A stretch of 43,743 nucleotides of DNA, taken from the NCBI GenBank assembly GCA_938023075.1, contig CALHDG010000081.1, positions 1-43,743 of the forward strand, given 5' to 3'. This document shows, in pieces, positions 1 to 43,743 of the stretch; positions within the stretch are counted from its first letter, which is position 1, and the number at the start of each line of letters is the position of its first letter. The position numbers and the translations under genes were made by a program. Source of the DNA: an uncultured Chitinophagales bacterium (GTDB taxonomy: Bacteria; Bacteroidota; Bacteroidia; Chitinophagales; JAHDHT01). The notes under the pieces were generated by a model, which was not told the origin of the DNA, made no database searches, and saw only the letters and a list, made by a program, of their open reading frames with translations.

Positions 1-75
1 GATTTTTTCTCGTTTCCAATCTTGAGAATACACCTTTTTTACTTTTTGATGCGGTTTCGGTTCTTTTGATTTCAT
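1..75 (-). CDS. Probable IS transposase, N-terminal 25 codons only (runs off the window)
   Basis: On the minus strand an ATG at 75 opens a frame that stays open to the window edge and reads MKSKEPKPHQKVKKVYSQDW followed by KREKI. An in-frame TAG lies directly before the ATG, so this is the true 5' end of the ORF. The Lys-rich start followed by VYSQDW resembles, from memory, the N-termini of DDE transposases of Bacteroidota insertion sequences; I cannot confirm the family from 25 residues. The position just downstream of a secreted protein that stops abruptly in mid-domain supports an inserted element. If so, bases from about 76 to 140 are the IS end. It could instead be an unrelated small basic protein. 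Confidence 0.4.
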   Translation of the reverse strand, partial: MKSKEPKPHQKVKKVYSQDWKREKI

Positions 76-137
76 CTAAATCTACATTTTTGAACGAAGT
101 TATCAACAAAAAATCTGTCAACGTATTTTATGAGACA

Positions 138-1052
138 TCAAGTTAGTGTAGCCGGGTCGCTTGTTATATTGCAATTAGCCGTTTCGGTAATAATAACTTT
201 ATAATTGCAGGCATCGGCAGTTTGTGCGTTTGTTATGGTAAAGGTGGAAGATGTTGCGCCGGCTATATTCATAAAAGTTCCGCTACAATCACTTTGCCAC
301 TGATAGCTTGCTGCACCTGCACCACCGTTTATAGTTATCTCGAGTGTAACATCATCGCCCGGGCAGAAACCTTGGCCAGCAGGTTGAACATTTATGGTCG
401 GACAATCAGGGCATATACCCGGCATAGTTGTCACCGTACTCACTTCGCTCGACATTGTGGAGTCGTCATTGCAGGTACATCTTGTCTCCACTGTGATTGA
501 TGTGGTCTGATTGTAAGTGGGCAATGTGGTTACCCAACCTGCTCCATCTACATTATATTCGAGGGTGGTATTTGCAGGGCAATTGGTTGCAGGGGCTGTA
601 ATGGAGCCGCCGGCAGGTGTACCGCCTATGGTATTGCAAGTGCTTTCTATGATGCCTGCGTTCAAATTTCCTGTTGCGACGCTAGAGAAGTCAGCACATG
701 CAGATGAACAACCTGTGGCGTTCATTATCCCCCCTAAATCGGGACATATGGCAGACGCGGGGAAAATAGAGGCATTAGTATAGGTAATTTGGTTACCGGC
801 AACCATTGCATTAGCCCAAATATTAAAATTAAAAAGAAAGGGATTGGCTGCTGCAAATGCAGCGGCATCTGCAGGTGTATCAAAAGTTATTACAAGCCCA
901 CCAACATCATCGCATGATGCTACGGCTGTGGGGCAAGCGAGTTGTGCGTTTAATTGTGTGCTGAATACACAACAGAACAGTATAGTTACCAATGCCGTCC
1001 AACTTAATTTTTTTATTGTTGTTCTCATCATGTGAAAAAGTTCTCTTTTCAT
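138..1052 (-). CDS. Secreted Ig-like domain protein, apparently truncated at its C-terminus
   Basis: The 304-residue product begins with a signal peptide (hydrophobic stretch ALVTILFCCVFSTQLNAQ, cut after LNAQ); translation could start at residue 1 or at the Met pair at 8-9. The mature part is rich in Cys, Thr, Ala and Gly. The last third is an Ig/PKD-like adhesin module of the Bacteroidota type (SYQWQSDCSG, then ADACNYKVIITE). The protein stops at SDPATLT, which in this domain type is the last strand and is normally followed by further modules and a sorting domain. No T9SS tail is present, so this is probably the 5' part of a larger surface protein. The TGA stop falls where a presumed IS end begins. 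The molecular role is unknown; binding or adhesion is the usual guess for such modules. Confidence 0.7.
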   Translation of the reverse strand: MKRELFHMMRTTIKKLSWTALVTILFCCVFSTQLNAQLACPTAVASCDDVGGLVITFDTPADAAAFAAANPFLFNFNIWANAMVAGNQITYTNASIFPASAICPDLGGIMNATGCSSACADFSSVATGNLNAGIIESTCNTIGGTPAGGSITAPATNCPANTTLEYNVDGAGWVTTLPTYNQTTSITVETRCTCNDDSTMSSEVSTVTTMPGICPDCPTINVQPAGQGFCPGDDVTLEITINGGAGAASYQWQSDCSGTFMNIAGATSSTFTITNAQTADACNYKVIITETANCNITSDPATLT

Positions 1053-1083
1053 AATTTTTATAATTGTACAATCAAAGGAAGCG

Positions 1084-1185
1084 TACTATTTGCGATTTGG
1101 CTTGCCGATTTGTAACAAATGCTATACTATTTGCGATGTGGCATGCCCATTTGTAACAAATGTTTTTCAATTTGTAACAAGCGTA
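1084..1185. repeat. Tandem 38-base direct repeat with ATTTGTAACAAAT cores
   Basis: Two 38-base units, 1084-1121 and 1125-1162, differ at only a few positions and both contain TACTATTTGCGAT and end in ATTTGTAACAAATG. A third, shorter copy (CAATTTGTAACAAGCGTA) follows at about 1168-1185. The core is a near-palindrome. It lies 30-130 bases upstream of the truncated secreted-protein gene, so it could be an operator or a small dispersed repeat. Confidence 0.6.
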
Positions 1186-1307
1186 TAATACTGTTAGGAA
1201 AACTTGTGCTATTAACCTGGTGGCTATATAATTGGCATGTTTTTAAAAAGTGATGATGGAAGTTTAGCCCCGATTTCTAAGCTAACGGCGCTAAAGCGCA
1301 TTGGGTT

Positions 1308-1430
1308 GTTTAGTAGCTAAGTGTTGTTTTTCGAATGGAAAAATTCGTCATTCAAAATTCGGTGTTCGATATTCGATATTTTTTGGTTGACCATTTAATG
1401 AATAACGAATATCGATTAACGAATAATGAA
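1308..1430 (+). repeat. Dispersed intergenic repeat, copy 1 (inverted partner at 10675-10798)
   Basis: About 123 bases beginning TGTTTAGTAGCTAAGTGTTG and ending near AACGAATAATGAAT. The reverse complement of 10675-10798 matches over the whole length with a few substitutions: both contain TTTAGTAGC, AAGTGTTGTTTTT, GAATGGAAAAATT, CGGTGTTCGATATTCGAT, ATTTAATG and ACGAATAT plus GATTAACGAATAAT. It contains internal inverted repeats around ATTCGATATTC / AACGAATATCG. No ORF is present, so it resembles a MITE or other non-coding repeat. Confidence 0.75.
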
Positions 1431-1496
1431 TGTTGAATTATTTTTAATCTATAAATAAATGACATTCAATATGACGGATGACACTTAGATAGAATA

Positions 1497-1584
1497 GCAG
1501 TGGTTATCCCGAAGCTTCGGGATTTGAACGGATAGCGGGGAGCCCGTTTCTAAATGGTTTCCACTGTTTCGCTTCTAAAAAAAA
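1497..1584 (+). repeat. Structured dispersed element, copy A (Flavo-1-like)
   Basis: The block has the order AGTGGTT, a perfect stem ATCCCGAA/TTCGGGAT (1506-1523), TTGAACGGATAGCGGGG, and a terminal TTTCGCTTCTAAAAAAA. The same order recurs at 21294-21421 (minus), 24175-24309 and 31774-31908 with different but complementary stem sequences. The leading TAGCCCCGAT of the other copies is found at 1264-1273, about 230 bases upstream, as if the element had been split by the repeat at 1308-1430. The likeness to the Flavo-1 RNA motif of Bacteroidota is from memory and not verified. Confidence 0.6.
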
Positions 1585-1660
1585 TATAGTAATTTTTACA
1601 TCAAGCAAATTAATACTAATATAAATCCAGCAAGCAAGTTTTGGTATGAGTTTGGAAAAA

Positions 1661-4600
1661 TTACAGCTTAGCAACCTCAGAAGGCGACAAGCCATACATC
1701 TTTTTAAAAGCTCTTGAAAAATGTGCGGGAGAGGAAAAACCGGTTTGGTAAGCTACTTCAGAAACATTTAAACCATTGGATTGAAGTAATTGCATAGCTG
1801 CTTCGAGGCGGATAGAGCGAACGTATTCGGCAGGTGTGGATTGAATTAATGCTTTTAGTTTGCGGTGCAATTGCATACGGCTCATCCCAAATTGACGACC
1901 GATAACTTCACCGGTTAGATTAGTTGTTTCAATGTTTTCAGTAATGTAGGCTTTTAACTCTTTAATAAAGGCATCTTCTTTTTCAAAACCTTTTAAAATG
2001 CTTTGCGGTAAACTATTTTGATAGCGGGCTTGCAACATCATGCGTATTTCAATGAGTTTTCGCACGCGCAATTTTAATTCACCGGGACTAAAAGGCTTGC
2101 TCATAAAAGCATCTGCCCCTCGTTCAAAACCTTCCATTCTACTTTCGAGCGAGGCTTTGGCAGTTAATAAAATAATGGGGATGTGAGAGGTGGCAAGATT
2201 TTCACGGATGGACTGCACAACGCCAAATCCATCTTTTTTAGGCATCATTACATCTGATATAATCAGGTCGGGCACACTTTCTTGTGCTTTATGAATACCT
2301 GCTTCACCATCGGCAGCTTCTAAAACATGATAAACGTTTTCATCAACACAAGAACGAATAAACTGTCGCATTTCAGCGTTATCTTCTACAATTAATAGTT
2401 CTAATTTATTTTCATCATTAGAGGAAACTTCTGCCTTATTATCAATTGAATAATCTGCCAAATCCAAATCAACAAGCGTAGGTGGCGTGTACGAATAGTT
2501 GGCAGCTAAAGAGGCATCGGCTACCGGAAGCCTTACTACAAAGTTTGTGCCTTCATCAACTATACTTTCTACAACAATCTCTCCATGCTGAAGGTCAATT
2601 AATTCTTTTACCAAGGCTAAACCAATACCTGTACCACCAATGGTATGCGAGTGGTCGCTGTTACGAGAAAAGCGGTCAAATATTTTAGGCAGGTATGCTG
2701 GTGAAATTCCCTGTCCATTATCTTTTACAATTATATGAATCGTATCTTTTTCATCTTTATAAATATTTTTTAATTCAATGTAAACCAAGCCATTATTGTT
2801 GGTAAATTTAATGGCATTAGATACAAGATTACTTACTATTTTAGTCCATTTATCTTTATCAAAATACGTTTCCCATTTTTGTTTTTCCGTTTTAAATGTT
2901 AAGTCAATTTGTTTGGTAGTGGCAAGGGGTTCAAACTGATAAACCAAATTTTTGGTGAAGGCAACAATATCTCCGCGCGAAATTTCAATTTGCATTTGCG
3001 CGCTTTCAAGTTTAGCAATGTCTAATAGCTGGTTAATAAGCCCAAGCAAACTGCGGGCATTTTTAAGTACGCCACGAAGGGGATGGCGCAAATCTTCCGA
3101 CAGATTTTTAGCAAATATTTTTTCTACCGGACCGGTTACCAAAGTTAGTGGCGTACGAAATTCGTGGGTAATATTGGAGAAGAAGCGGGATTTGGCTTGG
3201 TCTAATTCCTGTAATTCGCCGGCTTGTTTTTCTATAGTTGCTTTGTCGTTTTCTATTTGTGCAGTACGTTTTTTTACTTCATGCTCAAGGCGTGTTCTAT
3301 CTTTTTCTAATCGTTTTATTCTTTGGCGGGCAAATAAAAATATCAAACCCATAGCCAACAAACCTGCTAGTAGCCAAAACCAAACCCGGCGATAAAATGG
3401 CGCTTTTACATGTAAAGGAATTTCTAAAACGTCCGACCATTCGCCGGATGCTGTTTTACCTTTTATGGAAAGTTGATACTTACCATAAGAAGGATTCATA
3501 ATTGAAATTGTTTTGTCGTTGGTGTAGGTCCATTGTTGATTATTAAATTGATAAGCAAATTGTTTAGCACCCGTATTTTTATAATCTAACAAACTGGGCT
3601 TCAGTTCTAAACTTCTATCTTGCGGACTAAGTTCAATTTTTTGTGTATTCGAGTAAGCGGTTGTTTGATCTCTAAATTCGCTATCATTTACAGCTAATAT
3701 GCGTACTTGATTTATGTGCAGTGGTATTTTATACTCTTCATCCAAGCCAATATTTTTAGGATGAAATTTGGTGATGCCCTCTACACCACCAAAAAATAAT
3801 GTGCCGTCTTCTGCCTGAAAATAGGAGTATGTATTAAACTCTTTGTGCGCTATGCCATCTTTTTCTAAAAATACGCGAACATTGTAAGTTGCTTTGTCAA
3901 AACACATCAAGCCCTCATCACTTGATAGCCATAAGCGGTTAAATTCATCTTCAAAAATACAATATATGTTGTTGTCATTCAGGTAATCTTCTTCTGTAAA
4001 CCTTTCAAATTCATTATTTTTTCTATCCCATTTTATTAAGCCCATATCTTTAGTACCAAGCCAATACATGTCATCTGCATCTTGATATATATAATTGAGG
4101 TTATTAGATGATAAGCCATCCTTTGTAGTATAATGTTTAATAAGTTTTTCGCTTTGCCCATCTATTAAAAACAAACCATTTGCAGTAACTACCCAAACGC
4201 CGGTATCATTCTGATAAAACTGCTTTACATAAATATTTTTCAAGTTTTCGGGTAAAGGAAAGCGCACTATTTCACCGCCTAAAGTGCCCATAAACCAACC
4301 ATTTTGTGTACCTACCCAATAATTTTTGGTAATACTGTTTTGAAATAATAAAGCGTGTAACTCAGGTATGATATATTTTTTAAATGTATCTTTTTCTGAT
4401 AAATATTTATAGTAGAGACGATGGGTGCTACCAATCCATAAATCACCGGCATGGTCTTTTAAAAAATTGAGTGGAACGGTGTTGTTCTCTTTTATTAGAA
4501 ATTGTTCTATTTCGCCTGTCTGTAAATTTCTTTTTAAATTTTCGCTGTAACCGCCCCACCAAAGGTAGTCCTCATCTTGATAGATTCCCCTGATGCTATT

Positions 4601-4765
4601 GCCTTTATAAACCGTACTTTTATTGATGATTTCAAAAAGTTTTTTTTGTGGAAGTATCTTTACAATTCCATTATCTGTAGCAAGCCATATTATATTTTGT
4701 TTATCTTTAAATACAGACCTTCGAAAGGTTGTTAACCCGGCATTTATTTTTTTTCGTACATTAAG
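1661..4765 (-). CDS. Hybrid two-component sensor kinase/response regulator, C-terminal part of a frameshifted gene
   Basis: The frame is open from 4765; the first ATG is at 4291 and gives 876 residues. Upstream of that ATG the frame still encodes propeller repeats (YWVGTQNGWF, DLWIGSTHRL, YLWWGG), so the ATG is not the natural start. Numbered from that ATG: remaining propeller blades to about 180, a Y_Y_Y domain at 220-296, a membrane helix at 303-321, a HisKA domain with the phospho-accepting His376 (SNITHEFRTPLT), an HATPase with N-box (VSNAIKF), DNGQG and GGTGIGLAL, a receiver domain with Asp680 (IISDVMMP) and Lys732, and an AraC-type DNA-binding domain at about 775-876. This is the one-protein HTCS architecture that senses periplasmic ligands, often glycans, and regulates nearby genes. 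The N-terminal part is the next entry. Confidence 0.85.
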   Translation of the reverse strand, partial: LNVRKKINAGLTTFRRSVFKDKQNIIWLATDNGIVKILPQKKLFEIINKSTVYKGNSIRGIYQDEDYLWWGGYSENLKRNLQTGEIEQFLIKENNTVPLNFLKDHAGDLWIGSTHRLYYKYLSEKDTFKKYIIPELHALLFQNSITKNYWVGTQNGWFMGTLGGEIVRFPLPENLKNIYVKQFYQNDTGVWVVTANGLFLIDGQSEKLIKHYTTKDGLSSNNLNYIYQDADDMYWLGTKDMGLIKWDRKNNEFERFTEEDYLNDNNIYCIFEDEFNRLWLSSDEGLMCFDKATYNVRVFLEKDGIAHKEFNTYSYFQAEDGTLFFGGVEGITKFHPKNIGLDEEYKIPLHINQVRILAVNDSEFRDQTTAYSNTQKIELSPQDRSLELKPSLLDYKNTGAKQFAYQFNNQQWTYTNDKTISIMNPSYGKYQLSIKGKTASGEWSDVLEIPLHVKAPFYRRVWFWLLAGLLAMGLIFLFARQRIKRLEKDRTRLEHEVKKRTAQIENDKATIEKQAGELQELDQAKSRFFSNITHEFRTPLTLVTGPVEKIFAKNLSEDLRHPLRGVLKNARSLLGLINQLLDIAKLESAQMQIEISRGDIVAFTKNLVYQFEPLATTKQIDLTFKTEKQKWETYFDKDKWTKIVSNLVSNAIKFTNNNGLVYIELKNIYKDEKDTIHIIVKDNGQGISPAYLPKIFDRFSRNSDHSHTIGGTGIGLALVKELIDLQHGEIVVESIVDEGTNFVVRLPVADASLAANYSYTPPTLVDLDLADYSIDNKAEVSSNDENKLELLIVEDNAEMRQFIRSCVDENVYHVLEAADGEAGIHKAQESVPDLIISDVMMPKKDGFGVVQSIRENLATSHIPIILLTAKASLESRMEGFERGADAFMSKPFSPGELKLRVRKLIEIRMMLQARYQNSLPQSILKGFEKEDAFIKELKAYITENIETTNLTGEVIGRQFGMSRMQLHRKLKALIQSTPAEYVRSIRLEAAMQLLQSNGLNVSEVAYQTGFSSPAHFSRAFKKMYGLSPSEVAKL

Positions 4766-5643
4766 TTATTAATATTGTCAAATACAACAACTCGATTATC
4801 TTGTGTATATCTACACTCATAATTTTCGTTCCACTCAATAATTCTGTACGGGGGGTATAGTTTTTGAGTTTGAATAGTTCGTATCAAGCTGTCATTTTGC
4901 AATTGATGATATTCATAATTTCCTCCAGAATACAACTCAATCATACCATTTGGAAAAACCCTTGTAAGCCGGTAATAAAAGTTGTCTGGAATATCGAACC
5001 TATTTTTAAGTTGCTTATCTTTTACGTGCAGTATTTCTTTTTCGGCTGTCACAAAATCGTGTATAAAGATGAAATAATCTGCCTCATTACCTTCTTCCAC
5101 TACTACGTAAAAACCGTTTTGTGCGGCATTGGGTACTGTATAAATTAACTCAAAATCATCATCGTAGGTATATACTTTTCCATTTTCTGTGGCAATTAAT
5201 ATTTGGTTTTCATTTATCCTTGAGTTATTTACAAACACTACCGAATCAGAATGCAACAAACCATCTGAAAGCGTTTGGAGCGTAATAATTTCATCCGTAT
5301 TGATATCAATAGCTGCACTATAGGCTCCATCTCTTGATTCGGCATACCATAAGCGATTTTGTTTATCTATTGCAAGGTAGGTTTTAAGCTGTTGTAAAGT
5401 ATTGAGTTGAGAATAATTATAAACTTTCCATTCAGTACCATCGTAGCGGCTGATGTTGCCCCGGCTGCTCACCCAAATGTAACCGTTGTGGTCTTGTACA
5501 ATGTGACCTACCATTCTGTCGGGTAAGCCTTGTTCCACATTTAGGGTTTGTACTTCAAAGAGGTAGGGCTGCGAAAATGCATGGCTAATACCCATTGCAT
5601 AACAAAGCACTGTGTAAAACAATACGGTCAATAGTTTTCTCAT
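4744..5643 (-). CDS. Hybrid two-component system, N-terminal propeller part of the same gene
   Basis: The 299 residues start with a signal peptide (MRKLLTVLFYTVLCYAMGIS, then HAFSQ) followed by typical Reg_prop propeller repeats such as NVEQGLPDRMVGHIVQDHNG and YIWVSSRGNISRYDG. The frame ends LMYEKK, then TAA, at a run of eight T on the plus strand (4747-4754, AAAAAAAA in the mRNA). Adding one A joins this frame to the next one as EKK-INAGLTTF, giving a protein of about 1327 residues, a normal HTCS length. So 1661-5643 is one gene broken by a single-base indel. This may be a sequencing error in the homopolymer, a recent mutation, phase variation or slippage. The kinase would be non-functional if the shift is real and not bypassed. 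Confidence 0.85.
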   Translation of the reverse strand: MRKLLTVLFYTVLCYAMGISHAFSQPYLFEVQTLNVEQGLPDRMVGHIVQDHNGYIWVSSRGNISRYDGTEWKVYNYSQLNTLQQLKTYLAIDKQNRLWYAESRDGAYSAAIDINTDEIITLQTLSDGLLHSDSVVFVNNSRINENQILIATENGKVYTYDDDFELIYTVPNAAQNGFYVVVEEGNEADYFIFIHDFVTAEKEILHVKDKQLKNRFDIPDNFYYRLTRVFPNGMIELYSGGNYEYHQLQNDSLIRTIQTQKLYPPYRIIEWNENYECRYTQDNRVVVFDNINNLMYEKK

Positions 5644-5880
5644 TTAAAATTAAGTCGAATAATACCTAATCGATACAATGATATTGAAAAAGTTGGTAAT
5701 GTCAAAATATAAAATTTATTGATTGATTAACAATGAGTTTAGATAAATCGTTTTATTTTAGTGCTATTATAATATCTCCTTATTGCTCATGTCTTCATAA
5801 ACATTTATTTTAATCATATTAAAAAACGGAAAGTTATACGAACCTAAGATAACCAATTTATAAAAATAAAGGAAGTTGGA

Positions 5881-6306
5881 ATGGGTGAAGTTGGATTTGG
5901 CAAGGGAGAGTTAGTACTTTATGATCTTACAAAAACCGTAGCGAGTTGGATGATAAAATGGCAAATCATCTTAAACAATTTAATGGTATGTTGCCGTTTA
6001 TTGCTGGTTCAATTTTGATTGGTCGTTAAAGAGTTAGTATAGCCTATAACGAATGTCTCGAAAAACTATGTTATATACGAAAGCAAAAATATATAGGAAT
6101 TACGATTTAAAGATTTTCAGAACATGATATAAAATGGTTTATGCCGCATTACAAAGAAACCAAACAAACAAACAAAATTCGCACCTTAAAAAATAATATA
6201 GAACAAAATCCATTTTTCTACGTATATCATAAGATGAACCTACTAATAAAAAATGTGTTTTTATTGATCAAAAAAATGGCAGCTTTCTTATAGACATCAC
6301 AATATA
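5881..6306 (+). pseudogene. Decayed gene remnant(s) of unknown function
   Basis: Protein-like segments appear in changing plus-strand frames. 5881-5950 reads MGEVGFGKGELVLYDLTKTV plus ASW; after a one-base shift the text continues DDKMANHLKQFNGMLPF and then IAGSILIGR, then stop. Further on, ECLEKLCYIRKQKYIGITI is followed by an in-frame TAA and SEHDIKWFMPHYKETKQ with more text to NPFFYVY, and after another shift DEPTNKKCVFIDQKNG plus SFLIDITI and stop at about 6306. The residue mix looks coding, but no frame is intact. It may be one gene or two. I do not recognise the family. The rest of the 5644-6554 gap is A+T-rich and shows nothing further. Confidence 0.4.
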
Positions 6307-6554
6307 AATTATTAAATATGTTTGTCATTAATAATTTTGTTATTATAATTTGTTCAGAACAACCTTAAAAAGCTTTGGTCTTTAGATGTAAGTAGTTGTT
6401 GTTATGCTGTTACATTTCTAAGAATTCATAAAATTATTATTCGGAAAGAAAACGAACTACCCAATGATTCAAGTATTTTATTTTTGTATAGAGTTTTAGG
6501 CATAAAAAAATATCTAAATAAATTATAATTTATCAACCAAAAAATATTAAAATA

Positions 6555-8219
6555 ATGAATTATCGAATACTTACGCTTACACTATTTTTACTATCCATCA
6601 CTTTTAAATGTGCAATAGCTCAAACTTGTAATTGTACGAGTTATTTATACTTAAATGATACTGGTTTAAACTTTATAGAAAAGTTTGGAATAAACGCCGA
6701 TGGCTCGCTTACCGAAGTAGGAGATGCACAAAATGGCATGCCTTGGCTAAATTCTGCAGGCTTAGTTGATGCACCTCACGGCATTACCGGCGATTTAAAC
6801 GGCAACTTGTATATTGGTGAATATGATGTGAATAATAATGAATTTAACATTCAAAAATATGGCTGTTCCGGACAAAAATTGGATGCGAATTTAGCTACTC
6901 CGGGTATTGATAACTTTACAAACGATGGCTTTAGCTTTAGTCAATTTATAGTAGGCGATTTTTTGTATGCTAATATTTTTAGTGATGCTTCAACAGGCAC
7001 CGGCGACATTGTAATTTACGATTTGTGTACCGGCGACAGAGCAGGCTGCATGCGAGAAGCTTATTTTTGGGGGCTTATTGACGGAGTAGATGGATATTGG
7101 TACGCTACCGGTGTTGGTTCAGCCGGCGGTTTTCAAGCAGGCATATACAGAGGTTTAATTAACCCTAACTCTTTTACCGACGGTGCTGGTGGTTGCGGCT
7201 CTTTTGAACTGGTGGCTTTAGATAGTGACCTTGGCGTACCCGGTGGCTCCAGAACAATGGGTATTGATCAGGATGAAAATGGAAATTTATACGTTGTTGT
7301 TTCTGCCGGTGGAGGTTTTGCTCCTCCATCTTACCTTATAAAAATAGATCCTTCAGGTAATATAATTGCCCAATCTTCAACCGATACGCAACAGGAAGGC
7401 GACCCTAATGACAATTTAAATTGGGCTGGCTCGCGGGCAGTAGTGTATAATAATGGCTATGTATATGTTTCTTCAGGTGATGATTGCATAGCTGTTTTTG
7501 AAAGCACCAACTTAAATTACGAACCTGCTTTAAGCATTAACACAGTAGCCAGTTTCCCAAAACAAATGAGTTTGGTAACCGAATGTTGTCCAATTGCTAA
7601 TACCTTAAGTATTGATACTTTAATTTGCAGTGGGACAGGTGGCAGTGCTACTTATTTCTTACAAGATCTTGTAAACTGCGATGCAGCTTTATGCGAAGGG
7701 GAATGGACAATAGGAGAATCAAATCCAAACGTTGTTTACGATCCGTGTAACAATTCCATTGCAGTTACCGTTGCTGAAAATGCTTGCACCTCCTATACTT
7801 TGTCATCTGGCGGATCGGGTACCAATAATCAATGTGGGCAATTCACCGTTACCATAAATTTTGAATCAGCTGCTTTAGATGCTGCTGTTGTAAGTGCCGA
7901 TCAAACGCTTTGTGGCAATGTGGCTCCAAATCCATTAACAGCTGTCAGTCCAACTGCCGGGGTTAGTTACCAATGGCAAAGCAGTACAACGGGTTGCGAT
8001 AGTGGTTTTAGTGATATTGCCAATGCAACAGGCGACACCTACAGTCCGCTAACATTAAGCCAAACCACTTATTATAAGGTAGTAACAACTTTGCCGGGCA
8101 ATTGTAGTACTAAAAACTGTTCTACCAGCAGTAATTGTATCACTATCACAACAGACACAACATCATCAAATTGTATTCGGCAATTTGGAGAATTTATCAT
8201 ACAAAAAAGGACACCTTAA
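6555..8219 (+). CDS. Secreted NHL/SMP-30-like protein with Ig-like domain, no sorting tail
   Basis: The 554-residue product starts with a signal peptide (ILTLTLFLLSITFKCAIAQ). Residues of about 25-345 form a propeller-like region with repeats of the kind GITGDLNGNLYIGEYD, GVDGYWYATGVGSAGG and GIDQDENGNLYVVVSAGGG. Then come a Cys-rich stretch and an Ig-like module (VSYQWQSSTTGCDSGFSDIA, later TYYKVVTTLPGNCS) similar to that of the protein at 138-1052. The end, SSNC-IRQFGEFIIQKRTP, does not resemble a T9SS domain and reads like a foreign tail after a break, so the natural C-terminus may have been lost. Probably an extracellular protein of unknown function. Confidence 0.75.
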   Translation: MNYRILTLTLFLLSITFKCAIAQTCNCTSYLYLNDTGLNFIEKFGINADGSLTEVGDAQNGMPWLNSAGLVDAPHGITGDLNGNLYIGEYDVNNNEFNIQKYGCSGQKLDANLATPGIDNFTNDGFSFSQFIVGDFLYANIFSDASTGTGDIVIYDLCTGDRAGCMREAYFWGLIDGVDGYWYATGVGSAGGFQAGIYRGLINPNSFTDGAGGCGSFELVALDSDLGVPGGSRTMGIDQDENGNLYVVVSAGGGFAPPSYLIKIDPSGNIIAQSSTDTQQEGDPNDNLNWAGSRAVVYNNGYVYVSSGDDCIAVFESTNLNYEPALSINTVASFPKQMSLVTECCPIANTLSIDTLICSGTGGSATYFLQDLVNCDAALCEGEWTIGESNPNVVYDPCNNSIAVTVAENACTSYTLSSGGSGTNNQCGQFTVTINFESAALDAAVVSADQTLCGNVAPNPLTAVSPTAGVSYQWQSSTTGCDSGFSDIANATGDTYSPLTLSQTTYYKVVTTLPGNCSTKNCSTSSNCITITTDTTSSNCIRQFGEFIIQKRTP

Positions 8220-8606
8220 TAACTTAAAGAGGTAAGTACACTTTTATCTTACAAAGCGTTATTAACCTTATAGCATATTTGGTTGTTGAGTAAAAAATTA
8301 GAACTGCCAGTTGAGTTATTGGCTAAACCTTATCAGTTAAAAAAATACGATAATACAAAACAACAATATACATTATTTTTATTTATTTTTTTTATCAGAT
8401 TTACTCTTGCGAAAACCTTTTCTCTTGTTCTATTTTTTGATGTTCGTGTGCAATAGGTGCTTGCAATTTGTGTTCGGTTGGCAGGTAAGTCATATATTTC
8501 AAATCTGCTTGTTTTTGTTAAGCAAACTGTATTTTACAACTGTGTTGTCTTATTCGGTGCAAAGTATCAATCTGATAGTAATAAAGTTTAGTGCATGTTA
8601 ATCGCT
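8220..8606. other. Gene-free stretch, possible decayed tail
   Basis: 387 bases with no clear gene. A weak coding-like frame follows a TAG at about 8271 on the plus strand (LLSKKLELPVELLAKPYQLK then KYDNTKQQYT) before turning into a T-rich hydrophobic reading. It could be the remains of whatever cut off the preceding gene. No convincing terminator is visible. Confidence 0.3.
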
Positions 8607-9125
8607 TCAGCTTTCATCAAAAATTGCTTTCAACTCAGGTGCATCTTCCGGCTTCATTTTTCCAGCTAATACTAAGCGTAATTCTCTGCGGCGTTTGGCT
8701 CTTTCATACACATATTTTTCTTGGTCCGTCTCGGCAATTAAGGAACACACCTTTTTTGGTTTTCCGTTTTCATCTAAAGCCACAAAGGTATAATAGGCTT
8801 CGTTAGCTTTTATTTTAGTGCCGGCTTTCAAATCTTCTGCCAATACTTCAATAAATGTTTCCATAGAAGTATTGAAGGCACGGGTAACTTTAGCTTGCAA
8901 GGTTACTACATTTCCTAATTTTATAGGATTTTCAAATGATACATTATCAACAGAGGCAGTTACTACCGTACAATTAGAATGTTTTTGAGCGGCAATGGCA
9001 GCAGCAATATCCATCCAATGTAGCAACTTTCCTCCGCGTAAATTAAACAACACGTTGGTATCGTTAGGTAACACCATTTCCGTCATAATGGTAAATGATG
9101 CTTTTGCCGTTTTTCCTTCTTTCAT
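8607..9125 (-). CDS. Acyl-CoA thioesterase, hotdog fold (YciA/BACH type)
   Basis: This 172-residue cytoplasmic enzyme hydrolyses acyl-CoA thioesters. The hotdog signature is clear: DTNVLFNLRGGKLLHWMDIA at about residues 21-40, with the Asn, the GG pair and the Asp expected in the active site, then VVTASVDNVSFENPIKLGNV and a second strand set (KANEAYYTFVALDENGKP). The Arg/Lys-rich C-terminal helix (YERAKRRRELRL) is also usual in this family. The substrate range cannot be read from sequence. A perfect 18-base palindrome (ATTCAATAATTATTGAAT, 9144-9161) separates it from the upstream minus-strand gene and may be a weak terminator or operator. Confidence 0.9.
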   Translation of the reverse strand: MKEGKTAKASFTIMTEMVLPNDTNVLFNLRGGKLLHWMDIAAAIAAQKHSNCTVVTASVDNVSFENPIKLGNVVTLQAKVTRAFNTSMETFIEVLAEDLKAGTKIKANEAYYTFVALDENGKPKKVCSLIAETDQEKYVYERAKRRRELRLVLAGKMKPEDAPELKAIFDES

Positions 9126-9161
9126 ATAAAATATTAATTACTAATTCAATAATTATTGAAT

Positions 9162-10571
9162 TTAGTATGTTTTGCCTTTCCAATAAAACTTAAATTCTCT
9201 TCGGTTGGGTTGATAGCGCAATACGTTACCAAATAGGGTGAAATTTTCAACAATTTCTTCGGTATATTCAACTTTTTCGCCATCATAAACGCCCTTTAAT
9301 CGTCCATTAATATCTTCATAAACTATATGATTTAATTCAACCTGAATTTCTTCGGGTGTATAATTTTCTAACAACGTTTGTTCACCATTTTGCCAATAGT
9401 AAAAAAAGCCATTCGCATCTGTCCATAAAATAATATCATCTTTTACTGCAATAATATCAACAGCGTTAACATCAATTTCTTCTACATTACCACGGTAATA
9501 TATTTTAAACTCATTGTCATCATCAATATAAGCAACAAATTCATTTGAGGCATAAACGTTTAATGGCGGATAGTTTTCTAATAGATTGCTATATTCATTA
9601 TCATAAATATAAAATTCATTATATTCATTTAAATAAGCTACTAAGTTGGTGCCTACCCAAAAATTGATGGTTTCGGCATACCAACCTCCAGAATTGGGGA
9701 ACAAAACAATGTTGCCGCCCCAATTGTAATAAGCATTCCTAAAATTCACAGAATTTTTAACGGTATTTTCTGATACATCATCAGCATAATAGATTAACAC
9801 AATTTGTTCTCCATTTTCTTTTCTAATAAAATTATTAGAGAAGAAAACTTCTGAACCGGGGAAATCAATTAAAAGTTCGCTCGTATTTTCATCAAATATT
9901 TTTTCTTCGCCTTGTTCATCAACTTTAAGTTCATAGCCATCACCAAGCCAAAAAAAAGTAGTTTCATATCGCTCAATTTCATAGGTTTGATTATTATGTA
10001 CTAACTGTAACATACCGCTCACATCAATATAAGCTACTGTATTATTGCTCACTTTAAACATAGCTTCTCTGGTAATTCGCCGGTCGAACGGACCTTCTAT
10101 TTCTGTTAAAACCCCATCTTTAAAAATGTTTAAGAAACCTTCGTGGCTAACAAAAGCAATTAAACTATCGCTAAAACTCAGTATAGGATTTCGTTCTAAC
10201 ACTAAATTTTTTAATTTTTTATTGTAAAATATATTGGTGCCGCCGCCTAAGGAAGTAAGTGCAAAACTTCTATTGGCGATTAACTTACCCGGATAGTTTG
10301 GACTAATTCGCTCTTTTTCACCCTTACTGTAGTACACTAAATTTTCAAGATCATCTTGATAAAATATATAGTCGCCACCAAGCACAATATTCCTAACCGG
10401 CAGATGGTCTACCTGGCGAATCTCCCCGCTTTCAAATGCATGAAAATTGCCCAGATAATCTGTATAGTAAGAAATATCTTGAGCATTAACTTTAATGATA
10501 GTACAATATATAAACAACACAACACTTAATGTTATAATCCATATGTTTTTCATCGTATAAAATAACTTCAT
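9162..10571 (-). CDS. Secreted repeat protein, propeller-like, unknown function
   Basis: 469 residues, or 463 if the second Met (at 10553) is used; that Met directly precedes the signal peptide IWIITLSVVLFIYCTIIKVN-AQ. The whole mature protein is made of degenerate repeats of about 45-50 residues with a pattern like VAYIDDDNEFKIYYRG or ILWTDANGFFYYWQNGE, rich in Tyr, Phe, Asn and acidic residues, which suggests a beta-propeller. There is no T9SS tail, lipobox or membrane helix after the signal peptide. I do not recognise a named family. It has its own upstream spacer and is followed after 36 bases by the thioesterase gene on the same strand. Confidence 0.8.
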   Translation of the reverse strand: MKLFYTMKNIWIITLSVVLFIYCTIIKVNAQDISYYTDYLGNFHAFESGEIRQVDHLPVRNIVLGGDYIFYQDDLENLVYYSKGEKERISPNYPGKLIANRSFALTSLGGGTNIFYNKKLKNLVLERNPILSFSDSLIAFVSHEGFLNIFKDGVLTEIEGPFDRRITREAMFKVSNNTVAYIDVSGMLQLVHNNQTYEIERYETTFFWLGDGYELKVDEQGEEKIFDENTSELLIDFPGSEVFFSNNFIRKENGEQIVLIYYADDVSENTVKNSVNFRNAYYNWGGNIVLFPNSGGWYAETINFWVGTNLVAYLNEYNEFYIYDNEYSNLLENYPPLNVYASNEFVAYIDDDNEFKIYYRGNVEEIDVNAVDIIAVKDDIILWTDANGFFYYWQNGEQTLLENYTPEEIQVELNHIVYEDINGRLKGVYDGEKVEYTEEIVENFTLFGNVLRYQPNRREFKFYWKGKTY

Positions 10572-10674
10572 TATTTTTTAGATTTTTTATTAAACAACAA
10601 GTTTAACTAATTAAAGATGGCATCGGTAAAAATACAATAATTTTTTTGAAGCGAACCTCAGAGGGTGCTAATAT

Positions 10675-10798
10675 CAATTATTCGTTAATCTATATTCGTT
10701 TCCATTAAATAATCATCCATAAAAAAAATCGAATATCGAACACCGATTGTTGATAGTCAAATTTTTCCATTCAAAAACAACACTTCGCTACTAAACAT
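10675..10798 (-). repeat. Dispersed intergenic repeat, copy 2 (inverted relative to 1308-1430)
   Basis: Read on the minus strand this block starts TGTTTAGTAGCGAAGTGTTG and ends in GATTAACGAATAATTGAT, matching 1308-1430 along its full length. A short TTTTTTTGAAGCGAAC at 10641-10656 is the reverse complement of the 3' end of the Flavo-1-like elements, so both repeat families also occur side by side here. The rest of the 358-base gap (10572-10929) before cinA shows nothing else. Confidence 0.75.
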
Positions 10799-10929
10799 TA
10801 AGGCTAAATTGGTAGGGATAGTCCTTATTTAAAATCTTTTTCAAATACAACAATAAACAAACACATCTCATTAAAACCACCTAAACTTTCTGTTAATTTG
10901 TAGTTTCAACAGTTAATTAAAACAAAGGT

Positions 10930-12177
10930 ATGAAATCATACAAAGCAACACTAATATCTATTGGAGACGAGTTATTAATTGGACAGACCATCAATACCAA
11001 TGCTTCGTGGATGGCTGCTCAATTAAATGATATTGGTATTCAGGTAAAAGAAGTGCTAACCATTTCTGATGAAGCAGCGGATATTAAAAGCGCCATGGAA
11101 CGTGCCACGCAACAAACTGATGTTGTGTTGCTTACCGGCGGACTGGGTCCTACTAAAGATGATATCACTAAAAAAACGTTAGCCGAATACTTTGAAACCG
11201 AACTAGTGCTTAACGAAGAAATTCTCTCATTACTAAAAACTTATTATGAAAAACGCAACAGACCATTATTGCAATCAACGGCTGAATTAGCGTATATGCC
11301 AGCCAATTGCACCATCATATTTAACAAAAAAGGAACAGCGGCTGGCATGTGGTGGGATGAAAACAACACCATTACCGTATCTATGCCGGGCGTACCTTAT
11401 GAAATGAAAGCGATGATGGAAGAACGCGTAATACCCCGTTTACAAAAACAATTTGTATTGCCGGCTATTGTTCATAAAACTTTAATGTGTGCCGGTTTAG
11501 GAGAATCGATTATTGCAGAAAAAATAAAATCCGTTGAAAGTAACTTGCCCGAACATATCAAATTAGCCTACTTACCTAATCTGGGAATTTTAAGGTTGCG
11601 GCTAAGCGGATATGGCAGTAACAAAAGTCAATTAGAAAAAGAGATTGACGATCAAAGCAATCAAATATCAGCACTTTTAAAAAATTACCACTATGGTTAT
11701 AATGAAATTACCTTACAAGAAACGCTGCAAAAAATATTTATTGAAAACGGCTGGAAATTAGCCCTTGCAGAAAGTTGTACCGGCGGTGAAATTGCGGCTC
11801 ACCTTGTTAAAATACCGGGATCTTCTGCTTATTTTAAAGGTAGTGTAGTGGCATATGATTATGATGTGAAAAAAAATATGTTAAACGTAGACCATCAATT
11901 ATTGAAAAATAAAGGAGCGGTCAATCAAGAAACAGTAGAACAGATGGCTAAACATGTATTAAGTAAAATGCAGGCAGATTATGCTATTGCCGTATCTGGT
12001 ATTGCCGGACCAAGCGGTGGAACTGAAGAAAAACCAGTAGGTACCGTTTGGATTGCTATTGCTTCAAAAGAAAAAATGGAAGCTAAAAAATTATTTTTTC
12101 CTTTAGACCGGCAAAATAATATTTTATTAACCACCAACTATGCGTTGTTCTATTTGTGGCGATTTATTACTGAGTAA
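10930..12177 (+). CDS. cinA: CinA family protein: MoCF-like domain plus NMN deamidase domain
   Basis: 415 residues, the full length of two-domain CinA. The N-terminal molybdopterin-binding-like domain (about 1-170) shows IGDELLIGQTINTNASWMA, LLTGGLGPTKDDITKK and MPGVPYEMKAMM. The C-terminal PncC domain (about 260-415) carries LALAESCTGG, with the catalytic Ser, and SGIAGPSGGTEEKPVGTVW. PncC converts nicotinamide mononucleotide to nicotinate mononucleotide in pyridine-nucleotide salvage; the N-terminal domain acts as an ADP-ribose pyrophosphatase in characterised members. The gene ends four bases from the convergent oxygenase gene. Confidence 0.96.
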   Translation: MKSYKATLISIGDELLIGQTINTNASWMAAQLNDIGIQVKEVLTISDEAADIKSAMERATQQTDVVLLTGGLGPTKDDITKKTLAEYFETELVLNEEILSLLKTYYEKRNRPLLQSTAELAYMPANCTIIFNKKGTAAGMWWDENNTITVSMPGVPYEMKAMMEERVIPRLQKQFVLPAIVHKTLMCAGLGESIIAEKIKSVESNLPEHIKLAYLPNLGILRLRLSGYGSNKSQLEKEIDDQSNQISALLKNYHYGYNEITLQETLQKIFIENGWKLALAESCTGGEIAAHLVKIPGSSAYFKGSVVAYDYDVKKNMLNVDHQLLKNKGAVNQETVEQMAKHVLSKMQADYAIAVSGIAGPSGGTEEKPVGTVWIAIASKEKMEAKKLFFPLDRQNNILLTTNYALFYLWRFITE

Positions 12178-12181
12178 TTTT

Positions 12182-13153
12182 TTAATTCTCTGCTTCTTCC
12201 GGTTTTAATAAACCAATTTCTATTAAGCGCTCGCGTAAATAACCTCCGGCTGTAATAGGTTCGTATTGCAAAGGATTATCATCACTAATGCAATTATCTA
12301 AACAATCCAGCTTCATTTCGCTGCGTGGATGCAAGAAAAAAGGAATAGAAAAACGACTAGTTCCCCATAACTCTTTTGGTGGATTAACTACCCGGTGTGT
12401 GGTAGAGCGCAATTTATTATTGGTTAAACGTTGCAACATATCGCCAACATTAACTACAATTTGACCCGGACCTGCATTGACTGGCATCCATTCATCTTGT
12501 TTAGTAAGCAGTTGTAAACCTTCTGCAGATGCACCTACTAATAAGGTAATCAAATTGATATCTTCATGTTGTTCAGCTCTAACTGCCGATTTGGGTTCAT
12601 TAACAATTGGCGGGTAATGAATGCATCGCAATATGCTATTACCAAATTGAATTTTATCGGTAAAATAGTATTCATCTAAATTTAAATAGATGGCTATGGC
12701 TTGTAATAAAGCACTACCTGCTTTTTCAAATTGACGATAGGCTTGATACAATACATCATTAAATTGTGGCATTTCTTCCACGGCAACGTTATCAGGATAA
12801 TTTTCGGTAACCACCGCTCCTTCTTCCAAATACTGACCTTGTTGCCAAAACTCTTTCAAATCGGGTACGTCACTACCTTTAGCCGACTCTTTTCCAAAAG
12901 ATGTATAACCCCTTTGTCCGGCTAAACCATCAATTTCGTATTTTTTCTTAACATCTGTAGGTTGACGAAAAAAATCTTTTACATTATGATACAACTTGTC
13001 TATTAAATCATCATCAATACCATGATCAGTAATGCTTACAAAACCTATTTCTTCATAGGCATTGCCTAAAGTTTCTACAAACGCTTTTCTGTCAGCATCA
13101 GAACCTTCTGTAAATTTCTTCAAACTAACAACTGGTACATCTAATAAACCCAT
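12182..13153 (-). CDS. Isopenicillin-N-synthase-like Fe(II)/2-oxoglutarate-dependent oxygenase
   Basis: This 323-residue cytoplasmic enzyme matches the usual length of the IPNS/gibberellin-oxidase superfamily. The N-terminal DIOX_N domain shows VPVVSLKKF, YEEIGFVSITDHGI and KKKYEIDGLAGQRGYTSFG. The catalytic jelly roll shows RAEQHEDINLITLLVG, giving the first iron ligand pair H-x-D, then VVNVGDMLQRLTNNKLRSTT, HRVVNPP for the second His, and SRFSIPFFLHP, whose R-x-S motif binds 2-oxoglutarate. The substrate is unknown. It is convergent with cinA, and a 280-base spacer lies upstream. Confidence 0.93.
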   Translation of the reverse strand: MGLLDVPVVSLKKFTEGSDADRKAFVETLGNAYEEIGFVSITDHGIDDDLIDKLYHNVKDFFRQPTDVKKKYEIDGLAGQRGYTSFGKESAKGSDVPDLKEFWQQGQYLEEGAVVTENYPDNVAVEEMPQFNDVLYQAYRQFEKAGSALLQAIAIYLNLDEYYFTDKIQFGNSILRCIHYPPIVNEPKSAVRAEQHEDINLITLLVGASAEGLQLLTKQDEWMPVNAGPGQIVVNVGDMLQRLTNNKLRSTTHRVVNPPKELWGTSRFSIPFFLHPRSEMKLDCLDNCISDDNPLQYEPITAGGYLRERLIEIGLLKPEEAEN

Positions 13154-13433
13154 AATTTTTACAATTGAGAATACAAAAATACAAAAATGTGTTTAATTTA
13201 TGAACATTTAATGCACAGTTTTATATAGCTTTTAATCGAAATAAAACAAAATATATCTTATTGTAATTAAGTAAATTTAAACTGAACCGAAAACTTCCAT
13301 TTTGAAAATTTCTCATATATAATTCGCTGTTTGCCTAAATCTAAAGTGCTTTTAAATGAATTGTTAAAATTTGTTAAAACAACAACTGAACTTACAGCTT
13401 ACGTAAAAGAAGATTGTTCACACTATAAACAAA

Positions 13434-15074
13434 ATGAAGTATAGCACTTATTACACAAATGTCGTTTTAGAAAAAACAAGATTCAATTACAACCTTGCGT
13501 TGTTATTTTTTTTTCCAATGGTTGCTCTCAATTTCTTTTCTACGAATTTAATAGCTCAGCCTGAACCTATTACCACAGCATGTTATTGTATTGAAGAAGG
13601 TGGAAGTCAGCCCAATACTTTATTTAAATTGAATGGTAATGCGTGGTCTATGGAAGGTAACATATTCTCATATGATATAAATTTAAATGGTAGAATTGAA
13701 GCATTTGCAGCCAAACCACAATCGAATTTACTTTACGTAGTTGATAAAAATGTATTTGGAATAATCAATGTTAATACCCTTGAATTTTCTGTTATAGATT
13801 ATGTAAGCAATCAAATGCCGGGGTTCGGAGATTATGGAAATCAACTTTTTGATGATATTGATGCGATGGCTTATGACCCATACGAACACGTAATTTGGGC
13901 AGTTAACCGAAATGCTGGTAACGGTCCGGGAACGGAAGATTTTTTAATAAAAATAGACCCTGATACGGGACATTATATACCTGGAGCTTTTGTAAATGGA
14001 TATGACTACGCTGTTATACCAGCAGTTTACGATGGTACTTTAGGAGGCGAGGTGTATGATGTAGATGGAATTGCATATAGTCCTTATACCGGCATTTTAT
14101 ATACAGTTCAAAATCAAGAAGGACCTGGTGTTATTACTGCAATAAATACTATGGATGGTGGTGTTGAAGAAGTAATTTATGATATGGGTGATGATGATAT
14201 TGAAGGCTTAGGAATGTCTACCTTCGGGCAGTTATTTGGTACCTCAGGTGATCATGGTTCTTCAGAAAGTTCATTCATTTTTATTGATGTACTCAACGGC
14301 AACACTCAAAGTTTAAACCAAATTGACCCATCCGGGCAGTATACTGATTTTGAAAGTTTTGATTGTGTATTTGGTCTTTTTGACCTAGCTATGAAAATTG
14401 AATTAGCCACCAATCCAAATACCATAAATCCTAACACTAATGTATCTTTTAACATCACTATTAAAAATCAGGGAGATGTTGAAATAGATGGTTACATTTT
14501 GTCTGCTTACTTACCTATTGGTTTAACGTTAAATGATAATGGATGGACAAGCGTACCTGGTGAAAGTCAAAAAATTAAAAAAGAGGTTAATATAAAAATT
14601 AGTCCAAACCAAACAAAAGTAGTTACGCTTGGGTTAAAAGTTTCAAGTATGCCACCTCCAACTTTGCAATTGGCTGCAGAAATATCATCGTTTTATAACA
14701 ATACAATTGATAACGTTCATGGTTATCGAATTGCTTTACCTGATATAGATTCAGTTGCGGATTACGACAATAACGAAACCAATATTATAGACAATGCCAT
14801 GACTCAAGGCGGTCCAAAAATTAATCAAGATGAAGACGACCACGACCTTGTAAATTTTGATGTATATGGTTTGCCCCATTGTCAATCAAACTTAAACCTC
14901 TCTGGCAGCATTATAAACGGAAGTTACGCTGCTATACAAAACATTTTATGTAATGGAACAATTGCTTCTTTAAATATTGTACAGCTTAGAGCAGGATCTG
15001 CAATTACTTTAAACAACGGTTTTACAGCTAATCATAATACAACTTTAGAAGTTATGATTGATGGCTGTCAATAG
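13434..15074 (+). CDS. Secreted protein: DUF6923-like propeller, DUF11-like repeat, coathanger-type C-terminus
   Basis: 546 residues with an N-terminal hydrophobic signal (LALLFFFPMVALNFFSTNLI-AQ). Residues of about 40-315 form a propeller-like region (NLLYVVDKNVFGIINVNTLE, DIDAMAYDPYEHVIWAVNRN, DVDGIAYSPYTGILYTVQ). About 320-425 is a DUF11/conserved-repeat Ig-like domain (NPNTNVSFNITIKNQGDVEI). The last 60 residues (GSIINGSYAAIQNILCNG, then QLRAGSAITLNNGF, ending MIDGCQ) have the pattern of the 3-coathanger stack domain common in Saprospiria proteins, and the same kind of end occurs in the protein at 41132-42553. No classic T9SS tail is present. Probably cell-surface or extracellular; the ligand is unknown. 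Confidence 0.82.
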   Translation: MKYSTYYTNVVLEKTRFNYNLALLFFFPMVALNFFSTNLIAQPEPITTACYCIEEGGSQPNTLFKLNGNAWSMEGNIFSYDINLNGRIEAFAAKPQSNLLYVVDKNVFGIINVNTLEFSVIDYVSNQMPGFGDYGNQLFDDIDAMAYDPYEHVIWAVNRNAGNGPGTEDFLIKIDPDTGHYIPGAFVNGYDYAVIPAVYDGTLGGEVYDVDGIAYSPYTGILYTVQNQEGPGVITAINTMDGGVEEVIYDMGDDDIEGLGMSTFGQLFGTSGDHGSSESSFIFIDVLNGNTQSLNQIDPSGQYTDFESFDCVFGLFDLAMKIELATNPNTINPNTNVSFNITIKNQGDVEIDGYILSAYLPIGLTLNDNGWTSVPGESQKIKKEVNIKISPNQTKVVTLGLKVSSMPPPTLQLAAEISSFYNNTIDNVHGYRIALPDIDSVADYDNNETNIIDNAMTQGGPKINQDEDDHDLVNFDVYGLPHCQSNLNLSGSIINGSYAAIQNILCNGTIASLNIVQLRAGSAITLNNGFTANHNTTLEVMIDGCQ

Positions 15075-15096
15075 GCAATGCTACAAATTTATAAGC

Positions 15097-15141
15097 TATA
15101 CAGATTAGTTTTCTCAAAAAGCTGTATAAATAGATTTTTTT
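15097..15141 (+). terminator. Candidate intrinsic terminator
   Basis: A 7-bp stem TATACAG/CTGTATA (15097-15103 with 15122-15128) is followed a few bases later by TTTTTTT. It lies 23 bases after the stop of the secreted protein gene. The loop is long (18 bases), so the call is moderate. Confidence 0.4.
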
Positions 15142-15169
15142 GGTAATTATGTAGCTTCATAATAAAACC

Positions 15170-16057
15170 ATGAAATTAGGTATCATTATACTTTATTGGA
15201 AAAACAAATCGCTTAGCTTAAAATTATTAAATCAATTATTTGAATGGAAATTAAGAGATACGGTTTTGGTTTTAGTACAAAATGAAACTGAACAGGATAA
15301 CTTTCCAGAAACAACTAATCCTAATTTAATAAAAATTTGTTCTTCTGAAAATACCGGTTTTGGTGGTGGAATGAATTTGGGTTTTGAAGAATTGAATAAA
15401 CATTCGGTAGATTATACCCTGCTTTTAAATGCAGATATTGAGATTGATAAAGCAGTTGTTTTGCAACTAACAGAATATTTAATTGAACAACCTAATACAT
15501 TTGCTGTAGGACCTAAAATTGTGGAAACTTTTAATGGCGAAACAAAACATTATATTGGTGGAAGAAACATCGCTCAGTTTGTCAATACACGTATTGAAGC
15601 AAATGCAACTCATCAATTAAATGAAAGTTTTTCGGTAGACTATGTTATTGGTGCGGTGATCTTGTTGAATCATCATCATTTACAAAAAACCGGTTTTTTT
15701 GATGAGGATTTCTTTTTTAGTGGAGAGGTGGCAGAATTGTGTTACCGGGCAAATCAAAAAGGTTATACTTGTGCAACTTTGGCAAACAACATTGCTTATC
15801 ATTATTTAGAAGAAGCCACACTAAGAGATTCATTATACAAATACTACAATTTTCGCAACCGCTTTCTTTTTATGAGCAAACATCTTAGCCAAAAAAAATA
15901 TTTAAGGAAATGGTATTGGATAATTTGTAAAGATTTGATCTATAATTTGATAAGCTTCAATTTGAAAGGCACTAAAACGGCTTTGATAATTATTCATGAT
16001 GTTTTTTTTAAGATCAAAGGGAATCAACATCACAAATTTATCAAAAATAAAAAATGA
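15170..16057 (+). CDS. Family 2 glycosyltransferase (rhamnosyltransferase-like)
   Basis: 295 residues with a GT-A fold pattern: LGIIILYWKNKSLSLKLLNQ at the start, SSENTGFGGGMNLGFEEL for nucleotide-sugar binding, LLLNADIEID with the acidic NAD motif at about residues 84-93, AVGPKIVE, and FFFSGEVAELCYRANQKGY for the acceptor/catalytic acidic region. This is the layout of WbbL/RfbF-like enzymes that transfer a sugar to lipid- or protein-linked glycans at the inner face of the membrane. No membrane helix is certain. It stands alone, without other polysaccharide genes nearby. The donor and acceptor are unknown. Confidence 0.92.
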   Translation: MKLGIIILYWKNKSLSLKLLNQLFEWKLRDTVLVLVQNETEQDNFPETTNPNLIKICSSENTGFGGGMNLGFEELNKHSVDYTLLLNADIEIDKAVVLQLTEYLIEQPNTFAVGPKIVETFNGETKHYIGGRNIAQFVNTRIEANATHQLNESFSVDYVIGAVILLNHHHLQKTGFFDEDFFFSGEVAELCYRANQKGYTCATLANNIAYHYLEEATLRDSLYKYYNFRNRFLFMSKHLSQKKYLRKWYWIICKDLIYNLISFNLKGTKTALIIIHDVFFKIKGNQHHKFIKNKK

Positions 16058-16084
16058 CATTTCTATATAGAGTTGTCATTTTTT
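16051..16084 (+). terminator. Intrinsic terminator overlapping the glycosyltransferase stop
   Basis: A 9-bp perfect stem AAAATGACA/TGTCATTTT (16051-16059 with 16074-16082) is followed by more T. The TGA stop codon lies inside the left arm. The A-rich left arm could also give some termination of minus-strand transcripts. Confidence 0.75.
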
Positions 16085-16107
16085 ATATTGCTTTATAATA
16101 TATTTTA

Positions 16108-16290
16108 TTACTTCATAAATTTTTGTGAAAAACGATCTACTTGATCATAAATTTGAACGATATACAAACCTTTGGGTAAAGCAGATACAGTTATTCTGTT
16201 GGACGATTGAGTAATGGTATTGTAAATATACTCTATTCCATTTACATCTATAATTGATAAAGTAGCTGGTTCAAAGTGATTATTTTTATA
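16108..16290 (-). pseudogene. Orphan T9SS C-terminal sorting domain remnant
   Basis: After a TAG, the minus strand encodes 60 codons: YKNNHFEPATLSIIDVNG, IEYIYNTITQSSNRITVS, ALPKGLYIVQIY, and a final DQVDRFSQKFMK before TAA. This is the second half of a type A T9SS sorting domain, with the G-L-Y-I-V strand and the basic KF end. The usual N-terminal PNP motif and all of the passenger protein are missing, and there is no start codon. It is the scar of a deleted or rearranged secreted-protein gene between the glycosyltransferase and the sialidase-like gene. Confidence 0.7.
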
Positions 16291-16390
16291 AGACTACTAA
16301 GGTGGAGTAGAATTATTTGTGCAGTATCCCGTTTTTTTACTATTGTTCGTACTGAGTTGTGCTGCCAATATTACTATAGTAACTTGAATC

Positions 16391-16426
16391 AAAAAAACCC
16401 TATTACTTAAAAAAAGCAATAGGGTT
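16391..16426 (-). terminator. Intrinsic terminator of the sialidase-like gene
   Basis: Read on the minus strand, AACCCTATT (16426-16418), a 13-base loop and AATAGGGTT (16404-16396) form a 9-bp stem directly followed by a run of T. It lies 37 bases after the stop codon of the 1020-residue protein gene. Confidence 0.8.
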
Positions 16427-16462
16427 ATAATTAATTTATGCTAATAAGTTAGTTATATTTTA

Positions 16463-19400
16463 TTACTCTCTAACTACATTTACTTTACGTGTAATAGTTC
16501 CTTTATCCGTAACAACGTTTACCATATAAATACCTTCTGCCTGATCTGATAGATCGATTTTGGTTAGGGCTTTTATTTGATCTTCATCTAAGGTAACAAT
16601 ATTTTTACCGATTAAATTATACACATTAATTTCAGAAACTTTTAAATTGTTGGTTTCGATATTTAACTGCCCTTTAGTAGGGTTAGGGAAAATATCAACA
16701 AACTCGTATATCGGATTATCTTCAATGCCAACACCATCATCAACAACACACTTACTAACTTTTACAGAACGCTCTGCCATACCTACGTTACCAGAAGCAT
16801 CGGAAACCGTATAGGTAATTATGTAAAATTGATCCATACCTTCACCACAATTACAATCTATTGGGTTGCCATCGTTATAAACCGCTTCAACCATGCTTGT
16901 CAAATTACCAACCGTTGTATCATCTGTTGCATAAACACCAAGATCGTCGCTAGCATCAAAAACACCATCACTACCGCATTGCGTAACATCAGTAACTGTA
17001 ATAGTATAAGGTCCATTTAACTGAATAGTAGGTGCTGTATTATCACCAACTGTTATAACGCGTTCTTCTATAGTCTCATTACCAGACTGATCAGTAGCCG
17101 TAATGGTAATAGTATAATCACCTAACACTTCTGAACTTATTTCATCTAAACCGTCAACTTCAATGGTAACATTCTCGCAATCTACATTATCTTTTGCTGT
17201 AATCTGTACATCTTGTGCATCGAAGGGATCAAATAATCCAATCAATTCTGGTAAACCATTTACCGTAATTTCTGGGCCATCGGAATCTTCTGCAATAACC
17301 TCTACATTTAACATTAAAGAACCTTCGTTACCAGCAAAATCACTTACGGTATATACAACTGTATAAGAGCCAACTTCATCTGTATTTACGTTATCTTCAA
17401 TTTGCAGATTTTCTGAAACATCGCAACCACTATCTTCCTCATTACCATCAATAGTAACAAAATCTGTAATTTTAACTTCTGGATTAGTCCATTCAGAACC
17501 AGCGAGCACCGCAAATTCGGTACAAGTTCCCTCTATTGTAATTTCAGGAGCCAGGTCGTCTTCAATAATTTCAACATTTATTTGTAAAGTATCTGATTTA
17601 TTGCCTGCAGAATCTTCTACATAAATTGCTTCTTTATAAGTACCAACAGTCGAGTAATCTGCCAAACCTTCTATTTTAATATCTTTAATTATACCTTCTG
17701 GATAATCGAAACCCCAAGAATTGGCTATTAAAAACAAATCTTTGTCAGCACTACAATTTTGTGGTAAAATAAAGGAGTTTGATCTTATAGACAGGTATGG
17801 TTCAGAGTCTTTTGGAGCGATTTCATCATTAATGTCTTCTGGTAAAATTTTTACTACAGCAATTTCATTAATGGTTTCAATAATTTGAGGATTTTGAAGA
17901 AAAGTACCAGGCAACAGATCGTGTTGATAAACTAAAAAGATGGTATCTTTAATTGATCTGGCTATTGAGGGATAGGCTTCTTCAGAGTCTGGAGCGTTGG
18001 TTACATTTAATGGTCCCTGCCAATTTAAACCACCATCAGTAGACTTGAGCATAAAAACATCATAATATGATAGGCTATCTCCTGGAAATTCCATCTCAAA
18101 ATCTTTTATAGTATTGCCTGTATCATCAGAACTTTCAAAAGTTACTGTAGAGGGTACTTGGTGACCATCAACTGCTGCAGAGTAAGAGAGATACAGATTG
18201 TCATCGCTATCTATAGCCAATTGAGGATGCGCAACAATACTAGAATAAAAAGGAAATCCAGTTTGAGCAACCGCAAATCCACCTAATATCATATTGTTGA
18301 TAGCAGTTCCTAACTGCCCGTCATCATTATTATCATTTAATATAGATTTACCAATTACTTGTGGTTCTATCATATCTTCATTCCAATAAAATAGAGCAGC
18401 TGTTTCTCGTAATAGAAAAAATGATCCTTCTGTCACAAAATCATTATCAGCAGTGTTAAATTGTATTTGTCCGCTAAATACCACATGGCTTTTACCTTCA
18501 CTGTCAATAATTACGCTATTTCCACCATCAGAAGCAAAAAACGGTTCTATCGTAAAATCAGGATCATCTGCACTATTATTAATATCTTCAGCTAATGGAT
18601 TACTTGTTGATTGAATTATTTTTTTCTCCCAGGTTTTTCCTTGATCTAATGATTTATACAATACAATTTCGGTCATTGTAGTTCCAAATACAACCGAAAC
18701 AACACCATTGGCAGCATCAATTTGATAGGCATCTGCGGTCATACTTCTTGGATAACTATTGCCGTAATTATTTTCCAAGCCTCCGGTGCTTTCCCATGTA
18801 TTTCCATTATCAAGTGACCGGATAAAATTTAAACCACCATTAATACCATTAAAAGGTTCAGACATAAAGGGCCTACCAATTACTGCATAAATGTTAGGAG
18901 ATTCTGTTGCTGCCCTTGCCCAAACACCACCAGGATCATTGACATCATCCTCCATACCAACAATTATTTCAGTCCAATCACTTTGGTTACCAGTTCTGTA
19001 ACAAAACATCATACCCATAGTGCCCGTATGGGTAATTGAAAATTGACGACCTTGACTAAAGCCTAAATTTGGCCAACCAACCCTGGTAGTGGGTTCAATT
19101 CTTCTTTCAGGTATCGCCCCCCATTTTCCAGTATTACGGTTATAAAAATTAAATCCAGTTCCTCTACCTGACCATGCACCTGCTCCCATCGGGTCATTCG
19201 GAAATTCTCTTCCCATCGTCCAGCCTACATAAGTAAAAGTTCCTGGAGGGTTTTGTGCTACTCTTCTACACATCCCACTATTGGTTTGTAAATCATAGGT
19301 GGAAAGCCCAACAACCTCTCCTACCGGAGCTTTCAGCTTTTTGGCTTTGTAAACTGGTAAAATTTCAGTTTTAGCAGCTTCTGTCACATGATCATGTCCA

Positions 19401-19525
19401 ATAACATTTGAAACTTTAGCTGTTCTTAAATGTTTGTCTTTAATTGCTTGCTTTTTGTTGTTAATGCCAGCCATTACAGAAACACCGAACGCCATCAATA
19501 GAAAACTAAGTAAAATTTGCTTCAT
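16463..19525 (-). CDS. T9SS-secreted sialidase-like (Asp-box) protein with Ig-like repeats
   Basis: 1020 residues. A signal peptide (KQILLSFLLMAFGVSVMAG) is followed by a propeller with Asp-box motifs (SLDNGNTWES, SLDQGKTWEK, STDGGLNWQG) over about residues 70-540, as in BNR/sialidase-fold proteins. Next come several Ig-like DUF5011/HYR-type domains over about 570-930, each with a line such as VGSYTVVYTVSDFAGNEG or LGDYTITITATDQSGNET. The end is a clear type A T9SS sorting domain (FVDIFPNPTKGQLNIETNN to TITRKVNVVRE). It should be exported through T9SS and attached to the surface or released. Asp-box propellers occur in sialidases but also in many non-enzymes, and I see no full set of catalytic residues, so activity is open. 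It is monocistronic with its own terminator. Confidence 0.9.
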   Translation of the reverse strand: MKQILLSFLLMAFGVSVMAGINNKKQAIKDKHLRTAKVSNVIGHDHVTEAAKTEILPVYKAKKLKAPVGEVVGLSTYDLQTNSGMCRRVAQNPPGTFTYVGWTMGREFPNDPMGAGAWSGRGTGFNFYNRNTGKWGAIPERRIEPTTRVGWPNLGFSQGRQFSITHTGTMGMMFCYRTGNQSDWTEIIVGMEDDVNDPGGVWARAATESPNIYAVIGRPFMSEPFNGINGGLNFIRSLDNGNTWESTGGLENNYGNSYPRSMTADAYQIDAANGVVSVVFGTTMTEIVLYKSLDQGKTWEKKIIQSTSNPLAEDINNSADDPDFTIEPFFASDGGNSVIIDSEGKSHVVFSGQIQFNTADNDFVTEGSFFLLRETAALFYWNEDMIEPQVIGKSILNDNNDDGQLGTAINNMILGGFAVAQTGFPFYSSIVAHPQLAIDSDDNLYLSYSAAVDGHQVPSTVTFESSDDTGNTIKDFEMEFPGDSLSYYDVFMLKSTDGGLNWQGPLNVTNAPDSEEAYPSIARSIKDTIFLVYQHDLLPGTFLQNPQIIETINEIAVVKILPEDINDEIAPKDSEPYLSIRSNSFILPQNCSADKDLFLIANSWGFDYPEGIIKDIKIEGLADYSTVGTYKEAIYVEDSAGNKSDTLQINVEIIEDDLAPEITIEGTCTEFAVLAGSEWTNPEVKITDFVTIDGNEEDSGCDVSENLQIEDNVNTDEVGSYTVVYTVSDFAGNEGSLMLNVEVIAEDSDGPEITVNGLPELIGLFDPFDAQDVQITAKDNVDCENVTIEVDGLDEISSEVLGDYTITITATDQSGNETIEERVITVGDNTAPTIQLNGPYTITVTDVTQCGSDGVFDASDDLGVYATDDTTVGNLTSMVEAVYNDGNPIDCNCGEGMDQFYIITYTVSDASGNVGMAERSVKVSKCVVDDGVGIEDNPIYEFVDIFPNPTKGQLNIETNNLKVSEINVYNLIGKNIVTLDEDQIKALTKIDLSDQAEGIYMVNVVTDKGTITRKVNVVRE

Positions 19526-19747
19526 TGCTAATCAATATTTTTATTAAAAATTATTTTGTTTTTAGCTTTTAGAGTGTGAAGTCGTAAAACTATTAAATTA
19601 ATTACAAAAAAATGTCATTTTACTGTTAAATGATGGGTTTTTGACAATAAGAATACTACTTTAACATGAATTATTCAGCACTTAATTACTTACCTTTCCC
19701 ATCTTAAATAAATTATTAGTATAATATTTAATAAATAGATACAAGTA

Positions 19748-21289
19748 TTGGAAGAGCAATTGACCACACTAAAGGAAAAAAACCAACTTGCAGAGTTAGG
19801 TGGCGGACAAAAACGAATTGATGCTCAACATGCTAAAGGTAAGTTAACTGCCCGAGAGCGCATTCAGTTATTATTAGATAAAAACAGTTTTGAAGAAACT
19901 GGTAAGCTAGTTATGCATAGAAGTAAAGATTTTGGCATGGAAAACCAACGCTTTCTGGGAGACGGCGTGGTTACCGGTTATGGTAAAATTGATGGTAGAC
20001 TAGTTTATGTTTTTAGTCAAGACTTTACCGTTTTTGGTGGATCTTTATCAGAAACCCACGCCGAAAAAATTGTGAAAGTGATGGATTTAGCCATGCAAAA
20101 CGGCGCCCCCATCATTGGATTGAATGATAGTGGCGGGGCGAGAATACAAGAAGGTGTTAACTCGCTCGGAGGTTATGCCGATATTTTTTATCGCAACACC
20201 TTGGCTTCTGGAGTGATTCCTCAAATAAGTGCCATTATGGGTCCCTGTGCGGGCGGGGCAGTGTATTCTCCTGCCATTACCGATTTTATTCTGATGGTTG
20301 AAAACACCAGCTATATGTTTGTAACCGGACCTAATGTAGTAAAAACCGTTACCCACGAAGAAGTAAGCAGCGAAGATTTGGGTGGTGCTTCCGCACATTC
20401 AGCAAAATCAGGCGTTACGCATTTTAGTTGTATCAATGAATTAGATTGTTTGAACCGGGTTAAAACCTTATTGAGTTATATACCTCAGAACAACCAGGAA
20501 AAAGCACCTCGCCAACCGTATACAATTCAAAATGAAATACGACCAGCACTCAACCAAATTATTCCATCAAGTGCTAACCAACCTTATGATATTCGTGAAG
20601 TCATCAATCATACCATTGATACCGATTCCTTTTTTGAAGTACATCAAAATTATGCCGAAAATATTGTAGTTGGCTTTGCCCATATAGCTGGCAGAAGTAT
20701 TGGCATAGTTGCTAACCAACCGGCATATCTTGCCGGTGTGTTAGATATCAACTCCTCTAAAAAAGGAGCCCGCTTTGTCCGTTTTTGTGATAGCTTTAAT
20801 ATTCCCTTATTGGTTTTTGTTGATGTTCCCGGCTTTTTACCCGGTACCGACCAAGAGTGGAATGGCATTATCAACAACGGCTCGAAATTGTTATATGCTT
20901 TTTGCGAAGCGACCGTGCCAAGGGTAACCGTAATTACCCGCAAAGCCTATGGCGGAGCATATGATGTAATGAACAGCAAACATATTGGTTGCGATATAAA
21001 CTATGCCTGGCCCTCTGCCGAAATTGCCGTTATGGGTGCCAAAGGCGCCAGCGAAATCATTTTTAGAAAAGAAATTAAAGCTGCCGAAAAACCAGACGAA
21101 ATATTAGCACAAAAAGAAGCGGAATACCAGGAAAAATTTGCCAATCCCTATCGTGCAGCAGCAAGAGGTTTTATTGACGAAGTTATTGAACCCGAGCAAA
21201 CGCGCCTTAAGTTGATTAAAGCCTTTAGTATGTTAAAAAATAAAAAGGAACATTTACCCAATAAAAAGCATGGTAATATTCCATTATAA
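19748..21289 (+). CDS. Acyl-CoA (propionyl-/acetyl-CoA) carboxylase carboxyltransferase subunit
   Basis: 513 residues, the usual length for a PccB/AccD-type beta subunit. It moves CO2 from carboxybiotin to an acyl-CoA, most often propionyl-CoA to give methylmalonyl-CoA. Motifs: [54 protein letters not shown] (the N-terminal oxyanion hole), [29 protein letters not shown] and [12 protein letters not shown]. The start codon is TTG at 19748 (reading [12 protein letters not shown]); no ATG is available near the N-terminus of the conserved region. No biotin carboxylase or carrier gene lies in the window. It is convergent with the AMP-ligase gene, with a structured repeat in the 264-base spacer. Confidence 0.93.
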
Positions 21290-21293
21290 TTCA

Positions 21294-21421
21294 TTTTTTT
21301 AGAAGCGAAACATGGGTAGGGTTTTCGAGCCGGCTACCCGCTGTCCGCTCAAATGCTGCGCCAACACACAGAAGCCAATGCTTCAGGCAGCATAACCGCT
21401 ACCATCGGGGCTAGTTTGCCA
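21294..21421 (-). repeat. Structured dispersed element, copy B (Flavo-1-like)
   Basis: On the minus strand the order is AACTAGCCCCGATGGTAGCG, then GTTATGCTGC, a variable loop, GCAGCATTTGAGCGGACAGC, GGG, a second hairpin GGGTAGC..GCTACCC-like (GGGTAG/CTACCC), and TTTCGCTTCTAAAAAAA. The main stem ATGCTGC/GCAGCAT differs in sequence from ATGCTAT/ATAGCAT in copies C and D but keeps pairing. It lies between two convergent genes. Confidence 0.7.
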
Positions 21422-21553
21422 ACTTCGCTTGTGTTTATCAACTTTTCAAAATTTCAGCATTCCTGATTTATAAGCAAAGATTAGTGCTTTTAGAAGAATG
21501 CCCGGCAAAATGAAAATGCCTGCTTTAGAGATTACACTTAATAAAAAAAGAGA

Positions 21554-22981
21554 TCACCTCAAAGTAGATATCAATTGCACATAGTCAATTCTGCTTTGAT
21601 GTCGTTTATCTTTAGCTAGTTTTTTTAGTTGAATTACCACATCAATTTCATAAGGAAATTTTAGTAATAAGTCTTCAAATTCCTTTCGATCACCAACATA
21701 AAACACAATCTTTTCACCATTAACATTCAACCAAGTGGCTTCACCATTAAAACGGTGTTCGCTCACAAACTTTTCTAAAGTGATTGTTGATAACAATTCA
21801 CCGGCTTCTTTCCAGCAGTGTTTCATCCTACCAAAAAAATACAATTTGCCTGCTTTGAGATAACCTGCATCTCCCGTTCGATGCCAGATTTTATCATCGT
21901 ATTCAATTTTATTTTTGGCATAAGCCTCTGGGTCTTTATAATAAGTCTTCAATACATGTGGACCAGCAACAATAATTTCACCGATGCTAGCTTCATTTAA
22001 TTTGTGCAATTGATCATCCTTAATATCAACTATTTTCACCAAAATATTTGGATGTGGTGAACCAACACAAATTCCTTTTTCTTTGGGATGATTGTTTTGC
22101 AAGTATTCATCAATAGTTAAAGTGGCGATAGGTTCAGCCTCGGTGCTACCGTAAACCAATTGTATGGCTCTTGCATAAGATTGATCTTTTAAGGTATCCA
22201 CAAAATCTGCATAAATGCTTGCGCCACCAATCACTACCTTTTCAAAATTTTCTTTCTTTAATTTCGATTGAAAGATATTAAAATGATAAGGCGAGGCTGA
22301 AACAACATTTACCTTAAACGCTTCATTAATTTTTTGCCAATGTTGTTCCTTATTTTTTGGTGGAATAATGGATGTTGCGCCAACTGCGAGATTACACAAC
22401 ATCACCACCGGGAAACTAGTTATATGAACATCACCGGCAGTTAGTTTAGTTTTCTCAATAATGGTTTGCAATTGAATGTTTAAAAAACCATGCGTTCGGT
22501 TGGCTGCTTTTGGATTGCCTGTGGTACCGCTCGTAAAGGTGATTAATGCCGTTTCGTTTTTTGCTACATTGGCAATATCTGCATGAGTTTCAGTTGATTT
22601 ATTCGTTCTGGTTAATTTTTTTCTTACTGTATTTCCAAAGAAAAATAATAATATAGAAAGAAGTGGTGTGGTCAAAACTCCTTTACAGTCCGCTTTTTTA
22701 ACTGCATATAAAACTCGTTTTCTTGGAAAGATATTATCCACCAAAACCGCTCTTGCTCCAATGGTAAAAATGGCCAGCAAGTTTACATATAGTTCTATTG
22801 AAGGCGGAATGACTACTAGAATATTATCCCCTTTTTGATAGCCTTGCTGTTTGAGGTAAGCCGATACTTGCCGTACCTTTTTAGCGAAGTCTGCATAGGT
22901 GTAGGCTTTACCCTTTTCAACAATGGCAATGGCTTTTGGATAAAGTTCAGCCGCTTTGAAAAAATGTTGTGCAATGTTCAT
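21554..22981 (-). CDS. AMP-dependent acyl ligase, OleC-like
   Basis: 475 residues of the ANL superfamily, which activate carboxylic acids as acyl-AMP. Motifs: LITFTSGTTGNPKAANRTHG (phosphate loop), YGSTEAEPIATL, and IWHRTGDAGYLKAGKLYFFG with RMKHCWKEAGE (C-terminal domain hinge). The stretch SFPVVMLCNLAVGATSIIPP resembles the corresponding part of OleC beta-lactone synthetases and related long-chain ligases. Near the C-terminus, where the last catalytic Lys is expected in an RHNSK-type motif, this protein has RHQSRID, so Arg may replace Lys. The protein is short for the superfamily. Its start overlaps the preceding gene's stop by four bases, so the two are translationally coupled. Substrate unknown; context suggests a lipid acid. 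Confidence 0.85.
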   Translation of the reverse strand: MNIAQHFFKAAELYPKAIAIVEKGKAYTYADFAKKVRQVSAYLKQQGYQKGDNILVVIPPSIELYVNLLAIFTIGARAVLVDNIFPRKRVLYAVKKADCKGVLTTPLLSILLFFFGNTVRKKLTRTNKSTETHADIANVAKNETALITFTSGTTGNPKAANRTHGFLNIQLQTIIEKTKLTAGDVHITSFPVVMLCNLAVGATSIIPPKNKEQHWQKINEAFKVNVVSASPYHFNIFQSKLKKENFEKVVIGGASIYADFVDTLKDQSYARAIQLVYGSTEAEPIATLTIDEYLQNNHPKEKGICVGSPHPNILVKIVDIKDDQLHKLNEASIGEIIVAGPHVLKTYYKDPEAYAKNKIEYDDKIWHRTGDAGYLKAGKLYFFGRMKHCWKEAGELLSTITLEKFVSEHRFNGEATWLNVNGEKIVFYVGDRKEFEDLLLKFPYEIDVVIQLKKLAKDKRHQSRIDYVQLISTLR

Positions 22982-24021
22982 AATGATAAACTTAATAATA
23001 TATGATCTTGGTAAGTTTCCCCGCCAAATTTTTGAGACATTTTTACTGACTTGTTGTTACTTTCCATATAAGCATGTAACAATTTTTCGTATCCTTTGTT
23101 GGCAGCTTTAAGTAGCAGTCGTTCTACCAGAAAATGAGCTAAGCCTTTATAAGCATCTCCTGATTTACGAGCAATGGTTTTAATAATTAGCCGCTTGGGT
23201 TGGTATACATCTTCCATAGCAAATAAAAAGCCCACTAGTCTTTCTTTATTCTTATTTTTTTCTATTACCAAATCAATCAAGTCGTTTTTTAAATAAGGTA
23301 AGATGGGTTGATACAAGGTTTTAAAAGCTTTTTCACTGATCGGTTTGTATAATAGATTGTTCGCAAATGCTTCGCTGCAAAATTGATGCAGCAAACTTAA
23401 ATCCTCGTCCGCATCTTCTACATTAAAATGCCGGACGGATAGTTTAGGTTTGTCATCTAACCAGTTTAAATTCTTTTGATTTGGAATGTATCTTTTCAAT
23501 CTTTCTTGAAAAGTAAAATATTCCGCATAAGGTTTGAAGCCCGCATTCTCCCATTGTTTTAGATAATAATTTTTGTGTTGATGTTCAAGAAAGAAAGGAG
23601 CAACTTGTTTTATATTGAATCGATGGCTGTGCCAAGTGTTACCATTCATTGGTCCCAATAATTTTTGATGCCCTTTTGATTGAGCGTATTGTTTTACTTT
23701 TTCAAACAGTTGCTTGGCTATTGACTCATCGTTTACACATTGATAATTTCCCAAGGTTAAAAATCCATTGTTGGTTTCATATAGAGTTACAAAAGCTATT
23801 ACTTCATTATAATTCTCCACAATTACCAAAGCCGAAACATCATCTATATTGCTAATAGATGGTTTTATTTCATTTATATATAAACGATTGATCAAATTTT
23901 GCAGGCGTGGCAATTGCTGTTGTACATCAAATAAAATTTGCGCCTTCGTTTTTTGAACCAACTTTTGGTTGTAGTTTAAACTTATCTTTTGTTTTGTTTT
24001 AATTTCTTGAATTGCATTCAT
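22978..24021 (-). CDS. GNAT-like acyltransferase domain protein
   Basis: 347 residues. The N-terminal half (about 40-160) reads as a GNAT-like fold (VSALVIVENYNEVIAFVTLY, FEKVKQYAQSKGHQKLLGPM, NGNTWHSH). The C-terminal part has a second GNAT-like pattern (LVGFLFAMEDV, IIKTIARKSGDAYKGLAHFL, KGYEKLLHAYMESNNKSVKM, SQKFGG), in which the YMESNNKS helix corresponds to the usual N-x-x-S region. This arrangement resembles bacterial proteins with two tandem GNAT domains. The acyl donor and acceptor are unknown. It ends in a four-base overlap with the AMP-ligase gene and starts 316 bases downstream of the SRPBCC gene, with a structured repeat in between, so it may have its own promoter. Confidence 0.75.
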   Translation of the reverse strand: MNAIQEIKTKQKISLNYNQKLVQKTKAQILFDVQQQLPRLQNLINRLYINEIKPSISNIDDVSALVIVENYNEVIAFVTLYETNNGFLTLGNYQCVNDESIAKQLFEKVKQYAQSKGHQKLLGPMNGNTWHSHRFNIKQVAPFFLEHQHKNYYLKQWENAGFKPYAEYFTFQERLKRYIPNQKNLNWLDDKPKLSVRHFNVEDADEDLSLLHQFCSEAFANNLLYKPISEKAFKTLYQPILPYLKNDLIDLVIEKNKNKERLVGFLFAMEDVYQPKRLIIKTIARKSGDAYKGLAHFLVERLLLKAANKGYEKLLHAYMESNNKSVKMSQKFGGETYQDHILLSLSL

Positions 24022-24174
24022 ATAGTTTCTTTTAATTAATTTCTGTTACTACTTTTGGTTTAATATTTAGTTTTCGGTTGGATGTTTTTTAGGATTAACT
24101 TTAGCCAATTTTTCAAAATGATTGATACTTTTTTGTATTTACTCTACTACCATATTTTTATTTACGGAGAACCG

Positions 24175-24309
24175 CAGTTTTTAAACTAGCCCCGATTGCA
24201 GCGGTTATGCTATGGTGCAGGGCGGGCTTGCAGCAAAGCCATAGCATTTGAGCGGAAAGCGGGACCACCGTTATTGTAATGCTAAAAGGTTTCGCTTCAA
24301 AAAAAAATC
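24175..24309 (+). repeat. Structured dispersed element, copy C (Flavo-1-like)
   Basis: Order: TTAAACTAGCCCCGATTGCA, GCGGTT, a perfect 9-bp stem ATGCTATGG/CCATAGCAT (24208-24216 with 24240-24248), TTGAGCGGAAAGCGGGA and TTTCGCTTCAAAAAAAA. The first 45 bases are nearly identical to copy D at 31774. It fills most of the 24022-24337 gap inside the lipid cluster. Nothing else is seen in that gap. Confidence 0.7.
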
Positions 24310-24337
24310 AATGCTAAAGCATCCGCAACTATATTCT

Positions 24338-24922
24338 TTAGGTAAACTCGTCCAAACTTTCTACCTCTTTTTTAATGTTGTTCAAATTTTTATGAAAGAT
24401 GTAGGCAACATAATGTCCGCTTATTTTCAACTTCAGCCAATCGATAAAACGATTATGACTAGCTTGGGGTTTATATAAACCAAACACCAAATTGGTTTGT
24501 CCTTCTGATATGGATGCATATTTTTGCCGGGTAAATAAATGGTCTGCCTCTATCAAAAAACCATTTAAATTATAAACGGTTAACTCCCGCAGCTCATTCA
24601 CTTTTACGTTTACAATTTCTTCATCCCAAAAAATTCCCTCCCCATTTTTGTTTTTAAAACATCGTCGTGTTGAACCCAAAGCTCCATCACTTACTTCATT
24701 TTCATTTAGGGCGTTTATATGACTGACGTAACTTGACCATTTGGATGCATTGGCAGAGTTGCCCAGATAACTAAAGACCTTTTCTACAGATTGATTTATA
24801 GTAATTTCATTTTCTAATTGATACAAACCTGTTGTTTTATTATACTGAAAGGGGCTTGTAAAAAACCAGACACCCATTATTAAAAACAATAGAGCGAGTG
24901 TCGAAATAATAATTTTTTTCAT
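24338..24922 (-). CDS. Membrane-anchored SRPBCC/START-like protein
   Basis: 194 residues. One N-terminal membrane helix (IIISTLALLFLIMGVWFF) acts as anchor or uncleaved signal. The rest has the polyketide-cyclase/START pattern: LENEITINQSVEKVFSYLGN, NASKWSSYVSHINALN, then alternating strands (LGSTRRCFKNKNGEG, LRELTVYNLNGFLIE) and a C-terminal helix (FHKNLNNIKKEVESL). SRPBCC domains bind hydrophobic ligands in a deep cavity. In this cluster it could carry or modify a lipid intermediate at the periplasmic face; that is inference. It follows the kinase-like gene after 32 bases. Confidence 0.8.
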   Translation of the reverse strand: MKKIIISTLALLFLIMGVWFFTSPFQYNKTTGLYQLENEITINQSVEKVFSYLGNSANASKWSSYVSHINALNENEVSDGALGSTRRCFKNKNGEGIFWDEEIVNVKVNELRELTVYNLNGFLIEADHLFTRQKYASISEGQTNLVFGLYKPQASHNRFIDWLKLKISGHYVAYIFHKNLNNIKKEVESLDEFT

Positions 24923-24954
24923 GATTAATAAATTTTAAATATATTTATGTTTAA

Positions 24955-25599
24955 TTAAATAAAATGTGTTATGATAAATATGTTTGCCATTGCGCCAAGT
25001 GGAATCGTGAAATTATCCCAACCTTTAACAGATAAAAATTCTGCTAAAGTTAATGAGATGGCAAACAAGGGTAAATAATACAAAGCTTCTTTATATTGAA
25101 AATAAAAACCAATTAAAATTAAGAGGCTGCTTATAAAGAAAGCGATACTTCCTCCAAGGCTTTTAATTTGCCCAAAAACCTTTAGTGGTTTGTAGTTTAA
25201 TTTTTTACCAACCAATGCCGCTAAAGGATCGCTAATAGATAAAATTAATATGGGTAAATAATAATATAAAGTACTGTTAAATTGCTGCTGCACCCAAAAA
25301 CAAACCAATACAATTAAGGCAAACAGCCAACTGCCATACGATTTTCGTTCAACAGATGTGATGGATTTTAACCAGTTCATTTTTTCGCAAATGGTGAGCA
25401 AGAATAAAAAGGAGCCACATAAAAGTATCATTTGCCAAAATGCTTCAATAAAAAATGGGAAGCTAAGAGCAATTAAACCGGTGCTGATGTGTACGAACTT
25501 TCGGGTGTATTCTACCTTTTTATTAGCGCTGTAAAAGAGCCATTCGCTGATGCCGAATAAGGCGAAATAAAGTATGCTGTAAATTAATAAAGTAGTCAT
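24955..25599 (-). CDS. Phytol/dolichol-kinase-like (VTE5/SEC59 family) membrane protein
   Basis: 214 residues with about six to seven membrane helices. The family signature is present: KKVEYTRKFVHISTGLIALS at residues of about 27-46, and ISDPLAALVGKKLNYKPLKV with KSLGGSIAFF at about 130-160, matching the D-P-x-A...G...K-(T/S)-x-x-G-S pattern of CTP-dependent polyprenol kinases and related cytidylyltransferase-like proteins. Members phosphorylate long-chain isoprenoid alcohols (phytol, dolichol) or related lipids. Next to HMG-CoA reductase and UbiA genes, an isoprenoid alcohol substrate is plausible but unproven. Only two bases separate it from the BtaA-like gene. Confidence 0.8.
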   Translation of the reverse strand: MTTLLIYSILYFALFGISEWLFYSANKKVEYTRKFVHISTGLIALSFPFFIEAFWQMILLCGSFLFLLTICEKMNWLKSITSVERKSYGSWLFALIVLVCFWVQQQFNSTLYYYLPILILSISDPLAALVGKKLNYKPLKVFGQIKSLGGSIAFFISSLLILIGFYFQYKEALYYLPLFAISLTLAEFLSVKGWDNFTIPLGAMANIFIITHFI

Positions 25600-25601
25600 A
25601 A

Positions 25602-26657
25602 TTATTTTTGATGTTTACTATAGGTTAAAAAATTACTGTAAAAAAAGCCCAAGTCAAGCAAGGGTTTCGATTGTTTTACAAATTGACTAATGTCCTCCAT
25701 TTTTCTGCTAACCATTAAATTCCAGTAAGCAATTATAGCATCTTTAGCAGATTGTTGATATACAATGTCCGTTTGTTTTTCAAATACAGGCTCGCTCATA
25801 TATTCGAAAATATTAGATAAATTGAAACGATTGAAATTGTTGAACCGCTGCAAAGCTTGTTGAAGATCACCTCGAAAATAAGTGATTTCCTTAGTCTGTA
25901 ACCATTGTTTTATGTGATCGAAATTTGTTTTTTGCATATATGGCGGCAAAAACTTTCCGAAACTTGCGGTTAAACAATAATGTAACATCGCATTGGTTTG
26001 GGCTGCTTTGCTTTGCAAGTGTTGTTCGGTCTGCTCAAAAATCAATTGCCCCACATTGCCTTTTACTTCTTTCAATTTTTCAGGTTCTCTTCCCAATTTG
26101 CCCATGGTGGTTCTGCTAAAAAAAAGGTTGAATAATAAACGCCATCTTCGGGTATTCCAGTTGTTTTGGTAAAAAGCTTTTTGTTCGGCTTCCGTTTTTT
26201 CGGCAAACAGTTGCGCAATAGTTTTTTTAGAATGTATGAAAGGCAATACCCACTTCGCAAAAATTTTAAAATAGTTTTCAAACTTCCCTTGATGAATAAT
26301 CCCTTGCTCAATTAATATTTTATTTTTTGTAAAATAGGCTTGCGTTGCTTCACTTAAAAAAGGATGAATTTTTTGATACCATGCCCATCTTGAAGAACAA
26401 GCTTCAAAGCCTAAAAGCCTTAAGCAATCTTCATATCCTAAATGGCGAATGGCTTGCTCTTTTAATGCACTTACAAAAATTTGAATTTCATTTAAATCAA
26501 CACAAACCATTTCTTTCGGTTGATCTTTAAGCAACAATAAACTATTATCGCCAGCCGAAGCGATAGATAGAACTTTCGAATATTGGTCAATTTGAAGGGC
26601 TTTACTAAGTAGTCCTCCATCTTCCCAAACGTTGCTGTATTTTAATGGATTATTCAT
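25602..26657 (-). CDS. BtaA-like 3-amino-3-carboxypropyl transferase (DUF3419)
   Basis: 351 residues. The N-terminal SAM-binding region is typical: YSNVWEDGGLLSKAL, KVLSIASAGDNSLLLL (about residues 28-43) and MVCVDLNEIQ. Conserved later parts include NTRRWRLLFNLFFSR and FNLSNIFEYMS. BtaA moves the 3-amino-3-carboxypropyl group of SAM to diacylglycerol, making the ether-linked homoserine head of betaine lipids. The partner N-methyltransferase BtaB is absent from this window, so the product may stay unmethylated or the acceptor may differ. Neighbours two bases downstream and 19 bases upstream on the same strand indicate one operon. Family assignment is firm; the acceptor is inference. Confidence 0.88.
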   Translation of the reverse strand: MNNPLKYSNVWEDGGLLSKALQIDQYSKVLSIASAGDNSLLLLKDQPKEMVCVDLNEIQIFVSALKEQAIRHLGYEDCLRLLGFEACSSRWAWYQKIHPFLSEATQAYFTKNKILIEQGIIHQGKFENYFKIFAKWVLPFIHSKKTIAQLFAEKTEAEQKAFYQNNWNTRRWRLLFNLFFSRTTMGKLGREPEKLKEVKGNVGQLIFEQTEQHLQSKAAQTNAMLHYCLTASFGKFLPPYMQKTNFDHIKQWLQTKEITYFRGDLQQALQRFNNFNRFNLSNIFEYMSEPVFEKQTDIVYQQSAKDAIIAYWNLMVSRKMEDISQFVKQSKPLLDLGFFYSNFLTYSKHQK

Positions 26658-26676
26658 TGTATGATTTGTTTTTTAT

Positions 26677-29136
26677 TTATAAAATTTCAATTATTCCAGT
26701 TGAACCGTTCATTTTTATTTCATCCCCATCTTTTAATAATTGGGTTAAACCTTTTACCCCAACAATGCAGGGAATACCCATTTCACGGGAAACAATAGCT
26801 GCGTGACTTAAGGTGCTGCCTCGCTCTACCAATATTGCAGATGCCGATTGAAAGATGGTAATCCAACCCGGATCGGTGGAAGTGGTGACCAAAATTGCGC
26901 CTTCTAAGCTTTGCATTTCGTTGGGGTTCGATAAAATTTTTACCTTGCCCATTACTTCACCAGTACAACAAGGGATGCCTTTCAATTGCCCTTCGTAGGG
27001 TTTTACTTCAACATCTAAGTCAAAATAATTATCGTATTGATGTATTCTTTCTGGCAAGTTTTCTATTTTTTTATAAGCTGCAAACTCTTCTTTTCTTTTC
27101 TCTATTATTTTTTGAATCTCCTCTATACTTAATTCTCCTTCAAAATAATTATTGACCTCTTTCTCTTTCAAATAAAAGAAATCTTGTTGATCAATTAACC
27201 AACCTTGTTGTTGCCATTGCGTACTAATGCCCCATAAAAAACGACGAACCATACCAAATGCCAAGGTGCGATCAAAGCGTAAATTCTCGCGGTCAGCAAT
27301 CATTTCAGCCGCTTTTCTGGCAATAAATGAACGTTCAATTATCTTATATTTTAAACTTTTCTTTTGGTAAGATGTGTTTGTTTTACTGTCCTTTGGTGTT
27401 TGATAGGTTTTTAATATCCGAATAAAGGCTTCCGGGTTTTGTGTGAAGGTTTCGTTTTCTAATTTCAGTTCACCAATACTCCGGTCTCCATAACATTCAA
27501 TATATTTTAAAATCAATTTACCGGTATTACCAAATTGATTAGAGCGGCATTTTTTCCAAATGAACTGCTCAGTTTGTGTTTTGATCTCCAACAACAAGTT
27601 TTCAATACCGGCTGATTGAATAATTTCTTGAATTAACAAAGCAGGCTGTACTGATTTCACGGGATGTTTCCCCACCACCATTTCGGTATGTATATAATCA
27701 TTTTTTAACCAACGTTTACATACCTTTTGTAATAAGCCGAAATAAATCATGGCTAACAGATCATTCGCTAAAGGAGGCGACCACTCATTAACCAACATGG
27801 TTTTAAATTTTTTATATAATTGCCATATCGCTTTGTCGCTAAGTTGAGCATAGTCTAATTTTTTGTAGTCATTAATAATGGAGTTTACTTTTGTACTAAA
27901 TTGTTTTTTAATTTTGGGTAAACGAATACTTAAGCCGGTCAACCGGAAAATCGTTTTCAAAGTATTCCAATAATTTCTCCATTTGCTTGGTTCAGCTTTT
28001 AGGTTGAAATCTACCCCAAGCGGTTCGGTTGTTCCCATCATTTTATCCATAAAACCAGCATTGAGTTGATAAGCCGGTAACATAGCCAATGCTTTATGCC
28101 AATTAATTAGTTGATAATAAACCCGACCTTTAAGATGACCTAACATTTCGTTAAACACCTCTTTGTTGGCTTCTATTTGATGCGCTGAAACACCCAACAA
28201 GGTGGAGAAATTTTTGTAAACCGATTTATAAATATCTAAAATAAAAGAAAAGGTAAAAGGTGAAGTGATGCCGGGATAAGATTCGATAATATTAGAATTA
28301 TCCCAAACCGTATGTTGGGTATACGGTTTATAGGTTGTAATGGGGCGGCTTTGCAATAAATAAAAAGTACCACCGGCAAAGCAAAACTCAATGTCTTGTG
28401 GATGTTGGTATAACTGCTCTAATTCTTCTAAAACCTGAGCAATTAAATTTAGCTGATCAATATTTAAACACGGTTGATTTACTAATGCCGGAGATACTCT
28501 TTCGTACTCCAAAATAGAGCCATTGTAGCAGAGCTTTTCATATTTATCTGTAATAACGTTTTTCCATATATTTTTATTTTTTGCGATGTCGTTTTTTGTT
28601 AATTTTCTTTTCGTCGCTACAAAATTATCAGCATTTAACTTTCCTGAAACCAAACCCTCTCCCAAACCATAAACAGCGGTTATCAGTTTTTCATGAGCAT
28701 AAGATTTGGTTGGATTAATACCAAAAGCTACCCCACTAACTTCGGCATCAATCATTTGTTGAACAATCACATTCATTTCAATATTGTGGTAGTCAATATG
28801 ATGGATGGTACAATAGGTTTTCAATTGTTCGCTTTTGGCAGAGGCTTGTACTTTGTGGATGGCATCACTCAATTGATCTTTGCTAACAAACAATTCGGTA
28901 TGAAAAATGCCGGCAAAACTATGGTCTCTGCCATCTTCTACATTTGCAGAAGACCGAACGGCATAGTATGGTCCATTAATTTTTGAAATAACTTTTGTAC
29001 TTATTTGTTCAGCAGTTAATGTTTTTAGCATTGTTTTGTTAAACACTACAAACGGAGGCACCTTAAAACCGGCTTCTGTTAATTTTAACAAAGCCCCTGC
29101 TTTGCCTTTTAGTTGATCTGTTGTTTTGACTGACAT
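26677..29136 (-). CDS. PEP-synthase/rifampicin-phosphotransferase-like enzyme, substrate unknown
   Basis: 819 residues. The N-terminal PPDK_N ATP-grasp domain (about 1-300) shows YAVRSSANVEDGRDHSFAGI, VIVQQMIDAEVSGVAFGINP and QDIEFCFAGGTFYLLQSRPI. A middle part of about 400 residues has no motif I know. The C-terminal swivelling phosphohistidine domain carries GSTLSHAAIVSREMGIPCIV with the catalytic His, and ends DGDEIKMNGSTGIIEIL. True PEP synthases end in a PEP/pyruvate TIM barrel, which is absent, so this belongs with RPH-type dikinases that split ATP and phosphorylate a small molecule. It sits between UbiA and BtaA-like genes; a prenyl or lipid alcohol substrate is a guess. The overlap-free 19-base spacing to the BtaA-like gene suggests co-transcription. 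Confidence 0.85.
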   Translation of the reverse strand: MSVKTTDQLKGKAGALLKLTEAGFKVPPFVVFNKTMLKTLTAEQISTKVISKINGPYYAVRSSANVEDGRDHSFAGIFHTELFVSKDQLSDAIHKVQASAKSEQLKTYCTIHHIDYHNIEMNVIVQQMIDAEVSGVAFGINPTKSYAHEKLITAVYGLGEGLVSGKLNADNFVATKRKLTKNDIAKNKNIWKNVITDKYEKLCYNGSILEYERVSPALVNQPCLNIDQLNLIAQVLEELEQLYQHPQDIEFCFAGGTFYLLQSRPITTYKPYTQHTVWDNSNIIESYPGITSPFTFSFILDIYKSVYKNFSTLLGVSAHQIEANKEVFNEMLGHLKGRVYYQLINWHKALAMLPAYQLNAGFMDKMMGTTEPLGVDFNLKAEPSKWRNYWNTLKTIFRLTGLSIRLPKIKKQFSTKVNSIINDYKKLDYAQLSDKAIWQLYKKFKTMLVNEWSPPLANDLLAMIYFGLLQKVCKRWLKNDYIHTEMVVGKHPVKSVQPALLIQEIIQSAGIENLLLEIKTQTEQFIWKKCRSNQFGNTGKLILKYIECYGDRSIGELKLENETFTQNPEAFIRILKTYQTPKDSKTNTSYQKKSLKYKIIERSFIARKAAEMIADRENLRFDRTLAFGMVRRFLWGISTQWQQQGWLIDQQDFFYLKEKEVNNYFEGELSIEEIQKIIEKRKEEFAAYKKIENLPERIHQYDNYFDLDVEVKPYEGQLKGIPCCTGEVMGKVKILSNPNEMQSLEGAILVTTSTDPGWITIFQSASAILVERGSTLSHAAIVSREMGIPCIVGVKGLTQLLKDGDEIKMNGSTGIIEIL

Positions 29137-29183
29137 CTTATAATAATTATGAAATAGTAGTTATGAATGATACAATTTTTATC

Positions 29184-29278
29184 ATCCTCGTTTGCAACGA
29201 GGATGTTTGAGAAGAGCGTTTGCAACGCTCGCCGTGCATTGCAAATGCACTTCTTGCCTGCCCTCGTTGCAAACGAGG
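29184..29278. repeat. REPIN-like cluster of four palindromes
   Basis: Four hairpins with a TTTGCAA-type core: CCTCGTTTGCAACGAGG (within 29184-29204), GAGCGTTTGCAACGCTC (29214-29230), GTGCATTGCAAATGCAC (29234-29250) and CCTCGTTGCAAACGAGG (29262-29278). The last is the exact reverse complement of the first, and the third has the inverted core, so the whole is a nested inverted pair. It fills the 183-base spacer between the UbiA and PEP-synthase-like genes. Such elements are usually mobilised by RAYT transposases; none is in the window. Confidence 0.75.
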
Positions 29279-29319
29279 ACAATTGTTGAGACCATTGTTG
29301 AATGTTGCTCTTCATCTTA

Positions 29320-30225
29320 TTAAAATATTTTTAACATAATAAAAGGTAAAGCCCCTAAATTTAAATACATGCCCATTGTCCAAAGTCCTGCAGCTTTTTC
29401 TATTAGTTGGGTTTTGTTTTGGGCAGGATGTTTTAGACACAACAAGGCAGGCAATGCACAAAGCCCGGCCCAAATGCTTAGTATCCAATAAACCCAAATT
29501 GGGCTGCTAATTGCATACGCAGCTGCAACTGCCAAGCCAAAGGTTACACCTAAAATCAATATCCAATTGGTGATGGCTTTGCTGGTTCCCCAAAGTTTTG
29601 AATAGGACAATACGCCTTTCTCTTCGTGTTCGGGCAACTTAATTTTTCTGCCAATTTCCATTAAAATGCCGTTGAAAAATGAAACAGCAAAAAACCAACC
29701 CAAAGCCGTTGGTGGACTAATTCCACCAAAGGACCAATGAGCAGAACTTGCCACTAAATCTACCAAGGGAATAATTGCCATATGCGACAATACATAAGCC
29801 AATTGATTTTGCTTTAGCCATCGTTTAATAAAAAATTCTTTATACATTAAAGCCATGTAAACAAGGCAAACAATATAAATAAGGATGAACTGAGGATTGG
29901 TGATTAAAATGATAAGGTGGACAACAAATATAAGGGCGGCTAAAAATTTTAAATGATTGAGTGTAAGTAAACCACGCGGAACAGGTAAATATTTTCTGAA
30001 TTTTTTATCTTCTTCATAATCTTTAAACTCATCGGAAATTCTTAATAATAAAAACAAACCGAAAGTTAAGGCAAATGCCATTACAAAATTACCGGCTTCA
30101 ATAAAGTTACTTGCTCCATCAGCCATTAAAGAATAACAGATAGCTGAAAAACTAAATATAGCAATAATGGGTATGTGGCTTTGAAGCGGAAACCGCTCTG
30201 ATAAATAAATTAAATACTTTTTCAT
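29320..30225 (-). CDS. UbiA-family prenyltransferase, divergent second motif
   Basis: 301 residues with about eight membrane helices. The first Asp-rich motif is present in the form RISDEFKDYEEDKKF followed by RKYLPVPRGLLTL at about residues 62-90, matching N-D-x-x-D-x-x-x-D and the following R-P...G. The second motif, usually D-x-x-G-D, is replaced by MEIGRKIKLPEHEEKGVL plus SYSKLWG at about 190-215. UbiA enzymes join a polyprenyl diphosphate to an aromatic ring, sugar or glycerol phosphate at the membrane. The changed second motif suggests an unusual acceptor, or a non-aromatic one. The gene follows HMG-CoA reductase by one base, which links it to isoprenoid supply. Confidence 0.85.
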   Translation of the reverse strand: MKKYLIYLSERFPLQSHIPIIAIFSFSAICYSLMADGASNFIEAGNFVMAFALTFGLFLLLRISDEFKDYEEDKKFRKYLPVPRGLLTLNHLKFLAALIFVVHLIILITNPQFILIYIVCLVYMALMYKEFFIKRWLKQNQLAYVLSHMAIIPLVDLVASSAHWSFGGISPPTALGWFFAVSFFNGILMEIGRKIKLPEHEEKGVLSYSKLWGTSKAITNWILILGVTFGLAVAAAYAISSPIWVYWILSIWAGLCALPALLCLKHPAQNKTQLIEKAAGLWTMGMYLNLGALPFIMLKIF

Positions 30226-30226
30226 A

Positions 30227-31480
30227 TTAACGTCCGAGATTTTGGTGAGCTGATGTAAAATGACCTTCGGCGATTGCTGCGGCTATTGATAGCTCACCGC
30301 ATAATAATAAAGCTCCACAGATTTCGGCAAACTTTTTTGCCTTGCCTGTTCCGGCACAATCCAGTATATTTAAGCATTCGTTTTGGGTAGCGAATTTAGT
30401 GCCGCCACCAACCGTGCCTACAATTAAATTGGGGGCTGTTATAGAAATGTATAGGTCGTTTTGATTAACTACTTCCATTCGGGTAATACCGATAGCGGCT
30501 TCTGAAACGCAAGCTACATCTTGTCCGGTTGCGAGAAACAGGGCAGCCAAACCATTAGCAAAATGCCCTTGCGCGCCTATGCTACCGCTTTGAATAACCG
30601 CCATGGTACTTGCTCTCCAATATTGAGCAACTGAACTTGCCGATGTTTTCAAAACGCTTTTTAATATCTCATCTTTAATAACACATTCTGCTATTACTTT
30701 TTTGCCGCGAACATTATTTAATGATTGAGTGGTAGCTTTTTTATCGCCAGCGTAATTACTTTCTATGTACCACAATTGTGGTTTTACCGGACTGTTGTTG
30801 ATGATGTATTTACAAATGGCATCACTGCAAATAGTAACCATATTTTGTCCGGCAGCATCACCTGTTGAAAACTGAAAAGTAAGGATAACTTGATTGCCTT
30901 GTACGTTTGTAGTTGTTTTATTGAGTTTGCCATGTTTGGTAAATCCGGCTGCAATTAAAGCGAAGTTGTATTGTACTTTTTCTAACCATTTTTTAAAAGC
31001 AAGTGCTTCTTGTAATGAACTAAAACCAAATAACGGACTTCGTTGCACACCCTCTTTTACGCAAGCTACATTAATACCACCGCAAAGCCTGGTTGCTTTC
31101 GCACCTCTGTGGTAGGAGGCAACCAAAGCCCCTTCGGTGGTGGCTAAAGGCACATGAAATTCTCCTTTAGCCTGCATGCCGTTTATTAATATTGGACCAG
31201 CCATGCCGGTTGGTATTTGGGTGTAGCCAATAAAATTTTCTATGCTGCCCTGTAGCTTTTTAGTATCGCTGTGTTGTTGGTGAGCACATAAATTGGTTAA
31301 TTGAGTGTTGTATTGTTTTTCAATATACGCCTGTTGTTGTTTGGGCGTTTTTTCTTTTTGGATTATTTTGGCTTTTTTGGGCAACGTATTATTTTTCAAT
31401 TGATTTAACATGAACCCCAAGCCATCTGTTGGATTAAAAAGATTTGTTTGATTTGGTATTTTATTTATGGTGGTTGTCAT
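30227..31480 (-). CDS. Hydroxymethylglutaryl-CoA reductase
   Basis: 417 residues. It reduces HMG-CoA to mevalonate, the committed step of the mevalonate route to isoprenoids. Seen: ENFIGYTQIPTGMAGPILIN, PLATTEGALVAS with Glu116, FSTGDAAGQNMV (cofactor region), SNYAGDKKAT with Lys247/248, NGLAALFLATGQDVACVSEA with Asp321, GTVGGGT and AEGHFTSAH with His407. The catalytic Glu, Lys, Asp and His are therefore all in place, and the motifs are of the class I (NADPH, biosynthetic) type, without N-terminal membrane helices. It is the first gene of the downstream minus-strand series. No other mevalonate gene lies in the window. A promoter-like block lies 43-87 bases upstream. Confidence 0.93.
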   Translation of the reverse strand: MTTTINKIPNQTNLFNPTDGLGFMLNQLKNNTLPKKAKIIQKEKTPKQQQAYIEKQYNTQLTNLCAHQQHSDTKKLQGSIENFIGYTQIPTGMAGPILINGMQAKGEFHVPLATTEGALVASYHRGAKATRLCGGINVACVKEGVQRSPLFGFSSLQEALAFKKWLEKVQYNFALIAAGFTKHGKLNKTTTNVQGNQVILTFQFSTGDAAGQNMVTICSDAICKYIINNSPVKPQLWYIESNYAGDKKATTQSLNNVRGKKVIAECVIKDEILKSVLKTSASSVAQYWRASTMAVIQSGSIGAQGHFANGLAALFLATGQDVACVSEAAIGITRMEVVNQNDLYISITAPNLIVGTVGGGTKFATQNECLNILDCAGTGKAKKFAEICGALLLCGELSIAAAIAEGHFTSAHQNLGR

Positions 31481-31522
31481 AATTTTTTATTTAGTGGATT
31501 AATTATTAACTTAATTACAATG

Positions 31523-31567
31523 CAAAAGTGAAGTAATTGTTGAGGTTTTTTTTCATCCCTAAGTATG
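31523..31567 (-). promoter_or_regulatory. Candidate regulated promoter of the HMG-CoA reductase operon
   Basis: On the minus strand CATACTTAGGGATGA (31567-31553) is followed after 14 bases by CAAT and after 9 more by TTTG (31526-31523), a Bacteroidota -7-box-like end. The block at 34995-35039 has the same parts (CACTCTTTAGGATGA, 14 bases, CAAT, 9 bases, TTTG) at the same spacing. Seen in sequence; the regulatory role is inference. Confidence 0.4.
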
Positions 31568-31655
31568 AAGTTATAAAATTCGTTATATGGTAGTAGTGAT
31601 GAGGAAACGCTTAAACGGCAGGCTACTTTAGTAGGAATTTTCAACTTCGTACTTT

Positions 31656-31678
31656 AGTAGGAGCGTATCATACCTTAG
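31656..31678. repeat. 23-base motif shared with 35118-35140
   Basis: AGTAGGAGCGTATCATACCTTAG (given here as AGTAGGAGCG then TATCATACCTTAG) matches 35118-35140 with four differences, all transitions. Another ACTTTAGTAGG copy lies at 31625-31635. It may be an upstream regulator site or a short dispersed repeat. Confidence 0.55.
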
Positions 31679-31773
31679 TTTAATCAAATGCATATTAATA
31701 TGTTTAAGTAGTTGATTTTAAAATTATTTTGAAATGAAAATAAGACTAATTGTTAGCTCGAGTATGAGAACAG

Positions 31774-31908
31774 CAGTTTATAAACTAGCCCCGATTGCAG
31801 CGGTTATGCTATGTTGCAGCACAGGTTTTGAAGCGTAGCAATAGCATTTGAGCGGAAAGCGGGAGGGGGTGTTTCCACAAAGTCAAAATTTTCCGCTTCA
31901 AAAAAATA
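31774..31908 (+). repeat. Structured dispersed element, copy D (Flavo-1-like)
   Basis: Order: TATAAACTAGCCCCGATTGC, AGCGGTT, stem ATGCTAT/ATAGCAT with an extension GTTGC/GCA, TTGAGCGGAAAGCGGGA and TTCCGCTTCAAAAAAATA. It lies between the HMG-CoA reductase promoter region and the 54-codon ORF, in a 474-base stretch (31481-31954) that otherwise holds the two shared motifs only. Confidence 0.7.
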
Positions 31909-31954
31909 AATTTCAAACCTTTGTTTTGACATATTTGTATTTTTTGAAATAAAA

Positions 31955-32119
31955 TTATTTTTTAAAGAAATCATTAATATCAAAAGCTGTCCCTAATTGT
32001 ATACTTTCATTTTCATAGGCAAATTGCTTGTTTGACTGCCCGATTGTTGCCAATAAAAAAGCATTCATATGAGGTAAACCTAAACTGAGTTTAATGATTG
32101 ATTGAACGCTTAAAACCAT
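31955..32119 (-). CDS. Small 54-residue ORF overlapping the end of the Lgt-like gene
   Basis: The ATG (32119-32117) lies inside the last codons of the Lgt-like gene, eight bases before the end of its TAA, in the +1 frame relative to it, an arrangement typical of translational coupling. The product starts MVLSVQSIIKLSLGLPHMNA, continues FLLATIGQSNKQFAYENES and ends IQLGTAFDINDFFKK. The residue mix (mixed hydrophobic and polar, no poly-Lys/Asn bias) looks real for this A+T-rich DNA. I do not recognise a family. It could instead be the C-terminal fragment of a degraded protein. Confidence 0.45.
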   Translation of the reverse strand: MVLSVQSIIKLSLGLPHMNAFLLATIGQSNKQFAYENESIQLGTAFDINDFFKK

Positions 32120-32934
32120 GTGGGTTCAGCTGCTTTATCGCCGATATTTTTTGAGCTTTCAAAAATTTTAAATGATTGGGCTTGAAGAAAGTACTGTACA
32201 CTGCTAAGGATAATTAAAGCATAAACCAACTGCGGCAAGGTAATGCCAAAAGCCACTTCAGGGTTTAATCGAATGCATTCTAATAGTATGTAAAAAATAG
32301 AAACTCCTACAAAATAAATGAAGGCTGTTTCTCCCGCTTGTTTTTTACGCCTGCCATCATAGCAACATAAAAAAATGAAAAAGCCAACATGAAAAAGGCT
32401 GTCGTAAATTGGGGTGGGATGAACGGGTAATAGATTGGGTGCTGCTCCATATGGATAAAACATGCCCCAAGGTAAATCTGTTACTATGCCATAACAACCA
32501 TCGCCAGAAAACTGACAACCTTGTTTGGTAAAAATGGTTAAAGCACAAAAAGCCAAAGCCAACAGATCGAGCAAATAATTACTTTGTTTAATACGCAGCA
32601 CTTTTTGGCTTAATACTGGAAGTAGAATAATAGTGAACAATAAACTACCGCACCAGCGAAATTTGCCTGCCCAAGGACCTTCAAACAAAATAGATAAGGC
32701 TGGTAGAGTACCGGTTTTTAACCATGCTTCTGCTAAACCGGCTAACCTGCCGCCAATCATTAATATGATATATAACACGCCGACTAAGCCAACAAACTGA
32801 GCTATATTAATATTTAATTGTTGATGCTTTTTGTAATACCAAATTGAAAAAACAAAAGCAACTAACACACCCAACCAGTGAAAAGATGAATACCAACTAA
32901 TTGTATAACCGAATATTTCTGGGTTTGGATACAT
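32110..32934 (-). CDS. Divergent prolipoprotein diacylglyceryl transferase (Lgt)-like protein
   Basis: 274 residues and about seven membrane helices, the length of Lgt. Recognisable Lgt-fold parts are GYTISWYSSFHWLGVLVAF, IGGRLAGLAEAW, the TDLPWGMFYPYG segment and LPVHPTPIYDSLFH. The canonical H-G-G motif is replaced by KFRWCGSLL and the R-x-G-N-F-x-N-G-E signature by KQGCQFSGDGCYG. Residues essential in E. coli Lgt thus appear changed, as in the second Lgt-like paralogs found in many Bacteroidota. It may transfer a (di)acylglyceryl or other lipid group to something other than prolipoproteins. The spacer to HMG-CoA reductase holds repeats and a promoter candidate, so operon membership is not certain. 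Confidence 0.8.
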   Translation of the reverse strand: MYPNPEIFGYTISWYSSFHWLGVLVAFVFSIWYYKKHQQLNINIAQFVGLVGVLYIILMIGGRLAGLAEAWLKTGTLPALSILFEGPWAGKFRWCGSLLFTIILLPVLSQKVLRIKQSNYLLDLLALAFCALTIFTKQGCQFSGDGCYGIVTDLPWGMFYPYGAAPNLLPVHPTPIYDSLFHVGFFIFLCCYDGRRKKQAGETAFIYFVGVSIFYILLECIRLNPEVAFGITLPQLVYALIILSSVQYFLQAQSFKIFESSKNIGDKAAEPTWF

Positions 32935-32959
32935 AATTATTATTTAATAAATTTAGTTT

Positions 32960-32997
32960 AAAAAGTTCCGGATGTGCAATTACAGGTCATCCGGAAC
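32960..32997 (-). terminator. Intrinsic terminator between lipoprotein and Lgt-like genes
   Basis: On the minus strand GTTCCGGATG and CATCCGGAAC (32997-32988 with 32974-32965) form a perfect 10-bp stem with a 13-base loop, followed by TTTTT (32964-32960). It ends the transcript of the lipoprotein gene and so marks the upstream border of the Lgt-like transcription unit. Confidence 0.8.
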
Positions 32998-33010
32998 TTA
33001 ATAAGTTTTT

Positions 33011-33058
33011 GGGGTATTTGGGTGTCGGGTGTTTGGGTGTTGGGTGTTTGGTGTTTGG
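33011..33058. repeat. Short tandem repeat of GGGTGTTT-type units
   Basis: About six imperfect 7-8-base units (GGGTATTT, GGGTGTCG, GGGTGTTT, GGGTGTTG, GGGTGTTT, GGTGTTT) in a row. Non-coding, between the lipoprotein stop and its terminator. Confidence 0.7.
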
Positions 33059-33109
33059 ATGCTAGTTTGTTTTAGGGCGTTCATTGGATGTTTATGGTTT
33101 TTTAATGAG

Positions 33110-34288
33110 CTATTTGTATATGCTTAAATTAGCTTGTTCTAAGGCTTGTTTCAGGGTTTTGTTTTCAAACTGCATGAGTTCTTTTCTTAGTATTTGAATT
33201 GCCTGTTGTAAATCAGTATCGTTAGTTTGTAATTCAATATTGTATAAAAGTTCTTCGGCAGCGTTTATTTGTTCTTCTTTTAAAACAAAGCTTTTGCTTA
33301 CTGCCATATTGGTCAGCGCATGTTTATGATCTTCTAAAAATTGAGTTGAAGCGGCTTGAATTATTGCATTGTGTTCGAATAAATGGTTTAATTCTTTTTT
33401 ATGTAAAAGATACAAGGCGGTTAATTTTAGAATTGGCTTTTTTAAATCGTTAGCAGCTCTTTTAGACATGCTTTCAATCGCTATTTCCGGCAATATTTGT
33501 TTTGGTACAAAAGAACCACAGTTTTGATAAACCCGGTAAGTGCTATAACATCCCACATCAGGATTGCAATTACCCGGAATAGCAAATGAAATCAACAATT
33601 TACCCATAGCAGAAGCCTCTGTAAGTAACAACTGTAATTGGTTCACCTTAAGTGCTTGTGAAAACATTTCAAAAGCAAACACCTCATTTGCAGGAATCAT
33701 AATTGCTGCTCCATTATTTTCTCCCAATGCCTCAGGAGAAAATTGTAAAGTATCGCATCCGGCAAAGCTATTTTGAACAACTACAGAGCTGGTGGTTTCA
33801 TTTTTTATCCAAACCCATTGGCTGCTTTCTTTCATATCTCTAAACATTAACTTGCTGTTTGCCGGTAAATTTTGTGCTTCTACTTCTAATTGATAACCTA
33901 TGGCGTCATTGGGTAATTCAGGAAAAACGTTCACAAATAATTCTGGTTGGGAATTAAAAATTTCTAGCGATTGCGCATCTGTAATTGCTGTTGAATTTTG
34001 TATTTCGGGCAATTCATAAACAGCCTGTATATTAAAATCGCTTTCTACTAGGTGGTGCGTAATATCATCGTTTTTTGTATCAATCCATATTTTTGCAATA
34101 GTAGAATCGGGTCCAATTACTGTATAAAGGGAATCCGAATCTTCCAAGTTTTGTGCTATAGTCGTATCATCCAATTCGTCCTCTTCTAAGTTTACATTTC
34201 CAAAATCAAATTTACAAGAGGCAAAAATTAGAAAAAAGGGTATGCATAATAACAAAGCGGCTGTTGGAGAAATTAATTTATGGTTCAT
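33110..34288 (-). CDS. Putative lipoprotein of unknown function
   Basis: I place the start at 34288 (392 residues) because MNHKLISPTAALLLCIPFFL then IFASC is a lipoprotein signal with the lipobox F-A-S-C; the longer open frame upstream would overlap the preceding gene and lacks a signal. After an acidic linker (NVNLEEDELDD) the protein has a mixed region of about 220 residues with a Cys-rich segment (IPGNCNPDVGCYSTYRVYQN, CGSF), then a helical C-terminal third (KKELNHLFEHNAIIQAASTQ and LQQAIQILRKELMQFE). I do not recognise a domain. It follows the beta-barrel-like gene after 49 bases and probably shares its promoter. Probably outer-membrane anchored. Confidence 0.75.
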   Translation of the reverse strand: MNHKLISPTAALLLCIPFFLIFASCKFDFGNVNLEEDELDDTTIAQNLEDSDSLYTVIGPDSTIAKIWIDTKNDDITHHLVESDFNIQAVYELPEIQNSTAITDAQSLEIFNSQPELFVNVFPELPNDAIGYQLEVEAQNLPANSKLMFRDMKESSQWVWIKNETTSSVVVQNSFAGCDTLQFSPEALGENNGAAIMIPANEVFAFEMFSQALKVNQLQLLLTEASAMGKLLISFAIPGNCNPDVGCYSTYRVYQNCGSFVPKQILPEIAIESMSKRAANDLKKPILKLTALYLLHKKELNHLFEHNAIIQAASTQFLEDHKHALTNMAVSKSFVLKEEQINAAEELLYNIELQTNDTDLQQAIQILRKELMQFENKTLKQALEQANLSIYK

Positions 34289-34337
34289 ATTTATAATATT
34301 TAAATCGTTAAAAAATAGTTTTTGAGTATGATGACTT

Positions 34338-34955
34338 TTAGCCGTCTTGCAGTATGACTGAGTAACCGGCAGATATAATATTACCAGTACCAATTCCAAA
34401 TTCACAATTAAATGCATGTTTATTTCCTACTCTAATTCCTATAGGAGTAAAATGTAAACCTGGAAAATTTTTTTCTCCTACTTTGCTATTAACCACCATG
34501 CCTAACATGCCATTGCCATAAAGTTTTAATTTTTCATCACTGAAGTACAGAAAGTCTAATTTGAAATAAATTGCATTTAAGCTTACTTTTTTCCAAGGGT
34601 CGTTTCCTCGCCGGTACTGGTATTGGCTAAAGTTAAACTGACCGCCTAAACTTAGTTTCTCATTTACTATTTGACTATAGTTGATAGAAATAGTTCCTCT
34701 GCTAGGGCGCGCTTCAAATTTTTCGCATGGAATAATTTGCGCTTCGGTAGGATCTAGCAAAATACTAATTGGTATTAAAATAATATTTGCGGCTACACAA
34801 GCAGTTGCATTTGCGGTTTCTAATGAACCTGGAACAAAAGCATCTAAACCAGAATAACCATAAGCCACTTTAAACTCACCTTTATTTTGGGCAAAACTTA
34901 AATTGCTAATTATACATAATAAAAAAATAATGCTTGCTATTGATTTGATGTACAT
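34338..34955 (-). CDS. Outer-membrane beta-barrel-like protein
   Basis: The start at 34955 (205 residues) puts the Met just before the signal peptide MYIKSIASIIFLLCIISNLS-FAQ; the longer frame adds 14 residues of basic sequence with no function. The mature part alternates hydrophobic and polar residues in strand-like runs (GTISINYSQIVNEKLSLGGQ, FNFSQYQYRRG, KVSLNAIYFKLDFLYFSD, KLKLYGNGMLGMVVNSKVG, FNCEFGIGTGNIISAGYSVI), as in small outer-membrane barrels. Ligand or pore function unknown. First gene of a two-gene unit with the lipoprotein. The promoter region shares motifs with that of the HMG-CoA reductase operon. Confidence 0.75.
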   Translation of the reverse strand: MYIKSIASIIFLLCIISNLSFAQNKGEFKVAYGYSGLDAFVPGSLETANATACVAANIILIPISILLDPTEAQIIPCEKFEARPSRGTISINYSQIVNEKLSLGGQFNFSQYQYRRGNDPWKKVSLNAIYFKLDFLYFSDEKLKLYGNGMLGMVVNSKVGEKNFPGLHFTPIGIRVGNKHAFNCEFGIGTGNIISAGYSVILQDG

Positions 34956-34994
34956 AATGAACTGATTTAAAAATTTTAATTTGTATTTGCAGTA

Positions 34995-35039
34995 CAAAGA
35001 ACACGCTATTGTAAACCGTTTTTCTCATCCTAAAGAGTG
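34995..35039 (-). promoter_or_regulatory. Candidate regulated promoter of the barrel/lipoprotein unit
   Basis: CACTCTTTAGGATGA (35039-35025), 14 bases, CAAT, 9 bases, TTTG (34998-34995) on the minus strand, 40-84 bases before the chosen start. The parts and spacings equal those at 31523-31567. Confidence 0.4.
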
Positions 35040-35111
35040 AAATAAAAAAAATCAATAATTGGTGCGATTCGTGTAAAATTAGGACTAGTCAGGTAGGAAA
35101 TTTAAAATTCA

Positions 35112-35142
35112 TCCTAAAGTAGGAGCGCATCGCACTTTAGGA
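35112..35142. promoter_or_regulatory. Inverted repeat TCCTAAAGT/ACTTTAGGA in the divergent spacer
   Basis: A perfect 9-bp inverted repeat (35112-35120 and 35134-35142) separated by 13 bases; it contains the 23-base motif (35118-35140) shared with 31656-31678. It lies between the barrel gene and the divergent sensor kinase gene, about 180 bases from each start, so it could serve as an operator for both or be a small dispersed repeat. The rest of the 34956-35323 spacer is A+T-rich. Confidence 0.45.
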
Positions 35143-35259
35143 GGAGAACTTTGAATAGAACATGCCTTAAGTTATTGAATCTCAACAAGTCATAGAATCT
35201 TATGTTAATATAATTGTTATGATTGCAGCTTAGAAGTATCCACTTTCCGTATTTTATAA

Positions 35260-35290
35260 CTTGCGATTATGTAAAAAATGGGTATCTTTT
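35260..35290 (+). promoter_or_regulatory. Candidate -33/-7 promoter of the sensor kinase gene
   Basis: CTTG at 35260-35263 and TATCTTTT at 35283-35290, 19 bases apart, approximate the Bacteroidota TTTG and TAnnTTTG boxes. They lie 34 bases before the ATG. A weak match. Confidence 0.3.
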
Positions 35291-35323
35291 AAGTCAAATT
35301 AATCAGTATTTATCGAAACGAAC

Positions 35324-37276
35324 ATGTACAACATTTACACAACAGTCATATTAATTTTATTTTTTGGTTTACATGGTATTGCTGAAGATTTAAATAAGTT
35401 GATACACGCCAATCAGTTAGATGAATTACCTATTGCCACCGAAGTAAAAAAATTGAGAGATTCAATAGACAAAACCTTACTGTTAGATAACAAACAGGTT
35501 AATTTAAAATCTCATATCTATTATAGTATTCAACATGCCAAGGCAACAGAGCAGTTCAGTTCTTTTCAATCTTTTGAAGGTAAAAGTTTAAAAAGGATAA
35601 GACAAAGTGGACAAGTTAGCTGGTGGTATGTGAAAGTTGGAACCAATCAATTGGTTCCCGAAGAAAAATATTTTTTACAAGTTGGTAATAATAAAGTATC
35701 TGAAATTTATATTTTTTATTTAAAAGGAGATAATATTGACACCTTACATAAAGCCGGACTAAACTTTAAGCGCACTACAACCTTTCTTTCGCCCAACTTA
35801 CTCATACCTATTGGCTCAAATGAAACAGTTGAAATTATAATTGGCATGCCCCCAAGATACACCATGCTAGATATGAATATGAGCGTAAACCTAAGCAGCG
35901 AACAATTGCCTTTATCAATTATACCGGTTGAACATAAGTTAAAAAGCAGCTTAGACCAATTTTTTAGTTATGGTATATTTTCTGGCTACTTTCTGTTATA
36001 TCTGTTTGTAGTTTCACAATTGATCAGCACATTTAAGGGAGCACTGCGTTTTTTATTTATGTTATACACCATTAGTGGTGGTTTGGCTTTACTTGGTTTA
36101 ACCGGTATAGGCTATAAATTTGTATGGGTAGATGCCCCATTTTTTGAAAGCATTGCCGTTAGTATATTTAGCAATCTGTTCATATTAGGTAGTTTTATGT
36201 TTTTTATTCGGGTAGCTCCAATGCTATGGCAAATTAAATGGGTGCGTCCGGTTTATTATATATGTGTTACTATCGTTTGTATTAGCATTATAGGTACTTT
36301 TTTTAGTAAATTATTACCCATAGAATGGTTCTGGAAATTTCATGATTTTAGAGGCTTAGGCTTTATTTTTTGTAATGTGATGTTTGTTATCGGCATGTAC
36401 AGTTATTGGCTAAAAGTAAGAGACAAAAGAGTATTGCCTATTATAACTGTTTATTTTTTATTGGTGATCAGCTTATCTGCCAGTATTTTAAATTCACTGC
36501 AAATTGTATCTTCTTTTAATACCTACAAATTAGTATATGTATTAACCTTGCTATTTGCAGCTGCCTTAACCTGGTATTTATTGTACCGGATAGATATTTT
36601 GAATTACCGGATTTTGGTTAAAAACGAAAACCGCTTAAAAGCTATTGATGTAGGGGTTAATTTAGAACGCAAACGTTGGAGCAACGAGTTACACGATAGC
36701 ATTGGTGGTGTTATTTCATTAGCCACCTTAAAATTAAGTAGTTTAGAAAGCCAGGAAAACAATCAAAAAAAAGCAGGCGAGCTGCAAGCCATCCGTATGG
36801 ATTTAACCCGTGCCTGGAAAGAAGTGAATTCCATCTCAAAAAATATGCTACCCGAAAACTTACAAAAGATGGGTTTAGTAGCCGCCCTTAATCAATATGT
36901 GCAAAATTTAAATTTAAGATCAACGGTAAAAATTGACACCTATTTTAAAACCAATGAACAGTTTAAAAACGAAACGATTTTGTTGCACATTTACAGAATT
37001 GTACAAGAGCTATTGCATAACAGTTTAAAACACGCCAAAGCCAGCCAAATTAAATTGCAGGTTTATGAGTTTAATCAGCAACTTAATTTAAGTGTGGAAG
37101 ACGATGGGATTGGATTTGATATCAAACAAATAGAAAGTAGTGATAAGCCCACCGGTTTAAGTAATTTACGAAATCGAATAAAATTTACTGGAGGTAGTAT
37201 AGAAATTGAATCGAACAAAAAAAGAGGTAGCTTTGTACATTTTAGTTATCCTGTTAAAGTGTTGAAAGAGGGCTAA
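35324..37276 (+). CDS. 7TMR-DISM sensor histidine kinase (HisKA_3/NarX-DesK type)
   Basis: 650 residues. A short signal-like helix is followed by an extracellular DISMED2-like sensor domain (about 55-195, with SWWYVKVGTNQLVPEEKYFL), seven membrane helices at about 210-425, and a cytoplasmic kinase. The HisKA_3 H-box is RKRWSNELHDSIGGVISLAT with the phosphorylated His. The ATPase shows HIYRIVQELLHNSLKHAKAS, VEDDGIGFD and PTGLSNLRNRIKFTGGSI. Kinases of this class normally pair with a NarL/FixJ-type response regulator, but no regulator gene lies next to it, so its partner must be elsewhere. It is divergent from the barrel/lipoprotein unit and shares the motif-bearing spacer with it. Confidence 0.93.
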   Translation: MYNIYTTVILILFFGLHGIAEDLNKLIHANQLDELPIATEVKKLRDSIDKTLLLDNKQVNLKSHIYYSIQHAKATEQFSSFQSFEGKSLKRIRQSGQVSWWYVKVGTNQLVPEEKYFLQVGNNKVSEIYIFYLKGDNIDTLHKAGLNFKRTTTFLSPNLLIPIGSNETVEIIIGMPPRYTMLDMNMSVNLSSEQLPLSIIPVEHKLKSSLDQFFSYGIFSGYFLLYLFVVSQLISTFKGALRFLFMLYTISGGLALLGLTGIGYKFVWVDAPFFESIAVSIFSNLFILGSFMFFIRVAPMLWQIKWVRPVYYICVTIVCISIIGTFFSKLLPIEWFWKFHDFRGLGFIFCNVMFVIGMYSYWLKVRDKRVLPIITVYFLLVISLSASILNSLQIVSSFNTYKLVYVLTLLFAAALTWYLLYRIDILNYRILVKNENRLKAIDVGVNLERKRWSNELHDSIGGVISLATLKLSSLESQENNQKKAGELQAIRMDLTRAWKEVNSISKNMLPENLQKMGLVAALNQYVQNLNLRSTVKIDTYFKTNEQFKNETILLHIYRIVQELLHNSLKHAKASQIKLQVYEFNQQLNLSVEDDGIGFDIKQIESSDKPTGLSNLRNRIKFTGGSIEIESNKKRGSFVHFSYPVKVLKEG

Positions 37277-37334
37277 GCAGAATTTGGAATTTTTAAATTT
37301 GGAATTTTGATATTTAAAATTTACACTTTTTGGC

Positions 37335-38111
37335 TTAATCCTCTTCCAAAAATGCAGTCAACGGGCTACTAGCTTGTGCCTGGCTATAGCTTCCCGGTAA
37401 TTGAGCTTCGTAAGCTATTCGTCCGGCTTGTACAGCTAACTTAAAAGCAGTCGCCATTTGTATTGGGTCGCCGGCAATGGCAATGGCAGTGTTAACCAAC
37501 ACCGCATCTGCCCCCATTTCCATCGCTTCGGCAGCATGAGAAGGTGCTCCAATACCGGCATCAACAATAACCGGCACTAAGGCTTGATCAATAATGATCT
37601 CCAACATCGATTTGGTTGCCAAACCCTTGTTGCTGCCAATAGGGGCACCCAAAGGCATCACTACTGCACAACCTACTTCTTCCAAACGTTTACACAAAAC
37701 CGGATCGGCATGACAGTAAGGTAATACCACAAAACCCTCTTTTACCAAAGCTTCTGCTGCCTTTAAAGTTTCTACCGGATCTGGCATTAAGTACTTCGGG
37801 TCAGGATGGATTTCTAATTTTAACCAATTAGTGCCTAAGGCTTCACGGGCAAGTTGAGCCGCAAAAATAGCTTCCTTAGCCGTGCGGACACCGCTGGTAT
37901 TGGGCAACAAATTCCATTGCGGATGTTTTAGGTAAGTAAGCATCTCGTCGTTTGCTTTCCTAACATCTACCCGCCGTAAGGCAACCGTTGTCAATTGCGT
38001 TCCACTGGCAATTAAGGCTTCTTGCATAATTTTATGACTGCCAAATTTGCCCGTTCCGGTAAATAAGCGAGACCTGAAAGTTTTATCGCCGATATGTAAG
38101 GTTGCACTCAT
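37335..38111 (-). CDS. thiG: Thiazole synthase
   Basis: 258 residues, full length. ThiG condenses 1-deoxyxylulose 5-phosphate, dehydroglycine and ThiS thiocarboxylate to the thiazole phosphate of thiamine. Motifs: [40 protein letters not shown] with the Schiff-base Lys region, [34 protein letters not shown] and [11 protein letters not shown]. Last gene of a three-gene unit, three bases after thiE. ThiS, ThiF, ThiH/ThiO and ThiC are not in the window. Confidence 0.97.
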
Positions 38112-38114
38112 AAT

Positions 38115-38762
38115 TTACTCATTAGAAAATTGAAACTTGTTTAATTGCTCACGAAATTGTTGAACACTATGCTCCATAGCCGATGATTTTACGATGGCTG
38201 AAGATACAGCAACACCCGATAAACCGGTCATCATTAAGGGCACCACATCTATAACCTGAATGCCGCCAATTGCAATTACCGGAATTTTAATTTGTTGTAT
38301 TTCTAATTTCTTCAATATTACTTCATAAGCAAATTGCGACAATTGGGGGGCTAATTTCTTTTTAGTAGTGGTTGGTTTAAAAGGACCCAAACCTACATAG
38401 TTTACTCCCCTTTCATGCAGTTTTACTATATCATCATAGGTGTTGGCAGTGCCTCCAATAATCTTTTGATCGCCAAGAATGTTTCGGGCTTCACTAATGT
38501 CCATATCCGTTTTTCCTAAATGAACACCTGCTGCATCTATTTCTTTAGCAAGATATACATTATCATTAATAATCAATTGTATGTTATAATTTTTTAATGA
38601 ATCTTTTGCTTTCCTGCCAATTTCAAACCATTCTTTTTGAGGCAGGTCTTTCACCCGCAGTTGTATCCACTTGGCATCGGTCTGTTTAAGGCTTTCAATT
38701 TGCTTTAGGTGTGAAAAGCCCTTAATTTGTTGAGTAATAATATGTAGGTCTGCAATTTTCAA
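38115..38762 (-). CDS. thiE: Thiamine-phosphate synthase
   Basis: 215 residues forming a TIM barrel. It joins the pyrimidine diphosphate and thiazole phosphate to thiamine phosphate. Motifs: AKWIQLRVKDLPQKEW, LIINDNVYLAKEIDAAGVHL, GKTDMDISEARNIL, IIGGTANTYDD, GVNYVGLGPFKPTTTKKK and PVIAIGGIQV, covering the diphosphate-binding loop and the conserved Gly-Pro-Phe. It lies between the TenI-like gene (15 bases upstream) and thiG (three bases downstream) in one operon. Confidence 0.95.
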   Translation of the reverse strand: MKIADLHIITQQIKGFSHLKQIESLKQTDAKWIQLRVKDLPQKEWFEIGRKAKDSLKNYNIQLIINDNVYLAKEIDAAGVHLGKTDMDISEARNILGDQKIIGGTANTYDDIVKLHERGVNYVGLGPFKPTTTKKKLAPQLSQFAYEVILKKLEIQQIKIPVIAIGGIQVIDVVPLMMTGLSGVAVSSAIVKSSAMEHSVQQFREQLNKFQFSNE

Positions 38763-38777
38763 ATCGAGATTTCTTAT

Positions 38778-39428
38778 TTATAATGCTTGCTTTACGCTTA
38801 TTTTTAACCGGTTAAATCGTTCTATTAGTTCATTTTGATTGACATTTTTTTCAAAATCATTCCATAAATAGCCTAAAGTTGCCGCACCGTCAAAACCTAA
38901 AGTTTTAGCCTTGTTTATGTTTGATTCATCAATGCCGCCTAAGGCAAAAAATTTCGACTTTGGTTTCAGCAACAAATAATCGCTAAGCTTTTTATGATCT
39001 AACGTTTGGGTAACGGCGGGTTTTGATATAGATGGAAAAACCGGACTAACCAATTGATAATCTACTTCTAATTCATATTCTCCCATATCACAAATTGAGT
39101 GCGATGCAATACTAATCGTTTTGCCGGCTTCTTTCAATTGTTCAGCTAACTTTTCTTGGTAAGGATAATTTTTATTGAAATGAAAACCTTTTAAATCATA
39201 CTCAAAAACTAATGATGGATGACTATGTAACATTATTTTAGCATGATAAGTCTCCTCAATATTTTCAATAAATTGTATCAAGTCATGTTTAAACCAAGTT
39301 TTTTTTCTTAGATGAAAACACGACAAACTTGCCTGAAACAGTTGATCAATTGCTTCAATTTCGCCAACTATTTTGTTAGGATGTGAAACAACAATGATCT
39401 CAAAGTTTTGGTTTTGATAATGTACCAT
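38778..39428 (-). CDS. TenI/ThiE-like thiamine biosynthesis protein
   Basis: 216 residues with the ThiE/TenI barrel pattern: FHLRKKTWFKHDLIQFIENI, KIMLHSHPSLVFEYDLKGFH, SIASHSICDMGEYELEVDY, LVSPVFPSISKP and FFALGGIDESNINKAK. Some residues of true ThiE (N-D in the dihydroxyacid loop, H-L-G) are changed to H-S-H and H-F-N, which fits TenI, a thiazole tautomerase, or a diverged ThiE. First gene of the thi unit. I looked upstream for a TPP riboswitch and saw none of its conserved parts. Confidence 0.85.
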   Translation of the reverse strand: MVHYQNQNFEIIVVSHPNKIVGEIEAIDQLFQASLSCFHLRKKTWFKHDLIQFIENIEETYHAKIMLHSHPSLVFEYDLKGFHFNKNYPYQEKLAEQLKEAGKTISIASHSICDMGEYELEVDYQLVSPVFPSISKPAVTQTLDHKKLSDYLLLKPKSKFFALGGIDESNINKAKTLGFDGAATLGYLWNDFEKNVNQNELIERFNRLKISVKQAL

Positions 39429-39997
39429 GCACTTTGCAAATATAGCTGAAAAATGACTAAATAATAGTTTATCGAAATTTGATTTTTATAAAGGTCTATC
39501 GAGACGATGGAGCCTAAGTGGCTACAGATTGGACTTTAAAAAATAGGCTTTAAATATAATACAAATTTGGTTTTATAGTTTGGAGTTGTTGAATCAAGTT
39601 TAAGGCATAAGCTTTTCCTTAATTAAAAATACTCGTCGTTCCGAAGTTTCGCGATGTGTGGGTCTTCTACATCAATCTCACCAAATTAAAATCAAAATTT
39701 TAGTGTCACTTTTTTATTGGTAATACTATTTTGCAGGTTAGTACAACTCTTATATAAAATAGCAATGCGTGCTACCTATATTTTGTAAGCACGCATCACT
39801 ATTATTTTTTAATTACTTTATTCTATACTTGTTTAGGTTGAGTTTTGGGCTTTTTTATTACTGGATTTTGTGCTTAGGCGATTCAAAAAATCTCTTCATA
39901 GTGGTGCTATGGAGCTATTTTTTGAAGAAGTATAAGTGCAAAAGACTTAGTCAAAAAGTTTAAAATTCAGCCTAATCAAGTATATCTCAAACAAAAA
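39429..39997. other. 569-base gene-free spacer with one strong hairpin
   Basis: No credible ORF. The stretch carries an A+T-rich region, a degenerate palindrome-like CGTTCCGAAGTTTCGCGATG at about 39635, and the hairpin listed separately. It separates the thi operon start from the end of the next minus-strand gene. Confidence 0.5.
39765..39810 (+). terminator. Orphan hairpin with T-run (terminator of an unseen transcript or of the T9SS gene)
   Basis: ATGCGTGCT (39765-39773) and AGCACGCAT (39788-39796) form a perfect 9-bp stem with a 14-base loop; TATTATTTTTT follows on the plus strand. No plus-strand gene precedes it. Either a small RNA is made on the plus strand from about 39500-39700, or the hairpin serves the minus-strand gene ending at 39998, although the minus side lacks a good T-run. 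Confidence 0.45.
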
Positions 39998-40780
39998 TTA
40001 TTGATCCGTTTTGTTGAAACGTTTTGTAAATACTGTGCCATCTTCTAATACTACATTTACCATATACACACCCGCATTTAAATGACCTACTTGAACTTGA
40101 ACCGTATTATCTAACTCGGCTATATTTTGTGGTTCGCTAACTATTCTGCCAGCCAAATCGTTAATTTGAAGTGTACCTGTACTTGTGGCAGGGCTTTCAA
40201 ACGCAACAGTAAGCATGTCGTTTGCCGGATTTGGATAAACTGTCATCTCTTGAATATCATTTACGTTACCAAGTTTGCCTCTTCCAATTGGAACAAGTTG
40301 CTCAAAGATAACACGGGTTACTACCCAGTTAGGATCACTTCCTCCATCATCAAAAAAGCGCAGAGTTAATCGTCCATCTCTAACCTGCACATTAAATCTT
40401 ACAGTTTTAAATTGCTTAGCATTAGTAGTTATATTACCTCGAGTAACTGCATTTGCACCGGTTTCTGCTCTCACACGCATTCTGTCGTGACGAAAATTTC
40501 TGTCTCCAAATGTTACCCGAACATTATAGGTTCCATTTTGTACCCTTGCTTCGAAGGTGCGTGAATTTCTGCTGAAAATAAAGTCTCTGTTTGCTTCGTT
40601 AACTCCAGAAGTCCGTCCTCGGTCTCTGCTACTAAGCGAAGTTCGGTTAGTCCATCTAAAATTATTGTTATTAGTCCTCTCAGTTATTTTAGTATGACCT
40701 CGAGTCAACTGTGAATTTGAGGTTCCAAAATCAAGAAAACCAGAAGTTGGTTGGCCAGAAGCTAGTAAGCCAACGAACAT
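39998..40780 (-). CDS. T9SS-secreted protein with malectin-like domain; unusual start
   Basis: From the ATG at 40780 the product has 260 residues, but it begins MFVGLLASGQ, only the second half of a signal peptide. In the same frame upstream the DNA reads KILKIRIFTLLLSA directly before that Met, a normal signal peptide front, yet between the TAA at 40825-40823 and 40780 there is no ATG, GTG or TTG. Translation may begin at ATT (40819) or ATA, or the start codon has been lost. Residues of about 10-160 form a beta-rich, Arg/Asn-rich carbohydrate-binding-like domain (NGTYNVRVTFGDRNFRHDRM, FFDDGGSDPNWVVTRVIFEQ), and the end is a T9SS type A sorting domain (MTVYPNPANDMLTVAFESP to GTVFTKRFNKTDQ). 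Export to the surface is expected. Confidence 0.82.
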   Translation of the reverse strand: MFVGLLASGQPTSGFLDFGTSNSQLTRGHTKITERTNNNNFRWTNRTSLSSRDRGRTSGVNEANRDFIFSRNSRTFEARVQNGTYNVRVTFGDRNFRHDRMRVRAETGANAVTRGNITTNAKQFKTVRFNVQVRDGRLTLRFFDDGGSDPNWVVTRVIFEQLVPIGRGKLGNVNDIQEMTVYPNPANDMLTVAFESPATSTGTLQINDLAGRIVSEPQNIAELDNTVQVQVGHLNAGVYMVNVVLEDGTVFTKRFNKTDQ

Positions 40781-40852
40781 AGCTGATAATAATAGTGTAA
40801 AAATTCTTATTTTTAAAATTTTTTAAGTTAAATTGATTAATTAAAATAATAT

Positions 40853-40864
40853 GGGTATATACCC
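40853..40864. promoter_or_regulatory. Palindrome GGGTATATACCC upstream of the T9SS gene
   Basis: A perfect 12-base palindrome set in a larger near-palindrome (ATATGGGTATATACCCTATA). It lies about 30-45 bases before the likely signal-peptide start, where an operator could act. Apart from it, the 351-base spacer 40781-41131 is A+T-rich and shows nothing. Confidence 0.3.
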
Positions 40865-41131
40865 TATATATTATTCAAAATTAGTTTTAACCATTGCTGT
40901 ACAAATTATTAAAAGTACTGCACAAGTTTATTTAATTGGGAGTTAAAGTGCTGGGTAAAATTATAATTTGATTTATTGACTTTGCTAAATCAATTTATAG
41001 TAAGCATAAACGTTAATTATTAATTTAATTAATGCAAATTTAGGTGTTAGGAGATTAAGAAACTGACAGTTGAACGACAAATACACTTTTGCTAAAATTT
41101 ATTATCCTATCATGCTGAATGCTCCTATCTT

Positions 41132-42553
41132 TTATTGATTACACTGTTCAATAAGTGCTTCAAATTGGGCTCCTTGTTTTACTTCAAAGCCTATATTGAA
41201 CTCTAAAAAGCTACCTGCTCTATAAATTATATCAGCACCGGGTTCAATAAAACCGTTTGAATTTATGTATTCAGATGCCTGCCGGTAGATGAAAATTGGT
41301 CTATTATTTAAATCAACAAATACATTATCACAAATCTCTGCTTCTGAAATAGCTTCTATTTTTATAGAAGAAGTTATATTACTAAATCTATTATCAACTA
41401 AACAATTATCATCAGCAGTAAGCTCAATAGCAATGCCTGAAAAATCATGTTGATATAAGGTTACTCGATAACCTTTTGGTATAGTAATAGAAGATAGTTG
41501 GTCATTCGGAAATTGCGCAGTAAAGTCTGAAAAAGGATAAATGCCTTCAGTAAAGGCAGCACTAATTCCACTAAAATCGCAATCAGCAAATAGGGTTACT
41601 TTGTTAGAGGAACAATTTTGAGCAGCACCGGTGTTTACCCAAGCTTGTATCATAGCCAACTCTTCGGCATCTATATTTCCACCAACTCTGTCGTTCATGC
41701 TTTGCCCTGCAATAGGCGAGGTACATCCCTCATAACCGGTTTCGGTAATAATACGCACTAAGTTATCAGCAGTAAAAATATTAGTACCACATTTACTACC
41801 CCCTAACATGGCGGCTTCGTAAGTTCGTAAATCTAAACCACCGGCAGCACCACCGCCGTGGCAACCTGTACAACCATTGCTATTAAAAATAGTACTTATT
41901 TCCGACCATCCAAAAGCTAAGTCATCACAAGGGTCGTTTCCATTTGAAGTATAACCAAGCGGTTGGTTGCAGGCTAATAAGTTAATATCAGGGTTGCCTT
42001 GCCTGTCGTTATCAGCATCTAAATACCATTTGGTAACACCCGGACCGTAACAAACTCCGCAGGCATCCAATCCTTCGTAACACGCATTTTCATCTATACC
42101 AAATTTTACTTCGGCTAATGAAACACAATTGGTATTGTTGTGATTATTTTGAATGGTTACTAATATTTTTTGAACAAATTGACCGTTTAAATTGGCTAGG
42201 GTTACCCCTTCGTAATTATTAGATTCATTTGCTTGTGGTAAAGTATAAAATCCTTCATTAATCCAATTAACGCCGTCAATTGAATAATCTATAATAATAT
42301 CTTTTGCTCCGGTAGCACTTTCGCCCGTTTTGTTTGCATTCCAAAAATGGATATCGGTTATGGCTTCAGGTTGGCTAAATTGGTAATTAATCCAATACGA
42401 ATTACCTCTTAACGGATTTGGATTAGAACGCGTTTCGCACGACACCCAACTATTTTCCCAATAGTTGGTATCATCTACACATTGGCTTAGTACATACAGT
42501 TGAAAGCCTCCAACAAACAGTAGTATAAATATTATTTTATTTATATACGTCAT
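41132..42553 (-). CDS. Secreted mosaic: discoidin-like, Ca-binding, cytochrome c-like, beta/gamma-crystallin and coathanger domains
   Basis: 473 residues with a signal peptide (INKIIFILLFVGGFQLYVLS). Domains in order: F5/8-discoidin-like sugar-binding fold at about 22-155 (NYWENSWVSCETRSNPNPLR, ITDIHFWNANKTGESATGAK); a Cys/Asp-rich MopE-type metal-binding motif at 157-210 (KWYLDADNDRQGNPD, LGYTSNGNDPCDD); a cytochrome c-like segment at 213-305 with the haem motif CTGCH (NSNGCTGCHGGGAAGGLDLR); a beta/gamma-crystallin domain at 308-395 (VTLFADCDFSGISAAFTEGI, YRVTLYQHDFSGIAIELT); and a coathanger-type end (RAGSFLEFNIGFEVKQGAQF to EALIEQCNQ) like that at 13434-15074. Only one CXXCH is present. 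It may be a haem- and calcium-binding surface protein; function unknown. Confidence 0.85.
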   Translation of the reverse strand: MTYINKIIFILLFVGGFQLYVLSQCVDDTNYWENSWVSCETRSNPNPLRGNSYWINYQFSQPEAITDIHFWNANKTGESATGAKDIIIDYSIDGVNWINEGFYTLPQANESNNYEGVTLANLNGQFVQKILVTIQNNHNNTNCVSLAEVKFGIDENACYEGLDACGVCYGPGVTKWYLDADNDRQGNPDINLLACNQPLGYTSNGNDPCDDLAFGWSEISTIFNSNGCTGCHGGGAAGGLDLRTYEAAMLGGSKCGTNIFTADNLVRIITETGYEGCTSPIAGQSMNDRVGGNIDAEELAMIQAWVNTGAAQNCSSNKVTLFADCDFSGISAAFTEGIYPFSDFTAQFPNDQLSSITIPKGYRVTLYQHDFSGIAIELTADDNCLVDNRFSNITSSIKIEAISEAEICDNVFVDLNNRPIFIYRQASEYINSNGFIEPGADIIYRAGSFLEFNIGFEVKQGAQFEALIEQCNQ

Positions 42554-42740
42554 TTATAATTTAATTTTTTAACACAATGAGCTTAAGCATAGAGTCATTT
42601 ATCTTAATATATAGAAATTAGATTTTCGATACTAATCTAATAAAAATAGAGGCGAAAATTAGTCAATCAAAGGTCAATTTAATGGTCAAATTCAGGTCTG
42701 CTAACTTTCTCATTTCGACATAGTTTTTAGCAAGCTCATA

Positions 42741-42868
42741 CTGTCGGATACAGTTTGGCAAAATTAGAACGGTTAATCGTTGGAGCACATCAACCATCCC
42801 GAAGGTTCGGGATGCCTAATCAACTCAACTCCTACACATTTCAAATTTCACTCCTATTTTTCCGACAG
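42741..42868. repeat. Element bounded by CTGTCGGA/TCCGACAG with a central palindrome
   Basis: Inverted 8-mers at 42741-42748 and 42861-42868 enclose a 20-base perfect hairpin CATCCCGAAGGTTCGGGATG (42795-42814; two central bases unpaired). The hairpin is nearly the same as the stem of repeat copy A (ATCCCGAAGCTTCGGGAT, 1506-1523). It looks like a small non-coding repeat. The rest of the 42554-42970 gap shows nothing. Confidence 0.4.
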
Positions 42869-42970
42869 CATCAACAAGCATAACTACTAAGCATGCTACA
42901 AAAATAATTGACCATTTGTAGTGGTACTTTTATTTTCTCCGCATTACTTTATTTTCAATGCCCTTCTATT

Positions 42971-43743
42971 TTAATTACTAAGTTTTACAAAACGCTCAAT
43001 TTCATAAGTGCCATTATCAAATTGCAATAACATAATATAAGTGCCCGGCATCAGTTGACTAACCGGCACTTGAACATTATTCGTTTTTGCCTCAACGTTT
43101 TGGGTAAATATTTGTTTGCCAAGTAAATCATAAACAGTAAGCGCGCCTTTTTCTGCCGGCTTTTGAAACTCAATATTAAGCACTTCATTTGCAGGATTGG
43201 GGTAGATATTGATACCACCATTATCAGCATGATTGTTAAGTTTGTTACCTGCCCGTGACAGTGTGCCAAAAACTTCTACCTCAGCCAAACTCAAAAAGTT
43301 GCTATTATTGCGATGTACCATTACATAGCGACCTTGCAAGTTGAGGTTAGACAATTCATTTACAGTAAGGCCGTTCAAATCACCTACCTTGGTATAGTCG
43401 TTAGGGTTGCTACTATTAACATTACCTACATATACAGAACTATTTTCAATACGGTCTGCACAACAATCGGTTCTATTATGTATTTTAATAGATGAAATGT
43501 CGTAAATATCCAATAAATCTACTCTCCACCAACCTATTTCATTAACCGTATGGGTCATTGAACCTTGTCTATACACACCATTAGTATTACCGTCTACTGC
43601 TCTTGAAGCTACTCCGTTAATAAGGGTTGAAGATTGGGTGGCAGGTTTGTTTACTGCAATGTTTTGTACCAAATTTATCAGTGTGCCATAAACTTCTACC
43701 TCAGCCAAACTCAAAAAGTTGCTATTATTTCGATGTACCATTA
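42971..43743 (-). CDS. T9SS-secreted protein with tandem discoidin domains (5' end beyond the window)
   Basis: 257 codons are visible and the frame continues past the window edge, so the Met at 43741 is internal. The first 21 residues (MVHRNNSNFLSLAEVEVYGT plus L) are the last strand of one F5/8-type discoidin/fucolectin domain. A complete copy follows (NIAVNKPATQSSTLINGVAS, RAVDGNTNGVYRQGSMTHT, WWRVDLLDIYDISSIKIHNR) and ends with almost the same strand. Such domains bind sugars, often fucose. A T9SS type A sorting domain closes the protein (INIYPNPANEVLNIEFQKP to YEIERFVKLSN). The N-terminal modules are unknown. Confidence 0.88.
   Translation of the reverse strand, partial: MVHRNNSNFLSLAEVEVYGTLINLVQNIAVNKPATQSSTLINGVASRAVDGNTNGVYRQGSMTHTVNEIGWWRVDLLDIYDISSIKIHNRTDCCADRIENSSVYVGNVNSSNPNDYTKVGDLNGLTVNELSNLNLQGRYVMVHRNNSNFLSLAEVEVFGTLSRAGNKLNNHADNGGINIYPNPANEVLNIEFQKPAEKGALTVYDLLGKQIFTQNVEAKTNNVQVPVSQLMPGTYIMLLQFDNGTYEIERFVKLSN
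43261..43743. repeat. 63-base direct repeats from discoidin domain duplication
   Basis: 43261-43323 and 43681-43743 match at 61 of 63 bases, 420 bases (140 codons) apart, which is exactly one discoidin domain. Near identity at the DNA level indicates recent duplication or gene conversion. The array probably continues beyond the window. Confidence 0.85.

Follow-up and report, generated by a model that had tools for sequence, protein, structure and literature searches.

A conserved operon headed by an HMG-CoA reductase homologue in Bacteroidota, a candidate for synthesis of an undescribed isoprenoid/amino-acid lipid

Eight genes on the minus strand (31480-21554) of the 43,743-nucleotide stretch of DNA analysed here, the window, make up an operon that recurs in other Bacteroidota. 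Their order is HMG-CoA reductase (HMGR), UbiA, a PPDK/Rph-like dikinase, a BtaA-like (DUF3419) protein, a VTE5-like kinase, an optional SRPBCC protein, a tandem GNAT and an AMP ligase. We consider it about an even bet that these genes act as one operon whose product is an undescribed isoprenoid/amino-acid lipid, made by the chain of reactions proposed below; that the product is of this general type is probable.

The first gene encodes a class I HMGR homologue of 417 residues (30227..31480; PF00368, HMG-CoA_red, E 1.1e-113), followed by a UbiA-superfamily membrane prenyltransferase of a distinct subgroup (29320..30225; PF01040, E 5.3e-14) and a dikinase of 819 residues with an ATP-grasp and a swivelling phosphohistidine domain (26677..29136; PF01326, PPDK_N, 3e-48 and PF00391, PEP-utilizers, 1.4e-24). 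Then come the BtaA-like protein, a predicted S-adenosylmethionine-dependent 3-amino-3-carboxypropyl transferase (25602..26657; PF11899, E 1.2e-57), and a VTE5/SEC59-like membrane protein (24955..25599), which conserved residues and weak CTP_transf_1 matches in relatives predict to be a CTP-dependent alcohol kinase. The membrane-anchored SRPBCC protein (24338..24922) matches Polyketide_cyc2 below the Pfam cut-off (E 5.9e-5). The last two genes, which overlap by four bases, encode the GNAT, a predicted N-acyltransferase (22978..24021; PF00583, Acetyltransf_1, 1.5e-5), and an AMP-forming acyl ligase with an RHxxKI-type C-terminal motif (21554..22981; PF00501, E 3.5e-54).

The original prediction had all gene positions, the strand and the spacings of 1, 2, 19, 32 and -4 bases right; further gaps measure 183 (UbiA-PPDK) and 316 bases (SRPBCC-GNAT). 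Pfam domains agree with the families it named for HMGR, UbiA, PPDK, DUF3419, AMP-binding, LGT and Acetyltransf_1; the SRPBCC match is below cut-off, and for the VTE5-like protein itself neither Pfam nor NCBIfam gives a match. An upstream Lgt-like gene (32110..32934; Pfam LGT, E 1.5e-21) had been counted as a member, and this we reject: a gap of 629 bases separates it from HMGR, and Lgt is present in none of the best 80 of 542 loci. A scan for the Bacteroidetes promoter, using what we take to be its consensus, gave 6 matches in the window versus 5.4 expected, none of them upstream of HMGR, and positions 19000-36000 contain no known RNA elements.

Co-occurrence in other Bacteroidota had been proposed as a check, and its outcome is strongly positive. 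We surveyed the best 80 of 542 confirmed loci, so the counts favour sequences near the query. Among these, 48 have all seven genes other than SRPBCC inside the length limits, and the order and distance analysis covers only these. In 47 of the 48 the order is identical on one strand, with HMGR as the first gene; since the same order recurs in this way, the cluster is more than chance. The seven families also diverge in step: their pairwise distances correlate with r 0.59-0.92 in the 48 loci, and for each of four pairs tested none of 500 permutations reached the observed value. Judged by gene order and sequence divergence, the seven genes travel together; SRPBCC was detected in 16 of the best 80 of 542 loci. 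A complete copy is found on a plasmid of Roseinatronobacter, an alphaproteobacterium, and the carriers include cultured strains of Dyadobacter, Sphingobacterium, Portibacter and Rhabdobacter. One homologue search matched 45 genomes, where neighbourhoods were viewed for all 12 strong matches (E<=2.5e-68) and for 5 of the 33 that were weaker. A separate search gave five relatives that bear the operon; of these, G043, G065 and G115 are the same contigs as loci L097, L137 and L094.

Incomplete carriers also occur, each with DNA on the relevant side: HMGR and VTE5 are missing from L095, HMGR from L131, and HMGR, UbiA and PPDK from L098. L112 retains PPDK and BtaA only, and L136 BtaA only. Genes labelled CTP_transf_1-like and CDP-OH_P_transf-like, with the labels tested against Pfam in L110, are found in 11 loci each of the best 80 of 542, ten of them in common. 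An ABC-transporter ATPase-like group lies near the operon in five of these 80 loci, and variant L206 has an RND-like gene.

HMG-CoA reductase is the entry enzyme of the mevalonate pathway, and the operon gene had been read as the mevalonate source for prenyl chains. This part of the original prediction is not supported. The window genome, which is 97% complete, has the MEP markers DXR and IspE, and the proposed check for other mevalonate genes found neither mevalonate kinase nor diphosphomevalonate decarboxylase: PF00288 (E<=0.05) gave galactokinase, ThrB and IspE only, and the sole TIGR01240 match was the IspE locus (E 7.5e-5). The operon gene is the one HMGR copy found there. Further, among 36 carriers picked by hand from the best 80 of 542 loci, isolates and long contigs being favoured, 23 have DXR without the decarboxylase, 22 of them with a single HMGR. 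The idea that HMGR makes mevalonate for ordinary isoprenoid production and stands in the operon only incidentally agrees with the decarboxylase found in 13 of the 36; however, all 13 keep a second HMGR (at least two copies), and neither the 23 carriers above nor the leading position of HMGR in 47 of 48 seven-gene loci fits, so we regard it as very improbable. From gene content, namely the MEP markers, the missing kinase and decarboxylase and the second HMGR of decarboxylase carriers, we conclude that the operon HMGR takes no part in making IPP in the window genome or in most carriers tested. A search for HMG-CoA synthase with PF01154 gave no match in any of eight genomes, some of which use the mevalonate pathway. 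We also considered, and rejected, that the order's remaining class I HMGRs belong to this operon: no operon gene adjoins them in nine stretches of 5.8-19.9 kb, several of which end at contig ends.

The nearest PDB sequence to the window HMGR is 6hr7, named HMG-CoA reductase (E 4.6e-82). The catalytic tetrad Glu81, Lys247, Asp321 and His412 (window numbering) is intact in all 58 operon homologues, a count that excludes two duplicate entries and an HMGR that lies in no operon. Two other positions, human Ser684 and Lys735, we take to be HMG contacts. All 58 operon HMGRs have Glu in the Ser684 column; the Lys735 column holds S in 34, T in 15, A in 6, N in 2 and L in 1, with a Lys elsewhere in its nine-column block in 3 of the 58. 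6hr7 keeps the Ser and the Lys. Catalytic residues alone cannot choose between HMG-CoA and another substrate, and because the presumed contacts are changed we also consider another acyl-CoA.

In UbiA, D65, D69 and D73 of the first motif, DxxxDxxxD, are present in 62 of 62 sequences, and the residues of RxxDExKDxxxD and ExxRKxxxxxxE are equally invariant. The predicted structure (pLDDT 93.7) has archaeal DGGGP synthases, 6m31 and 7bpu, as its best fold matches. Both UbiA and the AMP ligase fall below every NCBIfam cut-off listed, and a PDB sequence search with the UbiA and BtaA-like proteins gave no matches at E<=1. The dikinase has the Rph/PEP synthase architecture, and its nearest solved sequences are 5hv2 and 5fbs (PDB name phosphoenolpyruvate synthase, E 7e-54). 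It shares ATP-grasp and a swivelling His, His778 in 63 of 63, with Rph and RedH-PigC ligases; unlike these, it is below the NCBIfam cut-offs listed and far below those for Rph, RedH and PigC. For the VTE5-like family R33, K34, H37, D124, G131, K146, E187, D195 and N196 are invariant in 27 of 27 aligned sequences, seven of which match CTP_transf_1 weakly (best E 1.3e-4). The RK..H, D..A...G and DN residues fit what we take to be the VTE5/SEC59 signature.

The BtaA-like protein keeps G36, D37, N38 and D54 in 78 of 78 sequences. In a comparison that used 20 loci preselected from the best 80 of 542 it forms its own clade, apart from methyltransferase-paired BtaA. DUF3419 genes away from the operon adjoin a methyltransferase in L016, L017, L242 and L243, and lie near GNAT genes in L237, L238 and L241. 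With those four methyltransferases as queries, phmmer gave no match in the window and two distant ORFs in the best 80 of 542 loci, L104 and L146, both well outside the operon. The tandem GNAT model (pLDDT 91.1) is, by fold, most similar to mycothiol synthase 2c27 (E 1.5e-13). In the AMP ligase, the window protein and its two nearest relatives have Arg where 60 of 63 sequences keep the motif lysine. We rejected an OleC beta-lactone synthetase (NF045786 147.6 of 900 bits, NF045785 139.3 of 850), and OleA, OleB and OleD were not recognised by eye among the recurrent neighbours of the best 80 of 542 loci.

Family HMMs detect a fusion of BtaA with GNAT in L108 and L157 and one of GNAT with the AMP ligase in L131; no other ORF in the best 80 of 542 loci joins two families. 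By Pfam, HMGR in L108 is fused to an APH/choline-kinase-like domain, and probably also in L157 (768 residues, HMGR at 28-401). Both loci lack VTE5, which is also absent from loci where no HMGR-kinase fusion is seen. The AMP ligase adjoins HMGR in L201-L204. L205 and L206 lack HMGR and the AMP ligase; both encode a thioester reductase and a homologue of phosphatidylserine decarboxylase, and L205 also has a YegS/DAGK lipid kinase and no VTE5. The GNAT is kept in variants without the AMP ligase and therefore must also take another acyl donor. From the fusions and swaps taken together, BtaA would add an aminocarboxypropyl group, GNAT would N-acylate it, and HMGR would make an alcohol for phosphorylation by a kinase. 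The fusions and the neighbours of BtaA-like genes also point to N-acylation of the head amine instead of N-methylation; a homoserine-headed product, as originally predicted, is plausible.

We propose that the HMGR homologue would reduce a CoA thioester to a primary alcohol, either HMG-CoA to mevalonate as a building block or another acyl-CoA. The VTE5-like kinase would phosphorylate this alcohol or its prenylated form, and UbiA would move a prenyl chain onto a non-aromatic acceptor, like its fold neighbour DGGGP synthase. The PPDK-like enzyme may phosphorylate or ligate an intermediate via phosphohistidine, and the BtaA-like enzyme would transfer aminocarboxypropyl from S-adenosylmethionine to a lipid hydroxyl. 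The order of these steps after the reduction is a guess. Finally, the AMP ligase would activate an acid and the GNAT place it on the resulting amine, where classical betaine lipid synthesis adds methyl groups. Sequence does not fix the substrates of UbiA, PPDK, VTE5 and the AMP ligase.

Like BtaA/BtaB synthesis of DGTS, the operon has a predicted BtaA-type transferase, and its product could be a variant betaine or homoserine lipid: a diacylglyceryl homoserine ether for which the other genes supply precursors or decorations, with no mevalonate unit. The DUF3419 match and the DUF3419-methyltransferase pairs in the same phylum agree with this. However, neither the window nor the operons of the best 80 of 542 loci contain such a methyltransferase relative, the BtaA-like clade is separate, GNAT stands in place of BtaB beside further enzyme kinds, and the co-occurring, co-diverging HMGR, UbiA and PPDK would be left unexplained. 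We reject membership of the classical system, its BtaB partner not being found in the window, and find the variant lipid quite improbable. An archaeal-type prenyl ether glycerolipid, with UbiA as DGGGP synthase and HMGR boosting isoprenoid supply, would account for the UbiA fold matches and for the CdsA-like and CDP-alcohol transferase accessories of some loci, which resemble the CDP-archaeol synthase and CDP-alcohol transferases of archaea; FCB bacteria can encode GGGPS and DGGGPS, according to PMC7852524. Against it, the window UbiA reaches 25.8 of 269 bits with PRK12884 and has an altered second motif, HMGR cannot raise IPP where a genome has the MEP route only, inspection by eye of the recurrent neighbours in the best 80 of 542 loci showed no recognisable GGGPS, and the archaeal route has no place for HMGR, PPDK, BtaA-like, GNAT or AMP ligase. 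This lipid, too, we judge to be improbable.

The product might instead be soluble and secreted, for example a metallophore carrying mevalonyl amides, where, as with SidI and SidF, HMGR would provide mevalonate, the AMP ligase mevalonyl-CoA and GNAT the amide. We know of no prenyltransferase or aminocarboxypropyl step in the fungal SidI/SidH/SidF route. The GNAT-AMP ligase fusion and the AMP ligase-HMGR adjacency fit this proposal, and so does its enzyme logic: for triacetylfusarinine C, PMC3709128 describes mevalonate activated by an acyl-CoA ligase and moved as an acyl group, in a peroxisomal fungal siderophore pathway. However, all 48 seven-gene loci encode UbiA and the VTE5-like protein, which are predicted to lie in the membrane, the CdsA-like, CDP-alcohol transferase and lipid-kinase accessories of some loci point to a lipid, and no receptor family was recognised by eye among recurrent neighbours (best 80 of 542 loci). 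We consider a metallophore unlikely. The ebo operon (EboA-F) is likewise conserved, horizontally spread and present in Bacteroidetes, with a UbiA member and a product not known (PMC5133447); going by the functional table there, UbiA is the sole gene family in common. NF035940 (EboC) gives the window protein no match at E<=0.001 and matches 16 of 36 UbiA relatives weakly (best 1.7e-7), and we reject membership of ebo.

What stands of the original lipid interpretation is one functional unit with lipid-type membrane enzymes, without HMGR as mevalonate supplier for prenyl chains and without Lgt. The combination was said to fit no described pathway; we found none either, nor any paper on this gene set in open-access PMC. 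Somewhat more tentatively than the isoprenoid/amino-acid lipid itself, we suggest that many Bacteroidota and, through a plasmid, at least one alphaproteobacterium produce membrane lipids of a new class. In these, mevalonate or a different alcohol from a re-tooled HMGR would serve as a structural part and not as a precursor of isoprenoids, and would be linked both to a prenyl chain and to an aminocarboxypropyl head that is N-acylated.

An HMGR subfamily inside a seven-gene unit, in bacteria without a detected mevalonate pathway, implies that either mevalonate is put to an undescribed use or HMGR catalyses a reaction not yet described. It should be kept in mind that an HMGR match in Bacteroidota does not establish a mevalonate pathway, and our results suggest that a BtaA-like gene there need not imply a betaine lipid. 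Several carriers are cultured strains, so direct testing is possible; in its product, environmental bacteria would have a class of lipid or meroterpenoid that is new.

The operon is a conserved, co-inherited unit. In the window it occupies 31480-21554 of the minus strand and contains, in gene order, HMGR, UbiA, a PPDK/Rph-like dikinase, a BtaA-like DUF3419 protein, a VTE5/SEC59-like membrane protein, SRPBCC, a tandem GNAT and an AMP ligase (AMPL). From HMGR to the AMP ligase the measured intergenic gaps are 1, 183, 19, 2, 32, 316 and -4 bases, which agrees with the original prediction of spacings of 1, 2, 19 and 32 bases and a four-base overlap. The upstream Lgt-like transferase, also proposed as a member, is dropped: it lies 629 bases upstream of HMGR, and a homologue is found in none of the best 80 of at least 542 relatives. 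No tRNA is predicted by ARAGORN anywhere in the window, and an Rfam search of 19000-36000 gave no matches.

Two neighbouring ORFs can be described by eye. Convergent with the operon is a carboxyltransferase-like ORF (19748-21289, plus strand), putatively propionyl-CoA carboxylase beta-like and found in 0 of the best 80 of at least 542 related loci. Beyond it a 1020-aa protein (16463-19525, minus strand) has a C-terminal tail putatively resembling a type IX secretion sorting domain.

Scanning of named genome contigs confirmed at least 542 relatives, and the best 80 were retained as loci. By record title these 80 come from Saprospiraceae, Dyadobacter, Sphingobacterium, Fluviicola, Crocinitomicaceae, Rhabdobacter, Portibacter, Microscilla, Chitinophaga and others. 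Family HMMs detect BtaA in all of these best 80 loci, PPDK and VTE5 in 74 each, GNAT in 70, AMP ligase in 67, UbiA in 65, HMGR in 57 and SRPBCC in only 16; with phmmer instead, GNAT is found in 66 and the remaining counts are unchanged. Where a gene is missing from one of the best 80, the contig mostly ends there. Five of these loci lack genes despite DNA on the relevant side: L095 (no HMGR, no VTE5), L131 (no HMGR), L098 (no HMGR, UbiA or PPDK), L112 (PPDK and BtaA only) and L136 (BtaA only).

The synteny check suggested with the original prediction gave a clear result: the order HMGR-UbiA-PPDK-BtaA-VTE5-GNAT-AMPL, on one strand, is shared by 47 of the 48 full-length seven-gene loci among the best 80, the sole exception (L158) being broken into pieces. 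In the seven-gene loci, between-locus distances for one family correlate with those for the other six (r 0.59 to 0.92), and for each of the four family pairs tested the observed correlation was reached in 0 of 500 permutations. The permutation ignores shared phylogeny, so the correlation shows common inheritance, not function.

Within the window's order the BtaA-like protein has matches in 9 of 119 genomes: the window's own, five strong and three weak. All five strong-match genomes have the same genes beside the BtaA-like gene. In the four strong loci that reach that far the order is as in the window, save that GNAT and SRPBCC are swapped, and one of them (L012) has an additional ORF between VTE5 and GNAT; in L011, cut by the contig on both sides, UbiA-PPDK-BtaA-VTE5 is visible. 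In two of the weak matches (L016, L017) the DUF3419 gene is paired with a methyltransferase gene and the operon is absent. Across the phylum, sampled evenly (395 genomes, at most five candidates scored in each), UbiA relatives are strong in 8 genomes, the window's included, and weaker in 2, while BtaA-like matches at E<=1e-8 occur in 45. Twelve of these 45 reach E<=2.5e-68, and here the operon is present in 8, a variant of the L205/L206 type in 2 and neither in 2.

Four genomes of one genus (loci L201-L204) have the order GNAT-AMPL-HMGR-UbiA-PPDK-BtaA-VTE5, and a plasmid of the alphaproteobacterium Roseinatronobacter sp. S2 carries a complete seven-gene copy. This copy (L197/L198, NZ_CP121116) adjoins genes annotated as WavE lipopolysaccharide synthesis and glycosyltransferases. 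A partial operon from PPDK to AMP ligase (L151, contig cut), with a long VTE5-like protein as on the plasmid, comes from a record titled Gammaproteobacteria MAG, an assignment that could be a binning error.

The operon HMGR is an orphan. It had been taken as the mevalonate source for prenyl chains, which the window genome (97% complete) does not support: the search for other mevalonate genes gave a single HMGR and neither kinase nor decarboxylase, and DXR is present. Its GHMP kinases (PF00288, E<=0.05) are galactokinase, homoserine kinase and IspE, and the sole match in a search for diphosphomevalonate decarboxylase is the IspE locus (E 7.5e-5); the genome therefore very likely makes IPP via the MEP route.

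Among 36 operon carriers, hand-chosen from the 80 loci with isolates and long contigs favoured, DXR occurs in 25 and the decarboxylase (E<=7.8e-46) in 13, with both in two; nine carrier genomes with weaker decarboxylase matches (E 1e-6 to 5e-4) were discounted. Exactly one HMGR is present in 22 of the 23 carriers with DXR and without the decarboxylase, and the remaining one, Microscilla, has a second HMGR of a different subfamily. A Dyadobacter laboratory strain is among the carriers with DXR, a single HMGR and no decarboxylase match. Each of the 13 carriers with the decarboxylase has two or more HMGRs. Their extra copy is probably class II, as copies of this kind are hardly detected with the window HMGR as query (matches at E<=10 in 4 of 16 loci of the order; best 5e-8). 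For HMG-CoA synthase, no PF01154 match was found in any of the eight genomes searched, mevalonate-pathway users included.

All 58 operon HMGR homologues retain the catalytic Glu, Lys, Asp and His. The columns of human Ser684 and Lys735, which we take to be HMG contacts, are Ser and Lys in 6hr7; in all 58 homologues the former is Glu and the latter Ser, Thr, Ala, Asn or Leu. With these columns altered, the substrate may be HMG-CoA or some other compound.

The order also contains another orphan subfamily of class I HMGR (loci L018-L025 and L167; genomes G013, G076, G001, G064, G040, G097, G109, G053 and G127). Most of its members are about 515-570 aa long and extended at the N-terminus (335 and 389 aa for the ORFs of G001 and G040). 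Of eight aligned, 7 share the Ser-to-Glu change, and no operon gene is nearby in eight neighbourhoods examined. In G001 and G097 this protein is the sole HMGR and DXR is present. There is also a lone operon-like HMGR (L029/L054, G078:C32; E 9e-121 to the window HMGR) with no operon gene in 19.9 kb.

DUF3419 sequences of the operon and its variants group in a clade of their own (97/89 support); elsewhere in the tree the position of some long branches is uncertain. Outside the operon, DUF3419 genes are adjacent to GNAT genes in L237 and L241 and two ORFs away in L238; the neighbours in L239 and L240 are putatively GNAT-like by eye (sub-threshold Pfam match in L240), and a methyltransferase stands beside the gene in L016, L017, L242 and L243. 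The L237 DUF3419 protein carries a long membrane extension at its N-terminus, and its gene adjoins one for a YegS/DAGK-type lipid kinase. The predicted GNAT structure (pLDDT 91) is that of a tandem GNAT, with mycothiol synthase as its closest match, and for the UbiA model (pLDDT 94) the closest matches are archaeal DGGGP synthases (E 3.6e-6 and 5.3e-6; next 6.7e-4).

Fusions and gene swaps are seen in some loci. ORFs of two families in the best 80 of at least 542 loci are BtaA-GNAT (L108, L157) and GNAT-AMP ligase (L131), with no others. The L108 HMGR bears an APH/choline-kinase-like domain; the L157 HMGR is of equal length, and the Pfam call covers L108 only. VTE5 is absent from both, and also from L095 and L112, where no HMGR-kinase fusion is seen. 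The variants L205 and L206 keep UbiA, PPDK, BtaA and GNAT and have no HMGR or AMP ligase within 19.5 kb; both contain genes for a phosphatidylserine decarboxylase homologue and a PF07993 thioester reductase. VTE5 is missing from L205, which carries a lipid kinase of the YegS/DAGK type; L206 has VTE5 and also a weak match to RND/MMPL. Judging from these swaps, HMGR occupies a place that a thioester reductase can fill, and the place of VTE5 may be open to other kinases. CTP_transf_1-like genes are present in 11 of the best 80 loci, and so are CDP-alcohol-transferase-like genes, with 10 loci in common (Pfam-tested in L110).

We infer a pathway, including all its substrates, step order and product, in which the HMGR homologue would reduce an acyl thioester to an alcohol that is then phosphorylated, UbiA would attach a prenyl chain to a non-aromatic acceptor and PPDK would phosphorylate or ligate. 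The BtaA-like enzyme would add an aminocarboxypropyl group, whose amine GNAT would acylate, using an acid that the AMP ligase has activated. The ligase may activate mevalonate itself, by analogy with fungal SidI, reported to do so (PMC3709128), because HMGR and ligase are both absent from L205/L206 and adjacent in L201-L204. Several observations count against the proposed pathway: the motif lysine of the ligase, conserved in 60 of 63, is replaced by Arg in the window protein and its two nearest relatives (L083, L084); GNAT is retained in variants without the ligase; PF01154 has no match in the eight genomes; UbiA, PPDK and AMP ligase fall below the listed curated NCBIfam cut-offs and the VTE5-like protein has no NCBIfam match; and, among the best 80 loci, SRPBCC is in 16 and five have gene gaps.

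The original prediction could not match the gene combination to a described pathway, and we reach the same result. No description of the gene set was found in the open-access PMC literature, where four papers name DUF3419, and BtaA/BtaB betaine lipids, archaeal ether lipids (reported as also possible in FCB bacteria, PMC7852524) and the ebo operon (PMC5133447) each have one or two gene families in common with the operon.
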